64,000 nt of DNA from an uncultured Pseudomonadota bacterium. Lineage in GTDB: Bacteria > Myxococcota_A > UBA796 > GCA-2862545. Every line of letters starts with the position of its first letter. The first letter of the stretch is position 1. The notes under the pieces were generated by a model, which ran no database searches, had not been told where the DNA came from, and saw only the letters and a list, made by a program, of their open reading frames with translations. Both the position numbers and the translations under genes were made by a program. The stretch covers positions 372,001 to 436,000 of the forward strand of contig CAJXTB010000002.1 in assembly GCA_913061235.1 (NCBI GenBank), read 5' to 3'. Below, in pieces: positions 1-64,000 of the stretch.

Positions 1-2
1 TG

Positions 3-482
3 GTCTCAGCACCCTTGGGCACCCTTCAAAAGGTACACAAGGCCCTGATCCACGCCTTTCAGCCGCCGCTTCAGGTGCTGTATCGGCAGGTCGTGAATCG
101 CCGGGACCCTAAGCCGCAAGGCGAGCCCTCTCGTGACTTTGTGGGATTGGGCCTTGAGGCGGACGAAGTCGTCGAAGCTCTCGACAAAGCGGACGTCCTG
201 TTCCATCAAGATGCGCGGGCTGAACTCTGGATTCGCGATGAGGCCAACGCACGGTTGGTCTTGGACTGCGACGGACTCTTGTTCGTCTACCCAGATGATG
301 TAGCCGCACGTGAGGCCATTGCCTCAGTCGGTGTTCCTTTGGATCGTAAGCCGACTATCGCAAACTGCGACTACGTAAAACACAACTTCTTGGCCGACGC
401 TGACGTTTTGGAAGACGGGTTTATTGAGGGCTTGCACTTGAGCGAAATGGCGCCGCAGAAGCGCACAGAAACCAAGTATTGA
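3..482 (+). CDS. 3' part of a protein of unknown function (runs in from the left edge)
   Basis: The frame is open from the first complete codon in the window to the TGA at 480-482, so the true start lies to the left; a TTG at 15 is possible but has no good ribosome site. About 159 residues are visible. They look like a soluble cytoplasmic alpha/beta protein with no signal peptide or membrane segment. The last 90 residues hold an ordered stretch (LVLDCDGLLFVYPDD, then NCDYVKHNF) and a basic polar tail. I do not recognise the family. Antisense frames over the same bases are shorter and lack a start context, and codon usage favours the plus strand. The next gene begins 37 bases downstream with its own ribosome site. 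Confidence 0.6.
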   Translation, partial: VSAPLGTLQKVHKALIHAFQPPLQVLYRQVVNRRDPKPQGEPSRDFVGLGLEADEVVEALDKADVLFHQDARAELWIRDEANARLVLDCDGLLFVYPDDVAAREAIASVGVPLDRKPTIANCDYVKHNFLADADVLEDGFIEGLHLSEMAPQKRTETKY

Positions 483-519
483 ACAGGCGAAAGAGGTATG
501 GTGGGGCCGGGGAGTCTCT

Positions 520-2184
520 ATGGTCACCGCACTCATCGTCTTTTTAGCGTCCGTTGCTACTGCTCAGGTCCCATCGGACGTGATGCTTGTGGCCGGCGAC
601 CCGGACTCTGTGAGCGGCTACTTGGATACTGGAGCGGCATGGGTCAGTACACCGTGGCTCAACGGAACCGGCCCCGCTTTGGCGTCGTTTACGGACATCA
701 TCGTGGACTCGGCGGATGACAGCTATGCCAGCTTCTCTGGTTCGCTCGACGTGTGGCACTACGACACCGCAACGACCGCTTGGGTTTCGGTAGCCACGAT
801 TCCAGGCTTGGTCGCCACCCACAGCATCGTGAGCGTGGAGAAGATCTGGGATGACCACCTCATGGTCGTCGAAGCCACGTCGCGAAAGGTGTACGAGGTG
901 GACCCTGTTCTTGGGACCGTCTCCACGTTGGCCACATTGAGCACCGTCAATGGCGCTGCCGACACCATTACCAACTACCAGTTGATCGGCGTAAACGGTC
1001 ACGCGACGGTCGGTAGTGTCAGCACCTTTTCCCTCGTTGAGTTCAACTTCGCGACGGACATCGAGACCGTGCTGCACACCCTGCCAGGTGTCCCCACAGC
1101 ACTGCACAACTTCAAGAGGCCACGGCGCCAGCGGTTCATCGCGATTGAAGGTAGTCCGAACGACACTTTGTACGCCTACGAAGACTCGACAGTGCTGTGG
1201 TCATCGGTCTTGTCTGGGAACGTAGTCGACCTTGACCAGGCTTGGGATGGGGCGCTGTGGGGCTTGTACGACGACGGCACTGTCTGGCGTATTGATGGCC
1301 TCGATGGCGGTGAAGTAGGGGCTACGGCGCTCATTGCATCGGGACTGCCTGCCAATGCATCAACGCTGTTCTCTGGAGCGCTCACTGGAACGGACGCATG
1401 TCGGGACAATCCACATCGCTTCGTCGCGGCTGCGTGTGGCTGCGACTACGTGGAGATCGACATTGCACCCTCTGGGCTCGCATGTCGGCACTGGACGGCG
1501 AGCATCGGTACCGGCGTGACATTCGCAGGTGGCGTGACGGTCGAGTCTGGAGCTACCATCGGGGACAGTGTGACGTTCGGAACTGGCGTCCTGGTCGCGT
1601 CCAATGCAAGCGTCGGAAACAACGCAACTCTGGGAGACGACGTCATTGTCAGCCGCTCCTCCGTGCTTGGCGCGAGCGTGGTCCTCGGAGATGACGTCAT
1701 TCTCGGACGGGAGAGTGAGGTCACCGCGGGTACCGTTGAGGCCTCTGGGGTGCTCGGGGCTGGCAGTCGGTTCGACGCCGGAACGCTCGGCAACGGGGCG
1801 ATTCTTGGACCCGCCGTTCAGCTTGATGGCACCTGGCTTGTGGGCACATCGGGCACCGGGAGCCTGCCAGTGTTCGGCCGGGAAGTTCATCTGCTTGGCG
1901 GCGGTACAGTAGAGCGCGGTGTGGTGGTTGGACCTGGGGTGACGTCGACCGGTACGCTGTCATTGCAAGCGGGTAGTCGAGTTCGAAAGGATGTTGCGTT
2001 CGGAACAGGCGACATCGTCGGGACTGGGGTTCGCATTGGTCGTGATGTCACTGTTGGCGACTCTGTGGAGATTCGTACCAACAGCCAGCTTCGGGCGAGT
2101 GTTGTCCTAGGACCCAGCCAGTGCTTGGTCGCTGGCACTCTGGTTGCGCGTGGAGAGACGGTCAACGGACAGACCTGTCCGTAG
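520..2184 (+). CDS. exported beta-propeller protein with C-terminal left-handed beta-helix
   Basis: 554 residues. An N-terminal signal peptide (about residues 1-16, ending ATA-QV) sends the protein out of the cytoplasm. Residues ~20-285 show repeated beta-strand blades with W/D and 'VYEVDP'-type turns, like a propeller. A short Cys-rich linker (about 290-320, several Cys including CGC) leads to ~220 residues of hexapeptide repeats of the form [VI]-G-x-x-[VAS]-x (for example VTVESGATIGDSV, ATLGDDVIV), the signature of a left-handed parallel beta-helix. Such helices are best known in cytoplasmic acyltransferases, but no catalytic His or acceptor domain is evident here, so a structural or surface role is more likely. 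The start is supported by GGGGAG six bases upstream. The function is unknown. Confidence 0.85.
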   Translation: MVTALIVFLASVATAQVPSDVMLVAGDPDSVSGYLDTGAAWVSTPWLNGTGPALASFTDIIVDSADDSYASFSGSLDVWHYDTATTAWVSVATIPGLVATHSIVSVEKIWDDHLMVVEATSRKVYEVDPVLGTVSTLATLSTVNGAADTITNYQLIGVNGHATVGSVSTFSLVEFNFATDIETVLHTLPGVPTALHNFKRPRRQRFIAIEGSPNDTLYAYEDSTVLWSSVLSGNVVDLDQAWDGALWGLYDDGTVWRIDGLDGGEVGATALIASGLPANASTLFSGALTGTDACRDNPHRFVAAACGCDYVEIDIAPSGLACRHWTASIGTGVTFAGGVTVESGATIGDSVTFGTGVLVASNASVGNNATLGDDVIVSRSSVLGASVVLGDDVILGRESEVTAGTVEASGVLGAGSRFDAGTLGNGAILGPAVQLDGTWLVGTSGTGSLPVFGREVHLLGGGTVERGVVVGPGVTSTGTLSLQAGSRVRKDVAFGTGDIVGTGVRIGRDVTVGDSVEIRTNSQLRASVVLGPSQCLVAGTLVARGETVNGQTCP

Positions 2185-2228
2185 AGCTCGGGTTCGCCAG
2201 GTAGTTCAAACTCCGATATCCGCTCGAC

Positions 2229-3212
2229 ATGCTCATGATTCGCGACATTGAGATTGCCAACGGACTCGCTCTGGCCCCCATGGAAGGGGTGACGGACCTG
2301 ACTTTTCGTCGGCTGGTCCGTCAGATCGGCGGTTGTGGCCTGACCTGCACAGAGTTCATCCCTGCGCGTGGGTTGGCTGAGCAGCACAAGAAAATCATGG
2401 AGATGGTCAAGTTCGATGTCGACGAGTCGCCGGTCGCCATCCAGGTCTTTGGGCGCGACCCTGTTGCACTGGCCGAAGGCGCCAAGATTGCTCAGGACTT
2501 GGGCGCACACATCGTGGACCTCAACATGGGCTGTCCGAGCAAGCAGGTGTGCAGAAACAGCGGGGGTTCTTCACTGATGAAGGAGCCGGATGTTGTTCGT
2601 GACATCGTTCGGGCCATGCGCGCTGCCGTAGAGATTCCATTCACTGTCAAGATGCGAAGCGGTTGGGACCAGGACAGCAAGAACGCTCCGGATTTGGCGT
2701 ATTTGTGCCAAGAGGAGGGGGCTGAAGCCGTGACCGTGCATTGGCGTACTCGCGAGGACAAGTACGGCGGTGAGCGGGAGCTCGACACCCTCGCCGAGGT
2801 GAAGCGACGCTTGTCGATTCCGGTCATTGCCAATGGCGACATTGTGGACGTGTCGTCCGCTCTTTCGACTCAGGCCTACACAAAGTGTGATGGCTGGATG
2901 ATTGGACGAGGGGCCATCAAGAACCCTTGGGTGTTCCGCCAGATTGCGACTGCCCTCGCCGGAGGAACGCCACAAGAGCCGTCCCTTGACGAGCGTGAGC
3001 AGACGCTGCTCGACTACTACGAGGCACTTCGCAACCGCTTCAACTCCGACCATGGTGCCCTGGGGCGCATGAAGAAGATTGCACGCTACTTCACCGAGGG
3101 CGTTCATGACGGTGCCGAGCTGCGCAAGCTCATCTTTCACAGTGCAACTGTGGAAGAGGCCGAAGAGAATGTGCGGGCCTTCTTTGAGCGGCAGCGCCAG
3201 TTGGTCGCCTAG
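2229..3212 (+). CDS. dusB: tRNA-dihydrouridine synthase (Dus family, DusB-like)
   Basis: 327 residues. It reduces specific uridines in tRNA to dihydrouridine using FMN and NAD(P)H, in the cytoplasm. The family signature is clear: an N-terminal APMEGVTD barrel start, the catalytic-cysteine motif LNMGCPSKQV (Cys about residue 102), the FMN-binding stretch VKMRSGW, VTVHWRTR (usually VHgRtR), and IANGDI followed by GWMIGRGA. The length is typical. Position 112 reads RNSGG where most relatives have a Lys/Ala-containing segment, a mild variation. Two ATGs (2229 and 2235) are possible starts and neither has a strong ribosome site. The 3' end overlaps the convergent kinase gene by four bases. The DusB subgroup is chosen by overall likeness to DusB rather than DusA/C. 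Confidence 0.95.
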   Translation: MLMIRDIEIANGLALAPMEGVTDLTFRRLVRQIGGCGLTCTEFIPARGLAEQHKKIMEMVKFDVDESPVAIQVFGRDPVALAEGAKIAQDLGAHIVDLNMGCPSKQVCRNSGGSSLMKEPDVVRDIVRAMRAAVEIPFTVKMRSGWDQDSKNAPDLAYLCQEEGAEAVTVHWRTREDKYGGERELDTLAEVKRRLSIPVIANGDIVDVSSALSTQAYTKCDGWMIGRGAIKNPWVFRQIATALAGGTPQEPSLDEREQTLLDYYEALRNRFNSDHGALGRMKKIARYFTEGVHDGAELRKLIFHSATVEEAEENVRAFFERQRQLVA

Positions 3213-4630
3213 ACCAACCACCACACAACAAACAAGACGCCCAAGATGGACGTTGCGAGAACGGCCGCTCCGACGAACAGCAGGACGGGCGCCAGAGTCG
3301 GAGCGGTTGTTGCGGTCTCGACGGGTGCCGACGGCAGCGGTTCATGGGGCGTCGTACCCACAGGGACCTTGCTCCAACCAGTCAGCTCCGCGTCTGCGAA
3401 GGCCGTGTCGTCCTCTTCGAAGGTAGGAAGAATGACCTCTTCGGTGGGCTCGGCAGGCAGTGGCTGAAGGTCTGGGTGTTCACCGCTCTCCATGAGCTGG
3501 TCTTCCGTCTGCCAGCCATCGGCCGTTTCGATCCAGTGTGAGTCATCTGGGGCGGGAAGATCGTGCTCCACCGGAAGATCTGGCGCCTGGTCCACGGTGT
3601 GCAGAATGTGCGCCATGAACTCGTCGAGGTCTGGATCAGGTGATTGCGGAACCGGTTCGAGCCATTGCGCAACATGCTGTACTGCGAACGCTGGCAAGTC
3701 GGGTCCATTCGCAGAATCTTGCAGCGCCCGACAAGCGGATGCGACTTCGGCAGCGTCTGGCCGGCCGTCAGGGTCGTGCGCGACCATGCGAAGGAACAGG
3801 TTGCGCCACGCGAGCTCATCGCCCTCGGTCCGAAAACCAAGATCTTTGATGCGCGCGACGACCTCTGCCAGATGACGGTCGTGGTCCGGATTGCGCAACC
3901 TCAACCGCTTGAGCCAACCGCCCCGTGCGAGCTCTACGCCCATGATGCCCAGGGCGTAAATATCGCTTGGTGACCCCCCTCTTTTTCCTTCTCTACGACC
4001 CGGAGAAAGGTACCGTGTAAGTCCCTTCTTTAGCGACTCTGCACGCGCTTCCCGACCTGCCATTGATGTGAGCCCTACGCCTAGATCCAACAAGCGGACG
4101 CCACCAGAGCGGTCGATCATCACGTTTGCAGGTTTGAGGTCCCGGTGGCTCCGACCCAACGGCCGGTCGCTGCCATCTGGAATGCGCAGTTGGGCTGCGT
4201 CTAGCGCCTCGGCCACAGCCGCAACGATGCCGCAGATGACACGGGTGTGCAGGGTTGTGTCCGTTTCCCACAGGACTTCACACAGATCGAACAGATCGAT
4301 GCCGTCGACATATTCGCTGACCAATCCCAGACGTCCAGACACGTCAACCACCGCCAATGGAGGCGACAGCACGGGGTGCCGCAGCGTGCTGATGTCTCGC
4401 CCCACATCCCGCAATCGGAACAGAGTTTCCGCGTCGCGCGCCGTCCGCGTGCGAAAAACCTTCACAGCAACGAGGTCGCGCGCCGAGTCTGCGTTGGCGT
4501 GGCTCAGGTCACCCACCCACACAGACGACCAGGGCCCTGTTGCAATCTTCCGCAACAGACGCACGCTATCGGAGACATTGGGCTCAATGGCCAGGAGCAC
4601 CTCCAGAGGAGTGAGGGTGAATGGCACCAC
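3209..4630 (-). CDS. tail-anchored serine/threonine protein kinase
   Basis: 473 residues. An N-terminal kinase domain (about 20-310) has the ATP-binding Lys in AVKVF (K57), the catalytic loop HRDLKPANV (162-170, D164 and N169), a metal-binding DLG (182-184) in place of DFG, and the PSDIYALGI helix. The glycine-rich loop is weak (TGPWSSVWVG). Residues ~315-440 are an acidic, Pro-rich linker, and a single C-terminal membrane helix (about 445-470) ends in WWLV, so the kinase faces the cytoplasm. Such kinases are numerous in Myxococcota. It is divergent from the 4748-19350 unit with ~117 bases between starts, so it may regulate or be co-regulated with it; that is inference. The start is a GTG pair and is uncertain. 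Confidence 0.92.
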   Translation of the reverse strand: MVPFTLTPLEVLLAIEPNVSDSVRLLRKIATGPWSSVWVGDLSHANADSARDLVAVKVFRTRTARDAETLFRLRDVGRDISTLRHPVLSPPLAVVDVSGRLGLVSEYVDGIDLFDLCEVLWETDTTLHTRVICGIVAAVAEALDAAQLRIPDGSDRPLGRSHRDLKPANVMIDRSGGVRLLDLGVGLTSMAGREARAESLKKGLTRYLSPGRREGKRGGSPSDIYALGIMGVELARGGWLKRLRLRNPDHDRHLAEVVARIKDLGFRTEGDELAWRNLFLRMVAHDPDGRPDAAEVASACRALQDSANGPDLPAFAVQHVAQWLEPVPQSPDPDLDEFMAHILHTVDQAPDLPVEHDLPAPDDSHWIETADGWQTEDQLMESGEHPDLQPLPAEPTEEVILPTFEEDDTAFADAELTGWSKVPVGTTPHEPLPSAPVETATTAPTLAPVLLFVGAAVLATSILGVLFVVWWLV

Positions 4631-4747
4631 AACACGCTATCATGGGACTGGCGGCGCTCCCCCGCTGGTTGAAAGGCAGTCCGGTTTGTGGCATGAACAC
4701 GCCGGACCGCATCCCACGGGTGCTTTGCCCAGGTAGATGGAGAACGG
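4631..4747. promoter_or_regulatory. divergent intergenic region between kinase and transporter unit
   Basis: 117 bases separate the start of the kinase (minus) from the first gene of the long plus-strand unit, so promoters for both must lie here or just inside the genes. I see no convincing sigma-70 or sigma-54 boxes. A GGAG ribosome site sits six bases before the ATG at 4748. Confidence 0.4.
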
Positions 4748-5794
4748 ATGAAAATAGCGTTTTTGGCCATGACGTCGCTTGTGGCAGTCATCTCAGCAAC
4801 CTGCATGGGTGGCGGACCGATCGACGTGTCTGGAGCAGACGATCGTTTCGCAGAGAACGACCTGCCAGGCGCGTCAGCGGTACTGTCCACTCTCCAGGCT
4901 GAGCACCCAGACTCACCCGAAGTGATGCTTCGTGTGGCGTTAGATCAGGTGCTGGCTGGAGAATGGGATGCAGCGGACGCCACTCTGGCCGACCTCGAAG
5001 CTAAGACGGGTGATGAGAGCGGGGAGATTCGCTTTCGTCGGGCCATGGTCGCGGTGCAGGCCGCCGACAATGACCGCCTGGACGACATCAAGACCCACGG
5101 TCTTGCAAGCGGATTGCCTATGGGCAAGCTCTTTGCTGCCGAGGTCCACTTGTGTGACGCAGAAGCGGACGATGCCTTGGAACTGCTGAAGGAAGTCCGC
5201 GGCGAACCTGGCGCCGTTGGACAGACAGCCGAGGCCTACCTGGCGTTGCTTGAGAGTGGCAGCGTGTACAAGAGCGGTCTGGCAGAGGCGGGTGCGCTGT
5301 GGTCGGTCGGTCTTCGTGAGGTCGCCGTGCCTACCGCGGAAGAGATGCTCAAGCAGCTGTCTGACGACGAGCCCATGAAGGCCGAGCAGATGCTCGTGTG
5401 GGCTGGCCGCGCGGTCACGTCTGGCAACCCCGGTGCTGCGGCAACGTTGCTCGCTGAAATTGAAGTCATCGGGGCCCCGGAGAACCAGGGCTGGCGCGTG
5501 CAAGCGACCCGCGCGATGGTCTTCGTAGCGGACGGCCAAACCGCAGAGGCTGTGGCCATTCTGCAGTCGCTGCAAGAAGCAGCGGCGGACGGCTTCGTTC
5601 CCTACGAAGGCTTGATGGACGCGCGCGCTACCGCGGCGTCATTGTCAACGAGTCCGGCAGACGCACGGTTGTTAGCCGGTGACGTGGAATCGGTTGAGGC
5701 GGCGAGGGGTCTATTCCGCGCCGGCGCTACGCGAGTTGCGCGCGACGCGGCACCCTCATCCTCCGCTTTCGCGACTTTCCTGGAGAACCGATGA
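4748..5794 (+). CDS. exported helical-repeat (TPR-like) protein, first gene of transporter unit
   Basis: 348 residues. An N-terminal signal sequence is followed by Cys19 in SATC-MGGG; the -1 residue is Thr, so this is a poor lipobox and lipid attachment is uncertain. The remainder is Ala/Leu/Glu-rich amphipathic helices in roughly 34-residue pairs (for example 'AGEWDAADATLADLEAKTG', 'AEAVAILQSLQEAAADG'), resembling a tetratricopeptide scaffold in the periplasm. No catalytic motif is visible. The ribosome site GGAG lies six bases before ATG. The stop codon overlaps the next start (ATGA at 5791), which indicates translational coupling within the unit. The likely role is a periplasmic scaffold or adaptor for the transporter genes downstream, inferred from position only. 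Confidence 0.8.
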   Translation: MKIAFLAMTSLVAVISATCMGGGPIDVSGADDRFAENDLPGASAVLSTLQAEHPDSPEVMLRVALDQVLAGEWDAADATLADLEAKTGDESGEIRFRRAMVAVQAADNDRLDDIKTHGLASGLPMGKLFAAEVHLCDAEADDALELLKEVRGEPGAVGQTAEAYLALLESGSVYKSGLAEAGALWSVGLREVAVPTAEEMLKQLSDDEPMKAEQMLVWAGRAVTSGNPGAAATLLAEIEVIGAPENQGWRVQATRAMVFVADGQTAEAVAILQSLQEAAADGFVPYEGLMDARATAASLSTSPADARLLAGDVESVEAARGLFRAGATRVARDAAPSSSAFATFLENR

Positions 5795-6300
5795 TGGTTT
5801 TTTCCCGTCTTCTGCTCCCTGCTGCACGCCTTTCTAGCTCCCGCTTGCTCCTTGCTGCCGCGTTGACCTTCGGGACCGCAGCACTCTTGTCGGTGGCGAC
5901 TTCATCCGTCGCAATGGCTCAAGATACTGGCATCCCGGTGGAGATCCGCGTCATGGATACCGGTGGTGCCCCCATCGCCACTGCCGTGGTTCGTCATCCA
6001 GAAGAGCAAGAACGTCACCCGGTCAACACCATCACGGGTGCCTACACCACAGACGTTCTGTTCCTGCCAGATGGCTCGGAAAAGCTCTTTATCAAGGGCT
6101 TGGACCTTGAGTTTGAGGTCAGCGCCCCTGGCTTTGTCACCGCGAATGTGCGGCACATCGTTCGCAAGCGCCGCAATGTCATTGCGGTCACGCTTGAGAC
6201 GATGGAACTAAATCTCCTCGATGATCTCGAGGAACCTGTGATCCAATTCGGTCGCGACCGTCCCATCGACGGCGCTACCCCAGCGGACCCTGCGCAGTAG
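5791..6300 (+). CDS. exported small beta-sandwich protein (carboxypeptidase-regulatory/CnaB-like)
   Basis: 169 residues. A long signal peptide with an Arg-containing N-region and Ala/Leu core ends at AMA-QD (about residue 44). The mature part begins IPVEIRVMDTGGAPIATAVV, the opening strand and 'G-x-P-I-x-x-A-x-V' turn typical of carboxypeptidase-regulatory or transthyretin-like sandwiches, and continues through ITGAYTTDVLFLPDG and FEVSAPGFVTANVRHIV, again typical of that fold. The acidic tail of ~30 residues is probably unstructured. It overlaps the preceding gene by four bases, with GGAG upstream. It may bind partner proteins or peptidoglycan in the periplasm; no enzymatic residues are seen. 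Confidence 0.8.
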   Translation: MMVFSRLLLPAARLSSSRLLLAAALTFGTAALLSVATSSVAMAQDTGIPVEIRVMDTGGAPIATAVVRHPEEQERHPVNTITGAYTTDVLFLPDGSEKLFIKGLDLEFEVSAPGFVTANVRHIVRKRRNVIAVTLETMELNLLDDLEEPVIQFGRDRPIDGATPADPAQ

Positions 6301-6323
6301 CGCATCCTAGGAGCCTTTTCTCT

Positions 6324-7667
6324 ATGTCTCGTATGCTCATGGCGCTGGCCCTTGGATTCGGATTCGCGACGTCGTCTGCGCAAGCAACAACGTGGTCGGA
6401 TTACGAAGAGTCTTTCCCTGCATTTCCGTGCTTGGATGGCTGGACTGCTTGCTACCAAGGTGGTGAACGCATCACGCCGGACCTCGTCCAGCGCGGTGGC
6501 ATGCCATCTCCAGCGAGTGCTCGGGTGGATTGGTTCACTCTCACCCCGACTTCGGCCTTCAGTCCGTTTGTGGGCTTGACGGCCTACGACCTAGGCGGTG
6601 CTCCGGTCGCAGTGGTTCCAGACCCCATCCCAGAGCCCGTGGCCCCGGTTCCAGACATCCAGCCTGAGCCATACGACCCGGGACCCGTGCCGGTGGGCAC
6701 CACTCCGGATCCAACTCCCGAACCGGTTCCCATGGTTCGTCCAGAGCCGCCAACACCTGATCCTGGTGGAATGGTGCGTCCCAGTCCAACTCCTGAGCCG
6801 GTTCCCATGGTTCGTCCAGAGCCGCCGACGCCTGACCCGGGTGGAATGGTACGTCCGCAGCCTTCACCCGACCCGGCACCAGTGGTCCGTCCAGAACCAC
6901 CAACGCCCGATCCGGGTGGAATGATTCGCCCCGGACCGTCTCCGGTCACTCCGGCGCCTATCGTAGAGGTTCAGCCACCGACTCCGCAGCCACCGACTCC
7001 TGACCCCGTAATGGTTCGCCCCGACCCAGCGCCTGTCGTTGTCCCTGTTGCAGTCGTTACCCCGGGCCCTGTCACTTGTGACGATCTGGTTCGGCTAGAG
7101 TCCTCCGCACTCATCGGACGCTTGTCTGCCGAGCAGTCGGCGTGTCTCGAAGCATCCTTTGCGGATGCGGCACGACAGACGGACAAGAAGAAGATTTCCC
7201 TGCTGCTCATCGCCAATGCCAACGGCAAGGGTGACAAGCGAGCATGGGAAGCACTCGTTCGCCGGCACCTTGAGGACATTGATCAGTCCGACCCGGATAT
7301 CTGCTACTCGTACGCCACCCACTTGGCCCGCAAGGGACCGGGTCGCGCCGAGAGTGTCATTCGCTGGTCCGAGATTGCCCTTGAAAACCGCACCCGTTGG
7401 GTAGGCGAGACCTACAAGAGCCGCGTGTATGGCCTGTACAAGCTCCGCGCAGCAGCTGCGAACACCCTCTGGATTCGGGCAGAAGCTAGCCACGCGGAAG
7501 CTCAGACAGACGAGACCGAGAGTACCGTCGAGCGCACCCGTGGCCGTCTAAAGACCTACGCACGCGAGTGGTACGAGTACGCAAAGGAAGCAGGCAAGGA
7601 CACTACGACTCCGCTTCAGCTGTGCGTGTCTGCCGCAGGAACCTCTGAGTTCTGTGAGGGCCGTTGA
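6324..7667 (+). CDS. exported Pro-rich protein with C-terminal module C
   Basis: 447 residues in four parts. Residues 1-22 are a signal peptide ending AQA-TT. Residues ~23-95 form a small domain with a Cys pair (FPCLDGWTACY). Residues ~96-245 are a Pro-rich extended arm containing three near-identical 25-residue repeats (RPEPPTPDPGGM core), suited to spanning the periplasm or peptidoglycan. Residues ~252-447 are a helical domain starting CDDLV and ending in a Cys-containing tail. That last domain (module C) recurs, highly similar throughout, in the gene at 12601-13395, where it carries a transmembrane anchor instead of the Pro-rich arm. No known family is recognised. A TAGGAG ribosome site lies ten bases before ATG, and its stop (TGA) overlaps the next ATG by one base. 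Confidence 0.85.
   Translation: MSRMLMALALGFGFATSSAQATTWSDYEESFPAFPCLDGWTACYQGGERITPDLVQRGGMPSPASARVDWFTLTPTSAFSPFVGLTAYDLGGAPVAVVPDPIPEPVAPVPDIQPEPYDPGPVPVGTTPDPTPEPVPMVRPEPPTPDPGGMVRPSPTPEPVPMVRPEPPTPDPGGMVRPQPSPDPAPVVRPEPPTPDPGGMIRPGPSPVTPAPIVEVQPPTPQPPTPDPVMVRPDPAPVVVPVAVVTPGPVTCDDLVRLESSALIGRLSAEQSACLEASFADAARQTDKKKISLLLIANANGKGDKRAWEALVRRHLEDIDQSDPDICYSYATHLARKGPGRAESVIRWSEIALENRTRWVGETYKSRVYGLYKLRAAAANTLWIRAEASHAEAQTDETESTVERTRGRLKTYAREWYEYAKEAGKDTTTPLQLCVSAAGTSEFCEGR
6714..6938 (+). repeat. three 75-bp in-frame tandem repeats in the Pro-rich arm
   Basis: Three 75-base units start at 6714, 6789 and 6864, each encoding 25 residues around RPEPPTPDPGGM. Units 1 and 2 are nearly identical at DNA level; unit 3 is more diverged. 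Unit copy number could vary between strains and set the arm length. Confidence 0.85.
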
Positions 7668-9055
7668 TGCTTCGTCGCGCTTTCGTCGTCAGCTTGGCGG
7701 CAGGCCTCGTTGGTGGGGCGGCATTGTCCGCCTGTTCCGGCGAAACGCCAGAGACTGAAACTCAGGTTGGGCCGTCGGACTCGATGGTCAATCCGGAGCT
7801 CTTGGCATTGTCGTGGCCTATGGTCACGGCAGACGAAGCTGTCTTGGCGACCTACTCGGGTCAACCGGGCTGGCTGTCTTTGGTGACGAGCGGCAAGATT
7901 CGTGACGCTGTTGAACAGCTCGGCCCAACCGGTGGCTTGGCCGCTGCGCGTGCCCACGCGGAAGCCGCAGCCATGTACAAGCAGGCGGCAATGCTGTCGG
8001 CCACGTCCGCTCAGGCGACGTACGAAGGTAGCCCGCGCGAGACGGATGCACGTGGAGCCGTTCACCTCAACATGATCGGACACGCCCTCAATGGCGATGT
8101 CGCCGGCGCCAAGGCGCTTGCTGAAGCGGGTGTTGAGGACTTGAGCCCTGAGGCACAGGTGTTCCACGAGGTGTGGAAGACAGCACTTATGGCAGACCCT
8201 GCATCTACTCCCACGGCCGATGCGTTGTCAGCAGTCGTGAACCTACCTGCTGTCACCGTTGGGCAGTGGCCGGAGCTAGCCCTCGAGCCGCACTACACCT
8301 TGGCCGAACAAGCCGAAGGTAGCGAACTCAGCGTGACTGATCCGAGCGCACTCATGGCATTGGCACTGTGGCATGACGCAGCTGCGGATATCGCCGCACC
8401 AGAGTCCGCTGCCGCACTGGATGTGTTCGGCGCCCGATACCGCTTTCTGTACGAGCCGGTACCGACCTCTGATGCCGACTTGCCCATGGAGCTTGTCTTT
8501 GGCGCCGACATGCTCACGCCAGCGGATGGCCCATTCCTGGCCGCACTTACCGGTGACGCTGGAATTTCTGCTGTAGACGCTTGGAAAGAGCGCAGCCTTC
8601 TTGCGTCGCTCGCTCACGCCAGCCGCATAGATGGCGCCTTGTCCGTAGATGTGGCACAAGATGCGGCGTCAGAAGCTCGCGCCGATGTCCTCGCTGGCAT
8701 GTCTGCTGCTGCTGGAGGGAATACATTGGGGCACCACCGGGTCTTCGCAGACATCGTGATGGTGGGGGTCCTTCGAGCCATGGCACTGGTCGCGGAAGCA
8801 GAGGGCAACCATGAGGCTGCCGGCATCTTGCTCATTAGTGCCATGGAGCGCAGCAGCGCCGAGTACACGGCTGACCCCGAGGCCCTACTGTTTCTGTCAG
8901 TATGGGATGCTCGCAACCGATACCCCGTGCGCGGCACGGAAATCCTTCACAATCTCATTCGTCGATATCCCAACCTGGAAGCGGCCCGATTCGGCTTAGA
9001 CGCACTTACACTGCGCGAAAGCCGAGCACGCGGTTCCCAGAATCCTGGTCTGTAA
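7667..9055 (+). CDS. helical-repeat lipoprotein of the transporter unit
   Basis: 462 residues from the ATG at 7667 (a TTG immediately before it is less likely). The signal peptide ends in a textbook lipobox (AALSAC, Cys about 23), followed by an acidic spacer. The mature protein is Ala-rich and almost wholly helical, with repeated 'AxAxAExxGxxxAA' helices, like a solenoid of TPR or Sel1 kind, although no repeat consensus is clean. The final ~60 residues (YPVRGTEILHNLIRRYPN onward) read like a TPR pair, as in Tol-Pal system YbgF. The gene is coupled to the preceding one by the TGATG overlap and followed after 15 bases by a solute-binding protein gene. A role as an envelope scaffold or capture protein is inferred from context. 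Confidence 0.82.
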   Translation: MLRRAFVVSLAAGLVGGAALSACSGETPETETQVGPSDSMVNPELLALSWPMVTADEAVLATYSGQPGWLSLVTSGKIRDAVEQLGPTGGLAAARAHAEAAAMYKQAAMLSATSAQATYEGSPRETDARGAVHLNMIGHALNGDVAGAKALAEAGVEDLSPEAQVFHEVWKTALMADPASTPTADALSAVVNLPAVTVGQWPELALEPHYTLAEQAEGSELSVTDPSALMALALWHDAAADIAAPESAAALDVFGARYRFLYEPVPTSDADLPMELVFGADMLTPADGPFLAALTGDAGISAVDAWKERSLLASLAHASRIDGALSVDVAQDAASEARADVLAGMSAAAGGNTLGHHRVFADIVMVGVLRAMALVAEAEGNHEAAGILLISAMERSSAEYTADPEALLFLSVWDARNRYPVRGTEILHNLIRRYPNLEAARFGLDALTLRESRARGSQNPGL

Positions 9056-9070
9056 GGAGTACATCCAACG

Positions 9071-10648
9071 ATGCGCCGTGCAAATACCCTGCTCATAGCT
9101 ACCGGCATGATGGCCACCATCCTCCTCACGGGGTCGACGGTTAGCTACTACGAGGAATCGCTTCCCTCGACCATGAACCCGCTCTACGCACGGTCCATGG
9201 TGGATTACCGCTCGCACGAACTTATGTTCGACCGGTTGTTCTTCCGTTCTCCAATCACCAACGAAGTCGAGACTCGCATTCTCGACTCGTACGAGCTTCT
9301 AGAGGACAACCGCAAGCTGCGCGTTGTCGTCAAGGAAGGCATCCAGTGGCACGATGGCGAGGACCTCGGTCCCAATGACATCTGTTTCACGGTCGCCGCA
9401 ATGTTGGACCCGGGCACAGCGTCGCCGGTAGTCAAGCCGTTCCGCGAAGCGATTGTCAGTTGTGAGTACAACAATCGCGACCGGTCTGCCGAGATTACCT
9501 TGTCGCGCAGCTACCACAACCCGTACGACCGCCTTGGTTTTGCAGTGCTTCCTGAGCATCTGTTCCCGAGCACGGCAGTCAGCCCGGACCTCGACTTCAG
9601 TCATCGTCCTATCGGAACTGGTCCAATGCGCGGTTCCAAGGGAACGCGTGGCGTGCGCTTTACGGCGGTTCCGAATGGTCACCACAATGCCCGCATCGAG
9701 GTCATGAACCTCCAGCCTGGCGGTGACTCCTTCGTCCAGATCCGTACGCTCATGGCGTCGGGTGTTCAGGGCGTCATCACCGTTCCACCTGCACTGCGAC
9801 CAGAGGTCCAAGCGTCTGACGATGTTGCGCTCAAGTCCTACGACTTGCGCTCATGGTGGTTCATTGCGGTCAACACCACCCGTGGTCCACTACAGAACAA
9901 GAAGATTCGCCAAGCCATCGACCTGTCTGTCGACCGCACCGAGCTGCGTAAGCTGACCATTGGCTACGACGAGAACGACCCGAATCCGCCGTGTGAGTTC
10001 ATCTCCGGGCCGTTTGTTCAGTCTTCGCCGTACTACAACCGTCAGGTTCCGCCTCGCGATACCGCTGACAAGGCACGTGCCGAGCAGCTCATGACAGAAG
10101 CTGGCGCACAGAAGATTGCGGGTTCCTGGGTTCTGGATGGCGACCCCATCACGCTGCGAATCGGCATGAACGCACCCCTGGACGCCGAAGCTCGGGACAT
10201 CCTGAACCAGTTTGGCAACCAGATGCAGGGCGCTTCGTTCAACCAGCAGGTCACCCGCGTCTCTGCAGACGATTGGGCCACCCGCGCGGTCACCGGCAGC
10301 CTCACTTCCGAGTACGACCTGCTCATCGGCAAGTGGTCGTTCGGCTTGGTCGAAGACGTCAACAGCCTCTTCCACACCCGCTCGACGGACGGTAAGGGTG
10401 GCTTGAACATCTTCAACTACAGCAACCCGGAAGTGGATGTCATCTTGTCCCGCTACGAATCGGCTCGCACCGATACTGAAGCGCAAGATGCGTACCATGA
10501 CCTGCACGCCAAGCTGGCCGAAGAGCTGCCTTACATCTTCCTCTGGAAGCTGGACACCAAGAGTGCGTGGCGTAACGAAGTCCGTGGAAACACCATTTCC
10601 CCGTACTACTACTTCACCAACTTCGACGGTTGGCGCCACGACGGCTAG
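9071..10648 (+). CDS. ABC transporter solute-binding protein, family 5 (peptide type), no lipobox Cys
   Basis: 525 residues. It belongs to the extracytoplasmic solute-binding family 5 (oligopeptide/dipeptide/nickel type): YYEESLPSTMNPLYA near the N-terminus, the lobe-I GIQWHDGEDLGPNDICFTV motif (family signature V-x-W-H-D-G-x-P-x-x-A-x-D), KIRQAIDLSVDR in the middle, and a C-terminal hinge with EELPYIFLWK. The N-terminal signal ends ILLTGS, where a lipobox would need Cys (LTGC), so this copy is probably soluble or uncleaved. It is highly similar to module B of the next gene (10735-12531), differing mainly in its N-terminal part. An AAGGAG site lies 11 bases before ATG. The substrate cannot be read from the sequence. 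Confidence 0.92.
   Translation: MRRANTLLIATGMMATILLTGSTVSYYEESLPSTMNPLYARSMVDYRSHELMFDRLFFRSPITNEVETRILDSYELLEDNRKLRVVVKEGIQWHDGEDLGPNDICFTVAAMLDPGTASPVVKPFREAIVSCEYNNRDRSAEITLSRSYHNPYDRLGFAVLPEHLFPSTAVSPDLDFSHRPIGTGPMRGSKGTRGVRFTAVPNGHHNARIEVMNLQPGGDSFVQIRTLMASGVQGVITVPPALRPEVQASDDVALKSYDLRSWWFIAVNTTRGPLQNKKIRQAIDLSVDRTELRKLTIGYDENDPNPPCEFISGPFVQSSPYYNRQVPPRDTADKARAEQLMTEAGAQKIAGSWVLDGDPITLRIGMNAPLDAEARDILNQFGNQMQGASFNQQVTRVSADDWATRAVTGSLTSEYDLLIGKWSFGLVEDVNSLFHTRSTDGKGGLNIFNYSNPEVDVILSRYESARTDTEAQDAYHDLHAKLAEELPYIFLWKLDTKSAWRNEVRGNTISPYYYFTNFDGWRHDG
9139..10645 (+). repeat. module B copy 1 (solute-binding domain), paralogous to 11023-12528
   Basis: Diverged gene-scale direct duplication. 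From SYYE at the N-terminus to FTNF at the C-terminus the two proteins align without large gaps, with long identical runs such as LKSYDLRSWWF and SGPFVQSSP. The shared segment covers ~500 residues. Confidence 0.9.
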
Positions 10649-10695
10649 CCGTCCCATTTGAACAATGTTGTGGGGTGTTCGCACCCCGTTCCGTC

Positions 10696-10731
10696 CGCCT
10701 CCTCTGGACTCTTTTTTGAGCCGTGGAGGCG
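10696..10731 (+). promoter_or_regulatory. hairpin that contains the ribosome site of the anchored SBP gene
   Basis: The arm CGCCTCC (10696-10702) pairs perfectly with GGAGGCG (10725-10731). An inner GG-A-CTC/GAGCC stem flanks a six-T loop. The 3' arm carries GGAGG (10725-10729), five bases before the GTG at 10735. Thus the same structure could end the upstream transcript or mask the ribosome site. Confidence 0.55.
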
Positions 10732-10734
10732 TTT

Positions 10735-12531
10735 GTGTTGCCAGCGTGGATTGAGTGGGGACTTCGGCGCCCGCATGTAGTTTTTGTACCCGTACTCATG
10801 GTGCTCTTGTTCCTGTGTCTGGCGTTGGCCCCCATCTCTGGATGGCCCGACCGGACGCAGGTGGTTCCCACTTACCTGGGGACCCCTCCGTTGTTGCCGG
10901 CTGGGCCGGAGGTGGCCGATTCTCTTGTTGCCGACAAGCCGGATGTGGCGGAACAGTCTACACAATGGACCCGTGCCGAACGTCGAACTAGCCCACATGC
11001 GGAGGGAGCGTTCGAGGGAACTATTTCCTACTACGAGGACGCTCTTCCATCGACAATGAACCCCCTCTATGCGCAGTCGATGGTGGATTATCGAACGGCT
11101 GAGCTCGTGTTTGACCGCTTGTTCTTCCGCTCGCCGATCACCAACGAAGTGACGAGCCGGGTCGTAGAGGATGTTGAGTTGGACGGGGACGGGCAGGGGG
11201 TGACTGTCACGGTGTGGGACGACATCCTGTGGCACGACGGAGAGCCGCTCACAGCCGACGACATTTGCTTTACTGTGGACACGATTCTGGACCCAGAGAC
11301 GGTCTCGGTCGCTACCGTGGTCTTCCGAGATGCACTCGCCACATGTACGGTCAGCGCAGATGAGCGCTCTGCGACGATTCGCTTCGTTCGTCCCTTGTTC
11401 AACCCCTTCGACCATCTCGGCTTCTGGGTTCTGCCGCACCATGTGTTCGACCGGCAAGATGTGAGTCCAGACCACGATTTTTCTCACCGTCCTGTCGGTA
11501 CCGGCCCTATGCGGGGGTCCAAGGGGACGCGCGGCGTTCGCCTGACGGCCATTCCCAATGCGCATCAGGGCGCCCGCATCGCCGTGGTGAACCAACAGCC
11601 CGGCGGAGATGCGTTCGTTCAGATTCGCACGCTCATGTCGAAAGGGGTTCAAGGCGTGGTCACCGTACCGCCGGCCCTTCGCCCCGAAGTCCAAGCCTCT
11701 GCGGACGTGGCGTTAAAGTCGTATGACCTGCGCTCGTGGTGGTTCGTCGCCATGAATACCACCCGTGGACCGCTTCAAGATGTCCGGATTCGCGAGGCGA
11801 TTGAGCTGTCCATCGACCGGACGGAGCTGCGTCGGCTCACGGTGGGGCACAACGCCAACGACCCAAACCCAGCGTGTGAGTTCATCTCCGGGCCGTTTGT
11901 TCAGTCGTCTCCGTTTTACAACCGTGCGATTACAGCACGCCCTACAGCGGATCTGGTCCTGGCCGAGCAGCGCATGACGGAAGCGGGAGCAACGAAGGTA
12001 GCGGGGGTATGGCATCTGGACGGCAGCCCCGTCTCCCTGCGTGTTGGCATGAATGCGTCGCTGGATGTTGAGGCGCGCGACATTCTCAATCAGCTCGGAA
12101 ATGGGCTTCAGGGAGCATCGTTTAACCAAGAGGTCCAGCGCATCTCCGCCGATGACTGGGGGACTCGCGCTGTCACCGGTAGCTTGACCTCCGAGTACGA
12201 CCTTCTGATGGGCAAGTGGTCCTTCGGGCTCGTCGAAGACGTCGGTAGTCTCTTCCACACGCGCTCCGCCGATGGTGAGGGCGCGCAGAACATCTTCAAC
12301 TACAGCAACCCCGAAGTGGACGCCATCTTGGCTAGGTATGGGGCCGCACGCTCGGACCGAGAGGCCCAAGATGCCTACCACGAGCTGCACGCCTTGCTCG
12401 CCGATGACCTGCCGTACATCTTCCTGTGGAAGCTCGACACCAAGAGCGCTTGGCGCAACGAGGTCCGCGGAAACACCATCGCGCCGTTCTACTACTTCAC
12501 GAACTTCGAGGGCTGGCGCTACGATGACTGA
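10735..12531 (+). CDS. membrane-anchored ABC solute-binding protein (module A + module B)
   Basis: 598 residues from the GTG at 10735. I chose this start because GGAGG lies five bases upstream and because it aligns with the GTG start of the gene at 12601; a GTG at 10723 is also possible. Residues ~1-60 (module A) are a short amphipathic stretch (WIEWGLRRPH), one membrane helix (FVPVLMVLLFLCLALAPI) and a linker ending GTPPLLPAGPE. After ~35 polar residues comes a complete family-5 solute-binding domain (module B) beginning SYYEDALPSTMNPLYA, paralogous to the 9071 protein. It has no signal-peptidase site, so the binding domain is tethered to the inner membrane with its domain in the periplasm. 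It should deliver substrate to the permeases at 13578 and 14486; the substrate is unknown. Confidence 0.92.
   Translation: MLPAWIEWGLRRPHVVFVPVLMVLLFLCLALAPISGWPDRTQVVPTYLGTPPLLPAGPEVADSLVADKPDVAEQSTQWTRAERRTSPHAEGAFEGTISYYEDALPSTMNPLYAQSMVDYRTAELVFDRLFFRSPITNEVTSRVVEDVELDGDGQGVTVTVWDDILWHDGEPLTADDICFTVDTILDPETVSVATVVFRDALATCTVSADERSATIRFVRPLFNPFDHLGFWVLPHHVFDRQDVSPDHDFSHRPVGTGPMRGSKGTRGVRLTAIPNAHQGARIAVVNQQPGGDAFVQIRTLMSKGVQGVVTVPPALRPEVQASADVALKSYDLRSWWFVAMNTTRGPLQDVRIREAIELSIDRTELRRLTVGHNANDPNPACEFISGPFVQSSPFYNRAITARPTADLVLAEQRMTEAGATKVAGVWHLDGSPVSLRVGMNASLDVEARDILNQLGNGLQGASFNQEVQRISADDWGTRAVTGSLTSEYDLLMGKWSFGLVEDVGSLFHTRSADGEGAQNIFNYSNPEVDAILARYGAARSDREAQDAYHELHALLADDLPYIFLWKLDTKSAWRNEVRGNTIAPFYYFTNFEGWRYDD
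10738..10911 (+). repeat. module A copy 1 (membrane anchor and linker)
   Basis: It encodes W-I-E-W-x-x-RRPH, a membrane helix and the linker end GTPPLLPAGPE. The second copy at 12604-12777 encodes W-V-E-W-x-x-RRPH, a helix and GTPPALPAGPE in the same order and spacing. Confidence 0.8.
11023..12528 (+). repeat. module B copy 2 (solute-binding domain)
   Basis: Paralogue of 9139-10645. DNA-level identity is clearly reduced at third positions, so this is not a recent duplication, but protein conservation is high across the whole domain, which suggests that both copies are under selection. Confidence 0.9.
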
Positions 12532-12600
12532 AACGTTGCGTCGCTCGTGCAGTAGTCGTTCTCAAAACCCCACTACCGCGAGTCTATCTACGCGTGCGCC

Positions 12601-13395
12601 GTGTTGATCGCGTGGGTCGAGTGGGCAGTCCGGCGACCACATCTGTCCGTCATCCCTTTGGCCATGCTCCTGGTGTTTGGCTACCTATTGACCCTTCCTA
12701 TCCACGTCTTCGATGCCAACTCTGGGCCGACGCGGCCCGCGGTCGGCACACCACCCGCGCTGCCCGCCGGGCCAGAGTCTGCGGTAGAGCAGACAGACTC
12801 CGGGTGCGACGACCTCGTCCAGCTCGAATCCACGGCTCTCCTTGGTCGTTTGTCCATCGGTCAGGTCGCATGCCTTGAAGCGTCGTTTGCGGCAGCGACC
12901 CACCAGACCGACACGAAGAAAGTCTCTCTGCTGCTCATCGCCAACGCGAATGGGCGAGGCGACAAGGATGAGTGGGAAGCGTTGGTTCTGCGTCACCTTC
13001 GGGAGATTGATTGGTCGGACCCAGACATCTGCTACGCGTATGCAACCCATCTTGCACGCAAGGGCCCTGGGCGCGCCGAGGCGGTGATTCGCTGGTCTGA
13101 CGCCGCGCTTGAGAATCGCCCCCATTGGGAGGGGGACACCTTCAACTCCCGTGTCTATGGACTGTACAAATTGCGCGCAGCCGCAGCGAATACGCTGTTT
13201 CGCCAGTCAGAGAGGCGCGATGAAAGGCTGCAGACGGACGAGTCATTCACAGCGGCTCAGCAGGCCCAAGAGCGCCTGCAAGCCTATTCCCGAGAGTGGC
13301 TCAAGGTGGCAAGGCTGCTTGGCAAGAACGCCGAGACTCCGCTGCAGCTGTGCCTAGAGGTCTCGCAATCCGTGGACCTTTGCGAAGGCGAATAG
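12601..13395 (+). CDS. membrane-anchored protein with module C (module A + module C)
   Basis: 264 residues, GTG start. Residues 1-60 repeat module A of the preceding gene: WVEWAVRRPH, a membrane helix, and a linker ending GTPPALPAGPE. Residues ~69-264 are module C, starting CDDLVQLES and containing LLLIANANGRGDK and YATHLARKGPGRAEAVIRW, closely matching the C-terminal domain of the Pro-rich protein at 6324-7667. Module C is helical, TPR-like in parts, with Cys residues near both ends and one in DICYAYA that may form periplasmic disulfides. Its function is unknown. It sits between the anchored solute-binding protein and the first permease, so a partner or regulatory role in the transporter is the simplest inference. 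No clear ribosome site precedes the start. Confidence 0.88.
   Translation: MLIAWVEWAVRRPHLSVIPLAMLLVFGYLLTLPIHVFDANSGPTRPAVGTPPALPAGPESAVEQTDSGCDDLVQLESTALLGRLSIGQVACLEASFAAATHQTDTKKVSLLLIANANGRGDKDEWEALVLRHLREIDWSDPDICYAYATHLARKGPGRAEAVIRWSDAALENRPHWEGDTFNSRVYGLYKLRAAAANTLFRQSERRDERLQTDESFTAAQQAQERLQAYSREWLKVARLLGKNAETPLQLCLEVSQSVDLCEGE
12805..13392 (+). repeat. module C copy 2 (copy 1 at 7077-7664)
   Basis: Both copies open with CDDLV-x-LES and close with TPLQLC and a CEG tail. Identical internal runs include SLLLIANANG and GLYKLRAAAANTL. The copies lie 5 kb apart in two different gene contexts. Confidence 0.88.
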
Positions 13396-13577
13396 GGGCC
13401 CGTTTCCGCTTTGCGCGGCTGACCAGAGTCGCACGACGCTGTCATCCCTAGACAAACTTGGTTGGATTGCCAGCTTCTTACAGGGCTCATGTCTGGTGCA
13501 ACCACAGCCGGCGTCAACTTTGCTACAATAGACTCGCTCCCGCCGATGGGGGCGACGTTTCTTCCATTGGGGGTTCG
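13396..13577 (+). promoter_or_regulatory. 182-base gap before the permease genes, possible internal promoter
   Basis: This is the longest gap inside the 4.7-19.4 kb unit. A TACAAT hexamer at 13524-13529 could be a -10 box, but no good -35 is placed 16-18 bases before it. GGGGG (13567-13573) serves as ribosome site for the GTG at 13578. No strong hairpin is seen. Confidence 0.3.
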
Positions 13578-14489
13578 GTGCAGTGGTGGGTACGGCCTCT
13601 CGTCCGAGCGGTCGCAGCGGTGGCGCTTCCTTTATTGGTGCCTGCCATCATCATCGCAATCATGTGGGCACTGCCGGGCAATCCGGCGGAGCTCATCTGC
13701 CCGAATTGCTCGGGAACTGCCGAACTGGCGGAGCGGTGGAACCTCGACCAAGGGCCGGTCAACTTCTATACGAAGTGGCTGGGCAACGCCTTTACGCTCG
13801 ACTTCGGCAAGTCGTGGCGAACGTATCAAGGCATGCAGGTCTCCTCGCTTCTGTGGGAGAAAGGCCCGTGGACCGCGGCCCTTGTGCTACTTGCGGCCAT
13901 TCCACTCTTTCTCGGCACCGTATCTACAGCGTTGGGTTGGTTGCCCAAGCGCCTTGATGTGGTCTGGCAGGTGATTGGCATCGCGCCATCGGTCATTCTG
14001 GCACTCATCTGCACCGCGTACGTGACCATCACTTGGGGCGCCATGTCGACCGAAGGGCCCATTGCTCTGTTGCGACTTGCTCTAGGGGCCCTCGTCTTGG
14101 GGGTTGCTGACGGTGCGCTCGCTGGCGCGGTCACCGGAACCCGGCACGTCATGGAGGAAGAGGTCAAGCAGCGGTACGTCGGAATCGCGATTCTGCGTGG
14201 AGAGCGCGTTCTGGTGAATGCTCTTCCAAACGTCATTCCTGCGCTTGTCGGACAGTTCCGTGGACGTCTGTTGCTCATCCTGTCGAGCGCCGTCATTGTT
14301 GAAGTCGTCCTTCAGATTGACGGCCTTGGCAGTCTCTTGTGGTCGGGAACCCTGATGCAAGACTTTGGAGTAGTCCTTGCCGCCGTGTGGGTCATCACCC
14401 TCATCAGCTGCGCATTGCTGCTCACCCAGGCCATCATCGAGGTCATCGTCGAGCGCTCCATCCGCCACAGTCCAGCGGTGCCGGCATGA
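13578..14489 (+). CDS. ABC transporter permease, oligopeptide type (DppB/OppB-like)
   Basis: 303 residues from the GTG at 13578, chosen because a G-run ribosome site is five bases away and because translation further upstream gives a non-membrane, low-quality N-terminus. It has about six membrane helices. After helix 1 comes ALPGNPAELICPNCSG; PG-[DN]-P is the family motif, but the CPNC pair is unusual. It continues with WNLDQGPVNFYTKWLGN, matching the family's 'L-x-LDQP-x-x-x-Y-x-x-WL' loop. The cytoplasmic coupling loop is around RYVGIAILRGERVLVNALPN, equivalent to the family's EAA loop, and IDGLGSLLWSGTLMQDF matches the terminal 'PGLG-x-L' region. It would pair with the next permease to form the channel. 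Its stop overlaps the next ATG (ATGA). Confidence 0.9.
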   Translation: MQWWVRPLVRAVAAVALPLLVPAIIIAIMWALPGNPAELICPNCSGTAELAERWNLDQGPVNFYTKWLGNAFTLDFGKSWRTYQGMQVSSLLWEKGPWTAALVLLAAIPLFLGTVSTALGWLPKRLDVVWQVIGIAPSVILALICTAYVTITWGAMSTEGPIALLRLALGALVLGVADGALAGAVTGTRHVMEEEVKQRYVGIAILRGERVLVNALPNVIPALVGQFRGRLLLILSSAVIVEVVLQIDGLGSLLWSGTLMQDFGVVLAAVWVITLISCALLLTQAIIEVIVERSIRHSPAVPA

Positions 14490-15493
14490 GGCGCGCACCG
14501 ATTGGCCGGCGGATTTGGTTGGGCGTGGCGGTCGTCCTGCTGATTGTTTTGGTGGTGTCTGGCTTTATGGCGCCGGATTCACTGCCCACTCCGGAGTACA
14601 GCGAGTCGTACAAGGGACCACTGTCGGTGTTCCCGTTCGGCAACGATGACCGCGGCATCTCGCTTCTTCCAAGAGTCCTGCAAGGGGCCGGAATCATCTT
14701 GGTTCCCGCACTTGTCGCGGCTTCGGTGCTGATGGCTTTGTCCACCTTGGCCGGATTGGCCCGCAGTGCTGGTATTGGCTGGTTCGACGTCGTCCTCACC
14801 GGATTTACCGAGCTGGTAGGGGCGCTGCCAAGACTGGTCATCATCCTTGTGGTCGCCGTCGCCATCCCCGCCATTCCTGCTGGCTACGACGCCTTGTTTG
14901 GCTCGGAAGAAGCGGTCGGTCTGTTGGGAGGTGTAGGAAACGCCGTTCGGGGGCTCATTTCCCGGCCGTCTGGCCAAGCGTCGCTACTCCCCATTGCTCT
15001 GACGTGGGCCATTCTTGCGGCACCTCAAGCCATGGATGAAGCGGCGGCTACGGCCGGTCGCTTGGGTGGGGCGCGCTTTGTCGAAGCGTTGCGCGCGCAT
15101 GGGTTTAGCGCAATCCGCATCTATTTCTACCATATCGTGTGGTTGAACCTCCGTTCTGTGGTTGTCCGTCAGGGCGCAGAAGTCATCACCCAAGTGGCGT
15201 TCCTTGAAATCTCGCTGTCGTACTTGGCGCGCAGCCAGTTTCTGCCTGCCATTACGCACTCCGACAGTAGCTACTCGTGGGCGTCTCTTCTGTACGACGG
15301 CTACTCTTGGTGGCTCACAGTGCCGCCGGCGTCTGCCGAGCTCACCTCTTCGATACCGGTCTGGGGCCAGATCTTGTCGGTCATTCACTACATGACTGCG
15401 CCCGGCGCACACATTCTGGCCGTTGGATTGGTGCTCTTGGCGTTGATCGCGCTGATGGCTCATGGCTTCCGAGTAGCGGCGAGGGGAAGATGA
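14486..15493 (+). CDS. ABC transporter permease, oligopeptide type (DppC/OppC-like)
   Basis: 335 residues from the ATG at 14486, which overlaps the upstream stop as ATGA. It has one N-terminal helix (LGVAVVLLIVLVVSGFMAPD), a periplasmic loop including YKGPLSVFPFGNDDRGISLLPRVL (family feature: G-T-D-x-x-G-R-D), then five further helices. The coupling loop around AAATAGRLGGARFVEALRAHGFSAIRIYFYHI fits the DppC EAA motif (A-R-x-x-G). The region EVITQVAFLEISLSYL also fits the family's conserved 'E-x-x-LSFLG'. It forms the heterodimeric channel with the 13578 product and is coupled to the ATPase gene that follows by another ATGA overlap. Confidence 0.9.
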   Translation: MRRAPIGRRIWLGVAVVLLIVLVVSGFMAPDSLPTPEYSESYKGPLSVFPFGNDDRGISLLPRVLQGAGIILVPALVAASVLMALSTLAGLARSAGIGWFDVVLTGFTELVGALPRLVIILVVAVAIPAIPAGYDALFGSEEAVGLLGGVGNAVRGLISRPSGQASLLPIALTWAILAAPQAMDEAAATAGRLGGARFVEALRAHGFSAIRIYFYHIVWLNLRSVVVRQGAEVITQVAFLEISLSYLARSQFLPAITHSDSSYSWASLLYDGYSWWLTVPPASAELTSSIPVWGQILSVIHYMTAPGAHILAVGLVLLALIALMAHGFRVAARGR

Positions 15494-16215
15494 GCGAGTT
15501 TGAGCCGTTGCTGGTCTTGGAAGACCTGTGCATTCGCACCCCCGAGCGCACGCTGGTGGATGGCGTCAGCTTCACCGCTCACCGTGGCCGCATCACAGCG
15601 GTTGTGGGTAAGTCGGGGTCCGGCAAGAGCTTGTCAGCACGCGCCGCGATGGGTGTGTTGGACGTTGACCCTGGCCTCGTTCGCGGGTCGCTCAAGTACC
15701 CAGGTACCAGCGGGGACAAAGATTGGTTCGCTGGCGTGCACAATCAGGGCATGAAAGCGCAGATGAAGCTGCTCAAGCAGAGTCGTCATCTGCGTGGTGG
15801 GTACATCACCTACAGCCCGCAGTCGGCGTCGTCTGCGCTCAACCCAGGGCGGACGATTGGTCGGCAGCTGCAGATGGCCATCGAGCGTCGAGATGTTCAG
15901 CCTGCCAACCTGGGTGTGGCTATCAAAGCGGTGTTGGACGAAGTTGGGCTTCCAAGCCGAGCGGCCTACGCACTGCCGCGCGAGTTGTCGGGAGGCATGG
16001 CCCAGCGTGCCGCGGTCGCCTTGGCGATTGCGCCCATCCCACAGGTATTGATTGCAGATGAACCAGAGACGGGGCTCGACCCTGTTCTTCGACGTGTCAT
16101 CACGAACCTGATGGTCGACGTGGCCAAGAACCACAACGTGGCCCTGGTGCTGATCACGCACAATATGGACACCGTCGCACGCATCGCTGACGTCATTGTC
16201 CGCGTGGGGGAGTAG
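15490..16215 (+). CDS. ABC transporter ATPase, DppD-like, short form
   Basis: 241 residues from the ATG at 15490 (ATGA overlap with the permease). All nucleotide-binding elements are present: Walker A GKSGSGKS (40-47), Q-loop around YSPQSASSALNPGRTIGRQL (the family's 'Q-x-x-x-x-SLNP' stretch), signature LSGGMAQR, Walker B VLIADEPETGLD and H-loop THNMD. Typical DppD proteins are ~330 residues and end in an oligo_HPY segment with Cys residues; here translation stops shortly after the H-loop, so that segment is absent. It forms the ATPase pair with the next gene on the cytoplasmic face of the permeases. Confidence 0.92.
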   Translation: MSEFEPLLVLEDLCIRTPERTLVDGVSFTAHRGRITAVVGKSGSGKSLSARAAMGVLDVDPGLVRGSLKYPGTSGDKDWFAGVHNQGMKAQMKLLKQSRHLRGGYITYSPQSASSALNPGRTIGRQLQMAIERRDVQPANLGVAIKAVLDEVGLPSRAAYALPRELSGGMAQRAAVALAIAPIPQVLIADEPETGLDPVLRRVITNLMVDVAKNHNVALVLITHNMDTVARIADVIVRVGE

Positions 16216-16217
16216 TC

Positions 16218-17021
16218 ATGGCACAGACCCCGATTGTTCGCGTAGATGCTCTGTGCAAGCGCTTCATCATTCATGGAACGTGGCCGTGGAGCCCCAAGAA
16301 GGATGTAGACGCCATCGTCAACGTCTCGTTCGACGTCATGCCTGGAGAAGTCGTTGCACTCGTCGGGCAGTCCGGTTCGGGCAAAACCACAGCGGCGCGA
16401 TGTGTTCTGGGCCTAGAGACCATCACTTCGGGCCGTATTGAGCTGATGGGCGAGCGGTGGGACGCGCTCAGCGAGCATGAGCGTCGTAAGAAGCGTGCAC
16501 GGTACCAATACATTCCCCAAGACGCGCTGTCCGCACTCGACCCGCAACAGACAGCCCTAGAGCATGTCATCGAGTCCCTGACTGTGCTTGGTGGTCTGGC
16601 CAAAGACGAGGCTGAACGAGTTGGGCGAGACATGCTCGGCAACCTCGGTCTTAACGAAAGACTACACGCGCTGCCCCGCGAGATGAGTGGCGGCGAACAA
16701 CGCCGAGTCACCTTGGCCCGGGTATTTGCGCTGCAACCGGCGCTGGTCGTTGCGGACGAACCCACGAGTGGTTTGGACCCGGATCGGCAAGAGTCAGTTT
16801 TAGAGGACCTTATCGAGAACCTGCCCGAAGGGGCGGGGTGCATTCTAGTGACTCATGACATGGCTCATGCGCGTCAGTGGTGCAATCGCGCCCTCGTGAT
16901 GCTTGAGGGTCAGGTCATTGAAGAGCTACGATTCCCAGACGGGCAGCCGTCTCACCCTTATGCCCGTATGTTGTTCGACCCTTGGGGAGAACACGACCTC
17001 GCCCAGTCCACGGAAGTGTGA
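16218..17021 (+). CDS. ABC transporter ATPase, DppF-like, short form
   Basis: 267 residues, two bases after the previous stop. It has Walker A GQSGSGKTT (50-58), YIPQDALSALDPQQTALEHV (Q-loop), signature MSGGEQRRVTLAR, Walker B LVVADEPTSGLD and H-loop VTHDM. Residues 20-31 (HGTWPWSPKKDV) match the insert typical of OppF/DppF-type subunits between the first strands. The C-terminus PSHPYARMLFDP resembles the start of the family's 'HPYT-x-x-L' region but ends soon after, so the Fe-S-like Cys tail is missing. It partners the 15490 ATPase. Confidence 0.93.
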   Translation: MAQTPIVRVDALCKRFIIHGTWPWSPKKDVDAIVNVSFDVMPGEVVALVGQSGSGKTTAARCVLGLETITSGRIELMGERWDALSEHERRKKRARYQYIPQDALSALDPQQTALEHVIESLTVLGGLAKDEAERVGRDMLGNLGLNERLHALPREMSGGEQRRVTLARVFALQPALVVADEPTSGLDPDRQESVLEDLIENLPEGAGCILVTHDMAHARQWCNRALVMLEGQVIEELRFPDGQPSHPYARMLFDPWGEHDLAQSTEV

Positions 17022-17025
17022 ATCC

Positions 17026-18213
17026 ATGAGAAACCTTCTTATCTGCCTGTTGGTCGCCGGCCTGTCTTCGACAGTGCTTGCACAGGATGCGTTTGCTCAA
17101 TCCGCAGAGTCCAGGGCCGAAGCCCGTCGTCTGCAAGGTGAGCTGGAACGTCGTGCACAACGTGGCGCATGGGAAGGCGTAGAGGGAACGTACCAGCGCA
17201 TGCTCGCCCTTAATACTGAGCTTGAGTTCGACGGCCACATGATTGGCGCTCAGGCCGCTGGTGCCCTGGGCAAGACGTGGGAACGCTACCAACGCTTGGA
17301 GCGCGCGCTGGCGTTGCAGCAAGAGCAAGAGATTGTGGACTCAATGAGCGCCATTGATGGTGCTTACGGACGGGTCAGGTTGCGCGGTAATCCACGTTGG
17401 GACGTTGTCTTTACTCGCCCCGTTCAGCCCTTCATTCCCGATCAACGTAAGAGCATCGAGTACGGGTCTTTTGTTCTGACTGAAGGTGGACAGTTCGAGG
17501 GCATGCTGCCTGCGGGCGAGTACGTACTCGGCGGCGACGACACCAAAGAGACACTGACGTTCACGGTGGAGCCTGGTGAAGACTGGCAGGTCATCGATAT
17601 CCAGCGTGGCTATGCTCGCGGTGGAGAAGGCATCGTCTACCACGGCCCTATTGCCACGGTGGGGTACGCATTTACAGCATCGCCCGAGCCGTCAGCGCCG
17701 GTCTTGATCGACGGATTTTCCGGTGGAGAGCGTCACAGCGCTCAGCCAGGTTCCGTCACGGGTAGCGGGCTTGGCGTGGAGCTAGGCTGGGAAGTAGGAC
17801 CGACTCGATTGGTCGCCGCAGCAGCGTCGTTGTCGTACTCTGGACTCGTCTTTGGTGGAGAAGACACCTTCCACATGGGCTACGGTTGGGCCGGTGTCGC
17901 GCTGCGTCCTGGCAACCTTCGCATTGCGGTTGGGCCGACATACGGCGTCTTGCGCGGCAAAGGGACAGGGGTCATCCCCTCATTCGACGTCGGACAGGAT
18001 CCAGGCCGATATCAGCCACAAAACATCGGTTACAAAGGCTCCGCTTGGGCTAGTGGCGCTCGAATGACCGCTTCGTACGGTTTGTTGGACTTAGAACCCC
18101 TTCAGGGGGTTGTTGAGTTGGGTGGTCACTGGCAAACAGACGGTGCTCGCTCATATTTTGATGTCGGTATCCGGGTCGGAATCGTTCCAAAGGTTCCGCG
18201 GTTTGAAGGGTAA
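17026..18213 (+). CDS. probable outer-membrane or periplasmic beta-rich protein with coiled N-terminus
   Basis: 395 residues from the ATG at 17026, four bases after the upstream stop. The signal peptide ends near AFA-QS. Residues ~30-115 are strongly helical (EARRLQGELERRAQRGAW), possibly a TPR pair or coiled coil. Residues ~130-200 form a beta domain with a PEGA-like pattern (GMLPAGEYVLGGDD, FTVEPGEDWQVIDI). From ~250 onward there are alternating hydrophobic and polar strands with Gly/Tyr/Trp turns (GVELGWEVGPTRLV, YGWAGVALRPGNLRIAVGP) ending YFDVGIRVGIVPKVPRFEG, compatible with a small beta-barrel, although the terminal residue is not aromatic. It could be the outer-membrane component of the transporter unit; that is inference. 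Confidence 0.75.
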   Translation: MRNLLICLLVAGLSSTVLAQDAFAQSAESRAEARRLQGELERRAQRGAWEGVEGTYQRMLALNTELEFDGHMIGAQAAGALGKTWERYQRLERALALQQEQEIVDSMSAIDGAYGRVRLRGNPRWDVVFTRPVQPFIPDQRKSIEYGSFVLTEGGQFEGMLPAGEYVLGGDDTKETLTFTVEPGEDWQVIDIQRGYARGGEGIVYHGPIATVGYAFTASPEPSAPVLIDGFSGGERHSAQPGSVTGSGLGVELGWEVGPTRLVAAAASLSYSGLVFGGEDTFHMGYGWAGVALRPGNLRIAVGPTYGVLRGKGTGVIPSFDVGQDPGRYQPQNIGYKGSAWASGARMTASYGLLDLEPLQGVVELGGHWQTDGARSYFDVGIRVGIVPKVPRFEG

Positions 18214-18267
18214 GCGACTCCCTTTTTGTTATTTACGAGTTCTCTCGACACACGGTTGGAGATTTGC

Positions 18268-19350
18268 ATGATTCGCACGACACCATGGCTACGCAAGGCT
18301 GGTACTGCGCTCGGAATGCTGGCTGGACTGGCTCTGGCCACAACCGCAAGTGCTGGTACGGTACGCTTTGAGGGTCAAGGGCATACTGAAAACCCAGTGT
18401 GGTCGACTGATGGCAGGTACATTGCCTTTGAGGTCAACCCGCTCGGAAGCGGCGATACGCACATGTTTATCGCCGAGGTGTCCGGCAGCGTTGCCAAGGA
18501 TGCCAAGCGCATGTCGCTACCGGGTGGTGGCGGAGGGTTTGGTGCTGGCAACCAGGTCGCCATCAATCCCGCATGGTCATCCCAGGGTGTGGCACTGTTC
18601 GAAGGCAGCAACCAAGGCGGGCAGTTCCGTATCTACTACGCAAGCCCGACCGGTGGTGGCGCTAGCGAGATGCTGCCTACGTCCATGATTGCAGGTGACG
18701 TCACAATGCCAACGCTAAGCCCCGATGGCAGCAACATGGCCTTTGTGTCGGACTTGACCGGCAATGGAGACCTGCGGCAGTGGAACAGCTCCACCAATGC
18801 CATCACGCAGCTCACGAACAGCGAAGGCACCGAGATGTTCCCGCAGTATTCTGCGGACGGCAGCAAGATTGTCTTCACCCGTAAGCGCAACAGCATCGAA
18901 GCGGTCTACATGATCGACCTCGCATCTGGTGAAGAGCGCACCGTCTCCTCGGGCAACACGGATCGTAGTCGTCCAGCGTTTGCTGGGGACCGCGTTGTGT
19001 TCCTGTCACAGCGAGAGGCGGAATGGGACTTGGTGTCTGTGGATATGAATGGTCAGGGGCGTGAGACTCTCGCTCGCAATGTTCGAGTGGGCACGCACGG
19101 TCGCCCCCAGATCACGCCAGACGGCCGTTATGTGGCGTTTGCCAGCAATGACCCCACGCAGTCCAGCACAGTGACCTTGGCCCGCGTGGATGGGTCTGGA
19201 ACGGTAGACATCCCCACCGAGTTCGTCGCATGTGGTGAGCCTGCCGTGACGGTTGTGGACGGCCGCACCTACCTCGCGTTCACCGCTCTACCGGATGCGG
19301 ACGCCGCGTACCGTTTCCTGGAAGTGATGGACATTACTGGCCGCATCTAG
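18268..19350 (+). CDS. exported TolB-like WD40/PD40 propeller protein
   Basis: 360 residues from the ATG at 18268, supported by GGAG seven bases upstream; an earlier ATG at 18226 adds a non-signal stretch. The signal peptide ends at ASA-GT. The mature part carries PD40-type blades: PVWSTDGRYIAFEV, PTLSPDGSNMAFVSD, PQYSADGSKIVFTRKR, a degenerate RPAFAGDRVVFLSQR, and PQITPDGRYVAFASN. The gene ends the plus-strand unit; a strong terminator follows at 19381. TolB itself lies in tol-pal operons and carries an N-terminal domain that is absent here, so this is a TolB-like propeller rather than TolB. It may act as a periplasmic docking protein. Confidence 0.88.
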   Translation: MIRTTPWLRKAGTALGMLAGLALATTASAGTVRFEGQGHTENPVWSTDGRYIAFEVNPLGSGDTHMFIAEVSGSVAKDAKRMSLPGGGGGFGAGNQVAINPAWSSQGVALFEGSNQGGQFRIYYASPTGGGASEMLPTSMIAGDVTMPTLSPDGSNMAFVSDLTGNGDLRQWNSSTNAITQLTNSEGTEMFPQYSADGSKIVFTRKRNSIEAVYMIDLASGEERTVSSGNTDRSRPAFAGDRVVFLSQREAEWDLVSVDMNGQGRETLARNVRVGTHGRPQITPDGRYVAFASNDPTQSSTVTLARVDGSGTVDIPTEFVACGEPAVTVVDGRTYLAFTALPDADAAYRFLEVMDITGRI

Positions 19351-19380
19351 CCGTAGTCAGTGATTGAAGGGGCGAAAGCT

Positions 19381-19418
19381 AAAAAGGGGCGATTCACACC
19401 AGTGAGTCGCCCCTTTCC
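19381..19418 (+). terminator. strong intrinsic terminator of the 4.7-19.4 kb unit
   Basis: AAAGGGGCGAtTCAC (19383-19397) pairs with GTGAgTCGCCCCTTT (19402-19416), a 15-bp stem with a single T-G wobble and a four-base loop. It lies 30 bases after the propeller gene. The A-rich lead and the T-rich end make it usable in both directions, so it can also serve the convergent lipoprotein gene. Confidence 0.88.
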
Positions 19419-19431
19419 GTTGCTGCACTTC

Positions 19432-19479
19432 CTAGAAGAAGCAGTGCACGTCTAGAAGAAGCAGTGCACGTCTAGAAGA
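19432..19479 (-). repeat. 20-bp tandem duplication of a gene's 3' end
   Basis: CTAGAAGAAGCAGTGCACGT occurs at 19432-19451 and 19452-19471 and is followed at 19472 by a diverged third copy that contains the stop and last codons (C-F-F-F) of the minus-strand lipoprotein gene. The two perfect copies lie beyond the stop codon. Confidence 0.85.
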
Positions 19480-20047
19480 AGAAGCAGCGCGCGTCACTGC
19501 GGAAGTTCGCAGACTGACGGTCGCTGGTGCCGGTGCCCAGCGGACGGCCACTCTCGGAGTAGATGAAGTCAGTGCTTCCGTCTGAGTTCTCGCGCACGTT
19601 GTAGGTCTCGGTGAACGGCGCGGATTCCTGCTGGATGAACTCGGGCAAACAATCGGACTCTTCGAAGTTCAAGGTGCCGTCAATGCTCATGCTGTACTGG
19701 CACGATGGACAGTTGATGGGGTCACCAGTGACGCCTGCAATGTTCCACACGAGCTTGCAGTCTTCGGCACCCGAGACCTCGCGCCACCGGTCATTGACAA
19801 TGTGCGCCCATGCCTCAAAGCCCTCTACACGGCCGTCATCTAGCAGGGCGTACTCCCCAACAAACCAGCCCATGGAGCCGGCAACAGGCGTGCCCTCGAA
19901 TCCGTCACAGGCGTCATCATAGGGGTAGGGGTTTGCCAGTGGGTCGGGCAGTCGGCCTTCATCCGGACCGTCGCCATCGCCCGCTGGGCAGCCGGTGAGT
20001 CCAATGGTGAGTCCAAGGGTGAGTACAGCTAAAGTCATCCAGCGCAT
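19472..20047 (-). CDS. Cys-containing lipoprotein of unknown function
   Basis: 191 residues. A signal peptide with lipobox GLTGC (Cys20) is followed by an acidic Asp/Pro linker. The mature domain (~45-191) is beta-rich with paired cysteines (CKLVWNIAG, NCPSCQYS, SDCLPEF) and ends SDARCFFF. It should be lipid-anchored in the envelope with disulfides. No known family is recognised. The ribosome site GGAGG lies five bases before ATG. Convergent with the propeller gene; they share the terminator between them. Confidence 0.82.
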   Translation of the reverse strand: MRWMTLAVLTLGLTIGLTGCPAGDGDGPDEGRLPDPLANPYPYDDACDGFEGTPVAGSMGWFVGEYALLDDGRVEGFEAWAHIVNDRWREVSGAEDCKLVWNIAGVTGDPINCPSCQYSMSIDGTLNFEESDCLPEFIQQESAPFTETYNVRENSDGSTDFIYSESGRPLGTGTSDRQSANFRSDARCFFF

Positions 20048-20152
20048 AAGGCCTCCAATGCGCGCACACTAGCAGCCCTGTTTGCAGTTCGCCTACTCCG
20101 TAGGTGACGTCCGTGTATTCACCGGGTATGGCGCGCTCCTTTGGAGGACCGA

Positions 20153-20947
20153 ATGTCTGATTCATCCAACGTCTGGGACGCAGGCGATGCCGCAACGGAC
20201 GTGTCTGGAGCCGCCGGTGCGGGTTCCGTGAAAGCGCTCGGCCCCGAGACCAATGAGCTTCCGCCGGTGGCTGACATGTTCATGGCTACCATCGAAGACT
20301 TCAAGGAAAACTGGGCGGACCACGGGATGGTGGGGTTGGGCATGCTCCTAATCCTGATTCCGGCCGTCTCCGTCTTCATGCTGGTGGGCTTCGTTCCGTA
20401 TGTGGCCGCAATCATTAGCGAAGACATCGCGCTGATTTTCGCCGGTTTGGCCTGGCTCATGGTGTCGTCTATTGTTGGCATGGCATTGGTGATGGGCCCT
20501 GTGATGTATGCGCTCTTCAGCATTGAGAACAGCTACTTGGAAGGGGACACAGAAGCCCTTGGATTGGGTGGCTTCTTCTCACGCCTGGGTGAACGCCCGG
20601 TGGGGGCCATTGGCTACCATGTCTCCGCTAGTGGGCTCGGCATGGTGGGCGTCTTGTTCTTCATCATTGGTGCGTTCATCGTCCAGATTGCTCTAAGCAT
20701 GGCCCTGCCCGCGATGGTCGTTCACAAGATGGGCGTTGTTGCTGCAATCACCCGCTCTGCTTCGCACGTGAAGGACCACTTCGTCTGGCACCTGGGCTTC
20801 TGGGGGCTCGGCTTTGTTGTTGTGGCTATCGCCGGCAACATTCCGTTCGTTGGCTACGCCTTCGGCATGCCGTTCTTCGCCAACTACATGCTGCGTGGCT
20901 ACCGCGCGGTGTTTGGCGGTATGGACTCGGACTACGCCGCCTACTGA
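20153..20947 (+). CDS. multi-pass membrane protein of unknown function
   Basis: 264 residues from the ATG at 20153, chosen over an upstream TTG because GGAGGA lies just before it. A polar Asp/Ser-rich N-terminus of ~55 residues is followed by about four to five hydrophobic segments (MLLILIPAVSVFMLVGF, LIFAGLAWLMVSSIVGMAL, VGVLFFIIGAFIVQIALSM, GFWGLGFVVVAIAGNIPF). The loop MVVHKMGVVAAITRSASHVKDHF resembles the 'P-x-x-V-x-E-x-x-G-x-x-x-A-L-x-R-S' loop of DUF4013/YciC-like bacterial membrane proteins of unknown role. It ends convergently with the next minus-strand gene, overlapping by seven bases. Confidence 0.82.
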   Translation: MSDSSNVWDAGDAATDVSGAAGAGSVKALGPETNELPPVADMFMATIEDFKENWADHGMVGLGMLLILIPAVSVFMLVGFVPYVAAIISEDIALIFAGLAWLMVSSIVGMALVMGPVMYALFSIENSYLEGDTEALGLGGFFSRLGERPVGAIGYHVSASGLGMVGVLFFIIGAFIVQIALSMALPAMVVHKMGVVAAITRSASHVKDHFVWHLGFWGLGFVVVAIAGNIPFVGYAFGMPFFANYMLRGYRAVFGGMDSDYAAY

Positions 20948-21483
20948 GCGTCGGGCATGCGAAGCCCGCAGCTACTTGCGACTTCGTCCACAACGGCCCT
21001 CAGATGGGCCACGTGGAAGGTGGTGTAGGTGGGTCCGCTCGCGAATGGGACGTACTGGAACTCGACCTGTTCGTAGGCCAGCAGGCGCTGCAAGAACTTC
21101 TTCGGCTTGCGAAAGATCAGTTCGTCGGCCTCGTTGTCAGTGAGCATGACCACTTGCTCCGGCGTGCCAAGGTCGAACCGGATTGTGGCCCGTGTCTTCC
21201 ATCCGTCGTCGGTTGTCCCGGAACTGTCTGGTGGGAAGGGCGTGCGCACGAACACACGAACCTTGCGGCGCGTGCAGTCGACGACCAGTTCGGGGACTGC
21301 CGTTTGGTCCGGGTAGGCAGCGAACGCTTCGTCGCCACGGAGGATGGCTAGGCGGGTTCCAGGCCAGGCGCTGGGGAGGTCGACCTCGACTGTCGCGCCA
21401 TCTGCCGCTTGCGGAAGTTGGCCCTCGAAGCGAATGGTGGGGTCATCAGCGTGAGCGAAGAGCGTGAGGAGCATGAGAATCAT
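20941..21483 (-). CDS. exported protein of unknown function, VasI-like fold possible
   Basis: 180 residues from the ATG at 21483; translation further upstream gives a basic, non-signal N-terminus. A short signal peptide (MILMLLTLFAHA-DD) is followed by a beta-rich domain. The C-terminal stretch VEFQYVPFASGPTYTTFHV, followed by a helix ending SSCG, resembles the end of VasI-type periplasmic proteins ('F-x-P-x-x-G-x-P-x-x-x-x-F', helix, Cys). Cysteines at ~85 and ~172 could pair. The likeness is weak and there are no type VI secretion genes nearby, so I do not assign a function. Confidence 0.7.
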   Translation of the reverse strand: MILMLLTLFAHADDPTIRFEGQLPQAADGATVEVDLPSAWPGTRLAILRGDEAFAAYPDQTAVPELVVDCTRRKVRVFVRTPFPPDSSGTTDDGWKTRATIRFDLGTPEQVVMLTDNEADELIFRKPKKFLQRLLAYEQVEFQYVPFASGPTYTTFHVAHLRAVVDEVASSCGLRMPDAQ

Positions 21484-21577
21484 GCCCTGATCATGCACTG
21501 GACTGTCAGTGATGGTCAATGACAGGTCTCGCGCACGGTGGCAGACGGTTACGGTTCTGCCCCTGCGGAGGCCTACC

Positions 21578-22129
21578 ATGGCACATGTCACTGATGTCCA
21601 ATCGACCCCAAATCCTGATGCCCGAAAGTTCGTAGTGTCGTCCCGCCTTGTTGAGGCAGGAACCTACACATACGCCACAGCGGCCGCGGCGGATGATTCG
21701 CCGCTTGCATCTGATCTGTTTGACATTGATGGTGTCGACAACGTGATGATTGCATCCGACTTCATCACCGTGCGCAAGCTGCCGAGTGCAACGTGGGGCT
21801 TGTTGGAGCATCAGGTCACCCATCAGTTGTCGGTGTTCTTGGGCAGCTACAAGATGGCCGTCACGGTGGAGACCGCGACCCACGGCGTTGAGCCCACCAC
21901 AGATGTGGAGCGCGCCATCGTTGCCATCTTGGACGAAGACATTCGCCCAGCCGTTGCGAGCGATGGCGGAGAGGTCACCTTCATGGGCTTTGCAGATGGC
22001 ATTGTGAAGCTCAAGATGAGCGGCGCTTGCGGAGAGTGCCCGTCGTCAACGGCAACTCTGAAGGGTGGCATCGAGCGCCTACTGTGCGAGGAAATTCCCG
22101 AGGTGCGGGAGGTCGAGCAGGTCTTCTGA
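21578..22129 (+). CDS. Nfu-type iron-sulfur cluster scaffold
   Basis: 183 residues from the ATG at 21578 with GGAGG nearby. The N-terminal Nfu_N domain (about 1-90) starts with the hallmark TPNPDARKFV; the C-terminal NifU domain (about 105-183) has IRPAVASDGGEV and the cluster-binding CGECPSS (C-x-x-C). These two domains together are those of Nfu1/NfuA-like carriers, which hold a 4Fe-4S cluster between two subunits and pass it to client enzymes. Possible nearby clients are the radical SAM protein at 60358-61284 and PreA/PreT, but this is only inference. It is 14 bases upstream of the cyclase-like gene and probably cotranscribed with it. Confidence 0.93.
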   Translation: MAHVTDVQSTPNPDARKFVVSSRLVEAGTYTYATAAAADDSPLASDLFDIDGVDNVMIASDFITVRKLPSATWGLLEHQVTHQLSVFLGSYKMAVTVETATHGVEPTTDVERAIVAILDEDIRPAVASDGGEVTFMGFADGIVKLKMSGACGECPSSTATLKGGIERLLCEEIPEVREVEQVF

Positions 22130-22143
22130 AGTAAGCTCTGCTC

Positions 22144-22935
22144 ATGGACCTTGACTCAGCACGCCGGTGGCTCGCCGAACAGAAGAATGACGATGGCTCC
22201 TGGGGCTACGTCCCTGGCAATGCCGGTGCAGGCGAGCCTACGCTGCTCGCAGTGGCGTCGGGCCAGGACGCTCCGGTGGACTGGTTGCGCGCCGCTGAAC
22301 TAGGCTGGCCTCAGCTCATGTTGCCCACGTGCCTGTCGCGAACACAGGGATGTGCGGACATGGTGGGCTCCGCACGCGAGCTGATTCTCTCCAGTCGGGG
22401 TGAGGTGGTGCCCGCTGAGTTCGAATTCGACCCAGCGATTCCGGCATGGCCGTGGTTTGAAGGCACCTCTCCGTGGGTCGAGCCCACAGCGTACGCGGTG
22501 CTCAGCCTTCGCCACATGAACATGCACAGCCATCAGCGCTGTCTAGACGGCATCCACATGCTGTTGGACCGGCAGTGTGACGACGGAGGCTGGAACTACG
22601 GGAATCCAGCGATTCTAGGCAGCCGCCTCGAGAGCGACTTGGCCACGACGGGCCGGGTGGCTCTGGCACTGCCCACATCAGGTGCGACGACTAAAGCCCT
22701 GGTACGACTTCGCGACACGCTTGATTGGCAATCTACCGAGCACCTGGCGCTCGCCGCACTCGCACACATTGTGCATGACGTTGACCCATCCCTCTTTCTT
22801 GCCGCTCTAGCGAGTCGACAGCAGCCGAACGGGTCTTTCACGGGCCGGGTGGACCGCACGGCTCTCGCTGTCATGGCGTTCGCGGCGAACGAATCTGGTG
22901 AGTGCCCACTGTTTGTACCGAGGAGCACGCCATGA
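22144..22935 (+). CDS. prenyltransferase/squalene-cyclase-repeat protein, short
   Basis: 263 residues, no signal peptide. Three QW-like repeats mark an alpha/alpha barrel of the squalene-hopene cyclase/prenyltransferase type: QKNDDGSWGY (about 14-23), RQCDDGGWNYG (about 143-153) and RQQPNGSF (about 226-233), plus SPWVEPTAYAVLSL. Full cyclases are over 600 residues and carry a DxDD acid motif; neither is seen, so this is not a complete cyclase. Similar short proteins have no assigned reaction. The stop overlaps the following Tat-exported DUF362 gene (ATGA), so both proteins are made together. Confidence 0.85.
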   Translation: MDLDSARRWLAEQKNDDGSWGYVPGNAGAGEPTLLAVASGQDAPVDWLRAAELGWPQLMLPTCLSRTQGCADMVGSARELILSSRGEVVPAEFEFDPAIPAWPWFEGTSPWVEPTAYAVLSLRHMNMHSHQRCLDGIHMLLDRQCDDGGWNYGNPAILGSRLESDLATTGRVALALPTSGATTKALVRLRDTLDWQSTEHLALAALAHIVHDVDPSLFLAALASRQQPNGSFTGRVDRTALAVMAFAANESGECPLFVPRSTP

Positions 22936-23912
22936 GTGACTGGAGTCGACGAAAGCTCCTGACTGGGGCGCTTGTTGGAGCAGGAGGCATTGCAGCGGCA
23001 CCGTGGGTGTGGAAGAAACTGCAGGTCTTAGACCAGCCTAGGCAGCGGGTCTCAGCATTCCGCGCGGAATCCTATGACGCCGACCTGACCGATATCGTGA
23101 CTCGAGGGCTGGCCGATTACCCGCATGTGATCGAAAAGGCCCGTGGTGGGCGCGTTGTGCTCAAGCCGAACTTGGTGGAGTACTCAGACGAACGGCCCGT
23201 CAACACGAATAGTGCGGTGATGATGGCGGCCATCGCTGCGTTTCGAGCCGTTGGCGCCCGAGAGGTGGTTGTTGCAGAGGGGCCCGGACACCGTCGAGAT
23301 ACCGAGATCTTGGTGGAGAACACCGGACTGCGGCGCATCTTGGATGGCCTTGAGGTGCCGTTCATTGACCTGAACGTAGATGAGGTCCGCGAGATGACCT
23401 TACCCGCCAACTTCACCGGATTTGGGCAGCTCATGATGGGCCGCACAGTGCTGGACGCCGACCTGTTTGTGAGTGTGGCCAAGCTCAAGACGCATCACTG
23501 GGCCGGGGCCACACTGACCATGAAGAACCTGTTCGGGACGGTCCCGGGCAGTGTGTACGGTTGGCCCAAGAACCCCCTGCATTACAAGGGAATCGACCGG
23601 AGTATCTTGGACCTGTGGCACGCGATTTCACCTGGATTCGGAATCATTGACGGAATTGTGGGCATGGAGGGAGACGGTCCCATCATGGGATCCGCCAAGG
23701 CGAGCGGCGTGATGTTCATGGGCGACCACCTACCAGCGCTCGATGCCACCGCAGTCCGCTTCATGTCTCTCGTCCCCGAGCGCATGCCGTACCTGGCGGT
23801 CTCTACAGAGGTGGGAGCCACCATCGCCGCCTCGCGCATTGAGGTGATTGGAGAGCTACCGGATGCTCAGGTCTTTGATGTTGTCGACCGCTTCAACTTC
23901 TTGCGTGCTTGA
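22932..23912 (+). CDS. DUF362 family protein with Tat signal
   Basis: 326 residues from the ATG at 22932. The N-terminus SRRKLLTGALVGAGGIAA is a twin-arginine export signal. The rest fits DUF362: VVLKPNLVEY, the 'EGPG' segment after a beta-alpha unit (VVVAEGPGH), VSVAKLKTHHWAGATLTMKN (family 'K-x-K-T-H-x-x-x-x-x-T-x-x-x-KN'), and IIDGIVGMEGDGP. No ferredoxin domain follows, unlike some family members. The reaction is not established for the family. Tat export suggests folding before transport, perhaps with a cofactor. It overlaps both the upstream cyclase-like gene and the downstream epimerase gene. Confidence 0.93.
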   Translation: MSDWSRRKLLTGALVGAGGIAAAPWVWKKLQVLDQPRQRVSAFRAESYDADLTDIVTRGLADYPHVIEKARGGRVVLKPNLVEYSDERPVNTNSAVMMAAIAAFRAVGAREVVVAEGPGHRRDTEILVENTGLRRILDGLEVPFIDLNVDEVREMTLPANFTGFGQLMMGRTVLDADLFVSVAKLKTHHWAGATLTMKNLFGTVPGSVYGWPKNPLHYKGIDRSILDLWHAISPGFGIIDGIVGMEGDGPIMGSAKASGVMFMGDHLPALDATAVRFMSLVPERMPYLAVSTEVGATIAASRIEVIGELPDAQVFDVVDRFNFLRA

Positions 23913-24886
23913 TGGGTGATCTACGCGGCAAGACGATTGCTATCACTGGCGCCACTGGGTTCCTCGGGGCTCACCTTGCACTGGCTGGCCTCGCGTGTGG
24001 CGCTACGGTGCGAGCCGTTGTGCGCACGCCGGCGAAGGCTGCATGGCTGGCAGAGCTCGGCGTGCAGATTGCCAAAGCAGACCTGTCAGATGTGCCGGCG
24101 ATGACCGAGGCATTTTCGGGGGTGGACGCAGTCATTGCCAACGCCGCTCGCACCGTTGCAAAGGGAGGTACCTTTGCCGACAGCCTGCGTGACAATCGGG
24201 ATGGGGCGGACAATCAGCTGGTGGCGGCATCAGATGCCGGCGTTGAGCGTGTTGTGTACATCTCAACGATTGCTGTGTACGCCATGCGCATGCTCCGACG
24301 AGCGACCGAGTCACAGGCCATTCGCAATCCCGACCGTCGCCCCACAGACCTTGGTGCCTACACATCAAGCCCGCAGTACGCGCGAAGCAAGGCTGCGGCC
24401 GAGCTGGCGGTGTGGGAGCGAGCCGGAGAGCGGGGACTGGCCGTGACGAGTCTACGGCCTGGACCCATCTATGGTCCGGGGTGGAGCCGACTCAACCAGC
24501 GCTACCGGGACTGGAGCAATGCCCGCGTTGCAGTGCTGCCCACCTTCCGGTTCCCACATGTCCATGCAGCAGACTGCGCGCAAGCCGCCATGCAGGCCAT
24601 ACTGGACGATTCAACGGTTGGCGAGGTGTTCAACCTGGCCGGGCCGCTGGCGTCTCCCTACGGTGTTGTGGGGGCCCTCACACAGCTGCGAGACACCGGG
24701 CCATTGCGTGTACCGCTTGTGACGCCCGTGTGGTTGGGACTGGACGACAGCAAGGTCGAGAGACTGCTGGGTCGACCGCTTCGGCGCATCGAAGACAATG
24801 TGCAGGATCTGTTGTCGGATGACCTCATCAGCGACCGGGTCACCGAACTCTACTCGGCACTCCAGTCGCCGTCGGGACCCGAGTAA
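23912..24886 (+). CDS. NAD-dependent epimerase/dehydratase (extended SDR)
   Basis: 324 residues from the ATG at 23912 (TGATG overlap with the upstream stop). It has the nucleotide-binding GATGFLG (about 12-18), VVYISTIAVYA as the catalytic Ser/Thr strand, and YARSK carrying the Tyr/Lys pair of extended SDR enzymes, then LRPGPIYGPG. Substrate is typically a nucleotide sugar, a dihydroflavonol-type or a sterol-like alcohol. Its coupling to a cyclase-repeat protein raises a polycyclic terpenoid role (compare HpnA or 3-beta-hydroxysteroid dehydrogenases), but nothing in the sequence decides this. Its 3' end overlaps the convergent giant gene by 37 bases. Confidence 0.92.
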   Translation: MGDLRGKTIAITGATGFLGAHLALAGLACGATVRAVVRTPAKAAWLAELGVQIAKADLSDVPAMTEAFSGVDAVIANAARTVAKGGTFADSLRDNRDGADNQLVAASDAGVERVVYISTIAVYAMRMLRRATESQAIRNPDRRPTDLGAYTSSPQYARSKAAAELAVWERAGERGLAVTSLRPGPIYGPGWSRLNQRYRDWSNARVAVLPTFRFPHVHAADCAQAAMQAILDDSTVGEVFNLAGPLASPYGVVGALTQLRDTGPLRVPLVTPVWLGLDDSKVERLLGRPLRRIEDNVQDLLSDDLISDRVTELYSALQSPSGPE

Positions 24887-27800
24887 GCACCTGAGCCCTC
24901 GGCCGGACTTCTGGCTTGGAGGGTCCAGTCGTCGTTGGTCCAGTCCGCGTCGTTGCTGATTGCGGTGAAGAGCGGATCTGCGACACTGTTGCCGTCTGTA
25001 CCGATAGGGTCTGTCCCACCTGCAATCCACGGAGACGTGCCTGAGAACACACTGTCTAGGACGGTGAACTCACTGCTTCCGCCAACGCTCATGGGCGAGG
25101 CGTCGTGGTTGGCGAAGATGCTGTTGGACGCGCTGGCGTCTCCAAGGAGCACACTCAAGAACGCTCCACCGATGACGGAACTGTTTCCCGTTGCAGTGAC
25201 GCGTGACAGGGTCAGCAGCTCGCCACCCTGCAGAGGAGCAGCCTGGACTGTGATTCCGCCGCCAGAGCGTGCGGTGTTGTCGGCAATGATGCTGTTTGAG
25301 ACGCTGACGATGCTGTCGTTGACGTACAGACCACCGCCGTCGAACTCGGCTGCATGGTTGTCGACGATGAGTGTCTGAAGCACCGTTCCGGTCGAGCGAA
25401 CACTGTGCAGTGCGCCGCCATGTTGAACCGATTGGTTACCGACGAAGCGGCATCCTGTGATGTCGAAGGTGCCATCGACAACGGACACGCCGCCTCCGTT
25501 TAGCGCCAAAGAGTCTTCAACCGACACGGACACCATCGTGAGCGAAGCCGGCGCGGCGGTGAACCCAGCAACGCGAATGGCTCCGCCAGCAGCCGACAGG
25601 CCTCCGGACAGGGTCATGTCCATCACTGTGAGGTCGTTGGAGCCTTCGAGGGCAAAGATGGGGGCGTCATTGCCGAGCAGCACGGTCTGTCCGCGTCCGG
25701 CTCCAAGGACTGTCAGGTCTCGGCCATCGCTGACCGCCTCCACCGTCCACGTGCCGGCAGCAATGTCGATGGTGCTACCCGAAGCTGCGAGTTCCAGGGC
25801 ATCTTGCGCTTGTGCGTAGTCGTCCGGGACATGAATCGTTCCGCGAACATCCACCGTCACCTGGTCGGGGACAGAGTCGACATCGCCGTTGCTGACAGTC
25901 AGAGCAATGATGTAGCGCCCGGCGATGTCTGCGGTGAAGGATGTGGTGCTGCTTGACGGTGTTGTGAGCGTGGCAGTCGAGCGGCCTGGGCGCTCCACAA
26001 GCTGCCATTGTCGTGCGGTCAGTGTGCCAGTGGACCCGCTGCTCGTCAGCGTGACGCTGTCTCCGGCATTCACCACTTGGTCTTCTCCAGCCTCGGCTGT
26101 GGGCTGACCCGCGGCGATTGTAGGCATGGGATCTGACCCGTCGACGAGGCCGTCTCCGTCCGTGTCGTCGTTGCGCGGGTCGGTCTTGTTCAGCCACTCG
26201 GACAGCGCATCACTGCTGTCTCCATCCGCGTCGCTGGTGCTGTCATCTACGCCAACGGACAAGCCGTTCTCACGCTCCCAGCCGTCTGGAAGACCGTCAG
26301 CGTCGGAGTCGATGTACCACTCGTTGTAGCCGTCGAACGCCCGGTCGCTTCCGTAGGCGCCGAGGTCGGCCACGCTGCCGTCACGGTCGAGGAAGTCCGG
26401 ACTGCCCGCATCGCGCATGGGGCTGTCTGCACGTAGGTGCCAGTCGTCTGCTGAGACGAATTGGGGGTCGGCCAGGACGTCTTCAGTGCCCACAAGTGAA
26501 CTGGGTGCCGCTGGGCCGTTCTCGTTGTTCCAATAGCCATTTCGTGTAGCGGTGAAGCCATCACCTGCGGCGACTTGCACCCCGACCAAGGTGTTGTCGG
26601 CCAGGATGGAGTGGGTGATCTGGCCGGATGTAGAGGTGACGAAGACCGCGCCGCGATTGCTGGAGTTTCCGACTACGGTGAGGAATGCCGCGCTCAAGTG
26701 TCCGGAAGCCGAGTAGATGGCCCCACCTGGGGACGGCGTTCGGTTGTTGGCAAACACGACGTTCTGCACAATGGCGCTGCCGAGGCTCGCGTACAAACCG
26801 CCGCCGTTTGCACCAGCGCGGTTGCCGATGAGACTGCCGCGGACCCACACCAGCGTGCCTCGGGTTGCGTAGACGCCGCCGCCGGAGCCCGTGGACCAGC
26901 TGTTGCGCACGTGGACGTCGGTAAACTCGACGTCGCACCCTTGAAGGCGGACAGCGCCACCTTGGCTTGAGATGGCGTCTTCGAACACCACATCTTCTGC
27001 AATGAAGTCCGACTCGCGGCAATCAACAGCGCCGCCGGTGATGCCAACGCCACCGCGGACGGTGAGGGAACGAAGCGCAAAGATGTCGTCTTCAAGCTGA
27101 ATGATAGTGCCTGGAGTCGACGGAATCACGGTCGTCAAATCCGGGCCTGCTCCGGCCAATGTGACGGAAATTCCAGGATTACGGATGGAGATGCCGAACT
27201 CGCCAGGTCCCAGGCGAATCGTGTCGCCGCTGCTTGCGGCTTCGAGTGCGGTTGCGACGGTCGGGAAGTCTTCTGGAACGAGGATATCTCCGGTTCCAAC
27301 GACGCGAGCGTTGTCTGGGCGGCTGAAGGCTGCACCGTCGGAGACAACCAGGGTGATGTTGTAGGAACCGCGCGCATCTGGGGTGAAGTCCGGGGTGGCG
27401 ACGGCATCCAGGGTGGTGCCCAATAGGCTGCTCGCTGGTGGGGCAAGAGTCACGGTCCAGGCGTAGGTGAGGGTGTCGTCGTTGGGGTCGCTCGATGCCG
27501 TGCCGTCTAGCTGGCCGGTGGTACCGCGCTCAAGCGTCTGGACCTCGCCGGCGTCTGCCACGGGGCGGTTGTCGGTGGTGTTCAGCGGGTCTTGGCCGAC
27601 AGCCACTTCGTCGGCGTCGCTGATGCCGTCGCTGTCGGTGTCTGCGAGGATGGCTGACGTTCCAAGGGCGTGTTCTTCGGCGTTTGTGAGGCCGTCATTG
27701 TCTGCGTCTGCACCTGGTAGGACATCTGCGGTACCGACCAGCGCCTCCCAGCCGTCAGACAGGCCGTCGCCGTCTGTGTCTACCGCGTAGATGCGGCTGC

Positions 27801-30800
27801 TTCGTGGTGCGTCGAGGCCGCCACCGAGTCCGATGTCGGCGCTGGAGCCGTCCAGGTCCTCGCTGCCAGGAACAGCGCTGTCGACGAGTGGGGAGCCAAG
27901 CTCTGCAAGCCAGATGTCATCGGTAGCGACTGCGTTGTCGGTGTATTGCACGACGCGAACAGCGCCTTGGCCGAGACCATAGGCGTCGGTGTTTCGGAAG
28001 CTAGACACGCTGGCGATGCTGGCGTTGTCTTGGGCATGACCGTACACAAGGTCAATGTGGCCAAAGGGGCCCTGGTGAATGACGGCACTGCCGCGATTGC
28101 CAACAAAGACCGAGTCCCGCACGGCGATAGGGCCGGTCTGTGCGACGATTGCGCCGCTCGCTAGGGTGGCGGTCTCGTTGCCGTACAGCACGCTGTGTTC
28201 AATGAGTGTGCGCGAGGTACCGCCCACAGCGAAGAGGACTGCGGCGGTCCGAGCGCTGTTGTCTTGGAACAGAACATTGGCGAAGCGATGGTTCTGGCGT
28301 GCGTCCGTGTCGTCGTACACAGCGCCGCCGGTCAGGACCGCGCTGTTGTTGATGAAGGCTCCGCGAATCCACGAGACCTCGCCAGTCACGTACAGGCCTC
28401 CGCCTTCTCGCGCTGAGTTGGACTGGAACCGCGCGTCAACAGCGGTGACATCGCCTTGTACGTACGCGCCGCCGCCAAGGCGTGTCGCCGAGCAGTCCTG
28501 CAGGGTGACGTCCTGGAGAACCAGGTTTCCCGTCAGGTCGATGCAGCCACCGTTGAGGTCGGTGTGACCCTGTTCAACAGTGAGGTGTGCCAGGCGCAGG
28601 TTTGCGGTGGCGGTCAGGGCAGAGCCGGACTCGGGCCCCTCAATGATGACGCTGTCTGCTGGGCCTAAGCCAAAGATGGTGAGGTTCGCGGTGCCGAGGT
28701 CCGCGCCGACATGGCGGCCTGGCTGCAGGGCAATCGCGGTCGCTGACTGGGCGAGCGCGGCGGCAATGTCCGGTACGTCGTCGGGCACGGTGACGGCGTT
28801 GAATACGGTGAACGCCACGTCATGGGTGTGTTCCGCGCCAGCGTCACTGACGGTCAGGGACAAGCGCCAGGTTCCGGCTGCATCTGGTGTGAAGCGGGCG
28901 TCGTCTCCAGTGACGGTCAGGGGGACGTCGCTGCCGCCAGCAGGAGGAGTGAGGGTCCACTCGCGCTGAAGGCTGTCGCCGTTGGGGTCGAAAGAGGCGG
29001 CGGATGACGCAGTGATGTCGTCCCCCAAGCGCACAAGGCGGTTTGGGCCAGCGTCCGCGAAGGGGCGGTGGCTGGAGGGGTCTGTTGGGCGAGTGTCGAG
29101 GTCATCGAGCACGCCGTCGCCGTCGGAATCGGCCATGTCCGGCTCGGAGCCTGCGGTCCACTCGGCGGCGTTGTCTACGCCGTCGCCATCCGGGTCTTCG
29201 CTGTCGTCGACGTCGAAGCGGAGCAGGCCGCGGGACAGCTCCCAGCCATCGGGCATGCTGTCGGCGTCTGTATCGAGGGCGACGGCCCCTACGGCATCAT
29301 CCAGGCCGTTGTCACCACCCCATGCGCCGAGCTCGCCGCCGTCTGACGCCAGCCGAGTGAGCGCGCTGTCTGGGGACAGGCGCAGGTCCCAGGTGCCGAC
29401 CGGACCCTCGGACTGAACGTAGACCGGCAGGTCGCGAATGCCCTCGGTCTCGTAGCCGTCGCTGGTGTCCAGGCCGGTGTTGTTCCAGGCAACCGCGTCA
29501 AAGCGAACGTCGCCGTCGTCCAAGTAGGCGGTCTCGTCGGTGCCATCGTCGTGGCCGGTGATGAGGCTGTCAATGAACTCGATGCTTGCGTCAATCGCAG
29601 CCATGGCGGAGCCGCGGCGTGACGTATTGCCGTGGATGGTCGTGTTGCGGAAGACGACGTCTCCCATGGAAGAGCGTGTGGCCAACATGTACAGGCCACC
29701 GCCATCGTTGGCGGCCGTTCCGCCGGCAATGACAATGCCGTCTGCGCGAACAGTGGCGCTGGCGAGGGCGATGTTGCCGCCGTCATCTCCCGAGCGGTTG
29801 CCCAAGAACTGAACGCGCTCCATGTTCAGCTCCGCGCCGTTGACGATGAACAGGCCACCACCGCGAACTTCAGCAACGTTGTTTGAGACGGTGCTGTCGA
29901 ACAGGGAGAGCGAGCCGCCACGAAGGGCAATGCCGCCGCCACGCTCGGTGACGGTGTTGCCTTGAATGCAGACATCATGAGCGATGACATCGCCGTTGAT
30001 CTCGAGTCCACCACCGTAGTCGGAGACGCCTCCCGCCAAGGTCATGCTGGCGACGGTGCCTGCGGTCATGGTCAACACGGTGCCCGCGCCGTCCGCGTAC
30101 AAGATGGTCTCGCCGCAGCCGGCACCGGCGAGGGTGATGTCGCGGTCGGTCAGGTCGACTGTAGTAAAGAAGGTGCCGCGACCGAGCTGAATGACCGAGC
30201 CGTCTTCTACGCTGGCGAGTGCGGTGGGGACATCGGCGTAGTCTTCTGGAATCCGGGTTTCATCGGTGTAATCATCGCAGTCATCGTCGATGCTGTTGCC
30301 GGGAATCTCGCTGCTGTTCGGGCCGATGTTCGGGTCTTCGTCGTCACAATCATCAGGTGCGTCCGCGACTCCGGGGCGCTCGCCGCAGGCGAAGGCCGGC
30401 GCGTTGGGGTCTCCAGCACCGTCGCCGTCGGCGTCGGTCCACACGCGGTCTGACGGTAGGCCTTCATCAATCGCGTCGTCGCAGTTGTTGTCCTGTCCGT
30501 CGCACACTTCAGGCCGGTTCGTCCACGCTTCTGGGTCGGCGTCGTCGCAGTCGTCAGAGGCAACGGCACTTCCAGGAGGGGCTTCACAGGCTTGGGCCAC
30601 GACCTCGGCGGTTCCGCGTCCGTCGCCGTCTGCATCTGCGTAGAAGTCGAGTAGGGCGCCTTCGTCTACCTCGCCGTCACAGTCGTCGTCTTCGAGGTTG
30701 CAGCGTTCTTCTGCTCCGGGGAAGGTGCGGTCGTCGGCGTCATTGCAGTCGGTATTTTCGAGGCTGCCGTCTTCGGGTAGCTCACAGACGCGTCGTACGA

Positions 30801-31035
30801 GGTTGGGGTCGCCAAAGCCGTCTCCGTCTTGGTCGAGGTACGCAAACAGGCTCACGCCCTCGTCAATGAAGCCATCGCAGTTGTTGTCGATGCCGTCGCA
30901 CAGCTCGGTGGCACCAGCGTTGATGGAGGCGTCTGTCTCGTCGCAGTCTTTGCCACCACGAAACCCGTCCAGGTCGGTGTCGGTGGCGCAGGCTGAGAGC
31001 AGAGCGGAGGCGAGCAACAGAGAAGTGCGTGTCAT
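24850..31035 (-). CDS. giant lipoprotein: MopE repeats, four beta-helix cassettes, PKD and Ca-binding spacers
   Basis: 2061 residues. The signal ends in lipobox LLSAC (Cys16). Residues ~20-258 hold four MopE-type repeats (LCDGIDNNCDGFIDEG and variants), Cys/Asp-rich units related to a copper-binding protein. Then four right-handed beta-helix domains of ~330 residues begin at ~260, 748, 1250 and 1735 with IPEDYADV, VPDDVPDI, VPEDFPTV and VPDDYAQA; each contains GGGL/GGGI rungs and N-x-[SA]-x-x-GG turns as in Pmp-type adhesins. Between them lie three spacers, each an Asp-rich Ca-binding stretch (DADGLPDGWE type) and a PKD-like domain (ADAGPN, ADAGEV, AEAGED). It is most likely a surface adhesin or scaffold. 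AAGGAG lies 14 bases before ATG, rather far. It is the last gene of the minus-strand unit from 34788. Confidence 0.92.
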   Translation of the reverse strand: MTRTSLLLASALLSACATDTDLDGFRGGKDCDETDASINAGATELCDGIDNNCDGFIDEGVSLFAYLDQDGDGFGDPNLVRRVCELPEDGSLENTDCNDADDRTFPGAEERCNLEDDDCDGEVDEGALLDFYADADGDGRGTAEVVAQACEAPPGSAVASDDCDDADPEAWTNRPEVCDGQDNNCDDAIDEGLPSDRVWTDADGDGAGDPNAPAFACGERPGVADAPDDCDDEDPNIGPNSSEIPGNSIDDDCDDYTDETRIPEDYADVPTALASVEDGSVIQLGRGTFFTTVDLTDRDITLAGAGCGETILYADGAGTVLTMTAGTVASMTLAGGVSDYGGGLEINGDVIAHDVCIQGNTVTERGGGIALRGGSLSLFDSTVSNNVAEVRGGGLFIVNGAELNMERVQFLGNRSGDDGGNIALASATVRADGIVIAGGTAANDGGGLYMLATRSSMGDVVFRNTTIHGNTSRRGSAMAAIDASIEFIDSLITGHDDGTDETAYLDDGDVRFDAVAWNNTGLDTSDGYETEGIRDLPVYVQSEGPVGTWDLRLSPDSALTRLASDGGELGAWGGDNGLDDAVGAVALDTDADSMPDGWELSRGLLRFDVDDSEDPDGDGVDNAAEWTAGSEPDMADSDGDGVLDDLDTRPTDPSSHRPFADAGPNRLVRLGDDITASSAASFDPNGDSLQREWTLTPPAGGSDVPLTVTGDDARFTPDAAGTWRLSLTVSDAGAEHTHDVAFTVFNAVTVPDDVPDIAAALAQSATAIALQPGRHVGADLGTANLTIFGLGPADSVIIEGPESGSALTATANLRLAHLTVEQGHTDLNGGCIDLTGNLVLQDVTLQDCSATRLGGGAYVQGDVTAVDARFQSNSAREGGGLYVTGEVSWIRGAFINNSAVLTGGAVYDDTDARQNHRFANVLFQDNSARTAAVLFAVGGTSRTLIEHSVLYGNETATLASGAIVAQTGPIAVRDSVFVGNRGSAVIHQGPFGHIDLVYGHAQDNASIASVSSFRNTDAYGLGQGAVRVVQYTDNAVATDDIWLAELGSPLVDSAVPGSEDLDGSSADIGLGGGLDAPRSSRIYAVDTDGDGLSDGWEALVGTADVLPGADADNDGLTNAEEHALGTSAILADTDSDGISDADEVAVGQDPLNTTDNRPVADAGEVQTLERGTTGQLDGTASSDPNDDTLTYAWTVTLAPPASSLLGTTLDAVATPDFTPDARGSYNITLVVSDGAAFSRPDNARVVGTGDILVPEDFPTVATALEAASSGDTIRLGPGEFGISIRNPGISVTLAGAGPDLTTVIPSTPGTIIQLEDDIFALRSLTVRGGVGITGGAVDCRESDFIAEDVVFEDAISSQGGAVRLQGCDVEFTDVHVRNSWSTGSGGGVYATRGTLVWVRGSLIGNRAGANGGGLYASLGSAIVQNVVFANNRTPSPGGAIYSASGHLSAAFLTVVGNSSNRGAVFVTSTSGQITHSILADNTLVGVQVAAGDGFTATRNGYWNNENGPAAPSSLVGTEDVLADPQFVSADDWHLRADSPMRDAGSPDFLDRDGSVADLGAYGSDRAFDGYNEWYIDSDADGLPDGWERENGLSVGVDDSTSDADGDSSDALSEWLNKTDPRNDDTDGDGLVDGSDPMPTIAAGQPTAEAGEDQVVNAGDSVTLTSSGSTGTLTARQWQLVERPGRSTATLTTPSSSTTSFTADIAGRYIIALTVSNGDVDSVPDQVTVDVRGTIHVPDDYAQAQDALELAASGSTIDIAAGTWTVEAVSDGRDLTVLGAGRGQTVLLGNDAPIFALEGSNDLTVMDMTLSGGLSAAGGAIRVAGFTAAPASLTMVSVSVEDSLALNGGGVSVVDGTFDITGCRFVGNQSVQHGGALHSVRSTGTVLQTLIVDNHAAEFDGGGLYVNDSIVSVSNSIIADNTARSGGGITVQAAPLQGGELLTLSRVTATGNSSVIGGAFLSVLLGDASASNSIFANHDASPMSVGGSSEFTVLDSVFSGTSPWIAGGTDPIGTDGNSVADPLFTAISNDADWTNDDWTLQARSPAEGSGAYSGPDGDWSAE

Positions 31036-31060
31036 ACCGGCGAGCGTAGCTCCTTGTAGG

Positions 31061-33355
31061 TCAGCTGGCAGGCTCCTCTGACACTTCCGCGGGTGAGCTT
31101 GCTCCCCAGACGGCGTGAAACAAGGCCAATGCCGTGCAAGATACCAAGACCACCATGGTCAATCCTACGAAGACCATGCGTCCAAAGCTACGGATTCCCC
31201 CGCTGTTTGCAATGGTCAGTGACGAGAAAGACACCAGGGTTGTGACTGTGCTGAGGGCAATGGCGACGGCGATAGTCCGTGTGGCGCGCCAGGTCTGGGG
31301 GTCTGCCCGTAGGCGGTGGGCGAGGTGAACCACGGCATCTACGCCGATACCCAGCAGCACAGGTAGGGCGACGAGGTTGGCGACATTGAGTCGAATGTCC
31401 GCGAAGGCGACCGCCGCACTTGCCCAGGCCAGGCCCATGACCAAGCTCAGGCCAATGGCGAAGGTCCAGCGCAGGCGACGCATGTCCACGAAGACCAAGA
31501 TCAGAACCGCAAGGAGTGCGAGCACCGCAATCCAGGGCAGGTCGTCGAAGATGAGCTCATACAGACGCGCTTGGAGCAGTAGTTCCGAGCTAGCGCGGGG
31601 GGCGAAGGTGTGTAGCTGCTCGGCTAGGGCTCCGCTATTTCGCACATCGTAGAGGTCTCCGGTGGCACGGATAAGGACAAACTCGTCTCCACCGAACAGC
31701 GTATACAAACCAGCAGGGATGTCGTCGCGGGTGCGCGGCTCACCGTCCCAAGTGCGCAGTGTTGCAAGTTGTTGGACCAAGCCGACTGGCAGGTAGCGCG
31801 CGTTCGGATTGGACAGTCGGTCTTGCAGCGCGGTGAGGGCGTCGATTCGGACGTCCTGGTCGGTTGGCACCAGGTCATTCGACGACATCACGCGTGAGAC
31901 AGCGTCGATGCTTGCGGTGGCTTGCCGAATGCGCTCAGCGGCTACGTGAACAGGCTCGCCGTCACGCACAGGAACAACAATCGGCGGGTAGGTCTCTCGC
32001 ATGCGCGCTTGGTCGGCAGCGTCCATACGGCTGAACACGCGACCTTCACGGGCAACAGCCGTGAAGTCGTACTCCACAGACAAGTGGGTAGCAGCGTAGG
32101 CCCCGACACCGACGGTGCCGATGAGCAGGACGGCCAGAGCGCCGCGAAGCACGCCGGAGACAGCGGGCGCGGCTTTACGTGGGGTTGGGGCCTCACGTGC
32201 GGTCAGCCCTGCGTACGGGAGCAGCAGTGGCAGGAGCACGAACATGGCGACCAGGCACAACACAAGGCCAAGGGCCAGGTGAACACCGAGCTGGGAGAAG
32301 CCGCGGAAGGACGAGATGGTCAGGGTGAGAAAGCCAGCGGCGGAGGTCAGTGCGCCGGTCACACAGGCAGGCCCAGTGACCCGCCAGGCGCGTTGAACGG
32401 CGGTGTCTAGCTCTGCAGTGGCAAGCTGCTCGCGTACAGAAGCGACCAGATGAACGGCGATATCAATGCCCAGACCGAGCAGGATTGCCGTGCCAAAGGT
32501 GGTGTAGTTGTTGAGCGGGCCCACAAGGTTCGTGAACAGCGCGAGCTCGACAATGCACGCAATGACAATGGGCGGGAACACCACAACGGCGGCGCGTAGG
32601 CTGCCTAGGCCTACAGAGAGCACCAGGAGAACGAAGACGGCACTGACCAAGCTAATCCAGCCAAAGTCCCGCTTGGCGTCTTCGAGTCCCTGGGCGGCGG
32701 CAATGTGAGGCCCGTTGAGGCTCTCGACGGTCAGGTCGAGGCTTGGAGCAGTGGCCAAGATTCGCTCGATGGCTTGCGCAGCTGCAATCGAGCCCTCGGG
32801 GTCAAGATTGTTGGCCACCGGGCGAATCAAGATACGGACTTCGCCTTCGGATGTGGGAAGCCAGGCTTCGGTGTTTCCACCTGCGATACGCTCCGAAAGG
32901 CTGGACAGCTCCAGCAGTGGGCCCAGCACCAAGGGGTTGGCGGCCGGGCCAAGAGCGAGGGCGCCGTCTAAGCGTTGGGTCAGCTCACGAATGGCCTGGG
33001 GCTCGAGCTGCATGAGTCGAAGGTGCTGCTCCAGGTCGTCTGGAAGCCCGGCGAGTGCCAAGTCAATGGTTGGGTCTGCGGTGAGCGCAAGGGCGAGCTG
33101 ATCAGCACCGACGTCAAGAGCGTCTTCGCTTCCCGAGACGGACGCCAGGACCATGTTGACGCCGCCGGTCTCTCCAACCTGCATGAACGTCTGAACCATG
33201 GGTTCACTGGTCGGCAGCAACGCCAAGATGTTGGGGTCGATGCGCGGTGGAAGCCCGAAGAACGCAGCGACCAAGGTGACCAGGACTGCCAACGACGTAG
33301 CGAGGCCACGGCGCTCTTGGATCCAGCGTGCAATGCGTTCGATGACACCAGACAT
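31061..33355 (-). CDS. MMPL/RND-family transporter
   Basis: 764 residues with two repeats of one helix, a large periplasmic loop and five helices. Repeat 1 has LGLGIDIAVHLVASVREQ in its helix 4 region and repeat 2 has LGIGVDAVVHLAHRLRAD, the paired G-x-x-x-D signature carrying the proton-relay Asp of RND proteins. Periplasmic loops are ~45-215 and ~430-600. The layout and length fit lipid or hopanoid exporters of the HpnN/MmpL type rather than drug pumps (over 1000 residues). The substrate is unknown. It lies 25 bases upstream of the giant lipoprotein gene and 30 bases after the small membrane-protein gene in the same orientation. Confidence 0.93.
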   Translation of the reverse strand: MSGVIERIARWIQERRGLATSLAVLVTLVAAFFGLPPRIDPNILALLPTSEPMVQTFMQVGETGGVNMVLASVSGSEDALDVGADQLALALTADPTIDLALAGLPDDLEQHLRLMQLEPQAIRELTQRLDGALALGPAANPLVLGPLLELSSLSERIAGGNTEAWLPTSEGEVRILIRPVANNLDPEGSIAAAQAIERILATAPSLDLTVESLNGPHIAAAQGLEDAKRDFGWISLVSAVFVLLVLSVGLGSLRAAVVVFPPIVIACIVELALFTNLVGPLNNYTTFGTAILLGLGIDIAVHLVASVREQLATAELDTAVQRAWRVTGPACVTGALTSAAGFLTLTISSFRGFSQLGVHLALGLVLCLVAMFVLLPLLLPYAGLTAREAPTPRKAAPAVSGVLRGALAVLLIGTVGVGAYAATHLSVEYDFTAVAREGRVFSRMDAADQARMRETYPPIVVPVRDGEPVHVAAERIRQATASIDAVSRVMSSNDLVPTDQDVRIDALTALQDRLSNPNARYLPVGLVQQLATLRTWDGEPRTRDDIPAGLYTLFGGDEFVLIRATGDLYDVRNSGALAEQLHTFAPRASSELLLQARLYELIFDDLPWIAVLALLAVLILVFVDMRRLRWTFAIGLSLVMGLAWASAAVAFADIRLNVANLVALPVLLGIGVDAVVHLAHRLRADPQTWRATRTIAVAIALSTVTTLVSFSSLTIANSGGIRSFGRMVFVGLTMVVLVSCTALALFHAVWGASSPAEVSEEPAS

Positions 33356-33385
33356 GTGAGCGACGAGACCCCGAGATAGACGCGC

Positions 33386-33676
33386 TTATTGAGCGGGCTT
33401 GAGACGGGTCCCCAAGACGATGCTGGCGCGGAACACTGCGTATGCCAGACCTGCGCCAACCAGCCCGTATCCGACGACTGCCGCGACCAAAAGCTGCGGG
33501 TTGTCTAGGCCCGGAATCGGTGGATGGACGTTGAAGGCGACGTGCAGGCACAGACATAGACCAGCGAGCAGAATCGCCGAGCTGTGGTGTTGGTTGGTCG
33601 GAGCAGGGGAACGACCCACCATGATGGCCCCGCCAATGCACGCGAGCCAGGTGCCAATGAGAACGAAGATGCTCAT
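33386..33676 (-). CDS. small three-helix membrane protein
   Basis: 96 residues with three hydrophobic segments: FVLIGTWLACIGGAIMVG, SAILLAGLCLCLHVAFNV and LLVAAVVGYGLVGAGLAYAVF. I do not recognise the family. The ATG overlaps the stop of the metallophosphoesterase gene by four bases (ATGA) and the MMPL gene follows after 30 bases, so all three are probably one transcript. Coding status rests on this coupling, the clean helix pattern and the absence of a better frame. Confidence 0.75.
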   Translation of the reverse strand: MSIFVLIGTWLACIGGAIMVGRSPAPTNQHHSSAILLAGLCLCLHVAFNVHPPIPGLDNPQLLVAAVVGYGLVGAGLAYAVFRASIVLGTRLKPAQ

Positions 33677-34788
33677 CGGAAGTGCAGGTAGGGACCGTGT
33701 TCGTCGCCGTCAGCGTCTACGACATACAGGGTCAGTTGGTTACCGTTGATCTCGGCCCACACAAAGCCATTCTCTTGGTCGTCTTGGAACTCGGTGTTGT
33801 TGACCGGGCGCAAGCCGCCGCCGTGGAAGTCGGTGTGTTTCGCACCGGCGCCACTGACCACAAACAACGTGTCGCAGCCGCTGGGCTCAGGAAGAATCTG
33901 GCGGTTGTGGTCATGACCGCTGAAGTACACGTCCAACTCGCCGCATCCGGCGTCGTCGAAGAAGTCTTTGACGTACTGACCGCGGATGATTTCGTTGATG
34001 CCAATGAAGTCGAGCAGTTCGGTCAGGCCTTCGTAGGCGCCGGCGTTTCCGTGGCGGCCGTTGCTGACATACGGGTGGTGACCGAAGCCGACCTTCCAGG
34101 GGGATGAGCTGGCGGTGAGCTCTGCAGCCAGCCAGTCCGTCTGTACCGTCTGTGTCCCGAGGGTATTGCCGAAGAACATGCGCGTGGTGTCGAGGCCGAA
34201 CAAGGTGAGGGTCTCTTCTGGAACGGCATCTGCACGGGGGTGAGGCATGCCGTCATGCATGACGTAGTACTCGGACGGCATGGTCCACTTGCTGCTCTGT
34301 GCGGTGTAGTCGACCTGGTAGTTGGCCTTGTCTTGGTCCCAGTCCAGGCCCAATCCGTCGCCGCCGAGGTCATGGTTTCCGAGCACACCGTAGAACGGGA
34401 AGTCCAGGTTGGCGTAGGGAATCTCGAAGTTCGTCTGGAAGCGGGGGTCTGTGTAGCCAGACACTCCGGTCTGGTAGAAGTTGTCGCCTAGGTACAGGGC
34501 GAAATCACAGCCGCGCACAGCACAGAAGGCCTGAGCGGCGTCTGCTACTTCGGTCTGGCTCGCTGGGTTGGCCCCAGCATCACCGATAGCGATGAAGCGG
34601 ACGATGGGCGGAGGAGGCGGCTCAGTGTCTGCTTCGGTGTCCACGTCTGGTTCGGTATCGGGCTCAGTGTCAACATCGACCACAGTGTCTGAGTCCACGC
34701 CAACATCGGACGTGTCGTCGTCTGCCTGGGTGAGTCCAGTAAGACCGTTGTTGCAGCCGGCGAGGGCTAGCAGAACCAAAATGCGCAT
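33673..34788 (-). CDS. metallophosphoesterase lipoprotein (purple acid phosphatase-like)
   Basis: 371 residues. The signal peptide is short, ending LALAGC (Cys12), followed by a 45-residue Asp/Glu/Thr/Val linker with repeated 'DTEPD', then a calcineurin-type phosphoesterase domain. Metal-binding motifs appear in order: GDAG (about 71), GDNFY (about 100), GNHD (about 136), GHHPY and SGHDHN (near 285). The domain resembles tartrate-resistant acid phosphatases (family 'LGDNFY-x-x-GV'). It is lipid-anchored, so it would act on phosphoesters outside the cytoplasm. It is the first gene of the minus-strand unit running to 24850. Confidence 0.94.
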   Translation of the reverse strand: MRILVLLALAGCNNGLTGLTQADDDTSDVGVDSDTVVDVDTEPDTEPDVDTEADTEPPPPPIVRFIAIGDAGANPASQTEVADAAQAFCAVRGCDFALYLGDNFYQTGVSGYTDPRFQTNFEIPYANLDFPFYGVLGNHDLGGDGLGLDWDQDKANYQVDYTAQSSKWTMPSEYYVMHDGMPHPRADAVPEETLTLFGLDTTRMFFGNTLGTQTVQTDWLAAELTASSSPWKVGFGHHPYVSNGRHGNAGAYEGLTELLDFIGINEIIRGQYVKDFFDDAGCGELDVYFSGHDHNRQILPEPSGCDTLFVVSGAGAKHTDFHGGGLRPVNNTEFQDDQENGFVWAEINGNQLTLYVVDADGDEHGPYLHFR

Positions 34789-34905
34789 ACGAACTCCGTG
34801 GAGGGCCCAGTCTTAACCCTGGGCTCGACGGCTCGCATGTGGATGTTGTGTTGGGAGCGTCAGATCTACAGACTGCTCCCAGACCTCGTCGGAGTGGTCA
34901 TGCTT

Positions 34906-36009
34906 CTAGTAGAAGAAGCAGGAGACGCCGACGTCTTCGGTATGACTGCAGTTTTCCGACGACGACCGAGGACAGTCGATCAGACGCTCTTCAACACCTT
35001 GGCACGCAACATCATCAAAGTGAGTTGGGGTTGCTGTGGCAGCGTCCTCAACCGCAGCGGCGAACAACACGACCCCGTAGTCGTAGCCAATTTCCCGGCA
35101 GGCCACGCCGGCATCGACGTCTGTGAACTGGTCATCACAAACAGTGCCGGCGACGTTGTTGATGAAGACGTTCAATCTGCCCGATGATGAGGAGCCGTCT
35201 GTCAGAAAGAGCGCGCCATCGGCCACACCGCAGGCCACTCCAACATCTTCTACGTGCGTGCAGTCACTCTCGCCGAGAGGGTTGGCGGGACACTCCAAGA
35301 GCTCCGTTTCTGTTCCGTCGCACTCCACGTCGTCTAGAGCAATGCCGTCGATTCCGTCGACCGTCTCCAATCTGTCCACCACCTGACCCCCAGACAGCTC
35401 CAGCTGGCGGCACACCACCTCGGCATCCGAGCTGTCGAAGAAGTCGTCGCACACTGTGCCCCATTGGTCGTTGTGCCAGACTTCCAGCCTGCCCTGAAAC
35501 GAGGTTCTTCCGCCGGCCAGACGAACCTTACCCGTCCGAGTGTCACAGTCTCCGAGGGCTTCGCTACACTCGTTCGGACTGCAGATTTGTTCCTCGGTGA
35601 TGCCAGCTGTGGCATCGCAGACGGACAGGATGTCACCGTCACAGGTGAACGCGCCCACGTCGCAGGTCACGATGGTCACGGAGGTCTCCGAGCAGGTGAT
35701 GGTCGCGGTGCCGTTGCCATTGTCGACCACGTCGCAGCCGGTCCCGTCCACCCCCGCTGGGCCGTCGTCTCCATCGTCGCCGGCATCTCCATCATCGCCA
35801 GCAGCGCCCGGAAGCCCATCAACGCCATTGGACCCGTCAGCGCCGTCCTCTCCATTGGTGACGATGACGCTGGAGCCGTCGTCGCAGGAAATGGTCGCAG
35901 TGCCATCATCATTTTCAGCGACGGTGCACGACGAGCCAGGCTCCCCGGCGCAGCCGGTGATGCTGAGAAGTGACAGAGAAATCAACATGGTGAGTGTACG
36001 AGTGGACAT
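34906..36009 (-). CDS. lipoprotein with collagen-like repeats and two SRCR domains
   Basis: 367 residues from the ATG at 36009, preceded by AAGGAG; an ATG 24 bases earlier is less likely. The lipobox is SITGC (Cys20). Residues ~53-89 are twelve collagen-type G-x-y triplets, framed by two similar small repeats ('NDDGTATISCDDGSSVIVT' and 'NGNGTATITCSETSVTIVT'). After a Cys-rich link come two scavenger-receptor Cys-rich domains: ~160-262 (VRLAGG, FQGRLEVWHNDQWGTVCDD, EVVCRQLEL, CTHVEDVGVAC) and ~266-367 (LFLTDG, GRLNVFINNVAGTVCDD, VACREIGYDYG, CSHTEDVGVSC). SRCR is largely metazoan. A surface adhesin or ligand binder is likely. Confidence 0.93.
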   Translation of the reverse strand: MSTRTLTMLISLSLLSITGCAGEPGSSCTVAENDDGTATISCDDGSSVIVTNGEDGADGSNGVDGLPGAAGDDGDAGDDGDDGPAGVDGTGCDVVDNGNGTATITCSETSVTIVTCDVGAFTCDGDILSVCDATAGITEEQICSPNECSEALGDCDTRTGKVRLAGGRTSFQGRLEVWHNDQWGTVCDDFFDSSDAEVVCRQLELSGGQVVDRLETVDGIDGIALDDVECDGTETELLECPANPLGESDCTHVEDVGVACGVADGALFLTDGSSSSGRLNVFINNVAGTVCDDQFTDVDAGVACREIGYDYGVVLFAAAVEDAATATPTHFDDVACQGVEERLIDCPRSSSENCSHTEDVGVSCFFY

Positions 36010-36093
36010 GGTGTCTCCTTGGTTGGGAGACACCGCTATCCGCTTGCAAGTCTGTAGGTCTTACCCAGTCTTACCGACAAGACCTCTGGAGCC

Positions 36094-36140
36094 TGAGAGC
36101 GGTTCGTGGCACGTAGCGTCTGCCACGAACATCACTCTCA
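36094..36140. terminator. long intergenic hairpin between preA and the SRCR lipoprotein gene
   Basis: GTTCGTGGCA (36102-36111) pairs perfectly with TGCCACGAAC (36121-36130) around a nine-base loop; an outer TGAGAG/CTCTCA pair (36094-36099, 36135-36140) extends it. There is no T-run on either side. It lies 22 bases beyond the preA stop, so it probably ends or stabilises the preT-preA transcript. Confidence 0.6.
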
Positions 36141-36161
36141 AGAGCGCTAGGCGCGCGGCCG

Positions 36162-37436
36162 CTATCCGTGGCTGCCCTTCTTCGGACGCAACACGGCACC
36201 CTCAGTGAGGTGCTCGTTCCACGATGCAGGCGCGAAGCCGTTATCCACGGGCTCCATGGTGATGCAGCCGTCGACCGGACACACAATCTGGCACAGGTTG
36301 CATCCGACACATTCGTCTTCATCTACGACCGGAACAAAGCTCTCACCCGGGTTGGGATGAATGCACTGATGAGCGCCGTCATGACAGGCGACTTGGCACA
36401 GGTTGCAGCCAATGCAGGCGTCAGCATCGATCTTCGCTACGATTTCGTAGTTCAGGTCCAGGTTGCCCCAGTCGTCGTACGCAGGGACGGCCTTGCCAAT
36501 GAAGTCGTCTAGCTTTTCGAACTTGTGCTCGAGCATGTAGTTGTTGAGGCCATCAATCATGTCTTCAACGACTCGGTAGCCACGAAGCATGACCTCCGTG
36601 CACACCTGAACGGAGCTTGCGCCAAGCACCATGAACTCAACTGCGTCTTTCCAGTTGCTGATGCCACCAATTCCGCTGATGGGAATGTTGAACTGTGGAT
36701 TACGCGCAAGCTGGGCGCACATGTGCAGGGCAATCGGCTTGACGGCTGCGCCGCAGTAGCCACCGTTGCTCGACTTGTTGCCAACAGCGGGGACGGGGAC
36801 GAACGTGTTGATGTCCACGCCAATGATGCTCTTGATGGTGTTGATGAGCGACACACCATGAGCGCCACCGGCTTGCGAGGCCATGCCGTGCGGGTTGATG
36901 TCGCCAACATTCGGGGTGAGCTTCGAGAGCACCGGAATGGTGGAGTATTCCACGGCCCAAGAGGTGATTTCTTGGTTCACCGCAGGCTCTTGCCCAACGG
37001 CCGAGCCCATGCCGCGCTCGCACATCCCGTGCGGACAGCCGAAGTTCAGCTCGAGGCCGTCGGAGCCGGCATCGATGGCGCGCTTGATGATGTCTTTCCA
37101 CTCGGCACGAGTCTCCACCATCAACGAGGTGATGACGGCGTGCTTCGGGAACTTCTTCTTGGTCTCGTAGATCTCGCGAAAGTTCGCTTCGAGCGGTCGG
37201 TCCGTGATGAGCTCAATGTTGTTGAAGCCCACTGCACGGGTGCCGCGCCAGTTCAAGCCACCAAAGCGGCTGGAGACGTTCTGAATGGGCTGTCCAAGGG
37301 TCTTCCACACCGCACCACCCCAGCCGGCATCAAATGCACGCTGGATTTGCTCACCGGAGTTGGTGGGCGGGGCACTGGCGAGCCAGAACGGATTGGGGGA
37401 GATGATTCCGCCGGTATTGCTAGTCAAGTCAGGCAT
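36162..37436 (-). CDS. preA: NAD-dependent dihydropyrimidine dehydrogenase, PreA subunit
   Basis: 424 residues from the ATG at 37436, one base after the preT stop and preceded by GGAG; upstream in-frame starts would run through preT. It catalyses the NADH-linked interconversion of uracil/thymine and their 5,6-dihydro forms with PreT. The N-terminal FMN barrel (about 5-310) is dihydroorotate-dehydrogenase-like, with LELNFGCPHGMCERGMG carrying the active-site Cys region, then GIGGISNWKDAVEFM. The C-terminal ferredoxin region holds two 4Fe-4S motifs, CIGCNLCQVAC and CVGCNLCQIVCP. Length and order are as in E. coli PreA. Distinction from other PreA-like enzymes rests on the adjacent preT. Confidence 0.96.
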   Translation of the reverse strand: MPDLTSNTGGIISPNPFWLASAPPTNSGEQIQRAFDAGWGGAVWKTLGQPIQNVSSRFGGLNWRGTRAVGFNNIELITDRPLEANFREIYETKKKFPKHAVITSLMVETRAEWKDIIKRAIDAGSDGLELNFGCPHGMCERGMGSAVGQEPAVNQEITSWAVEYSTIPVLSKLTPNVGDINPHGMASQAGGAHGVSLINTIKSIIGVDINTFVPVPAVGNKSSNGGYCGAAVKPIALHMCAQLARNPQFNIPISGIGGISNWKDAVEFMVLGASSVQVCTEVMLRGYRVVEDMIDGLNNYMLEHKFEKLDDFIGKAVPAYDDWGNLDLNYEIVAKIDADACIGCNLCQVACHDGAHQCIHPNPGESFVPVVDEDECVGCNLCQIVCPVDGCITMEPVDNGFAPASWNEHLTEGAVLRPKKGSHG

Positions 37437-37437
37437 T

Positions 37438-38739
37438 TCAGGCTCCCATGTACACGTGAATGGCGTGAGCAGCGCGTTTTCCTTCCGCAGCTGCATTGAC
37501 GACTTCCTTGCCGCCGTTGGTAGCGTCTCCACCGGCAAACCAGCCCGAGCGACCGGTACAGCCGTCTTCGTCCGTCACAATGCGACCCCAGTCGACCTCA
37601 ACGCCTTCAATGTCAGCGAAGAGAGCGCCGAGCTTGGACTGGCCAATGGCGACGAGCACAAGGTCAGCGGGAACGGTGATTTGCTTGCCAGGAATCGGCT
37701 TCTTGTTCTCGTCTAGGACGTCACAGACAACCGCAGTGACGTGGCCATCGGCGCCGTCAAAGGACACAGGCTGGGCGCGCCAAGCGGCCTTGGCCATCTT
37801 GGACTTCGCAGCAGCCCACTCGTGGGCGTACCCGCTCATGCCGACTTCAACGCCACGGTAGATCATGGTCACGTCGTCAAATCCGAGCCCGAGGGTCTCG
37901 CGAACGGCGTCCATAGCGGTGTTTCCACCACCTAGAATGACGACCTTCGATGTGTCAGCGGTGTCCAGAGTGGTGAGCTTCATCTGCTCAATCCAGTCCA
38001 CAGCGCCCACAATACCGCCCAGGTCATGCCCAGGAATATCGAACAGGCGGTCAGGGCCGAGACCCATTCCCACAAACACGGCGTCATACTGTGCTTCGAG
38101 GTCGGAGAGAGCCACGTCTTTGCCGACTTCTACGCCGGTCTTGACGGTGATTCCGCCAATGGACATCAGCCAATCAACTTCGGCTTCTCCGCGGTCTGAC
38201 TTCATTTTGTACGGGGCCACGCCAGTGACGTTGAGGCCACCGATGACGTCACGCTTCTCGTAGATGGTGACGGCGTGACCGAATCGGCGCAGCTCATGTG
38301 CCGCTGCGAGTGATGCCGGGCCAGCGCCGATCAGTGCGACCGACTTACCGGTGTCCTCACCGGCCTCGTAGAAGTCCCATCCGGCGTCATAGGCAGTGTC
38401 TGTGCTGTACAGCTGCAGCTTGCCAATCTGGATGGGTGGGATGCCCTTGTGATTGTAGACGCAGGAGCCCACGCACAAGACTTCGACGGGGCACACCCGA
38501 GCACAGCTCATGCCCAGAATGTTGCTGTCGAAGATGGTCTTGGCCGAGCCACGCACGTTGTCCGTGGTGATCTTGCGGATGAACTGCGGAATGTCGATGG
38601 CCGTTGGGCATGCCGTGATGCACGGCGCGTCTTCGCAGAACAGGCAACGGTTTGCCTCGGCGAGTGCTTGGTCTTTGGTGTAAGGGGTTTTGTAGTCCTC
38701 AAACACCGTCTCTGTACGTGTCTTGGGGATGCGCGACAT
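37438..38739 (-). CDS. preT: NAD-dependent dihydropyrimidine dehydrogenase, PreT subunit
   Basis: 433 residues. It is a GltD-like flavoprotein that passes electrons between NADH and PreA. The N-terminal Fe-S domain has CLFCEDAPCITACP and GMSCARVCPVEVLCVGSC; FAD binding is at GAGPASLAAAHEL, NAD binding at ILGGGNTAMDAV, and the C-terminal FAD contact is at GRSGWFAGGDATNGG. The ribosome site GGAGG lies four bases before ATG. It overlaps nothing but is one base from preA, so the two subunits are made together. The pair would serve reductive pyrimidine breakdown. CarA/CarB of pyrimidine synthesis lie 5 kb away but on the other strand. Confidence 0.96.
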   Translation of the reverse strand: MSRIPKTRTETVFEDYKTPYTKDQALAEANRCLFCEDAPCITACPTAIDIPQFIRKITTDNVRGSAKTIFDSNILGMSCARVCPVEVLCVGSCVYNHKGIPPIQIGKLQLYSTDTAYDAGWDFYEAGEDTGKSVALIGAGPASLAAAHELRRFGHAVTIYEKRDVIGGLNVTGVAPYKMKSDRGEAEVDWLMSIGGITVKTGVEVGKDVALSDLEAQYDAVFVGMGLGPDRLFDIPGHDLGGIVGAVDWIEQMKLTTLDTADTSKVVILGGGNTAMDAVRETLGLGFDDVTMIYRGVEVGMSGYAHEWAAAKSKMAKAAWRAQPVSFDGADGHVTAVVCDVLDENKKPIPGKQITVPADLVLVAIGQSKLGALFADIEGVEVDWGRIVTDEDGCTGRSGWFAGGDATNGGKEVVNAAAEGKRAAHAIHVYMGA

Positions 38740-38787
38740 CCGGCCTCCAGAAGGGGCGCGACTATACAGTAGGCGGACGATGTACGG

Positions 38788-39321
38788 TCAGCGGCGCAGT
38801 TCAGGAGGAGGCGATTCGAGTCCTCGCTCGCGCGTCTGTGTGTTCCACACCGTGCTGTATTCGTGCAGTGTGGGCACGCCGTCTGCGATGCACGGGTGCT
38901 CCAAGATCATGTCGCCACGGAAGAAGCCAAAGCGGAAGAACTGGGGGTTCATTCCCTCTTGAAAGCCTTCAATGACGTCGTCTGTATCCGTGGGTTCGAT
39001 GCGCATGCTGACACTGCGAATGTCGCTGTTCCACCACAATGTGATGTCGGCGGTCGGTGAGCACGCCAAGCCCTCGATCGGTACATCTTGTGCGACGACC
39101 CGCACCCATCGGTCTCTCGCTACGCGCATATTGAGCCGCTCTTCTTGCCACATCTCTACGCGGACATCGGGATCACCGTCGTCGAACGCCTCTTCCACGC
39201 CAATGCCGTCTCCCTCCAGCGGGAAAATGGAGACGTCGAGGGTTCCTCCGCTGCGGCGCTCCCACGTGGGGTTCGGGTTCACGCATCCGACGGCCAACAG
39301 CATCCCAACAATCCACCGCAT
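38788..39321 (-). CDS. lipoprotein of unknown function
   Basis: 177 residues from the ATG at 39321, supported by GGAGGG five bases upstream. An open frame continues upstream, but without a signal. The short signal peptide ends LLAVGC (Cys13). The mature domain is beta-rich with two cysteines (LACSPTADI and LEHPCIADGVP) that may pair, and it ends in a polar Arg/Pro tail. No known family is recognised. It is divergent from the lipoprotein gene at 39523, with ~200 bases between starts. Confidence 0.78.
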   Translation of the reverse strand: MRWIVGMLLAVGCVNPNPTWERRSGGTLDVSIFPLEGDGIGVEEAFDDGDPDVRVEMWQEERLNMRVARDRWVRVVAQDVPIEGLACSPTADITLWWNSDIRSVSMRIEPTDTDDVIEGFQEGMNPQFFRFGFFRGDMILEHPCIADGVPTLHEYSTVWNTQTRERGLESPPPELRR

Positions 39322-39522
39322 CACAGCCCTCCAGGCGGCCCATCTACTGTCGCAGTCGTCCGCGTGTCCTGTGGATGAAAGCGTCTGTAATGCTGGCCAA
39401 TCCGTGCCATTCGCCGGCGAAGATCGGTGCTGCCCGCACAAATTCGCATTGTTTTTCGCTTTTGGTTTCCGCTCGACCGGCGCCGTGGGTCTGACAAGCG
39501 AACCCCACATTGGAGACTCACC
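39322..39522. promoter_or_regulatory. divergent promoter region between two lipoprotein genes
   Basis: About 200 bases separate the minus-strand start at 39321 from the plus-strand start at 39523, so both promoters must be here. GGAG seven bases before 39523 and GGAGGG before 39321 are the ribosome sites. No confident -35/-10 pair, operator or hairpin is seen. Confidence 0.4.
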
Positions 39523-40401
39523 ATGTTCCGAATCGCACTTCCCGTTGCTGTCCTTGTCGCCCTCGCTGCCTGCGAGGCGCCTGCCGATTCTGTGGCTCCG
39601 CCGCTGCTCGAGGACATCTCCACCGCCCGTACCAGCCTGGACTTGGTCGACCGGGTCAGCGCTCTGGACGGCGCTGTTGACTTCCACCTGGCGGACATTG
39701 GTGTGGCTGCGGACTTCACAACGGACGCCTCACGGCTGGCGGTCACGGGTAGTGGGCTTGTGGATACAGACGGGCTTCCAACCGAGCGAGACGCCACGTT
39801 CGAGTACAGCAATGTCTACGCGGGCGCTGCTACATTGGCCTGGGCAGAGGGCGTGCGGGTTGGCGTTGTCAACCCACCCCAAGTCGCGATTGGCTTCGCA
39901 GTCAGCGGTGACGTGGTGCAGCTCGAGCCTAATGTCTGGGTGGCGCAGAACTCGGTCGACCTACCCGAAGGCACGCTGACCACAACGTTCGCTGTCGCTT
40001 GGGTGGGCATCGGATGGCTCGGTGAGATGCGCTACAGTGACGCGACCCACACCGATGAGCTGTGGTTCAACGGCTTCGTCTCCGCGGACGGCAACCTGGG
40101 GTGGTGGGACCTGTACTTCGACCAGGGTGAATCGGCGGTTGTTGAGTGGATTGGCGACGGTCAAGGCACGGGCCAGTTCGGCATTGGCGTGACGGCTGGC
40201 GAACACGTCGGCAGCCAGCTGTCCTACCTCTTCGCGCCACAGTTCGGACGTATCGACTTCCTGAACGGAAGCACTGGCGAGCACGCTTGGGTCCAGGGTC
40301 ACGAAGACGGCTCAGGAGCGGTACGTTTGGATGAGTTCAACGACGGTGAAGAATCGTGCTGGGCTGCAGACGGTGTCAACGTCCTGTGTCCAGCGCTGTA
40401 G
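39523..40401 (+). CDS. lipoprotein of unknown function
   Basis: 292 residues from the ATG at 39523 with GGAG upstream; the frame is open earlier but lacks a signal. The lipobox is ALAAC (Cys17). The mature protein is beta-rich with many Trp, Gly and Asp (GWLGEMRYSD, LGWWDLYFDQGE, FGIGVTAGEHVGSQLSYLFAP), and its end (ESCWAADGVNVLCPAL) has two Cys likely to pair. I recognise no family. It is followed by a hairpin at 40462 that probably terminates it. Confidence 0.8.
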   Translation: MFRIALPVAVLVALAACEAPADSVAPPLLEDISTARTSLDLVDRVSALDGAVDFHLADIGVAADFTTDASRLAVTGSGLVDTDGLPTERDATFEYSNVYAGAATLAWAEGVRVGVVNPPQVAIGFAVSGDVVQLEPNVWVAQNSVDLPEGTLTTTFAVAWVGIGWLGEMRYSDATHTDELWFNGFVSADGNLGWWDLYFDQGESAVVEWIGDGQGTGQFGIGVTAGEHVGSQLSYLFAPQFGRIDFLNGSTGEHAWVQGHEDGSGAVRLDEFNDGEESCWAADGVNVLCPAL

Positions 40402-40673
40402 GCACCGGAGCAACCACAGCACGGATGTGACGACAGAGTCGTCTTCGTCCATGCTTCCTACGGCCTCTGAGACGCGCTTCGTGCGTTGCTCGGAGGCCTT
40501 GTTGCGTGCCGTCCTATGCGCAAAGGATGCCGACTCGACCGTTCAGAGTTCTCTGTAGGACGTGTTGCAGGCCGAAAATCGGTGTCTTCGCCCACTGCGA
40601 CTGGATTGAGACGCGCTTTTGAATGGCCAACCGAAGGGAGTTGAGTCATGATGTGACATCTTTAGGGGGACAC
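40402..40673 (+). other. intergenic region before the acidic repeat protein gene
   Basis: 272 bases without a supported gene. It holds the hairpin at 40462-40498 and, at its end, AGGGGGA followed by CAC and the ATG at 40674. An in-frame open stretch starting at 40623 has no ribosome site or signal sequence and is read as untranslated. No promoter box is convincing. Confidence 0.5.
40462..40498 (+). terminator. hairpin after the lipoprotein gene, same family as the carA hairpin
   Basis: GGCCTCTGAG (40462-40471) pairs with CTCGGAGGCC (40489-40498), ten pairs with one T-G wobble; an inner ACGC/GCGT lies in the loop. Only a few T follow. The sequence aligns with 43347-43383 over its whole length, with compensatory differences in the stem. 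Confidence 0.65.
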
Positions 40674-43322
40674 ATGAATCGATTGATTGCCGCCGCGCTT
40701 GCGGTGGCTATGCTGCCGTCTGTGGCGTCGGCGTATCCAATGACGATGTCGTACACAGTCACGCCGACCGGCGGAAGCTACGACTACTGCTTCGACATGG
40801 TTGCTACGCGGGACGACTACCCGGATGACGTGGACTTCATCCTGGTGCCTGACCACGGCAGCACAAGCCCGTCCGATGCGTTTGCCTTTTCGGGCTGGAG
40901 TACGCCTTTCGGGGTGCCGGCTCCTTGGTCTGCTGTAGGCAGCTCAGGCGGCGGACATGCAGGGCCGACCGTCCTGAAGAGCGGTGCGCAAGGGGATGGT
41001 TGGTACCCATCAGGCGTTGGCGACCGGCGTCACTTCACGCTGCGTTCAGGCACGGCTCCAGACGCCTCAAAGACGGTGTACTGGTCGTTCATCAACGGTA
41101 GCGCTCAACCGAAAGCCAACTACGAGGTCGTATTCCAGGCCGGCACGGTCGATGTAGACGGCATTCCAGACGGAATCGACAACTGTCCTTGCTCCAACAA
41201 TCCATCGCAGTCGGACGTGGATAATGATGGAATCGGAGACATCTGCGACATCTGTCCAGACGATGCCCTGAACGACTCCGATGACGATGGTGTGTGCGGC
41301 GACGTCGACATCTGTGACGGCTTCGACGACAACATTGACTCCGACAACGATGGCGTTCCCAACGGCTGCGATGCGTGTGCAAACGGTGACGACAACGTAG
41401 ACAGTGACGACGACGGCGTCCCAGATGATTGCGACACCTGTCCGAACGACCCTGAAAACGACGCAGACGATGACGGTGTGTGCGGCGACGAAGACATCTG
41501 TCCAGATGGCGACGACACCATCGACTCCGACGGCGACGATACGCCCGATGACTGTGACGACTGTCCGTTTGATGCAGACAACGATGCCGATGACGATGGT
41601 GTGTGCGGCGACGTTGACCAGTGTGAGGGCGGCGACGACAACGCAGACAGCGACGACGACAGTCTTGCCGACTTCTGTGACGAGTGCCCGAACGACGCTG
41701 CGAATGACTCCGACAACGACGGCGTCTGCGGAGACGTTGATCAGTGTGACGGCGGCGACGACAATGTCGATGCTGATGACGACGGCATTGCCGACTTCTG
41801 CGACACCTGCCCAGCGGACCCGCTCAACGACGCGGATGACGACGGCGTCTGTGGCGACATCGACATCTGTGAAGGCGGAAACGACAACGCCAACGCGGAC
41901 GGCGACATGCTGCCCGACTTCTGTGACGAGTGTCCGAACGACTCCGCCAACGACTCCGATGATGATGGTGTGTGCGGCGACGTCGACGTCTGTGAAGGCG
42001 GAGATGACACGGTGAATGCGGACGGCGACGCGCTTCCAGACTTCTGCGACGACTGTCCAAACGACGCCGACAACGACGCTGATGGCGATGATGTGTGCGG
42101 CGACGTCGACATCTGCGAAGGCGGAGACGACAACGCAAACGCCGACGGCGACGCGCTTCCAGACTTCTGCGACGACTGTCCAGAAGACGCGGACAACGAC
42201 TTGGACGATGACGGCGTCTGCGGCGATGTTGATGAGTGCGAAGGCGGCGATGACGCCCTTGACTCGGATTTTGATGGTCTCGCAGACTTCTGCGATGACT
42301 GCCCAGAAGACGCGGACAACGACCTCGACGATGACGGCGTCTGCGGCAACGAAGACTTCTGCTTCGGTGACAACCAGACCGGTGACGAAGACGAAGACGG
42401 CATCTGCGACGACGAAGACCAGTGTGAAGGCGACGACGCTACTGGTGACGCAGACGACGATGGTGTGTGTGACGACGTTGACGAGTGCGAAGGCGACGAC
42501 ACCGTAGACACTGATGAAGACGGCCTCGCTGACGACTGCGATGACTGCCCCAACGACCCGCTCAACGACCTCGATGAAGACGGCATCTGCGGCGACCTCG
42601 ACGACTGCCAGGGCGACAACGAGCTCGGTGATACCGACGGCGACGGCATCTGTGACGACCTCGACGACTGCCTCGGAAACGATGCAGAGGGCGATGCGGA
42701 CGACGACGGCATCTGTGATGACCAAGACGAGTGCCCAGGCTTCGATGACGCCCTCGACCGCGACATGGACGAGCTGGCAGATGGCTGTGACGACTGTCCA
42801 GACGATGCCGACAACGACATTGATGAAGACGGCATCTGTGGAGATGTCGACGATTGCTTCGGCGACAACGAGACCGGCGACGCGGACGAAGACGGCTTGT
42901 GCGACGACCAAGACGGCTGCTTCGGTGACAACGAGTCCGGTGATGCGGATGACGACGGGATCTGTGATGACCTCGACGAATGCGCTGACGGCGCCGATGA
43001 CGAAGACGCGGACGAAGACGGCGTTGCAGACGCTTGTGATGAGTGTGCGGAGGGCGATGACGCTGTAGATACCGATGGTGACGGCGTGGCTGACGCGTGC
43101 GACTTGTGCGAAGGCGATGACGCGACCGGCGATTCCGACGACGACGGCGAGTGCGATGACATCGACCCGCTGACCGCTGATGACCCCGTTTGTGAAGGGG
43201 ATGATTGCGACCTTGTTGTCTCGGGCGGATGCGGCTGTACGACGGCTCCTGGTCCACTCGGAGCGCCCCTGGCTGGGCTACTCCTGATGGGAATGCTCGT
43301 GGTGCGCCGCCGCCGTAGCTAA
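40674..43322 (+). CDS. acidic thrombospondin-3-type repeat protein with MYXO-CTERM-like tail
   Basis: 882 residues from the ATG at 40674, with AGGGGGA just upstream. The signal peptide ends VASA-YP. Residues ~18-160 are a small beta domain. Residues ~160-845 are a continuous array of Asp-rich repeats such as DADDDGVCGDVD and DFCDDCPNDADN, matching thrombospondin type 3 Ca-binding repeats with regularly spaced Cys; Asp is by far the commonest residue. The end, GGCGCTTAPGPL, a hydrophobic helix and VVRRRRS, fits the MYXO-CTERM sorting signal that a rhomboid-like myxosortase is thought to process after the Cys is lipidated. A surface, Ca-dependent rod or stalk is likely. The repeat composition creates long open antisense frames that I treat as spurious. 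Confidence 0.92.
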   Translation: MNRLIAAALAVAMLPSVASAYPMTMSYTVTPTGGSYDYCFDMVATRDDYPDDVDFILVPDHGSTSPSDAFAFSGWSTPFGVPAPWSAVGSSGGGHAGPTVLKSGAQGDGWYPSGVGDRRHFTLRSGTAPDASKTVYWSFINGSAQPKANYEVVFQAGTVDVDGIPDGIDNCPCSNNPSQSDVDNDGIGDICDICPDDALNDSDDDGVCGDVDICDGFDDNIDSDNDGVPNGCDACANGDDNVDSDDDGVPDDCDTCPNDPENDADDDGVCGDEDICPDGDDTIDSDGDDTPDDCDDCPFDADNDADDDGVCGDVDQCEGGDDNADSDDDSLADFCDECPNDAANDSDNDGVCGDVDQCDGGDDNVDADDDGIADFCDTCPADPLNDADDDGVCGDIDICEGGNDNANADGDMLPDFCDECPNDSANDSDDDGVCGDVDVCEGGDDTVNADGDALPDFCDDCPNDADNDADGDDVCGDVDICEGGDDNANADGDALPDFCDDCPEDADNDLDDDGVCGDVDECEGGDDALDSDFDGLADFCDDCPEDADNDLDDDGVCGNEDFCFGDNQTGDEDEDGICDDEDQCEGDDATGDADDDGVCDDVDECEGDDTVDTDEDGLADDCDDCPNDPLNDLDEDGICGDLDDCQGDNELGDTDGDGICDDLDDCLGNDAEGDADDDGICDDQDECPGFDDALDRDMDELADGCDDCPDDADNDIDEDGICGDVDDCFGDNETGDADEDGLCDDQDGCFGDNESGDADDDGICDDLDECADGADDEDADEDGVADACDECAEGDDAVDTDGDGVADACDLCEGDDATGDSDDDGECDDIDPLTADDPVCEGDDCDLVVSGGCGCTTAPGPLGAPLAGLLLMGMLVVRRRRS

Positions 43323-43345
43323 CCACTCATAGTCGACACTTTACG

Positions 43346-43384
43346 AGACCTCCGGGACGCGCTACGAGCGGCGCCCGGAGGTCT
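43346..43384 (+). promoter_or_regulatory. hairpin containing the carA ribosome site
   Basis: AGACCTCCGGG (43346-43356) and CCCGGAGGTCT (43374-43384) form a perfect 11-bp stem, with an inner CGCT/AGCG in the loop. The 3' arm includes GGAGG (43377-43381), five bases before the carA GTG. It may be a terminator for the upstream gene, a switch over carA translation, or both. The same geometry occurs before 10735. Confidence 0.6.
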
Positions 43385-43386
43385 TT

Positions 43387-44475
43387 GTGCGCGGAATCCT
43401 GCTGCTGGAAGATGGTCGAGCGTTTGAAGGTTCAGGCTTTGGTGCCGTGGGAACCCGCGTTGGTGAGTTGGTCTTCAATACGTCGATGACCGGCTACCAA
43501 GAGGTGCTGACTGACCCGTCCTACACCGAACAGGTTGTGGTGATGACGGCTGCCCACGTCGGCAACTACGGGGTCAACAAAGACGACCCCGAGAGCGACG
43601 ACGTCCAGGTCGCTGGGTTTGTGGCTCGGCGCTTCACAACCAAGCCGTCCAGCTGGCGAAGTGAACAGGGTCTTGGCGACTACCTCGCTGACCACGGCAT
43701 TCCAGCTGTGCACCGTATCGATACGCGTGCCTTGGTTCGGCACCTGCGGTCTGCCGGCGCAATGCGATGTGCCATCAGCACCGAAGATCTGTCGACCGAC
43801 GCATTGATGGCCAAGATTCGTGCATGGCCAGGAATGGTAGGGCGGGACTTGGCCACTGAAGTGAGCCGCACGGACTCGATTGTCTTTGCCGAGGGAAAGC
43901 CAGGCGCCAAGCGGATCAGCGTTGTGGACGGCGGCATCAAGACCAACATCTTGCGTTTGCTTGAGATGGAAGGGGTCCACGTCACCGTGCATCCCATCAC
44001 CGCCTCTGCAGAGACGTGGATGGCCGGCGCTGACGCCGTCTTCTTCAGTAATGGCCCCGGCGACCCCGCTGCGCTGTCAAGCGTCCTGGAAGAGGTCAAG
44101 AAGGTCGTAGGGCGCGTGCCCACGCTGGGCATCTGCCTCGGCTGCCAGCTGCTCGGGCTCGCTGTCGGCGCAGACACCTATAAGCTCAAGTTTGGGCACC
44201 GTGGCGGCAACCATCCGGTGCGCGACGAAGCGACCAAGCGCATCGCCATTACCAGCCAGAACCATGGGTTTGCCGTGGACAGGGACAGCCTTGTGGCAGC
44301 CGGAGCCGTGGTCACTCACGTCAACTTGAACGACCACACGGTCAGCGGGTTCAAGCATCTAGGCAAGCGAGTGATGGCGGTCCAGTACCACCCCGAAGCG
44401 AGCCCTGGTCCGCACGACAGCGCACCACTGTTCGGTGAATTTCTCGCGTTCGTGGATGACGTCACCAATGCGTGA
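43387..44475 (+). CDS. carA: carbamoyl-phosphate synthase small subunit
   Basis: 362 residues, GTG start with GGAGG five bases upstream. It hydrolyses glutamine and channels ammonia to CarB for carbamoyl phosphate, the precursor of pyrimidines and arginine. The N-terminal CPSase_sm domain has LVFNTSMTGYQEVLTDPSY and HRIDTRALVRHLR; the C-terminal class I glutaminase domain (about 180-360) has the nucleophile in GICLGCQLLGLA (Cys250) and the catalytic QYHPEASPGP near the end. The length is slightly below E. coli CarA (382). It is followed by carB 148 bases later, with a hairpin between. Translation may be affected by the hairpin that includes its ribosome site. Confidence 0.97.
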   Translation: MRGILLLEDGRAFEGSGFGAVGTRVGELVFNTSMTGYQEVLTDPSYTEQVVVMTAAHVGNYGVNKDDPESDDVQVAGFVARRFTTKPSSWRSEQGLGDYLADHGIPAVHRIDTRALVRHLRSAGAMRCAISTEDLSTDALMAKIRAWPGMVGRDLATEVSRTDSIVFAEGKPGAKRISVVDGGIKTNILRLLEMEGVHVTVHPITASAETWMAGADAVFFSNGPGDPAALSSVLEEVKKVVGRVPTLGICLGCQLLGLAVGADTYKLKFGHRGGNHPVRDEATKRIAITSQNHGFAVDRDSLVAAGAVVTHVNLNDHTVSGFKHLGKRVMAVQYHPEASPGPHDSAPLFGEFLAFVDDVTNA

Positions 44476-44477
44476 TT

Positions 44478-44497
44478 GGGCGGCTGCGAGCCGCCAG
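44478..44497 (+). terminator. GC-rich hairpin directly after carA
   Basis: GGCGGCT (44479-44485) pairs with AGCCGCC (44489-44495) around GCG. There is no T-run, so it could be a weak terminator or processing site that sets the carA:carB ratio. Confidence 0.45.
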
Positions 44498-44560
44498 TCA
44501 TGAGTTCCTCGCGAACCTGACAGCACGACTCACACCTTCCGCCACTTGCCTCACAGCCCA

Positions 44561-44600
44561 CAGCTCAAGCCATCCGCTCACAGCTCAAGCCATCCGCACA
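44561..44600 (+). repeat. two 20-bp direct repeats between carA and carB
   Basis: CAGCTCAAGCCATCCGCTCA at 44561-44580 is repeated at 44581-44600 with one base changed. They lie 23 bases before carB; no protein is encoded. Confidence 0.8.
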
Positions 44601-44623
44601 CAGCCATTTTGAAGGACATCTAA

Positions 44624-47600
44624 ATGCCACTCATGCTTCCAGAAGGCAGTACCATCATGGTCGTGGGCTCTGGCCCCATCATCATTGGCCAGGCCTGTGA
44701 GTTCGACTACTCGGGTACCCAGGCGTGCAAGGCTCTCAAGGCCCTTGGCTATCGGGTTGTGCTGATCAACAGCAATCCAGCGACCATCATGACCGATGAA
44801 GCGCTGGCCGATGCCACCTATATTGAGCCGCTCACCGTTGAGTTTGCAGCCCAGGTGATTGCACGCGAAAAGCCAGTGGCGCTGCTTCCGACCGTTGGCG
44901 GTCAGGTCGGCTTGAACCTGGCATTGGCACTGCACGAAGCTGGTGTACTAGCAGAACATCACGTCAAGCTCATTGGTGCGAACCCGGAAGCCATCGCCGT
45001 TGCCGAAGACCGTGACCTGTTCAAGAAGGCCATGATTGAGATTGGTATCGGTGTTGCTCACAGCGGTGTCGCCCATACACTCGCCGAAGCCGAAGTGATT
45101 CTCGATGACATCGGTCTGCCCTGCATCATTCGTCCGTCGTTCACCCTGGGTGGTGCCGGCGGTGGAATGGCGTACAACAAAGAAGAGTTCCGCGCGATTG
45201 TGTCTGAAGGACTTGACCTGTCGCCAACAACGCAGGTGCTCGTCGAACAGTCTCTGCTCGGCTGGAAAGAGTTTGAGCTTGAGGTCATTCGCGACCTCGC
45301 TGACAACGTCATCATCATCTGCTCCATCGAGAATGTGGACCCAATGGGCATCCACACCGGCGACAGCATTACGGTGGCGCCTGCGCAGACGCTGACCGAC
45401 CGCGAATACCAAAACCTGCGCGACCTCTCCATCCGCATCATCCGACGCATCGGTGTGGATACCGGCGGAAGCAACGTTCAGTTTGCCGTCAACCCGAAGA
45501 ATGGCGATGTCATCGTCATTGAAATGAACCCGCGCGTGTCGCGGAGCTCTGCGCTGGCCAGCAAGGCGACCGGATTTCCGATTGCTAAGATTGCCGCCCA
45601 GCTCGCAGTGGGCCTGACCCTCGACGAAATCGACAATGACATCACCCGAGTGACCCCAGCTTGCTTTGAGCCCGCTCTCGACTACGTCATCGTCAAGATT
45701 CCTCGGTGGAACTTCGAGAAGTTTGACGTTGCGAACCGGACTCTGGGCTCTGCGATGCGGTCGGTCGGTGAGGTCATGGGAATCGGGCGCACGTTCCAAG
45801 AAGCCTGTGTCAAAGCCATCAGCTCGCTCGAAGGCGGCTACCCGAAAGTCACCGAGCAATCTGAAACCGAGCTGCGTGCAACGCTCTCTGTGGCTACGCC
45901 AGACCGGCTTGCGACCGTGTTTGAGTGCCTACGACGCGGCCTCTCCATTGAGGCCATTCATGGCCTTACCAACATCGACCCCTGGTTCCTTGGCGAGCTT
46001 GCCGAGTTGGTTGAGGTAGAGACAGAGCTGCGCGGCAAGACGCTGGAAAACGTTGGACATGACGCACTGTTCGACGCCAAGCAGATGGGCTTCAGCGACC
46101 CCCACCTCGCCGATCTGTTGGGTGTGAGTGAAGGGGACATCGCGGCTCACCGCGTCTCAACGGGCATCGAACCTGTGTACAAGCGTGTCGACACCTGTGC
46201 CGCTGAGTTCGAGAGCCACACGCCATACCTGTACAGCACCTACGAAGATGAAGACGAGTCTGGCGACAGTCCCAGCGACCGCGTCATCATTCTTGGCAAC
46301 GGTCCCAACCGCATTGGTCAGGGGTTGGAGTTTGACTACTGCTGCTGCCATGCAGCGTTCACGGTGCGCGATTGTGGCCTGACTAGCGTCATGATCAACT
46401 GCAATCCCGAGACCGTCAGCACCGACTACGATACGAGCGACAAGCTCTACTTCGAGCCGGTGACCCGCGAACATGTGCAGAGCGTTATGCGCAAAGAGAA
46501 GCCCCGTGGCGTCATTCTACAGTTCGGTGGCCAGACGCCGCTCAAGCTGTCGCATCACCTGACACCTGTCTTGGGTACGCCTGCCGACGCTATCGACTTG
46601 TGCGAGGACCGCAGCCGCTTCAACGTTCTGATGGACACCCTAGGCGTGCGCCAGCCGCAAGGAGCCATGGCCCACTCGGTCGAAGAAGCGCGAGCTGCTG
46701 CCGAGACGATTGGCTACCCGCTGCTCGTTCGTCCGTCGTATGTGCTCGGCGGTCGCGCCATGGCGGTCTGCTTTGACGAAGGCGACTTTGACCGCGTTGT
46801 CAACGAAGCCTTGGCCACAAGCGAAGCCAAGTCCTTGCTGCTCGACCATTACCTGGAAGGCGCGGTTGAGTACGACGTTGACGCGTTGTGCGACACCCAT
46901 GATGTCATGATTGGCGGCATCATCGAGCATATCGAAGAAGCTGGAATCCACAGTGGCGACTCGTCCGGTGTGCTACCCGCCGTTCAGCTGTCAGCGCGAC
47001 TTCGCGCAGAGATGATTGCGACCACTGAGCGCATTGCGTTGGCCTTGGGCGTCATTGGCTTGGTGAACATCCAGTACGCAATCCACAAGGACGCGCTGTA
47101 CGTCATTGAGGTCAATCCGCGCGCCAGTCGTACGGTTCCGTTTGTTGCCAAGGCCACTGGTGTGCCGCTGGCTGCCATTGCAACACGGTTGTGTCTCGGC
47201 GAAAAGTTGGCGGACCTCGGGCCGTTCAAGCGGCGCGGTGAGGGGATGTTCTTCATCAAGGCCCCGGTATTCCCGTGGCGCAAGTTCCCGGATACCGACC
47301 TTGTGTTGGGGCCGGAGATGCGCTCCACAGGCGAGGTCATGGGGATTGGCTGGTCCTTCGGTGAAGCCTACGCCAAGGCGCTGACCGCTGCTGGAGTTCC
47401 ACTGCCAACCTCTGGCACCGTGTTCATGTCCTTCCGCGATGCGGACAAGCCCTCGGCCATTCAGATTGCCGGCTCGCTCAAGCACCTCGGGTTCACCCTG
47501 ATGGCAACGCGCGGAACGGCCACCTACCTTCAAGAGCGCGGCATTGACGTAGACATTGTCAACAAGGTCGACGAAGGCCGTCCGGACATTGTGGACCGCT

Positions 47601-47803
47601 TGAAGAACGGCGATGTGCAGCTCATCTTGAACACGCCATCCGGTAAGAAGGCTGCCTACGACGACCGCACAATGCGCAAGTCTGGCCTTCGCTACCAGGT
47701 TCCGTGCATCACCACCCTGTCTGCTGCACGCGCTGTGGTCTCGGCCATTCGCAGCCTGCGGGCTGGGGAAGTCAAGGTCATCAAGCTGCAAGAGATTCGC
47801 TAG
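44624..47803 (+). CDS. carB: carbamoyl-phosphate synthase large subunit
   Basis: 1059 residues. It makes carbamoyl phosphate from bicarbonate, two ATP and ammonia supplied by CarA. Two homologous halves each hold a pre-ATP-grasp and an ATP-grasp domain: half 1 with [20 protein letters not shown] and FTLGGAGGG, half 2 with [20 protein letters not shown] and SYVLGGRAM. Between them lies the oligomerisation domain (about 400-545). The C-terminal MGS-like allosteric domain (about 930-1059) contains ATRGTATYL and [13 protein letters not shown]. The length is close to E. coli (1073). A ribosome site, AAGGA, lies eight bases before ATG. Confidence 0.97.
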
Positions 47804-47962
47804 GCCCAGGCGTGGATAGCTCGTCCATTCGGTCGTCTGAATGGGCCTGTGTGCGTACGACTCGCCCGAACATGTCTCGACGTGGCATGTGTCGGGTCAG
47901 AAGTACGGCGCTGGCGGGGTTGGCACGCTATGAGGCCCGGCCTGAGAGGCACGGAGGCTCTA
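47804..47962 (+). promoter_or_regulatory. intergenic region before lysS
   Basis: 159 bases between carB and lysS. TCCATTC and GAATGGG (about 47823-47845) form a small hairpin with an eight-base loop, a possible carB terminator without T-run. GGAGG before the ATG at 47963 is the lysS ribosome site. No clear promoter boxes are seen. Confidence 0.4.
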
Positions 47963-49519
47963 ATGTACAGGTTTGACCCCGAATGGCTGGAAAAGCTTGA
48001 TACCCTGCGGGACATGGGTATTGCGCCTTATCCCAACGGATTCACCGTCACTCATACGTCGACGGAGCTGCATGAGCAGTACAAGGACTCAGAGACCCCG
48101 GAGACTGACGGCGGATCTGAGCCCGTGTCCATCGGTGGACGTCTGCTGTTTCGCAACCGCATGGGTAAGGCCATGTTCTTGCGCATCCAAGACCGGGGTG
48201 AGGCCAATGTTGCCACCACCGATAAGGACGGTGAGCACAGCATCAAGGGTGGTGTCATCCAGGTGTGGGTCAAGCGTGACAACGTCGGCGAAGATGTCTT
48301 CAATGGCCTGAAGAAGCTCGACATTGGCGACATTGTCTGGGCCAAGGGCACCATGATGCGCACGCGGACCGGTGAGCTGACGCTGTCAGCGACCGAAGCG
48401 GCACTGGCTGGCAAGACGCTTCATCCGTTCCCAGACCGTCAACACGGTGTCGCGGACGTTCAGACCCGTGCACGCCAGCGGTATGTCGATCTGTTCATGA
48501 ACCACACCACCCGGGACACGTTCCGGAAGCGCTCGCGCATTGTTCGGTTCATCCGTGACTACTTCGAGGACCAAGACTTCCTTGAAGTGGAAACGCCAAT
48601 GCTGCAGGTGATTCCTGGGGGAGCTGCGGCTCGTCCGTTCACCACGCATCACAATGCGCTCGACATTCCGTTGTACCTACGCATTGCGCCAGAGCTGTAC
48701 CTTAAGCGACTCGTCGTTGGTGGGTTCGACCGGGTGTTTGAGATCAATCGCAGCTACCGCAACGAAGGCGTGAGCATCAAGCACAACCCCGAGTTCACCA
48801 TGCTGGAGTACTACCAAGCATGGGCGACGGATGCGGACTTGATGGACCACACCGAGACGCTGTTCTCGAGCCTCGCTGAGCGCATTTGTGGCAGCACGGA
48901 TGTGGACTTCCAAGACCGCACACTGTCGTTTGCCGCACCGTTCCGTCGTGCAGACATGGACGCGCTCATTGCAGAGCATACCGACCTGACCCTCGAAGCC
49001 CTGCAAGATGCGGATGCGATTCGCAGCTGGTGGGTGGCCAAGAACGGCGATGGTGAGGACCTGCCCACAACGTTCGGTCGCTGGTGGGAGAAGTTGTTTG
49101 ACGTGTACGTTGAAGACAAGCTCATCAACCCAACCTTCGTCACAGGCTTCCCGGCAGAGATCAGCCCGCTGTCTCGCCGCCGAGATGACGACCCCAAGCG
49201 GGTAGACCGCTTTGAGCTGATCATCAACGGCTGGGAAATCGCCAATGGCTTCTCCGAGCTCAACGACCCGGTGGACCAGGCAGAACGCTTTACGGCCCAA
49301 GTCGCAGCGCGTGACGCTGGCGATGACGAGTCCATGTTCTTCGACGCCGACTACGTGCGTGCTCTGTCCTACGGCATGCCTCCGACAGCCGGTGAAGGAA
49401 TAGGCATCGACCGTTTGGTGATGTTGTTGACCAACAGCACCAGCATCCGCGAGGTCATCTTGTTCCCGACCATGCGTCCCGAACGGCCCGCCGACACCGA
49501 CACCGAGGCAGACGCGTGA
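47963..49519 (+). CDS. lysS: lysyl-tRNA synthetase, class II
   Basis: 518 residues from the ATG at 47963 (GGAGG upstream; translation further upstream lacks family likeness). It charges tRNA-Lys. The N-terminal OB-fold anticodon domain (about 55-170) includes VSIGGRLLFRNRMGKAMFLRIQD. The catalytic core has motif 1 (FLEVETPMLQVIPGGAAARPF region), motif 2 (RVFEINRSYRNEG) and motif 3 (GEGIGIDRLVMLL). The ERPADTDTEADA tail is an acidic extension. It is the first gene of a tight unit: its stop overlaps the GTG of the Lol permease. Confidence 0.97.
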   Translation: MYRFDPEWLEKLDTLRDMGIAPYPNGFTVTHTSTELHEQYKDSETPETDGGSEPVSIGGRLLFRNRMGKAMFLRIQDRGEANVATTDKDGEHSIKGGVIQVWVKRDNVGEDVFNGLKKLDIGDIVWAKGTMMRTRTGELTLSATEAALAGKTLHPFPDRQHGVADVQTRARQRYVDLFMNHTTRDTFRKRSRIVRFIRDYFEDQDFLEVETPMLQVIPGGAAARPFTTHHNALDIPLYLRIAPELYLKRLVVGGFDRVFEINRSYRNEGVSIKHNPEFTMLEYYQAWATDADLMDHTETLFSSLAERICGSTDVDFQDRTLSFAAPFRRADMDALIAEHTDLTLEALQDADAIRSWWVAKNGDGEDLPTTFGRWWEKLFDVYVEDKLINPTFVTGFPAEISPLSRRRDDDPKRVDRFELIINGWEIANGFSELNDPVDQAERFTAQVAARDAGDDESMFFDADYVRALSYGMPPTAGEGIGIDRLVMLLTNSTSIREVILFPTMRPERPADTDTEADA

Positions 49520-50901
49520 ACGAAGCCACACCACCGGGCGACCCGTCTCGCGAGACGGTCGACTTTTCAAAGCTACCGCCAATCCCCGAGTCGGGGAGCC
49601 CGCGGTCGGCTGAGTGGTGGTTGGCTCAAAAGCACCTACGAAGCAAGAAGGGCGAAGCCTTTCTCTCGCTAGTGACGGTGCTGTCGATTGTGGGCGTTGT
49701 CGCCGGCGTCGCCATCTTGAACTGGGTCATTGGCGTGATGACTGGCTTTGAGGTGGACCTGCGGGACAAGATCTTGGGCGCCAATGCCCATGTCATCACC
49801 CGCCGGTACTCGGGCTACGTTGTGGATGCACAGCGGGTCAGCGACAGTATTGAAGAGATTCAGGGCGTGCGCGCTGCGGCCCCCTTTGTGTACGGCGAAG
49901 CCATGATTCGTACACCGGGTCATGAAGGTGGCGGCGTTGTCTTCAAGGGTATCGACCCTGAACGTCACGGTGATGTGACCGCACTCATGTCGTCGTTGGA
50001 CTTTGGTCCCGCGGGCGAGCTCACCACGGACGAAGCGAAGCTGGAGATTTTCCGCAGCCTCGCGGACCCCATCGCACCACCCGAGTGGGACGATGAAGGC
50101 TCTCCAATGCCGGGCATCATCATTGGCCGCGTGCTCGCTCAGACCCTGGACGTTGGCCCTGGGCAGTTGGTCACAGTGGTCAATCCAATCGGCGGCGGAA
50201 TGGGGCCCATGGGCGTTCCTATGCCGTCCGTCGGACAGTTCCGTATTGCCGCTACCTACCACTCGGGCATGTACGAGTACGACAGCAAGTGGACGTACGT
50301 ACACAACACCACTGCACAAGACTTCATGAACCGCGGCGAAGCGTGGGACGGCATTGAAGTCGCCCTCGACGACATTGATGACGCTGTGGCTGTCTCCGAG
50401 CGCATCAGCGACACACTTGGCTATCCGTTCTACTCCAGCCACTGGATGGAAACGCACGCCAAGCTCTTCGATGCTCTACGGCTCGAGAAGTACGTAATGG
50501 GGCTCATTCTCTCCATGATTGTGTTCGTTGCAGCGCTGCTCATCGTCACAACACTCATCATGCTGGTCATCACCAAGGCACGCGAGATTGCCATTCTCAA
50601 GGCCATGGGCGCTGGGCGTGGCTCTATTCTGCGCATCTTTGTGATTGAAGGCTCGCTGATTGGACTCATTGGAACAATCGTCGGCACCATACTGGGCGTT
50701 GCCGGATGCTTCTTCTTGCGCTGGTACGGCTACCCACTAGAGACGGACGTGTACTACCTGTCCGAGCTTCCAGTGGTCATTGACCCCAGAAACATCATCA
50801 CGATTGCGGTCGGAGCATTTACGATTTGCTTCATCGCCACACTGTACCCGGCCTACAGAGCGTCTCTGTTAGACCCGGTCGAAGGGCTTCGGTACGAATG
50901 A
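49516..50901 (+). CDS. lipoprotein-releasing ABC permease (LolC/LolE family)
   Basis: 461 residues, GTG start overlapping the lysS stop. It extracts lipoproteins from the inner membrane together with LolD. A polar cytoplasmic stretch (1-35) precedes LRSKKGEAFLSLVTVLSIVGVVAGVA, the conserved family entry to helix 1. A periplasmic MacB-like domain (about 75-315) follows, then three helices including IVFVAALLIVTTLIMLVITKAREIAILKAMGA, the FtsX-domain coupling motif, and ending [18 protein letters not shown], a family hallmark. Only one permease gene is present, so it probably acts as a homodimer (LolF type). It overlaps lolD. Confidence 0.95.
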   Translation: MNEATPPGDPSRETVDFSKLPPIPESGSPRSAEWWLAQKHLRSKKGEAFLSLVTVLSIVGVVAGVAILNWVIGVMTGFEVDLRDKILGANAHVITRRYSGYVVDAQRVSDSIEEIQGVRAAAPFVYGEAMIRTPGHEGGGVVFKGIDPERHGDVTALMSSLDFGPAGELTTDEAKLEIFRSLADPIAPPEWDDEGSPMPGIIIGRVLAQTLDVGPGQLVTVVNPIGGGMGPMGVPMPSVGQFRIAATYHSGMYEYDSKWTYVHNTTAQDFMNRGEAWDGIEVALDDIDDAVAVSERISDTLGYPFYSSHWMETHAKLFDALRLEKYVMGLILSMIVFVAALLIVTTLIMLVITKAREIAILKAMGAGRGSILRIFVIEGSLIGLIGTIVGTILGVAGCFFLRWYGYPLETDVYYLSELPVVIDPRNIITIAVGAFTICFIATLYPAYRASLLDPVEGLRYE

Positions 50902-51584
50902 GTGGTGTAGCAGTCAGACTAGAGAACGTGCACAAAGCCTACGAAAAAGGCGGCGCCACCATCCGTGTGCTTACGGACTGCAACCTGGAGCTGGCGGCGG
51001 GCGAGGCGGTGAGCATTGTTGGACCCTCCGGCTGCGGAAAGTCGACCTTCCTGCACTTGCTCGGCATGTTGGACCGGCCCGGGTCCGGGCGCATCTTGTT
51101 TGACGACAAAGACATCGCAGCAATGCGCGAGTCGGGCCGTGACCGTCTACGCAACCGACACGTCGGCTTCGTCTTTCAGGCCCACCACTTGCTGCCCGAG
51201 CACAGTGCGATTGACAACGTCGCTATTCCTGCACGCCTGGCTGGCTGTTCAGCAGCGGTCGCCCGCGGCCGTGCCGAAGCCTTGCTCAAGGCAATGGGAC
51301 TCGGCAAGCGCATCAGCCACCGTCCCGGAGAGCTTTCTGGTGGTGAACAGCAGCGGGTCGCGATTGCGCGTGCCATGGTCATGGGCCCCGGTCTTGTGTT
51401 GGCCGACGAACCCACGGGCAACTTGGACCCAGCAACGTCTGATGGCGTGTTCGAGCGTATGATGGACATGGTCAATCAACTCGGCAGCACCCTTGTCGTC
51501 GTCACGCACAGCCTAGAGCTAGCGGGGCGCTTCAGCAGAAGGCTTCGCTTGAACGACGGCCACTTTGAAGAGGTCACGGTATGA
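50898..51584 (+). CDS. lolD: lipoprotein-releasing ABC ATPase LolD
   Basis: 228 residues from the ATG at 50898 (ATGA overlap). It drives the Lol permease in the preceding gene. It has Walker [10 protein letters not shown] (about 43-51), Q-loop [20 protein letters not shown] (the LolD-type 'FQ-x-H-x-LLP-x-x-x-x-x-x-NV'), signature [14 protein letters not shown], Walker [13 protein letters not shown] and H-loop VVVTHS. These match the LolD/MacB subfamily. Its stop overlaps the bamA start by four bases. Confidence 0.96.
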
Positions 51585-54034
51585 TTCGTGCGTTGCTCGT
51601 TGCCGCTGCCTTGTGGCTGATGGTCCTACCTACCGCCTCTGCCCAGACCATCACGGATGCTGTCGGCCAGGTCATGGACGTCAAGGTTGAGGGTACCCGA
51701 CGCCTCGAGCCGTTTGTCGTCTTGTCTGCGGTCGACCTGTCCCGTGGCGATACTCTCACTGTCGCACGCGTTCGCCGCGACCTGAAGTCTGTGTTTGGCA
51801 CAGGGTTTTTCGATGATGTGCGCGTAGAATCGCGTCCAGTTGATGGTGGCGTTGACCTGGTCTTTATTGTGGTGGAGAAGCCCGCTGTTCGGCAGGTTCT
51901 GCTGGAAGGGCACAAGAAGATTGACGACGAAGACTTGCGCGAAGTCATGGATATTCGCCCGTTCAGCGTCCTGAACGAAGCGTCCATTGCGCGGAACACC
52001 CAGCGCGTCACCGACTTGTACGTTGAGAAGGGCTACTTCCTCGCAAGTGTGACGCCTCGAATCGTCGAAGTGACCGAATCACAGGTTGATTTGGTCTACG
52101 ACATCGTCGAGAACCGCAAGGTCGTGGTGCAGGAGATTTCCTTCACTGGAAACGACAACCTCGTGGCGTCCAAGCTGCGCCGGTTCATGCAGACCAAGCA
52201 AGGTGGTGCTGTTCCGTGGCTGAGCAGCCGTGGTGCATTCCAAGAGGAACTGCTGGCCACAGACGTGGACACCATCCGATTCTTGTACTGGGAAGAAGGC
52301 TACTGGGAAGTCCAGGTCAGCCCGCCCAATGTGTTCTTGTCGCCAGACAAGCGCAGCATTCACATCAGCATTCATGTAGACGAAGGCATTCGATACAGCG
52401 TTGGCCAAGTCCAGGTCACAGGTGATTTCTCACCGGAAGAGGGGTTGACTGAAGAGGCTGTTCGGCAAGTGGTTGAAGGGGTGCCCGTCGCGGATATTCA
52501 AGAGACCCAGTGGCGCGACGCAACGGGCCGCAGAGACCGCAACTACAACTTCTCCACGCCCGCTCAGTCGCTCACCGAAGGCGACACGTTCAGCTACACG
52601 AACTTCGATGCTGTCCGTCGCAACGTCGCAGCGTTCTACCAAGACCAGGGCTACGCACGTGCAAACGTCGTCATTCAGCCCATCACGAACCCTGAGACGG
52701 AGACGATGGACTTCATCGTCCAGATTCAGAAGGGCGAGAAGATGCGCATTGGCCGCATCGACATCGTGGGCAACGACCCCACGTACGACAAGGTTGTTCG
52801 TCGGGAACTTCAGATCGACGAAGGAGACGTCTACCGCGGCTCTCTGATGCGGGCCTCCGAGCTCCGTGTTCAGCGCTTGGGCTACTTTGACCAGGTCCGC
52901 GTGGACGAAGTACCGTCCTCCGAGCCAGGTACCGTGGACCTCAGCGTCCGAGTGAGTGAACAGCCGACCGGAAGCTTCCAGTTCGGCGCCGGCTACTCAA
53001 GTGCCGAGTCCATCATTCTCAACGGCTCCATGAGCAAGCAGAACTTCCTGGGTCTTGGCTACACCGCCTCTGGTTCGGTCAACTGGTCACGTAGTCGCAA
53101 GCTGTACAGCGTCGCCATCTCTGACCCATACTTCCTCGATACCCGCTGGTCTGCATCGATCGACGTGTTCAACCGTGTCGAACAGTTCCAGATCAACCAG
53201 TTCAATCGCGGTGGTTCGTTCGGTGTGGGTCGCTGGCTTGACGCACGCGACGACATTCGTCTGACCATGGACTACACCTTCGAGCAGGTCGGTCTCAACC
53301 AGATCTCACCGGTTCAGAAGCGCTTGGTCGGCGGCGACTTGTTCCGCAACGGCTTCACCTCGACTCTGGGTCTGAGCCTGTCCATCGACAAGCGCAACAA
53401 CCGAATTCGCCCGACACGTGGCTACTTGTTCAGCGCAACATCCGCGCTGTCTGGCGGCTTCCGCGTCTCCGACGACCAAGTCTTGTCGGTGCTCGGTGGC
53501 GACTTCAACTTTGTTGAGACTCGCGCCAACTTCCGCTTCTACTGGCCGCTTGAGAAGAGCGAGACGTTCATCTTCCGCGCCCAGACTACTCTGGCTCGGG
53601 TGTGGTCCACCGACGGCCGCACGCTGCCTTTCATCCATCGCTACCGCGCTGGCGGCATCTACTCGGTGCGTGGCTTCAGCCCGTTCACCTTGGGGCCGTC
53701 TATCCGCGGAGTCAACGGGGATGACCCGGACCTACCCGACAGCAACATCATCGTTGGCGGTACCGAGCAGTGGGTGAACAACTTTGAGATTGAGTCGCAC
53801 TTCTTGAAGGCGGCTGGCATCTCCGGAGTTGTGTTCTTCGACGCCGGCAACGCGTTCGGTGACCCATGGGACAACGGACACATCAACCCGACCAAGCTTC
53901 GGTTTGCAGCGGGTGCTGGTATCCGCTGGCAGTCACCGATGGGACCGCTGCGCTTCGAGTACGGCATTCCGTTCAATCCGAGGGAGGGGGAACGGAAGGG
54001 TGTGTTCGACTTCGGCATCGGCGGCTTCTTTTAG
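51581..54034 (+). CDS. bamA: outer-membrane beta-barrel assembly factor BamA
   Basis: 817 residues. It inserts beta-barrel proteins into the outer membrane. The signal peptide ends ASA-QT. Five POTRA domains (about 25-430) are recognisable by repeats such as VEGTRRLEPFVVLSAVDLSRGD, VLLEGHKKIDDEDLREVMDIRP, EISFTGNDNLVASKLRRFM, and GRIDIVGNDPTYDKVVRRELQIDEGD. The 16-stranded barrel follows, with the loop-6 motif VRGF (about 696-699) and a final Phe (GIGGFF) needed for assembly. Overlapping lolD, it closes the lysS-lolC/E-lolD-bamA unit; the usual downstream skp/lpxD genes are absent and are replaced here by a repeat block. Confidence 0.97.
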   Translation: MIRALLVAAALWLMVLPTASAQTITDAVGQVMDVKVEGTRRLEPFVVLSAVDLSRGDTLTVARVRRDLKSVFGTGFFDDVRVESRPVDGGVDLVFIVVEKPAVRQVLLEGHKKIDDEDLREVMDIRPFSVLNEASIARNTQRVTDLYVEKGYFLASVTPRIVEVTESQVDLVYDIVENRKVVVQEISFTGNDNLVASKLRRFMQTKQGGAVPWLSSRGAFQEELLATDVDTIRFLYWEEGYWEVQVSPPNVFLSPDKRSIHISIHVDEGIRYSVGQVQVTGDFSPEEGLTEEAVRQVVEGVPVADIQETQWRDATGRRDRNYNFSTPAQSLTEGDTFSYTNFDAVRRNVAAFYQDQGYARANVVIQPITNPETETMDFIVQIQKGEKMRIGRIDIVGNDPTYDKVVRRELQIDEGDVYRGSLMRASELRVQRLGYFDQVRVDEVPSSEPGTVDLSVRVSEQPTGSFQFGAGYSSAESIILNGSMSKQNFLGLGYTASGSVNWSRSRKLYSVAISDPYFLDTRWSASIDVFNRVEQFQINQFNRGGSFGVGRWLDARDDIRLTMDYTFEQVGLNQISPVQKRLVGGDLFRNGFTSTLGLSLSIDKRNNRIRPTRGYLFSATSALSGGFRVSDDQVLSVLGGDFNFVETRANFRFYWPLEKSETFIFRAQTTLARVWSTDGRTLPFIHRYRAGGIYSVRGFSPFTLGPSIRGVNGDDPDLPDSNIIVGGTEQWVNNFEIESHFLKAAGISGVVFFDAGNAFGDPWDNGHINPTKLRFAAGAGIRWQSPMGPLRFEYGIPFNPREGERKGVFDFGIGGFF

Positions 54035-54605
54035 AAGGCGATGTGGCGCTGGATTCGGCGTCGCTGCAGTTCTAGCGTAGCGAGCTACGCGTCGGCCTTT
54101 GCTCCTTGCCTCCCACGCCACCTCACCTCCTAAAAGGGTATTTGGGAGGTTGGAAAGGAAGATGTGGCGCGGTATTCGGCGTGGCTGCGGTCCTAGCGTA
54201 GCGAGCTACGCGTCGTCCCTGGCTCCTTGCCTCCGACCCCACCTCACCGCTTAGAAAGGAGTGTTGGAAGGAAGGGTATGGCGCGGGCTTGCACTATGTT
54301 CAGCGTCGCTACAGATCTAGCGTAGCGAGCTACGCGTCGTCCCTGGCTCCTTGCCTCCGACCCCATCTCACCGCTTAGAAAGGAGTGTTGGAAGGGAGGT
54401 TATGGCGCGGGCTGGGGCTATATTCGGCGTCGCTGCGGTCCTAGCGTAGCGAGCTACGCGTCGGCCTTTGCTCCTAGCCTCCGAACCACTCTCCGCCGCG
54501 CTGGCTTGTCTCGTGTGGCTACAGGGGCGAGTAGGTAGGGCGCGGCTCGGATTCGGCCTTGCTGCGGTTCTAGTGTAGCGAGCTGCGCGTCAGCCCTGGC
54601 TACAA
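54032..54605 (+). repeat. five ~124-bp tandem repeats with a conserved palindrome
   Basis: Starting at the bamA stop, a unit of about 124 bases is repeated five times. Each copy contains TAGCGTAGCGAGCTACGCG (at 54073, 54194, 54318, 54442 and a diverged 54571), a GCGTAG-CGAG-CTACGC hairpin, flanked by [TC]GGC-GTcGCTGC and CTCCTTGCCTCCGA-type blocks, and most have an AAAGGAgTGTTGGAAGG block. Spacings are 121, 124, 124 and 129. In copy 5 both stem changes leave T-G wobbles. No coding frame spans it. Confidence 0.9.
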
Positions 54606-54758
54606 ACATCCGCTGCCCCACAGCTTGCGAATCCCCACAGCTGGACTCCCAATGCCGGCGCCGAAGGGCGTCTGCTCTGACCTCTGACTTCTGACCTCTG
54701 ACTTCTGACGTCTGACCTCCAGAACCGCCAAAACCCCGCTACTCCACATAGACAGTGT
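54606..54758. other. remainder of the bamA-downstream gap
   Basis: About 150 bases up to the next gene's stop codon. It contains the heptamer array at 54675-54716; otherwise nothing recognisable. Confidence 0.5.
54675..54716 (+). repeat. heptamer array NTCTGAC x6
   Basis: Six 7-bp units ([CTG]TCTGAC) in tandem. The same unit occurs in both orientations near 63.1-63.3 kb, so it is a dispersed short tandem repeat of this genome. Confidence 0.85.
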
Positions 54759-55088
54759 CTACGGTGCAATCTTCCAGCCGCAGCCTTCATTGGCAGCGTC
54801 TAGGATGGACTCAATGCGGGGCTGCTCGAAGTTGGCTGGGCACTGAAAGCCGTTGGGCTCGAAGGATTGGATGAACTCACCGCCTTCGTAGCAGTCGCAC
54901 TGGGTGGGCTGGGTGCGGCCGTCGCAGCGGACTTCGTAGTTGGTGCCGTCTTCACAGGAACCCCAGGTGAAGCCGCAACAGCCGTCCTGACCGTCACACT
55001 CGGGTGTTGTGGCCTGGCTGTCCTGTACGAGACACTCGGTCTCTCCACAGGCAGTCAGGAGCAAGGGCAGTAGGGCGATGAAGCGCAT
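54759..55088 (-). CDS. small Cys-rich lipoprotein
   Basis: 109 residues. The signal peptide ends LLLTAC (Cys14). The mature part of ~95 residues has 11 further cysteines, including GCCGFTWGSC, RCDGRTQ, QCDCYEGG and FQCPANF, which should form disulfides outside the cytoplasm. The pattern loosely recalls small secreted Cys-rich domains, but no family is recognised. A GGAGG ribosome site lies four bases before ATG. The symporter gene is upstream on the same strand (23 bases away), so they may be cotranscribed. Confidence 0.78.
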   Translation of the reverse strand: MRFIALLPLLLTACGETECLVQDSQATTPECDGQDGCCGFTWGSCEDGTNYEVRCDGRTQPTQCDCYEGGEFIQSFEPNGFQCPANFEQPRIESILDAANEGCGWKIAP

Positions 55089-55111
55089 GGAACGTCCTCC
55101 GAGACTGTTGG

Positions 55112-57460
55112 CTAACCGTCAGCACCTGCAGATGCCGCGAAGCCACCACTGTTGAGCTTGTCGCGGTAGCTGTCGAGCGCCTTCTTCACGTGCCCAGAGA
55201 GCAGCAAGGCACCAGCAATGTTCGGTACTGCCATGCCAAGAACCATCAGGTCGCTAAAGTCGAGCACGTTGCCGAGCTTGATGACTGCGCCAAAGACGAC
55301 AAAGCAGACGAAGACCAACTTGTAGGGCAAGCGCGCCCAGTCGCCAAACAGCCACACGGCGGCACGCTCGCCGTAGTAGCTCCATGAAATCATGGTCGAG
55401 AACGCGAACAGCACAACGGCGATGGTCAGCACGTAGGGGAACCACCAGAACACGGTCTCGAAGGCAGCTGAGGTCATCAGCACGCCGTCACCGGTGTCTT
55501 GGGTGTACACGCCAGTCACAACAACGACCAGGCCGGTCATGGTGCACACTAGAATGGTGTCGATGAACGGCTCGAGCAGTGCCACGATGCCTTCGCGGAC
55601 GGGCTCTGGCGTACTTGCCGCAGAGTGAGCAATCGAGGCCGAGCCAACGCCCGCTTCGTTGCTGAAGGCAGCGCGCTGGAAGCCAACGACGAGAACACCC
55701 ATCAGGCCGCCAAGGCCGGCGAGGGGGGTGAAGGCTTCACCGATGATGAGGCCGATAGCAGCTGGGACCTCGGAGGCGTTGACCGCCAGGACGCCAATGC
55801 CAGCGAGCAGGTAGACGCCACACATGACGGGAACGATGACGCCCGCAGCCACGCCAATGCGCTTGATGCCGCCCATGATGACCATACCGACGAGGCCCGC
55901 GAGGACCACGCCGTAGACGACAGACATGTAGAACACTGCATTTTCGGTTCCCAAGTCTGGAACCAGGTTTGCAGCGACACCAGCGACAGCGGCGAACGAC
56001 TGGTTCGCCTGGAACATGTTGCCGCCGCCGAAGCTCGCGCCAATGCACATCACCGCGAACAATGCAGCCAGCGGGTAGCCGACAGCCGAGCCAACGAGCT
56101 TGCCCGAGCTTCCAAGACGACGCTCAGCGAGCTCCACGATGCCGCGTGACAGGTAGTGCATGGGACCGCCGGACACTTCGCCCTTAGCGTTGGTGCGTCG
56201 GTACATCTGGCCGAGCGTGCACTCGACGAACTTGGAGGACATGCCCAAGGTGCCCGCGAGGACCATCCAGAACACCGCGCCAGGGCCACCAGTCGCAACG
56301 GCAATGGCGACGCCAGAGATGTTTCCAAGGCCAACGGTTGCGGACAGTGCCGACGACAACGCCTGGAAGTGACTGATCTCGCCAGGGTCTTCGTCGTGGT
56401 CGTAGCGTCCGGCGGTCACGGCGATTGCGTGGCCGAACATGCGGACGTTTACGAACATCATGCGGAAGGTGAAGAACACCGCACCGAGAATCAGCCAGAA
56501 GACCACAAAGGGGACCTTAAGTTGGCGAGGATTGCCGACGTCTGCCAATGTGGAGTCCACTGCAGGAACGGACAGAACCGCGCGGCTCAGGGAGTCGATC
56601 GACACGACGGTTGCAGCCACTTGAATGGTGACGTCTTCCATCTCACCTTCGGCATTTTCAACCTGGCGAATGGCGTCGACTGGAACCTGCATGCCAGCGA
56701 CGATGGGCAACAAGTCGGACGGCAACGTGCCGCTTCCAGAGCGGACTTCGCCAGCGGGCGTGACCTGCAGCTTGATGCCCTCGGTACCTGGGGCATCGAC
56801 GGACAGCAGCACTTCGCTTCCATCTGCAGCGAGCAGCTCAGCCTGACCCAGAGCAATGCCCATAGCGGCCAGATCAACACGGCCACCGATGGCCGAGCCC
56901 ATGACCTGTCCGTCTTCGATGGTCAGGCTGTAGGTGACCCCACCCACATCTCGTTCAACTGGCTCGTCCAACACAGGAAACTTGCCTGCGAGGCTCGCAA
57001 TGTGAACATCCCCCATCTGCACAACGCCGGTCTCCGACACGCCGAGAGCACGGGTAAAGAGCGGCGCATTGGCTGCAGAGTACGGGGCGATGACCTCCAT
57101 CTCATTGACCGAGCGTTGCAAGAGGAACTGGTAGGCGTCCGCACCTTCAGGCAGCGACTCGCCACGCACGGGCTGTCCAGCGACGTAGCGCTGGAGCTCC
57201 ACATCTAGAGCAGGGTTGCCCAGGAGTGGTTCTTGAGCTTCAGCCGGGTCCATCGTGTTGTCAAAGACCCACAAGTCGTAGAACAACACGGAGAACAGGG
57301 GCGCAACGAGGTAAGTACCGAAGGCTTCGTCTACAGCGTCCATCGTTGAGGCTGCGGCCGCCGTTTCCTCAACTTCGTCCTGTGCCTGGGCGCTTGCTGT
57401 GACGACTAGGAGTGTGAGAGTGGCCATCAGCCAGCGTGACAGGGCGTTCAAACGGTACAT
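55112..57460 (-). CDS. sodium:alanine symporter family (AGCS) protein with ~250-residue insert
   Basis: 782 residues from the ATG at 57460 with CGGAGG upstream. A signal-like N-terminus (ends AQA-QD) and a hydrophobic stretch FGTYLVAPLFSVLFYDL come first; ~63-310 is a hydrophilic beta-rich domain probably in the periplasm; from ~314 the transporter core runs to the end. Core motifs match AGCS: FQALSSALSATVGLGNISGVAIA, GPGAVFWM, FSNEAGVGSASIAHSAA and PVREGIVALLEPFIDT. It would import an amino acid with Na+ or H+. Usual AGCS length is ~450-550, so the insert, placed between the first and second hydrophobic segments, is the main oddity. Confidence 0.93.
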   Translation of the reverse strand: MYRLNALSRWLMATLTLLVVTASAQAQDEVEETAAAASTMDAVDEAFGTYLVAPLFSVLFYDLWVFDNTMDPAEAQEPLLGNPALDVELQRYVAGQPVRGESLPEGADAYQFLLQRSVNEMEVIAPYSAANAPLFTRALGVSETGVVQMGDVHIASLAGKFPVLDEPVERDVGGVTYSLTIEDGQVMGSAIGGRVDLAAMGIALGQAELLAADGSEVLLSVDAPGTEGIKLQVTPAGEVRSGSGTLPSDLLPIVAGMQVPVDAIRQVENAEGEMEDVTIQVAATVVSIDSLSRAVLSVPAVDSTLADVGNPRQLKVPFVVFWLILGAVFFTFRMMFVNVRMFGHAIAVTAGRYDHDEDPGEISHFQALSSALSATVGLGNISGVAIAVATGGPGAVFWMVLAGTLGMSSKFVECTLGQMYRRTNAKGEVSGGPMHYLSRGIVELAERRLGSSGKLVGSAVGYPLAALFAVMCIGASFGGGNMFQANQSFAAVAGVAANLVPDLGTENAVFYMSVVYGVVLAGLVGMVIMGGIKRIGVAAGVIVPVMCGVYLLAGIGVLAVNASEVPAAIGLIIGEAFTPLAGLGGLMGVLVVGFQRAAFSNEAGVGSASIAHSAASTPEPVREGIVALLEPFIDTILVCTMTGLVVVVTGVYTQDTGDGVLMTSAAFETVFWWFPYVLTIAVVLFAFSTMISWSYYGERAAVWLFGDWARLPYKLVFVCFVVFGAVIKLGNVLDFSDLMVLGMAVPNIAGALLLSGHVKKALDSYRDKLNSGGFAASAGADG

Positions 57461-57508
57461 CAATCCTCCGGAGGCCGTGCCTAGTAGCACTCTTGGGGGG
57501 ATTTCCAA

Positions 57509-59386
57509 GTGAGAGGAATGACAGGCGTGACGCAATCGCAGTGGATACTGGTTTTGATGGCGGGATTGAGCGCTTGCACCCTGGGTGACAGCCGAATTCA
57601 GCTTGCCGACATTGAGGCGCCGGTTCAGCTTGCAGTGGGCGAGACGGTAGCCCGAATATCGGCGCGAACCGACACCGATGGCTTCTACGCCCTCGGCGTC
57701 GCTCATGCCCAGGCTCGGCCGGAGGCTCTTCGAGTACAGCACTGTCGTATCCATTCCTGTGACGTGCCCTCTGACGTCCTCTCACTCGGCTTGGTGGCTA
57801 TGGGTGAGCAACGAATGCTGCAGTCCAGCCCAGAAGAGCGGCGGTTGTTGGACGCCTACTCGCGCGGCATCCGCGACACGCTGCCGGGTCTTGCCTGGCA
57901 AGCGGCGGACAGCGTGGCTCTGGTGTATCTGCGCGGCCTAAGTCACAGCGCCGGCCTGATGACCGAACGGTCTGCACTGCTTGCTCAACAGCTTGATGTT
58001 CTGGACTTAGATGACGCCATTCGGGACGACGGGTTGGCGACAGAGACTGCCTGGAACGACCTGCGCGGTCAGCTTCCAAACGACCCCATCATTCCAGCGG
58101 CATTCCTCACACCGGCACCCGTGACGTCTGCCGTGGCTGTCAGCTCGCGTCGCAGCGCGTCGGGTGCCTCGGTGCTTGGTGCGGTGATGGCGCGCAGAGA
58201 TGTCGAGGTTGAGCTGCTCGCTATTCAGCTGGAGACTCCGAATTTTCACGTCAGCGGACTCACAGAACCAGGAATCCCGGCCTTCTGGGCAGGGCGCAAT
58301 GGCTCCACTGCCTGGTCGCTGACCGCAGCCAATACCGATGCAATGGACCTGGTTGTCGTCGGGCTGCAGGAGCGCGTGTACACCGTCGCTGGCGAAGAGT
58401 TTGTGCTGTCTGATGACGATATGACCGAGATGGGACCCCTGGTTGCCCGCAATGACAGCGTTGGGCTCGTCCTCCGCATGGCGGGTGTTGAGGCCACGGA
58501 TGAGACGTTGCCGGTTCTGTGGGCATTGGCACAGACACCGACGGTCATTGAAGCCGTTCGTGCCTTCGACCGCCCAGTCGGTTCCGCTTGGCACTTGGTG
58601 AGCGCAGATACCGAAGGGCACATTGCAGATGCCGTGGTTGGGCGCATTGTTCGCCGTCGTGGTGTCACCGGCCGGGTTCCGCACGATGTTCGCGAGAGCG
58701 ACTTGTGGCAGGGCCGCGTAGACCGTCTGCCGCGCACGCTCGACCCACCCATTGGTGTAGTCGCGACGACCGGAACTAGACCTCACTCGCCGGTTAGCGT
58801 TGCCATGGGTACCGACTTTCCCGACGGTCGCCGCGCTGACCGCTTGGCAGCCCATGTCGTGTGGCAGTCGGATGCCAGTTCAACCAAGCTGTGGACAACA
58901 CTGTCCGACCCATTCTTAGCGAGTACCGGCTTGCCGGATGTATTGAACGGCGTGGAGCCGTCCACCGAAGCCGGGCAGCGTTGCCGCGACGTCTTGTTGG
59001 CATGGGACGGTGACGTGCGTGATGCTGAAGCCGGTGCCACCTGGGCCGCTTGGAGGCAGGCTCTGTCGGAACAGACGCTCGAGACCTGGCAAGTGCCGGC
59101 TGCTGCCGCTTGGCGAGCACTCGGTGACTACGACCCGGAGCCGCCGGGTGCCCCGTGGAGCGCGAGACCTGTGTCACAGCGTGCAGCTGCCCTCGACACC
59201 GCGTGCGTAACGCCGCTTGACGCAAGAATCGGCGCGTCAGGGGCGCTGTGGCCAGCCGCTCCCGATTTTCTCGCGGGGGCAATCGTGATTGATCTGGCCG
59301 ACCCGAGCATTCAAGTGTGGGACGGCGAACGCTTGCGCACCCTCACAGACCTGCCGAGTCGGGCTGTGACCCTGCAGCCCCAGTGA
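57509..59386 (+). CDS. penicillin-acylase-like lipoprotein (Ntn hydrolase family), possibly inactive
   Basis: 625 residues. Lipobox GLSAC (about 20-23). The alpha-chain part begins TDGFYALGVAHAQAR, the family's 'D-x-x-x-AxG-x-x-x-A-x-x-R' start. The expected cleavage and nucleophile site 'S-N-N-W-x-x-x-G-x-x-[ST]-x-[ST]-G' aligns with SAVAVSSRRSASGASVLG (S207), keeping the Ser but not the Asn. The downstream beta-chain motif is conserved: GIPAFWAGRNGSTAWSLTAANTDAMD (family G-H-N-x-x-x-A-W-x-x-T). Lipid-anchored acylases of this family hydrolyse amides such as acyl-homoserine lactones or beta-lactams. Loss of the Asn raises doubt about catalysis. GTG start; the G-run at 57494-57500 is a fair ribosome site. 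Confidence 0.85.
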   Translation: MRGMTGVTQSQWILVLMAGLSACTLGDSRIQLADIEAPVQLAVGETVARISARTDTDGFYALGVAHAQARPEALRVQHCRIHSCDVPSDVLSLGLVAMGEQRMLQSSPEERRLLDAYSRGIRDTLPGLAWQAADSVALVYLRGLSHSAGLMTERSALLAQQLDVLDLDDAIRDDGLATETAWNDLRGQLPNDPIIPAAFLTPAPVTSAVAVSSRRSASGASVLGAVMARRDVEVELLAIQLETPNFHVSGLTEPGIPAFWAGRNGSTAWSLTAANTDAMDLVVVGLQERVYTVAGEEFVLSDDDMTEMGPLVARNDSVGLVLRMAGVEATDETLPVLWALAQTPTVIEAVRAFDRPVGSAWHLVSADTEGHIADAVVGRIVRRRGVTGRVPHDVRESDLWQGRVDRLPRTLDPPIGVVATTGTRPHSPVSVAMGTDFPDGRRADRLAAHVVWQSDASSTKLWTTLSDPFLASTGLPDVLNGVEPSTEAGQRCRDVLLAWDGDVRDAEAGATWAAWRQALSEQTLETWQVPAAAAWRALGDYDPEPPGAPWSARPVSQRAAALDTACVTPLDARIGASGALWPAAPDFLAGAIVIDLADPSIQVWDGERLRTLTDLPSRAVTLQPQ

Positions 59387-59420
59387 TGTGCTTCTGAACG
59401 AAGAGCGGCCCCCGAACGGC

Positions 59421-60365
59421 CTAGCTGTCGAGCTCAAAGCCAACGCGGCGAAGTCCCTTACTGGTCTTCGACCAGTCCTTTTCGACCTTCACGAAGAGCT
59501 TGAGGAACACCTTGCAGTCGAGGAGCGTCTCGAGTTCTTTGCGGGCGTCAGTGCCGATTCGCTTGAGCATAGAGCCGCGCTTGCCGATGACGATGCCCTT
59601 CTGGCTGTCCCGCTCGACCACAATCTTGGCGTGAATGCGGGTGAGATTCTTCGGTGTGTCGCGTTCTTCCTCGTCAAAGCTCTCAACCTCCACGAACGTA
59701 GCGTAGGGGATTTCCTGCTCGGTCAGGTGGAAGAGCTTCTCGCGAATGACCTCGGCGGTCAGGAAGCGCTCGGACAGCTCGGTCCATGCATCGGTGGGGT
59801 AGACCGGCGGATGCACAGGCAGGTGCTTGACGATTTCGCCCTTGAGCGCTTCGACGTTCAGGCCCTTCAGGGCTGAGAGGGGCACGGCAGCTGCGAGAGG
59901 GACACGCTCACTGAGAGCCTCGATGACCGGAAGAACCAGCTCCTTCGAGATCATATCCATCTTGTTTGCGGCCAGAATGACGGGGGTCTTCGAGTCGACC
60001 AACGCCGTTGCGATCAGCTCGTCCACACTGTCCAGAAGCTCCGTATTGTCCTTCTTCAAGCGCTTGGCGAGCGTGGTCATGTCGGCGAGCCAGATTACGA
60101 CGTCGCAGTCGTCAATCGCCGACAGAGCGCCCTTGACCATGACCTTGTTCAGCTCGGTGTGCGCGTCATGAATGCCAGGGGTGTCCACCAGAATCATCTG
60201 GCTATCCTCGGCATTCAAGATTCCGCGAATCCGGTTGCGCGTGGTCTGTGGCTTGGCCGAGATGATGGCCAGCTTTCCGCCGAGCAGGTTGTTCATCAGG
60301 GTGGATTTGCCGGCGTTGGGGCGTCCAACAAGGGCGGCGTAGCCGGTACGAAAACTGTCACTCAT
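59421..60365 (-). CDS. era: ribosome-assembly GTPase Era
   Basis: 314 residues. It binds the 3' end of 16S rRNA during small-subunit maturation. GTPase motifs: G1 GRPNAGKST (about 14-22), G2 KPQTTRNRI, G3 DTPGIHD, G4 NKMD; the C-terminal KH domain contains VERDSQKGIVIGKRGSMLKRIG. The last residues are longer than usual by a few. It overlaps the preceding radical SAM gene by eight bases. With rnc two genes upstream the pair is the common rnc-era arrangement. Confidence 0.97.
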   Translation of the reverse strand: MSDSFRTGYAALVGRPNAGKSTLMNNLLGGKLAIISAKPQTTRNRIRGILNAEDSQMILVDTPGIHDAHTELNKVMVKGALSAIDDCDVVIWLADMTTLAKRLKKDNTELLDSVDELIATALVDSKTPVILAANKMDMISKELVLPVIEALSERVPLAAAVPLSALKGLNVEALKGEIVKHLPVHPPVYPTDAWTELSERFLTAEVIREKLFHLTEQEIPYATFVEVESFDEEERDTPKNLTRIHAKIVVERDSQKGIVIGKRGSMLKRIGTDARKELETLLDCKVFLKLFVKVEKDWSKTSKGLRRVGFELDS

Positions 60366-61284
60366 GGTGTGTCCTTCGGACGCGGTGGTGTCCGCGCTCC
60401 AAGTCAGGGTCGGCAGCGACCGTCACAGAGGCCAGCCGGTAGGTGTCGCGCAGCACGCGAACATTGTGATTCTCCGCGCCCTTAGTGCGGCTGAGGTCTG
60501 CTGGCGCGCACTCAATCACCACATCCGCTCCCTTAGGGACATCCGACAGCAACACAGTGAGTCGAGACAAGGCTCTGTGACTCTCAACAGTCTCGCGTAG
60601 CGAAGGGTGCAGCGGCCCAGCGACGGCGCGTCCGAGGCCATCTGGACCGGGCTGCATACCGACACGCAACACGGTGACGCTGTGGGCCTCGTAGATCTCC
60701 ATGACCTGCCGCGACCACTCCGCCGCCGCCTCGACAGACAGTGGGAAGTAGCGCTTGTCTATCCATTGCTGTTCCAGGTCTGCACCGGCCAGGACGAGGG
60801 CGGGGTGAATTCGCACGGTGTGAACCAACGGGGCGAGCGCAACGGCATCCGCGAGGGCGTCTTCGAGTGTTCCTGCGGGCAGACCAAGCGCCTGTACGAC
60901 ACCCACCTCGATGCCCCACGAACGCATCGCTGTGGCCATTGCGACGACGCGACTGCCCCGGTAGCGACGTCCACTCCAGCGCAGCAGCCGGTCATTGAGG
61001 GACAACGCATCCAACTCAACACGCACGACCCCTTGTCGGACCAGCTCTTCCGCGCGGCGTCTACTCAATAAGTCAGGGCGTACGCGAATACGAACGTCGC
61101 GGCCGGTGAACCAGGACATCCATGTGTCCGACGGAGGTGCGCCCCCAAAGACATGCACCGGTCCTTCGCGTTGTTCGAGCAGGACTCGGACGACGTCATC
61201 GCCGTCGACTTGGCCCTGCGGTGTGCACAAGACGCAGCGCTGCCGCGTCTCGCAACAGCCCGTGTGCAGCGCAATCGATTTCAC
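60358..61284 (-). CDS. Elp3-like radical SAM protein with altered cluster motif
   Basis: 308 residues, GTG start in a GTGA overlap with rnc. Its body aligns with the Elp3-like radical SAM proteins often found beside rnc in Firmicutes: VFGGAPP (family 'FFGGSFT'), VRPDLL (family 'STRPD'), VRVELDALSLNDRLLRWSGR (family 'IELGxQS...RGH'), VHTVRIHPALVLAGADLEQQW, YFPLSVEAAAEW and RVGMQP...GPLHPSLRE. The cluster motif, usually C-x3-C-x2-C, reads CCETRQRCVLC, giving C-x5-C-x2-C or C-x6-C-x2-C. The function of the family is unknown; Elp3 itself modifies tRNA wobble uridines. Possible partners are mnmA and rnc in the same unit. Confidence 0.88.
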   Translation of the reverse strand: MKSIALHTGCCETRQRCVLCTPQGQVDGDDVVRVLLEQREGPVHVFGGAPPSDTWMSWFTGRDVRIRVRPDLLSRRRAEELVRQGVVRVELDALSLNDRLLRWSGRRYRGSRVVAMATAMRSWGIEVGVVQALGLPAGTLEDALADAVALAPLVHTVRIHPALVLAGADLEQQWIDKRYFPLSVEAAAEWSRQVMEIYEAHSVTVLRVGMQPGPDGLGRAVAGPLHPSLRETVESHRALSRLTVLLSDVPKGADVVIECAPADLSRTKGAENHNVRVLRDTYRLASVTVAADPDLERGHHRVRRTHHE

Positions 61285-61979
61285 GACGCGCGGCGGCTCA
61301 GTGCGTCTGCGGCGGCATGTTTCATTGCCTCGCGCTTGGTCCTTCCAGTACCCGAGCCGAGCAAGTCTTCACCAATGTGGACATCAACACTGAAGCAGGG
61401 GGCATGGGCTGGGCCGTCTTTGCCGGTGACTCGGTACGACGGAGCCACTCCCGATTCGGCTTGGGTCGCCTCTTGCAGTCGACTGCGTGGGTCTTTGAAC
61501 GGGTCGTTGCCAACATTACCGCCGTCAACGAGCGCCTGGATGCGGGTGGCGAACCACGTGCCTACAGCGTCGTCAGCCACAGCATGACCGCCGTCTAGGT
61601 ACAAGGCTCCGAGCAAGGCCTCTGTGGACGCCGCCAAGGAACGAGGACGTGTCCGACCGCCGGAGTCTGCTTCGCCTTTGCCCAGGCGCAGCAGCTCATC
61701 CAGGCCAAGGTCCATGGCAATCATGGCGAGAGTCTGGGTGTTGACCAGCATCGCTCGTGCTCGAGACAGTCGGCCTTCGTTGCCCTTGGGAAAGGCACTG
61801 AACAGCGCATGGCTAATGGCCACTTGGAGAACAGCGTCTCCAAGAAACTCGAGCCTCTCATTGTCGGGACAGCTCTGCTCATGCGCGAACGATGAGTGGG
61901 TCAGCGCTTCAGCGAAGAGGTCGCGGTCGGTAAAGGTGTAGCCAAGTCGCTCTTCGAGCAGGGCCATTCCTTTGGTCAC
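61281..61979 (-). CDS. rnc: ribonuclease III
   Basis: 232 residues. It cleaves double-stranded RNA, processing rRNA precursors. The RNase III signature NERLEFLGDAVL (catalytic acidic residues) and ASTEALLGALYLDGG (second catalytic Glu) are present; the dsRNA-binding domain (about 160-230) includes DPRSRLQEATQAESGVAPSYRVTGKDGPAHAPCFSV and GTGRTKREAMKHAAADAL. ATG overlaps the mnmA stop (ATGA) and its stop overlaps the next start (GTGA), so mnmA, rnc and the radical SAM gene are translationally linked. Confidence 0.97.
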   Translation of the reverse strand: MTKGMALLEERLGYTFTDRDLFAEALTHSSFAHEQSCPDNERLEFLGDAVLQVAISHALFSAFPKGNEGRLSRARAMLVNTQTLAMIAMDLGLDELLRLGKGEADSGGRTRPRSLAASTEALLGALYLDGGHAVADDAVGTWFATRIQALVDGGNVGNDPFKDPRSRLQEATQAESGVAPSYRVTGKDGPAHAPCFSVDVHIGEDLLGSGTGRTKREAMKHAAADALSRRAS

Positions 61980-63043
61980 GCGGCCTCCAGGGCCTTGGTG
62001 ATGAACCCGCCGCCCAGAACGGTGTCGCCCCGGTAGAACACGGCAGCCTGACCGGGTGCGACCGCCCGTCCCGCTTCATGGAACTGAACAGTTGGGACAT
62101 CGCCCTCGCTAATCGTGCACGGGATCAGAGCGCCGCGATGGCGAATGCGGACATGGACCACATCTTCAGGTGCAGGACGGTCGAACCAGTTGCAGCGTGC
62201 GGCAACGAGTCCTTGGTGCAGTAGGCGGTCTGGGTCTGTGCTGACAATGACTCGAGCGGTCTCGGGGTCGACGCTGAGCACGTAGGCTGGCTTACCCAGC
62301 GCAATGCCAAGTCCCTTTCGCTGACCGACGGTGTAGCGGTAGTAGCCGTCGTGGTAGCCGAGCACCTCGCCGGCTTCGTTGACGATTTCGCCGCTGGCAT
62401 CTGCGTCAGGATGCATTTCCTTCACCAGGCGCGCATGGTCGTCATCTGGGACAAAGCAGACGTCTTGGCTCTCTGGCTTGTCTGCGGTCACCATGCCTAA
62501 ACGCTTGGCGTGTGCACGGACTTCAGCCTTGGTCATGCCGCCTAGCGGGAAGAGCGTCTTGGTCAGGGCATCGGTTGAGATGGGGAAGAGGAAGTAGGAC
62601 TGGTCCTTTCCTGGGTCCACTGCTGCACGAAGCATCGGGCCGTCTTCGCCGTGCTCGACTTGGGCATAGTGACCGGTGGCCAGCGCCTCTGCGCCAAGAG
62701 CGACTGCGCGGGCCATGAGCACCTTGAACTTCAGAACGCCATTGCACTGAATGCAAGGGTTCGGCGTAGCGCCGGCCTTGTAGCTGTCTACGAAGTCGTT
62801 AATCACGGCCTTCTTGAACGCAGCCTTGAGGTTCATGACGTAGAAGGGGATATCGAGCTTGTCGGCGACGACCCGTGCGTCTAGCGCATCGTCAAGTCCG
62901 CAGCAGCTCTTGGCCTTCACCGCACTGACCGCTTGGTCGTGCAGCTTCATGTGAACGCCAATGACTTCGTGCCCTTGTTCAACGAGCAAGCCCGCAGCTA
63001 CCGAGGAGTCCACGCCTCCGCTCATCGCCACTACAACACGCAT
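61976..63043 (-). CDS. mnmA: tRNA-specific 2-thiouridylase MnmA
   Basis: 355 residues from the ATG at 63043 (GGAGG five bases upstream; upstream frame lacks family likeness). It thiolates U34 of tRNA-Lys, -Glu and -Gln in the cytoplasm. PP-loop AMSGGVDSSVAA (about 6-17); the catalytic Cys pair is in ATPNPCIQCN and PESQDVCFVPD; the substrate loop is GHYAQ; GQRKGLGIA and the C-terminal barrel end FYRGDTVLGGGFI. Together with lysS in this window and the Elp3-like protein, it adds to tRNA-wobble functions here, though that may be chance. Confidence 0.97.
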   Translation of the reverse strand: MRVVVAMSGGVDSSVAAGLLVEQGHEVIGVHMKLHDQAVSAVKAKSCCGLDDALDARVVADKLDIPFYVMNLKAAFKKAVINDFVDSYKAGATPNPCIQCNGVLKFKVLMARAVALGAEALATGHYAQVEHGEDGPMLRAAVDPGKDQSYFLFPISTDALTKTLFPLGGMTKAEVRAHAKRLGMVTADKPESQDVCFVPDDDHARLVKEMHPDADASGEIVNEAGEVLGYHDGYYRYTVGQRKGLGIALGKPAYVLSVDPETARVIVSTDPDRLLHQGLVAARCNWFDRPAPEDVVHVRIRHRGALIPCTISEGDVPTVQFHEAGRAVAPGQAAVFYRGDTVLGGGFITKALEAA

Positions 63044-63132
63044 TTTGCCTCCAGTCGGCGTGTCTAACGCGCGAACGGGATTGTGGGACTCACCTCGGTC
63101 CATCGGCTGACAACAAACACCGTATTACGGAA

Positions 63133-63160
63133 GTCAGAGGTCAGATATCAGAGGTCAGAG
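63133..63160 (-). repeat. heptamer array (GTCAGAN) x4
   Basis: Four 7-bp units, one with a changed base, the reverse complement of the NTCTGAC unit. Confidence 0.8.
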
Positions 63161-63250
63161 CGTGCGTCTTGCGACGCCAGCGACGTGCAAAGAACTCGGG
63201 GCGTTGGGTAGACGGGCTGCATTGGGGACGACTTCCTCGCTGGTCAGCTT

Positions 63251-63288
63251 GTCTGACCCGCTCTGACATCTGTCCTCTGACTTCTGAC
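63251..63288 (+). repeat. heptamer array (NTCTGAC) x5, interrupted
   Basis: Five units at 63251, 63261, 63268 (one mismatch), 63275 and 63282, with three extra bases after the first. It faces the array at 63133. Confidence 0.8.
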
Positions 63289-63383
63289 ATCCATGGCGCG
63301 ACACTCTCCGTTCCACTGTCACGCGCAACAGCCGCCATGCGTTATGCACGCGCTTCAAAAGACCCCGCACCCCATGAGCCCCT

Positions 63384-64000
63384 ATGTCCTTGCCCGTTGT
63401 CGCCATTGTCGGACGCCCGAATGTCGGCAAGTCTCGGTTGTTCAATCGCCTTGCTGGTATCAAAAAGGCGGTCGTAGACGACCAGAGCGGTGTCACCCGT
63501 GACCGTCTGTACCAAGAGGTCGAGCTTCTCGAAGAGCGGCGCGCGATGCTCATCGACACCGGCGGAATTGAGCCGGACAATGACACCGACCTGCTCAAGG
63601 CCATGCGTCGTCAGTCGTTGATTGCAATTGAAGAAGCGGACGTCATCTTGTTCACAACGGATGGCAAGAGCGGCCTTACCCCCGCCGACTCCGACGTTGC
63701 CGACCTGCTTCGACGCACCAGCAAGCCAGTGCTCCTCGTCGTCAATAAGATCGATGGTCCCCAGCAAGAAGACGAGGCTGCCGAGTTCTACCAGCTCGGT
63801 GTGACTCCCATGTTTACGGTCAGTGCGGCCCACGGTCGTGGGATCTGGGAGCTTCTTGAAGGCATCATCGCCGTTCTCCCGCCTCCAACTGCGGCCGAGC
63901 TTGAGCCGCGCACGGAAGCAGAGGAGATCTTCGACATTGACGAAGAGGCCCTCGCCGAGGGTGAGCTTGACGAAGAGGTTGAAGAAGACGCCAAGGACAT
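63384..64000 (+). CDS. der: GTPase Der, 5' part (runs off the right edge)
   Basis: 205 complete codons are visible and no stop is reached; the rest lies beyond the window. Der (EngA) is a double-GTPase needed for large-subunit assembly. The first GTPase domain has G1 GRPNVGKS (10-17), DDQSGVTRDR, G3 DTGG and G4 NKID, then SAAHGRGIWELLEGI. G1 is followed by RLFNRL where most Der proteins have TLFNRL. After about residue 170 comes an acidic linker (EEIFDIDEEALAEGELDEE), longer than usual, towards the second GTPase domain. The ATG at 63384 is chosen by family likeness; no strong ribosome site precedes it. Confidence 0.95.
   Translation, partial: MSLPVVAIVGRPNVGKSRLFNRLAGIKKAVVDDQSGVTRDRLYQEVELLEERRAMLIDTGGIEPDNDTDLLKAMRRQSLIAIEEADVILFTTDGKSGLTPADSDVADLLRRTSKPVLLVVNKIDGPQQEDEAAEFYQLGVTPMFTVSAAHGRGIWELLEGIIAVLPPPTAAELEPRTEAEEIFDIDEEALAEGELDEEVEEDAKD

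Follow-up and report, generated by a model that had tools for sequence, protein, structure and literature searches.

The 13-gene cluster at positions 4748–19350 of the window, the whole 64,000-nucleotide stretch that was analysed (contig C2:372001–436000 of a 7.2-Mb assembly), is best read as a conserved, accessory-rich ABC importer built on a family-5 solute-binding protein (SBP) and joined by outer-membrane, periplasmic and kinase-linked components. Gene order, co-inheritance, homology between this cluster (cluster A) and a paralogous cluster B, and kinase fusions make it very probable that the genes serve one functional system. A physical importer spanning the whole envelope has slightly better than even chances, and coupling to the kinase is a tentative proposal. 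All 13 open reading frames lie on the plus strand and have high GC3 (0.61–0.74), and these genes and their families agree with the preliminary description. Together with the divergent upstream kinase and the downstream hairpin, they are listed below.

3209–4630, minus strand: Ser/Thr protein kinase, divergent upstream neighbour (Pkinase 1e-15)
4748–5794, plus strand: gene 1, TPR protein, a lipoprotein in most orthologues (TPR_19 5e-7)
5791–6300, plus strand: gene 2, small secreted beta-sandwich-like protein (CarboxypepD_reg 0.011, weak)
6324–7667, plus strand: gene 3, secreted Pro-rich arm with C-terminal module C (AF2, homology to cluster B)
7664–9055, plus strand: gene 4, predicted helical lipoprotein of no known family (invariant Cys24 at the lipobox position)
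9071–10648, plus strand: gene 5, free family-5 SBP (SBP_bac_5 8e-28)
10723–12531, plus strand: gene 6, predicted N-terminal anchor and duplicated SBP, lineage-specific (SBP_bac_5 3e-27)
12601–13395, plus strand: gene 7, predicted anchor and duplicated module C, lineage-specific (61% to the gene 3 C-terminus)
13458–14489, plus strand: gene 8, OppB/DppB-type permease (BPD_transp_1 3e-7, Opp2B 2e-18)
14486–15493, plus strand: gene 9, divergent OppC/DppC-type permease (NCBIfam Opp4C 1e-10)
15490–16215, plus strand: gene 10, ABC ATPase, D-type (ABC_tran 1.5e-17, NikD 3e-37)
16218–17021, plus strand: gene 11, ABC ATPase, F-type (ABC_tran 9e-30, NikE 4e-46)
17026–18213, plus strand: gene 12, predicted TPR-like helices, small beta domain and eight-strand barrel (AF2)
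18268–19350, plus strand: gene 13, secreted PD40 beta-propeller, TolB-like (PD40 5e-23)
19383–19416, plus strand: terminator-type hairpin at the end of the unit (15-bp stem, 4-nt loop, -29.1 kcal/mol, z -7.2)

The hairpin bears out the strong terminator proposed for the end of the unit. The overlaps of 1–4 nt that had been ascribed to many of the genes are real but fewer than claimed: after start codons were corrected from orthologues, 4-nt ATGA overlaps occur at only four of the 12 junctions (5791/5794, 7664/7667, 14486/14489 and 15490/15493). Two further junctions nearly abut (16215/16218 and 17021/17026), the remainder abut or leave gaps of up to ~160 bp, and the largest gaps (~70–160 bp) lie on both sides of genes 6 and 7. 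The true start of gene 8 is probably at ~13557. A scan for sigma-70-type promoters gave matches at chance level only, and genes 3, 4, 7 and 12 belong to no Pfam family. Beyond the hairpin, a small lipoprotein gene (19472–20047, minus strand) converges on the cluster and is kept in ~13 relatives, some of which have it twice in tandem. At 24850–31035, the minus strand encodes a secreted protein of 2061 aa in which Asp-rich and beta-helix-like segments recur.

SBP neighbourhoods fetched from relatives yielded 31 A loci from six families of the order. Genes 1, 2, 3, 4, 5, 8, 9, 10, 11, 12 and 13 are collinear on one strand in every one of them, with all 11 genes present in 24 loci; the other seven are truncated by contig ends or short hits, and none of the 31 departs from the order. 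The linkage between the ABC and accessory genes is thus far beyond chance. The flanks of the A loci vary (a dusA hit in seven, the convergent lipoprotein in 13), and in relatives the 4-nt overlaps 8/9 and 9/10 are near-universal and that of 10/11 is frequent. Gene 4 was found in 51 of the 58 order genomes searched, usually as one full-length copy that adjoins the SBP wherever contigs permit, with a second copy on a separate contig in G018. The genomes in which the A-type SBP is missing (G001, G003, G006, G015 and G029, the last a 72%-complete genome) have no gene 4, module C or cluster B either. Several contigs of the order (L116, L119, L123, L149, L150, L154 and L170) are filed publicly as Klebsiella pneumoniae, Bifidobacterium breve or Rhodobacterales and are apparently mislabelled MAGs.

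The claim of a single 13-gene unit therefore holds for 11 genes (1–5 and 8–13); a conserved unit of all 13 was ruled out, since genes 6 and 7 are lineage-specific duplicates with no counterparts in relatives. The anchored SBP, which had been put forward as a hallmark of the system, is for the same reason a local feature. SBP 6 is 72% identical to gene 5 and is its sister in the FastTree phylogeny (support 1.0), on a branch three times as long. The module C of gene 7 (~12796–13392) is 61% identical to that of gene 3 and at most ~48% identical to the modules of relatives. The dN/dS values, which are rough because dS is near saturation, are 0.14 for the SBP pair (5/6) and 0.17 for the module C pair (3/7), so that both duplicate pairs appear to be under strong purifying selection. 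The two proteins share a 60-residue N-terminus (~46% identical; ~10723–10902 in gene 6) in which one hydrophobic helix is predicted after a WxxRRPH stretch, in line with the anchoring proposed for both. This shared N-terminus and the duplicate origins suggest that a second SBP and a second module C were placed on the same anchor, and no other copy of the anchor was detected at E below 0.01 in the 58 genomes. An independent tandem duplication of the SBP occurred in L070. Extra SBP copies, 45–59% identical to gene 5, were also seen in L074, L075 and L094–L097, mostly without the rest of the cluster.

The paralogous cluster B carries homologues of genes 2, 3, 4, 5 and 8–13 in nearly the same order as cluster A; almost all genomes of the order have it, as do members of other Myxococcota classes. 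A search of the phylum with the SBP profile matched 62 of 284 genomes, other classes included, through the B SBP, a paralogue of the A SBP at ~30% identity. The B loci L098–L100 and L173–L192, some of them cut by contig ends, contain gene 2, the arm/module gene, gene 4, SBP, permeases, ATPases, gene 12 and the propeller, rearranged in several loci by a kinase–arm fusion before gene 2 and in L180 and L181 by a swap of genes 12 and 13. Comparison of the A and B families by hhalign gave 2e-8 for gene 2, 1.3e-6 for the module, 4e-17 for gene 4 and 2e-17 for gene 12, against 0.08–0.4 for unrelated control pairs. A joint gene-4 profile matched 74 of 379 genomes; outside the order, 20 of its 22 hits precede the SBP on the same strand at a distance of 59–163 bp, and the other two are on contigs without an SBP hit. 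Rather than being scattered elsewhere, genes 2, 4 and 12, the arm/module gene and the propeller adjoin the ABC genes in relatives both within the order and across the phylum.

The divergent Ser/Thr kinase lies outside the interval of the preliminary description and belongs to the picture of the system. Its catalytic motifs (VAVK/HRD/DLG) are intact, and a membrane helix is predicted at its C-terminus (TM 451–469). Such a kinase is present in 17 of the 26 A loci with upstream sequence and adjoins none of the other nine, and the separate A kinases are intact in 17 of the 18 sequences aligned, that of the window included. As in gene 3, a Pro-rich stretch precedes the gene-3-like module in most B loci. 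In L098, L100, L175, L178, L185, L187 and L189–L191, the module is the C-terminus of a protein with a kinase domain, and a single membrane helix separates kinase and module in the fusions inspected. All catalytic motifs are kept in L175 and L178, where the stretch before the module is not Pro-rich. In the order's own B fusions (L098, L100, L185, L187 and L189–L191), the catalytic Lys and HRD Asp are lost, as is the DFG Asp in most, so that these proteins are, judged from their motifs, pseudokinases retained in fusion with a periplasmic arm. Proteins that are fused in some species and encoded side by side in others are, by a classic line of evidence, taken to be functionally linked, and on this ground a link between the kinase and the arm/module is likely. 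The coupling would not be universal, given the pseudokinases of the order and the A loci without an adjoining kinase.

In the transporter core, gene 8 reaches the Pfam permease cut-off, while gene 9 has no Pfam match and only a weak one to Opp4C of NCBIfam. The ATPases of genes 10 and 11 score 65 and 104 bits against PF00005, and the Walker and signature motifs are intact in both translations, which suggests an active transporter. Gene 5 passes PF00496 with 98 bits (cut-off 32.4), and its closest solved protein is AppA (1xoc, 7e-30) at low identity. The importer-type permeases, ATPases and SBP point to import as the direction of transport. Every NCBIfam score is far below the curated cut-offs of the named equivalogs that specify substrate class, HMMER alignments to AppA and others were not decisive for the key residues of the SBP, and no metabolic neighbour hints at a substrate.

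The accessory proteins are predicted to be largely periplasmic or membrane-attached. Gene 1 keeps its position across the A loci, with a lipobox-like Cys in its orthologues, and the gene 2 alignment shows the motif TAVVRHP..E..R..VN. Gene 3 consists of a Pro-rich arm (~6612–7058), part of which is encoded by a 75-bp tandem repeat (~82% identical, 6710–6931), and module C (~7071–7664), which AF2 models as a TPR-like helical domain with a pLDDT of ~97 for residues 250–447 and low values before residue 250. The TPR-like fold matches of the module (Z 11–13) are not above the helical-repeat background, and it has no Pfam TPR match. The module also appears fused to a caspase-like peptidase (L103:9700–11790, minus strand; L110:8753–10573, plus strand), with Peptidase_C14 at 2e-10 in L110 and NCBIfam caspase matches of 3e-13/3e-14, in fusions of similar length in many relatives, which indicates that it is used outside the cluster. 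Stand-alone lipoprotein-like module C proteins occur at L101:9512–10324, in the window's own genome, and at L106:9774–10634.

Gene 12 had been described as a probable outer-membrane protein, and structure prediction supports an OmpA-like eight-strand barrel. The AF2 model (40-sequence alignment, mean pLDDT 89) runs from a helical N-terminus through a small beta domain to the barrel at residues 205–388, and its nearest solved folds are OmpA, NspA, OprF and Ail (Z ~14–18); the OmpA/NspA-like matches reach Z 15–18, with an rmsd of ~2–3.5 over 130–157 residues. Eight-strand barrels usually carry no wide channel and are not normally solute channels, and gene 12 is therefore likelier to be an anchor or platform than a pore. 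This counts against the importer reading to the extent that passage of the ligand across the outer membrane is left unexplained. Gene 13 matched TIGR02800 only at positions 190–408 of 418, with 109 against 343 bits; it was ruled out as a true TolB, since the N-terminal domain of TolB is missing.

In the fullest version of the importer, the two lipoproteins (1 and 4), probably sited at the periplasmic face of the outer membrane, would form with barrel 12 a receiving platform on the outer-membrane side, accompanied by propeller 13 and sandwich 2. The free SBP (gene 5) would take ligand at this platform to permeases 8 and 9, powered by ATPases 10 and 11. The Pro-rich arm and TPR-like module of gene 3 may bridge the periplasm and report the state of the transporter to a membrane Ser/Thr kinase, a separate protein in A and one fused to the arm in several B loci. 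Genes 6 and 7, in the species of the window, may tether a further SBP and module C to the inner membrane by their anchor, near the permease. That ligand is both imported and reported to the kinase in this way, in two paralogous systems across Myxococcota, is possible but falls well short of an even chance.

A system that works mainly as a sensor, with the ABC/SBP part detecting an outside peptide-like signal, the arm/TPR module passing it to the kinase and net uptake being secondary, is rather unlikely. The kinase–TM–arm–module fusions, the intact catalytic residues in 17 of the 18 divergent A kinases and the lack of catabolic genes seen near the cluster would all suit it, whereas the fused kinases in the order's B loci are pseudokinases, a kinase is missing next to some A loci, and the ATPases look fully active. 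It is improbable that the importer is of the ordinary Opp/Dpp type and that its extra genes are only neighbours in one long conserved operon, with no physical coupling. The core is recognisably Opp/Nik-like and conserved operons can contain loosely related genes, but the extra genes accompany the ABC genes across classes and in both paralogous systems, with flanks that vary, and are lost together. Least probable, at far below an even chance, is an envelope-building or export-related system (for example, one that delivers or removes an envelope component) in which the SBP-like part serves as a periplasmic carrier: the probable outer-membrane lipoproteins, TPR modules and barrel recall assembly machines and the propeller resembles the C-terminal half of TolB, but the permeases, ATPases and SBP all match importers, and the nearest solved relatives of the SBP are named peptide- or nickel-type binding proteins.

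The accessory-rich importer is apparently undescribed, as a literature search of open PMC text gave nothing relevant to the cluster. ABC importers of Gram-negative bacteria are usually seen as an SBP and inner-membrane parts, with outer-membrane passage via unrelated porins or TonB-dependent receptors. If the present reading is true, a family-5 importer operon with outer-membrane, periplasmic-bridge and kinase components would amount to a new architecture of uptake or sensing, found in a large, almost uncultured bacterial group. Gene 4, module C and gene 12 are also singled out by the analysis as families that lack a description, and for each a role is proposed that can be tested.

Parts of the cluster resemble well-known systems. 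Like TolB of the Tol-Pal system, gene 13 encodes a secreted PD40 beta-propeller, but it lacks the TolB N-terminal domain and ends an ABC operon, with no TolQRA/Pal seen beside it. The predicted fold of gene 12 is shared with OmpA, OmpX and NspA, from which it differs by its additional N-terminal TPR-like and beta domains, and unlike OmpA it has no C-terminal peptidoglycan-binding domain: Pfam gives no match, and the protein ends with the barrel. The B fusions share with PknB-type receptor kinases a cytoplasmic kinase, one membrane helix and an extracytoplasmic region; unlike those receptors, they are pseudokinases in the order's B loci, and outside the membrane they carry a Pro-rich arm and TPR-like module encoded in an ABC importer operon. 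A peptide-type ABC importer normally needs only five genes. The Opp/Dpp/Nik importers (AppA, DppABCDF and NikABCDE) have SBP_bac_5, two permeases and two ATPases in the same order as the cluster, in which the putative permease C is very divergent, the ATPases are short, the NCBIfam equivalog cut-offs are far off, and five or six extra conserved envelope genes and a kinase association are added.
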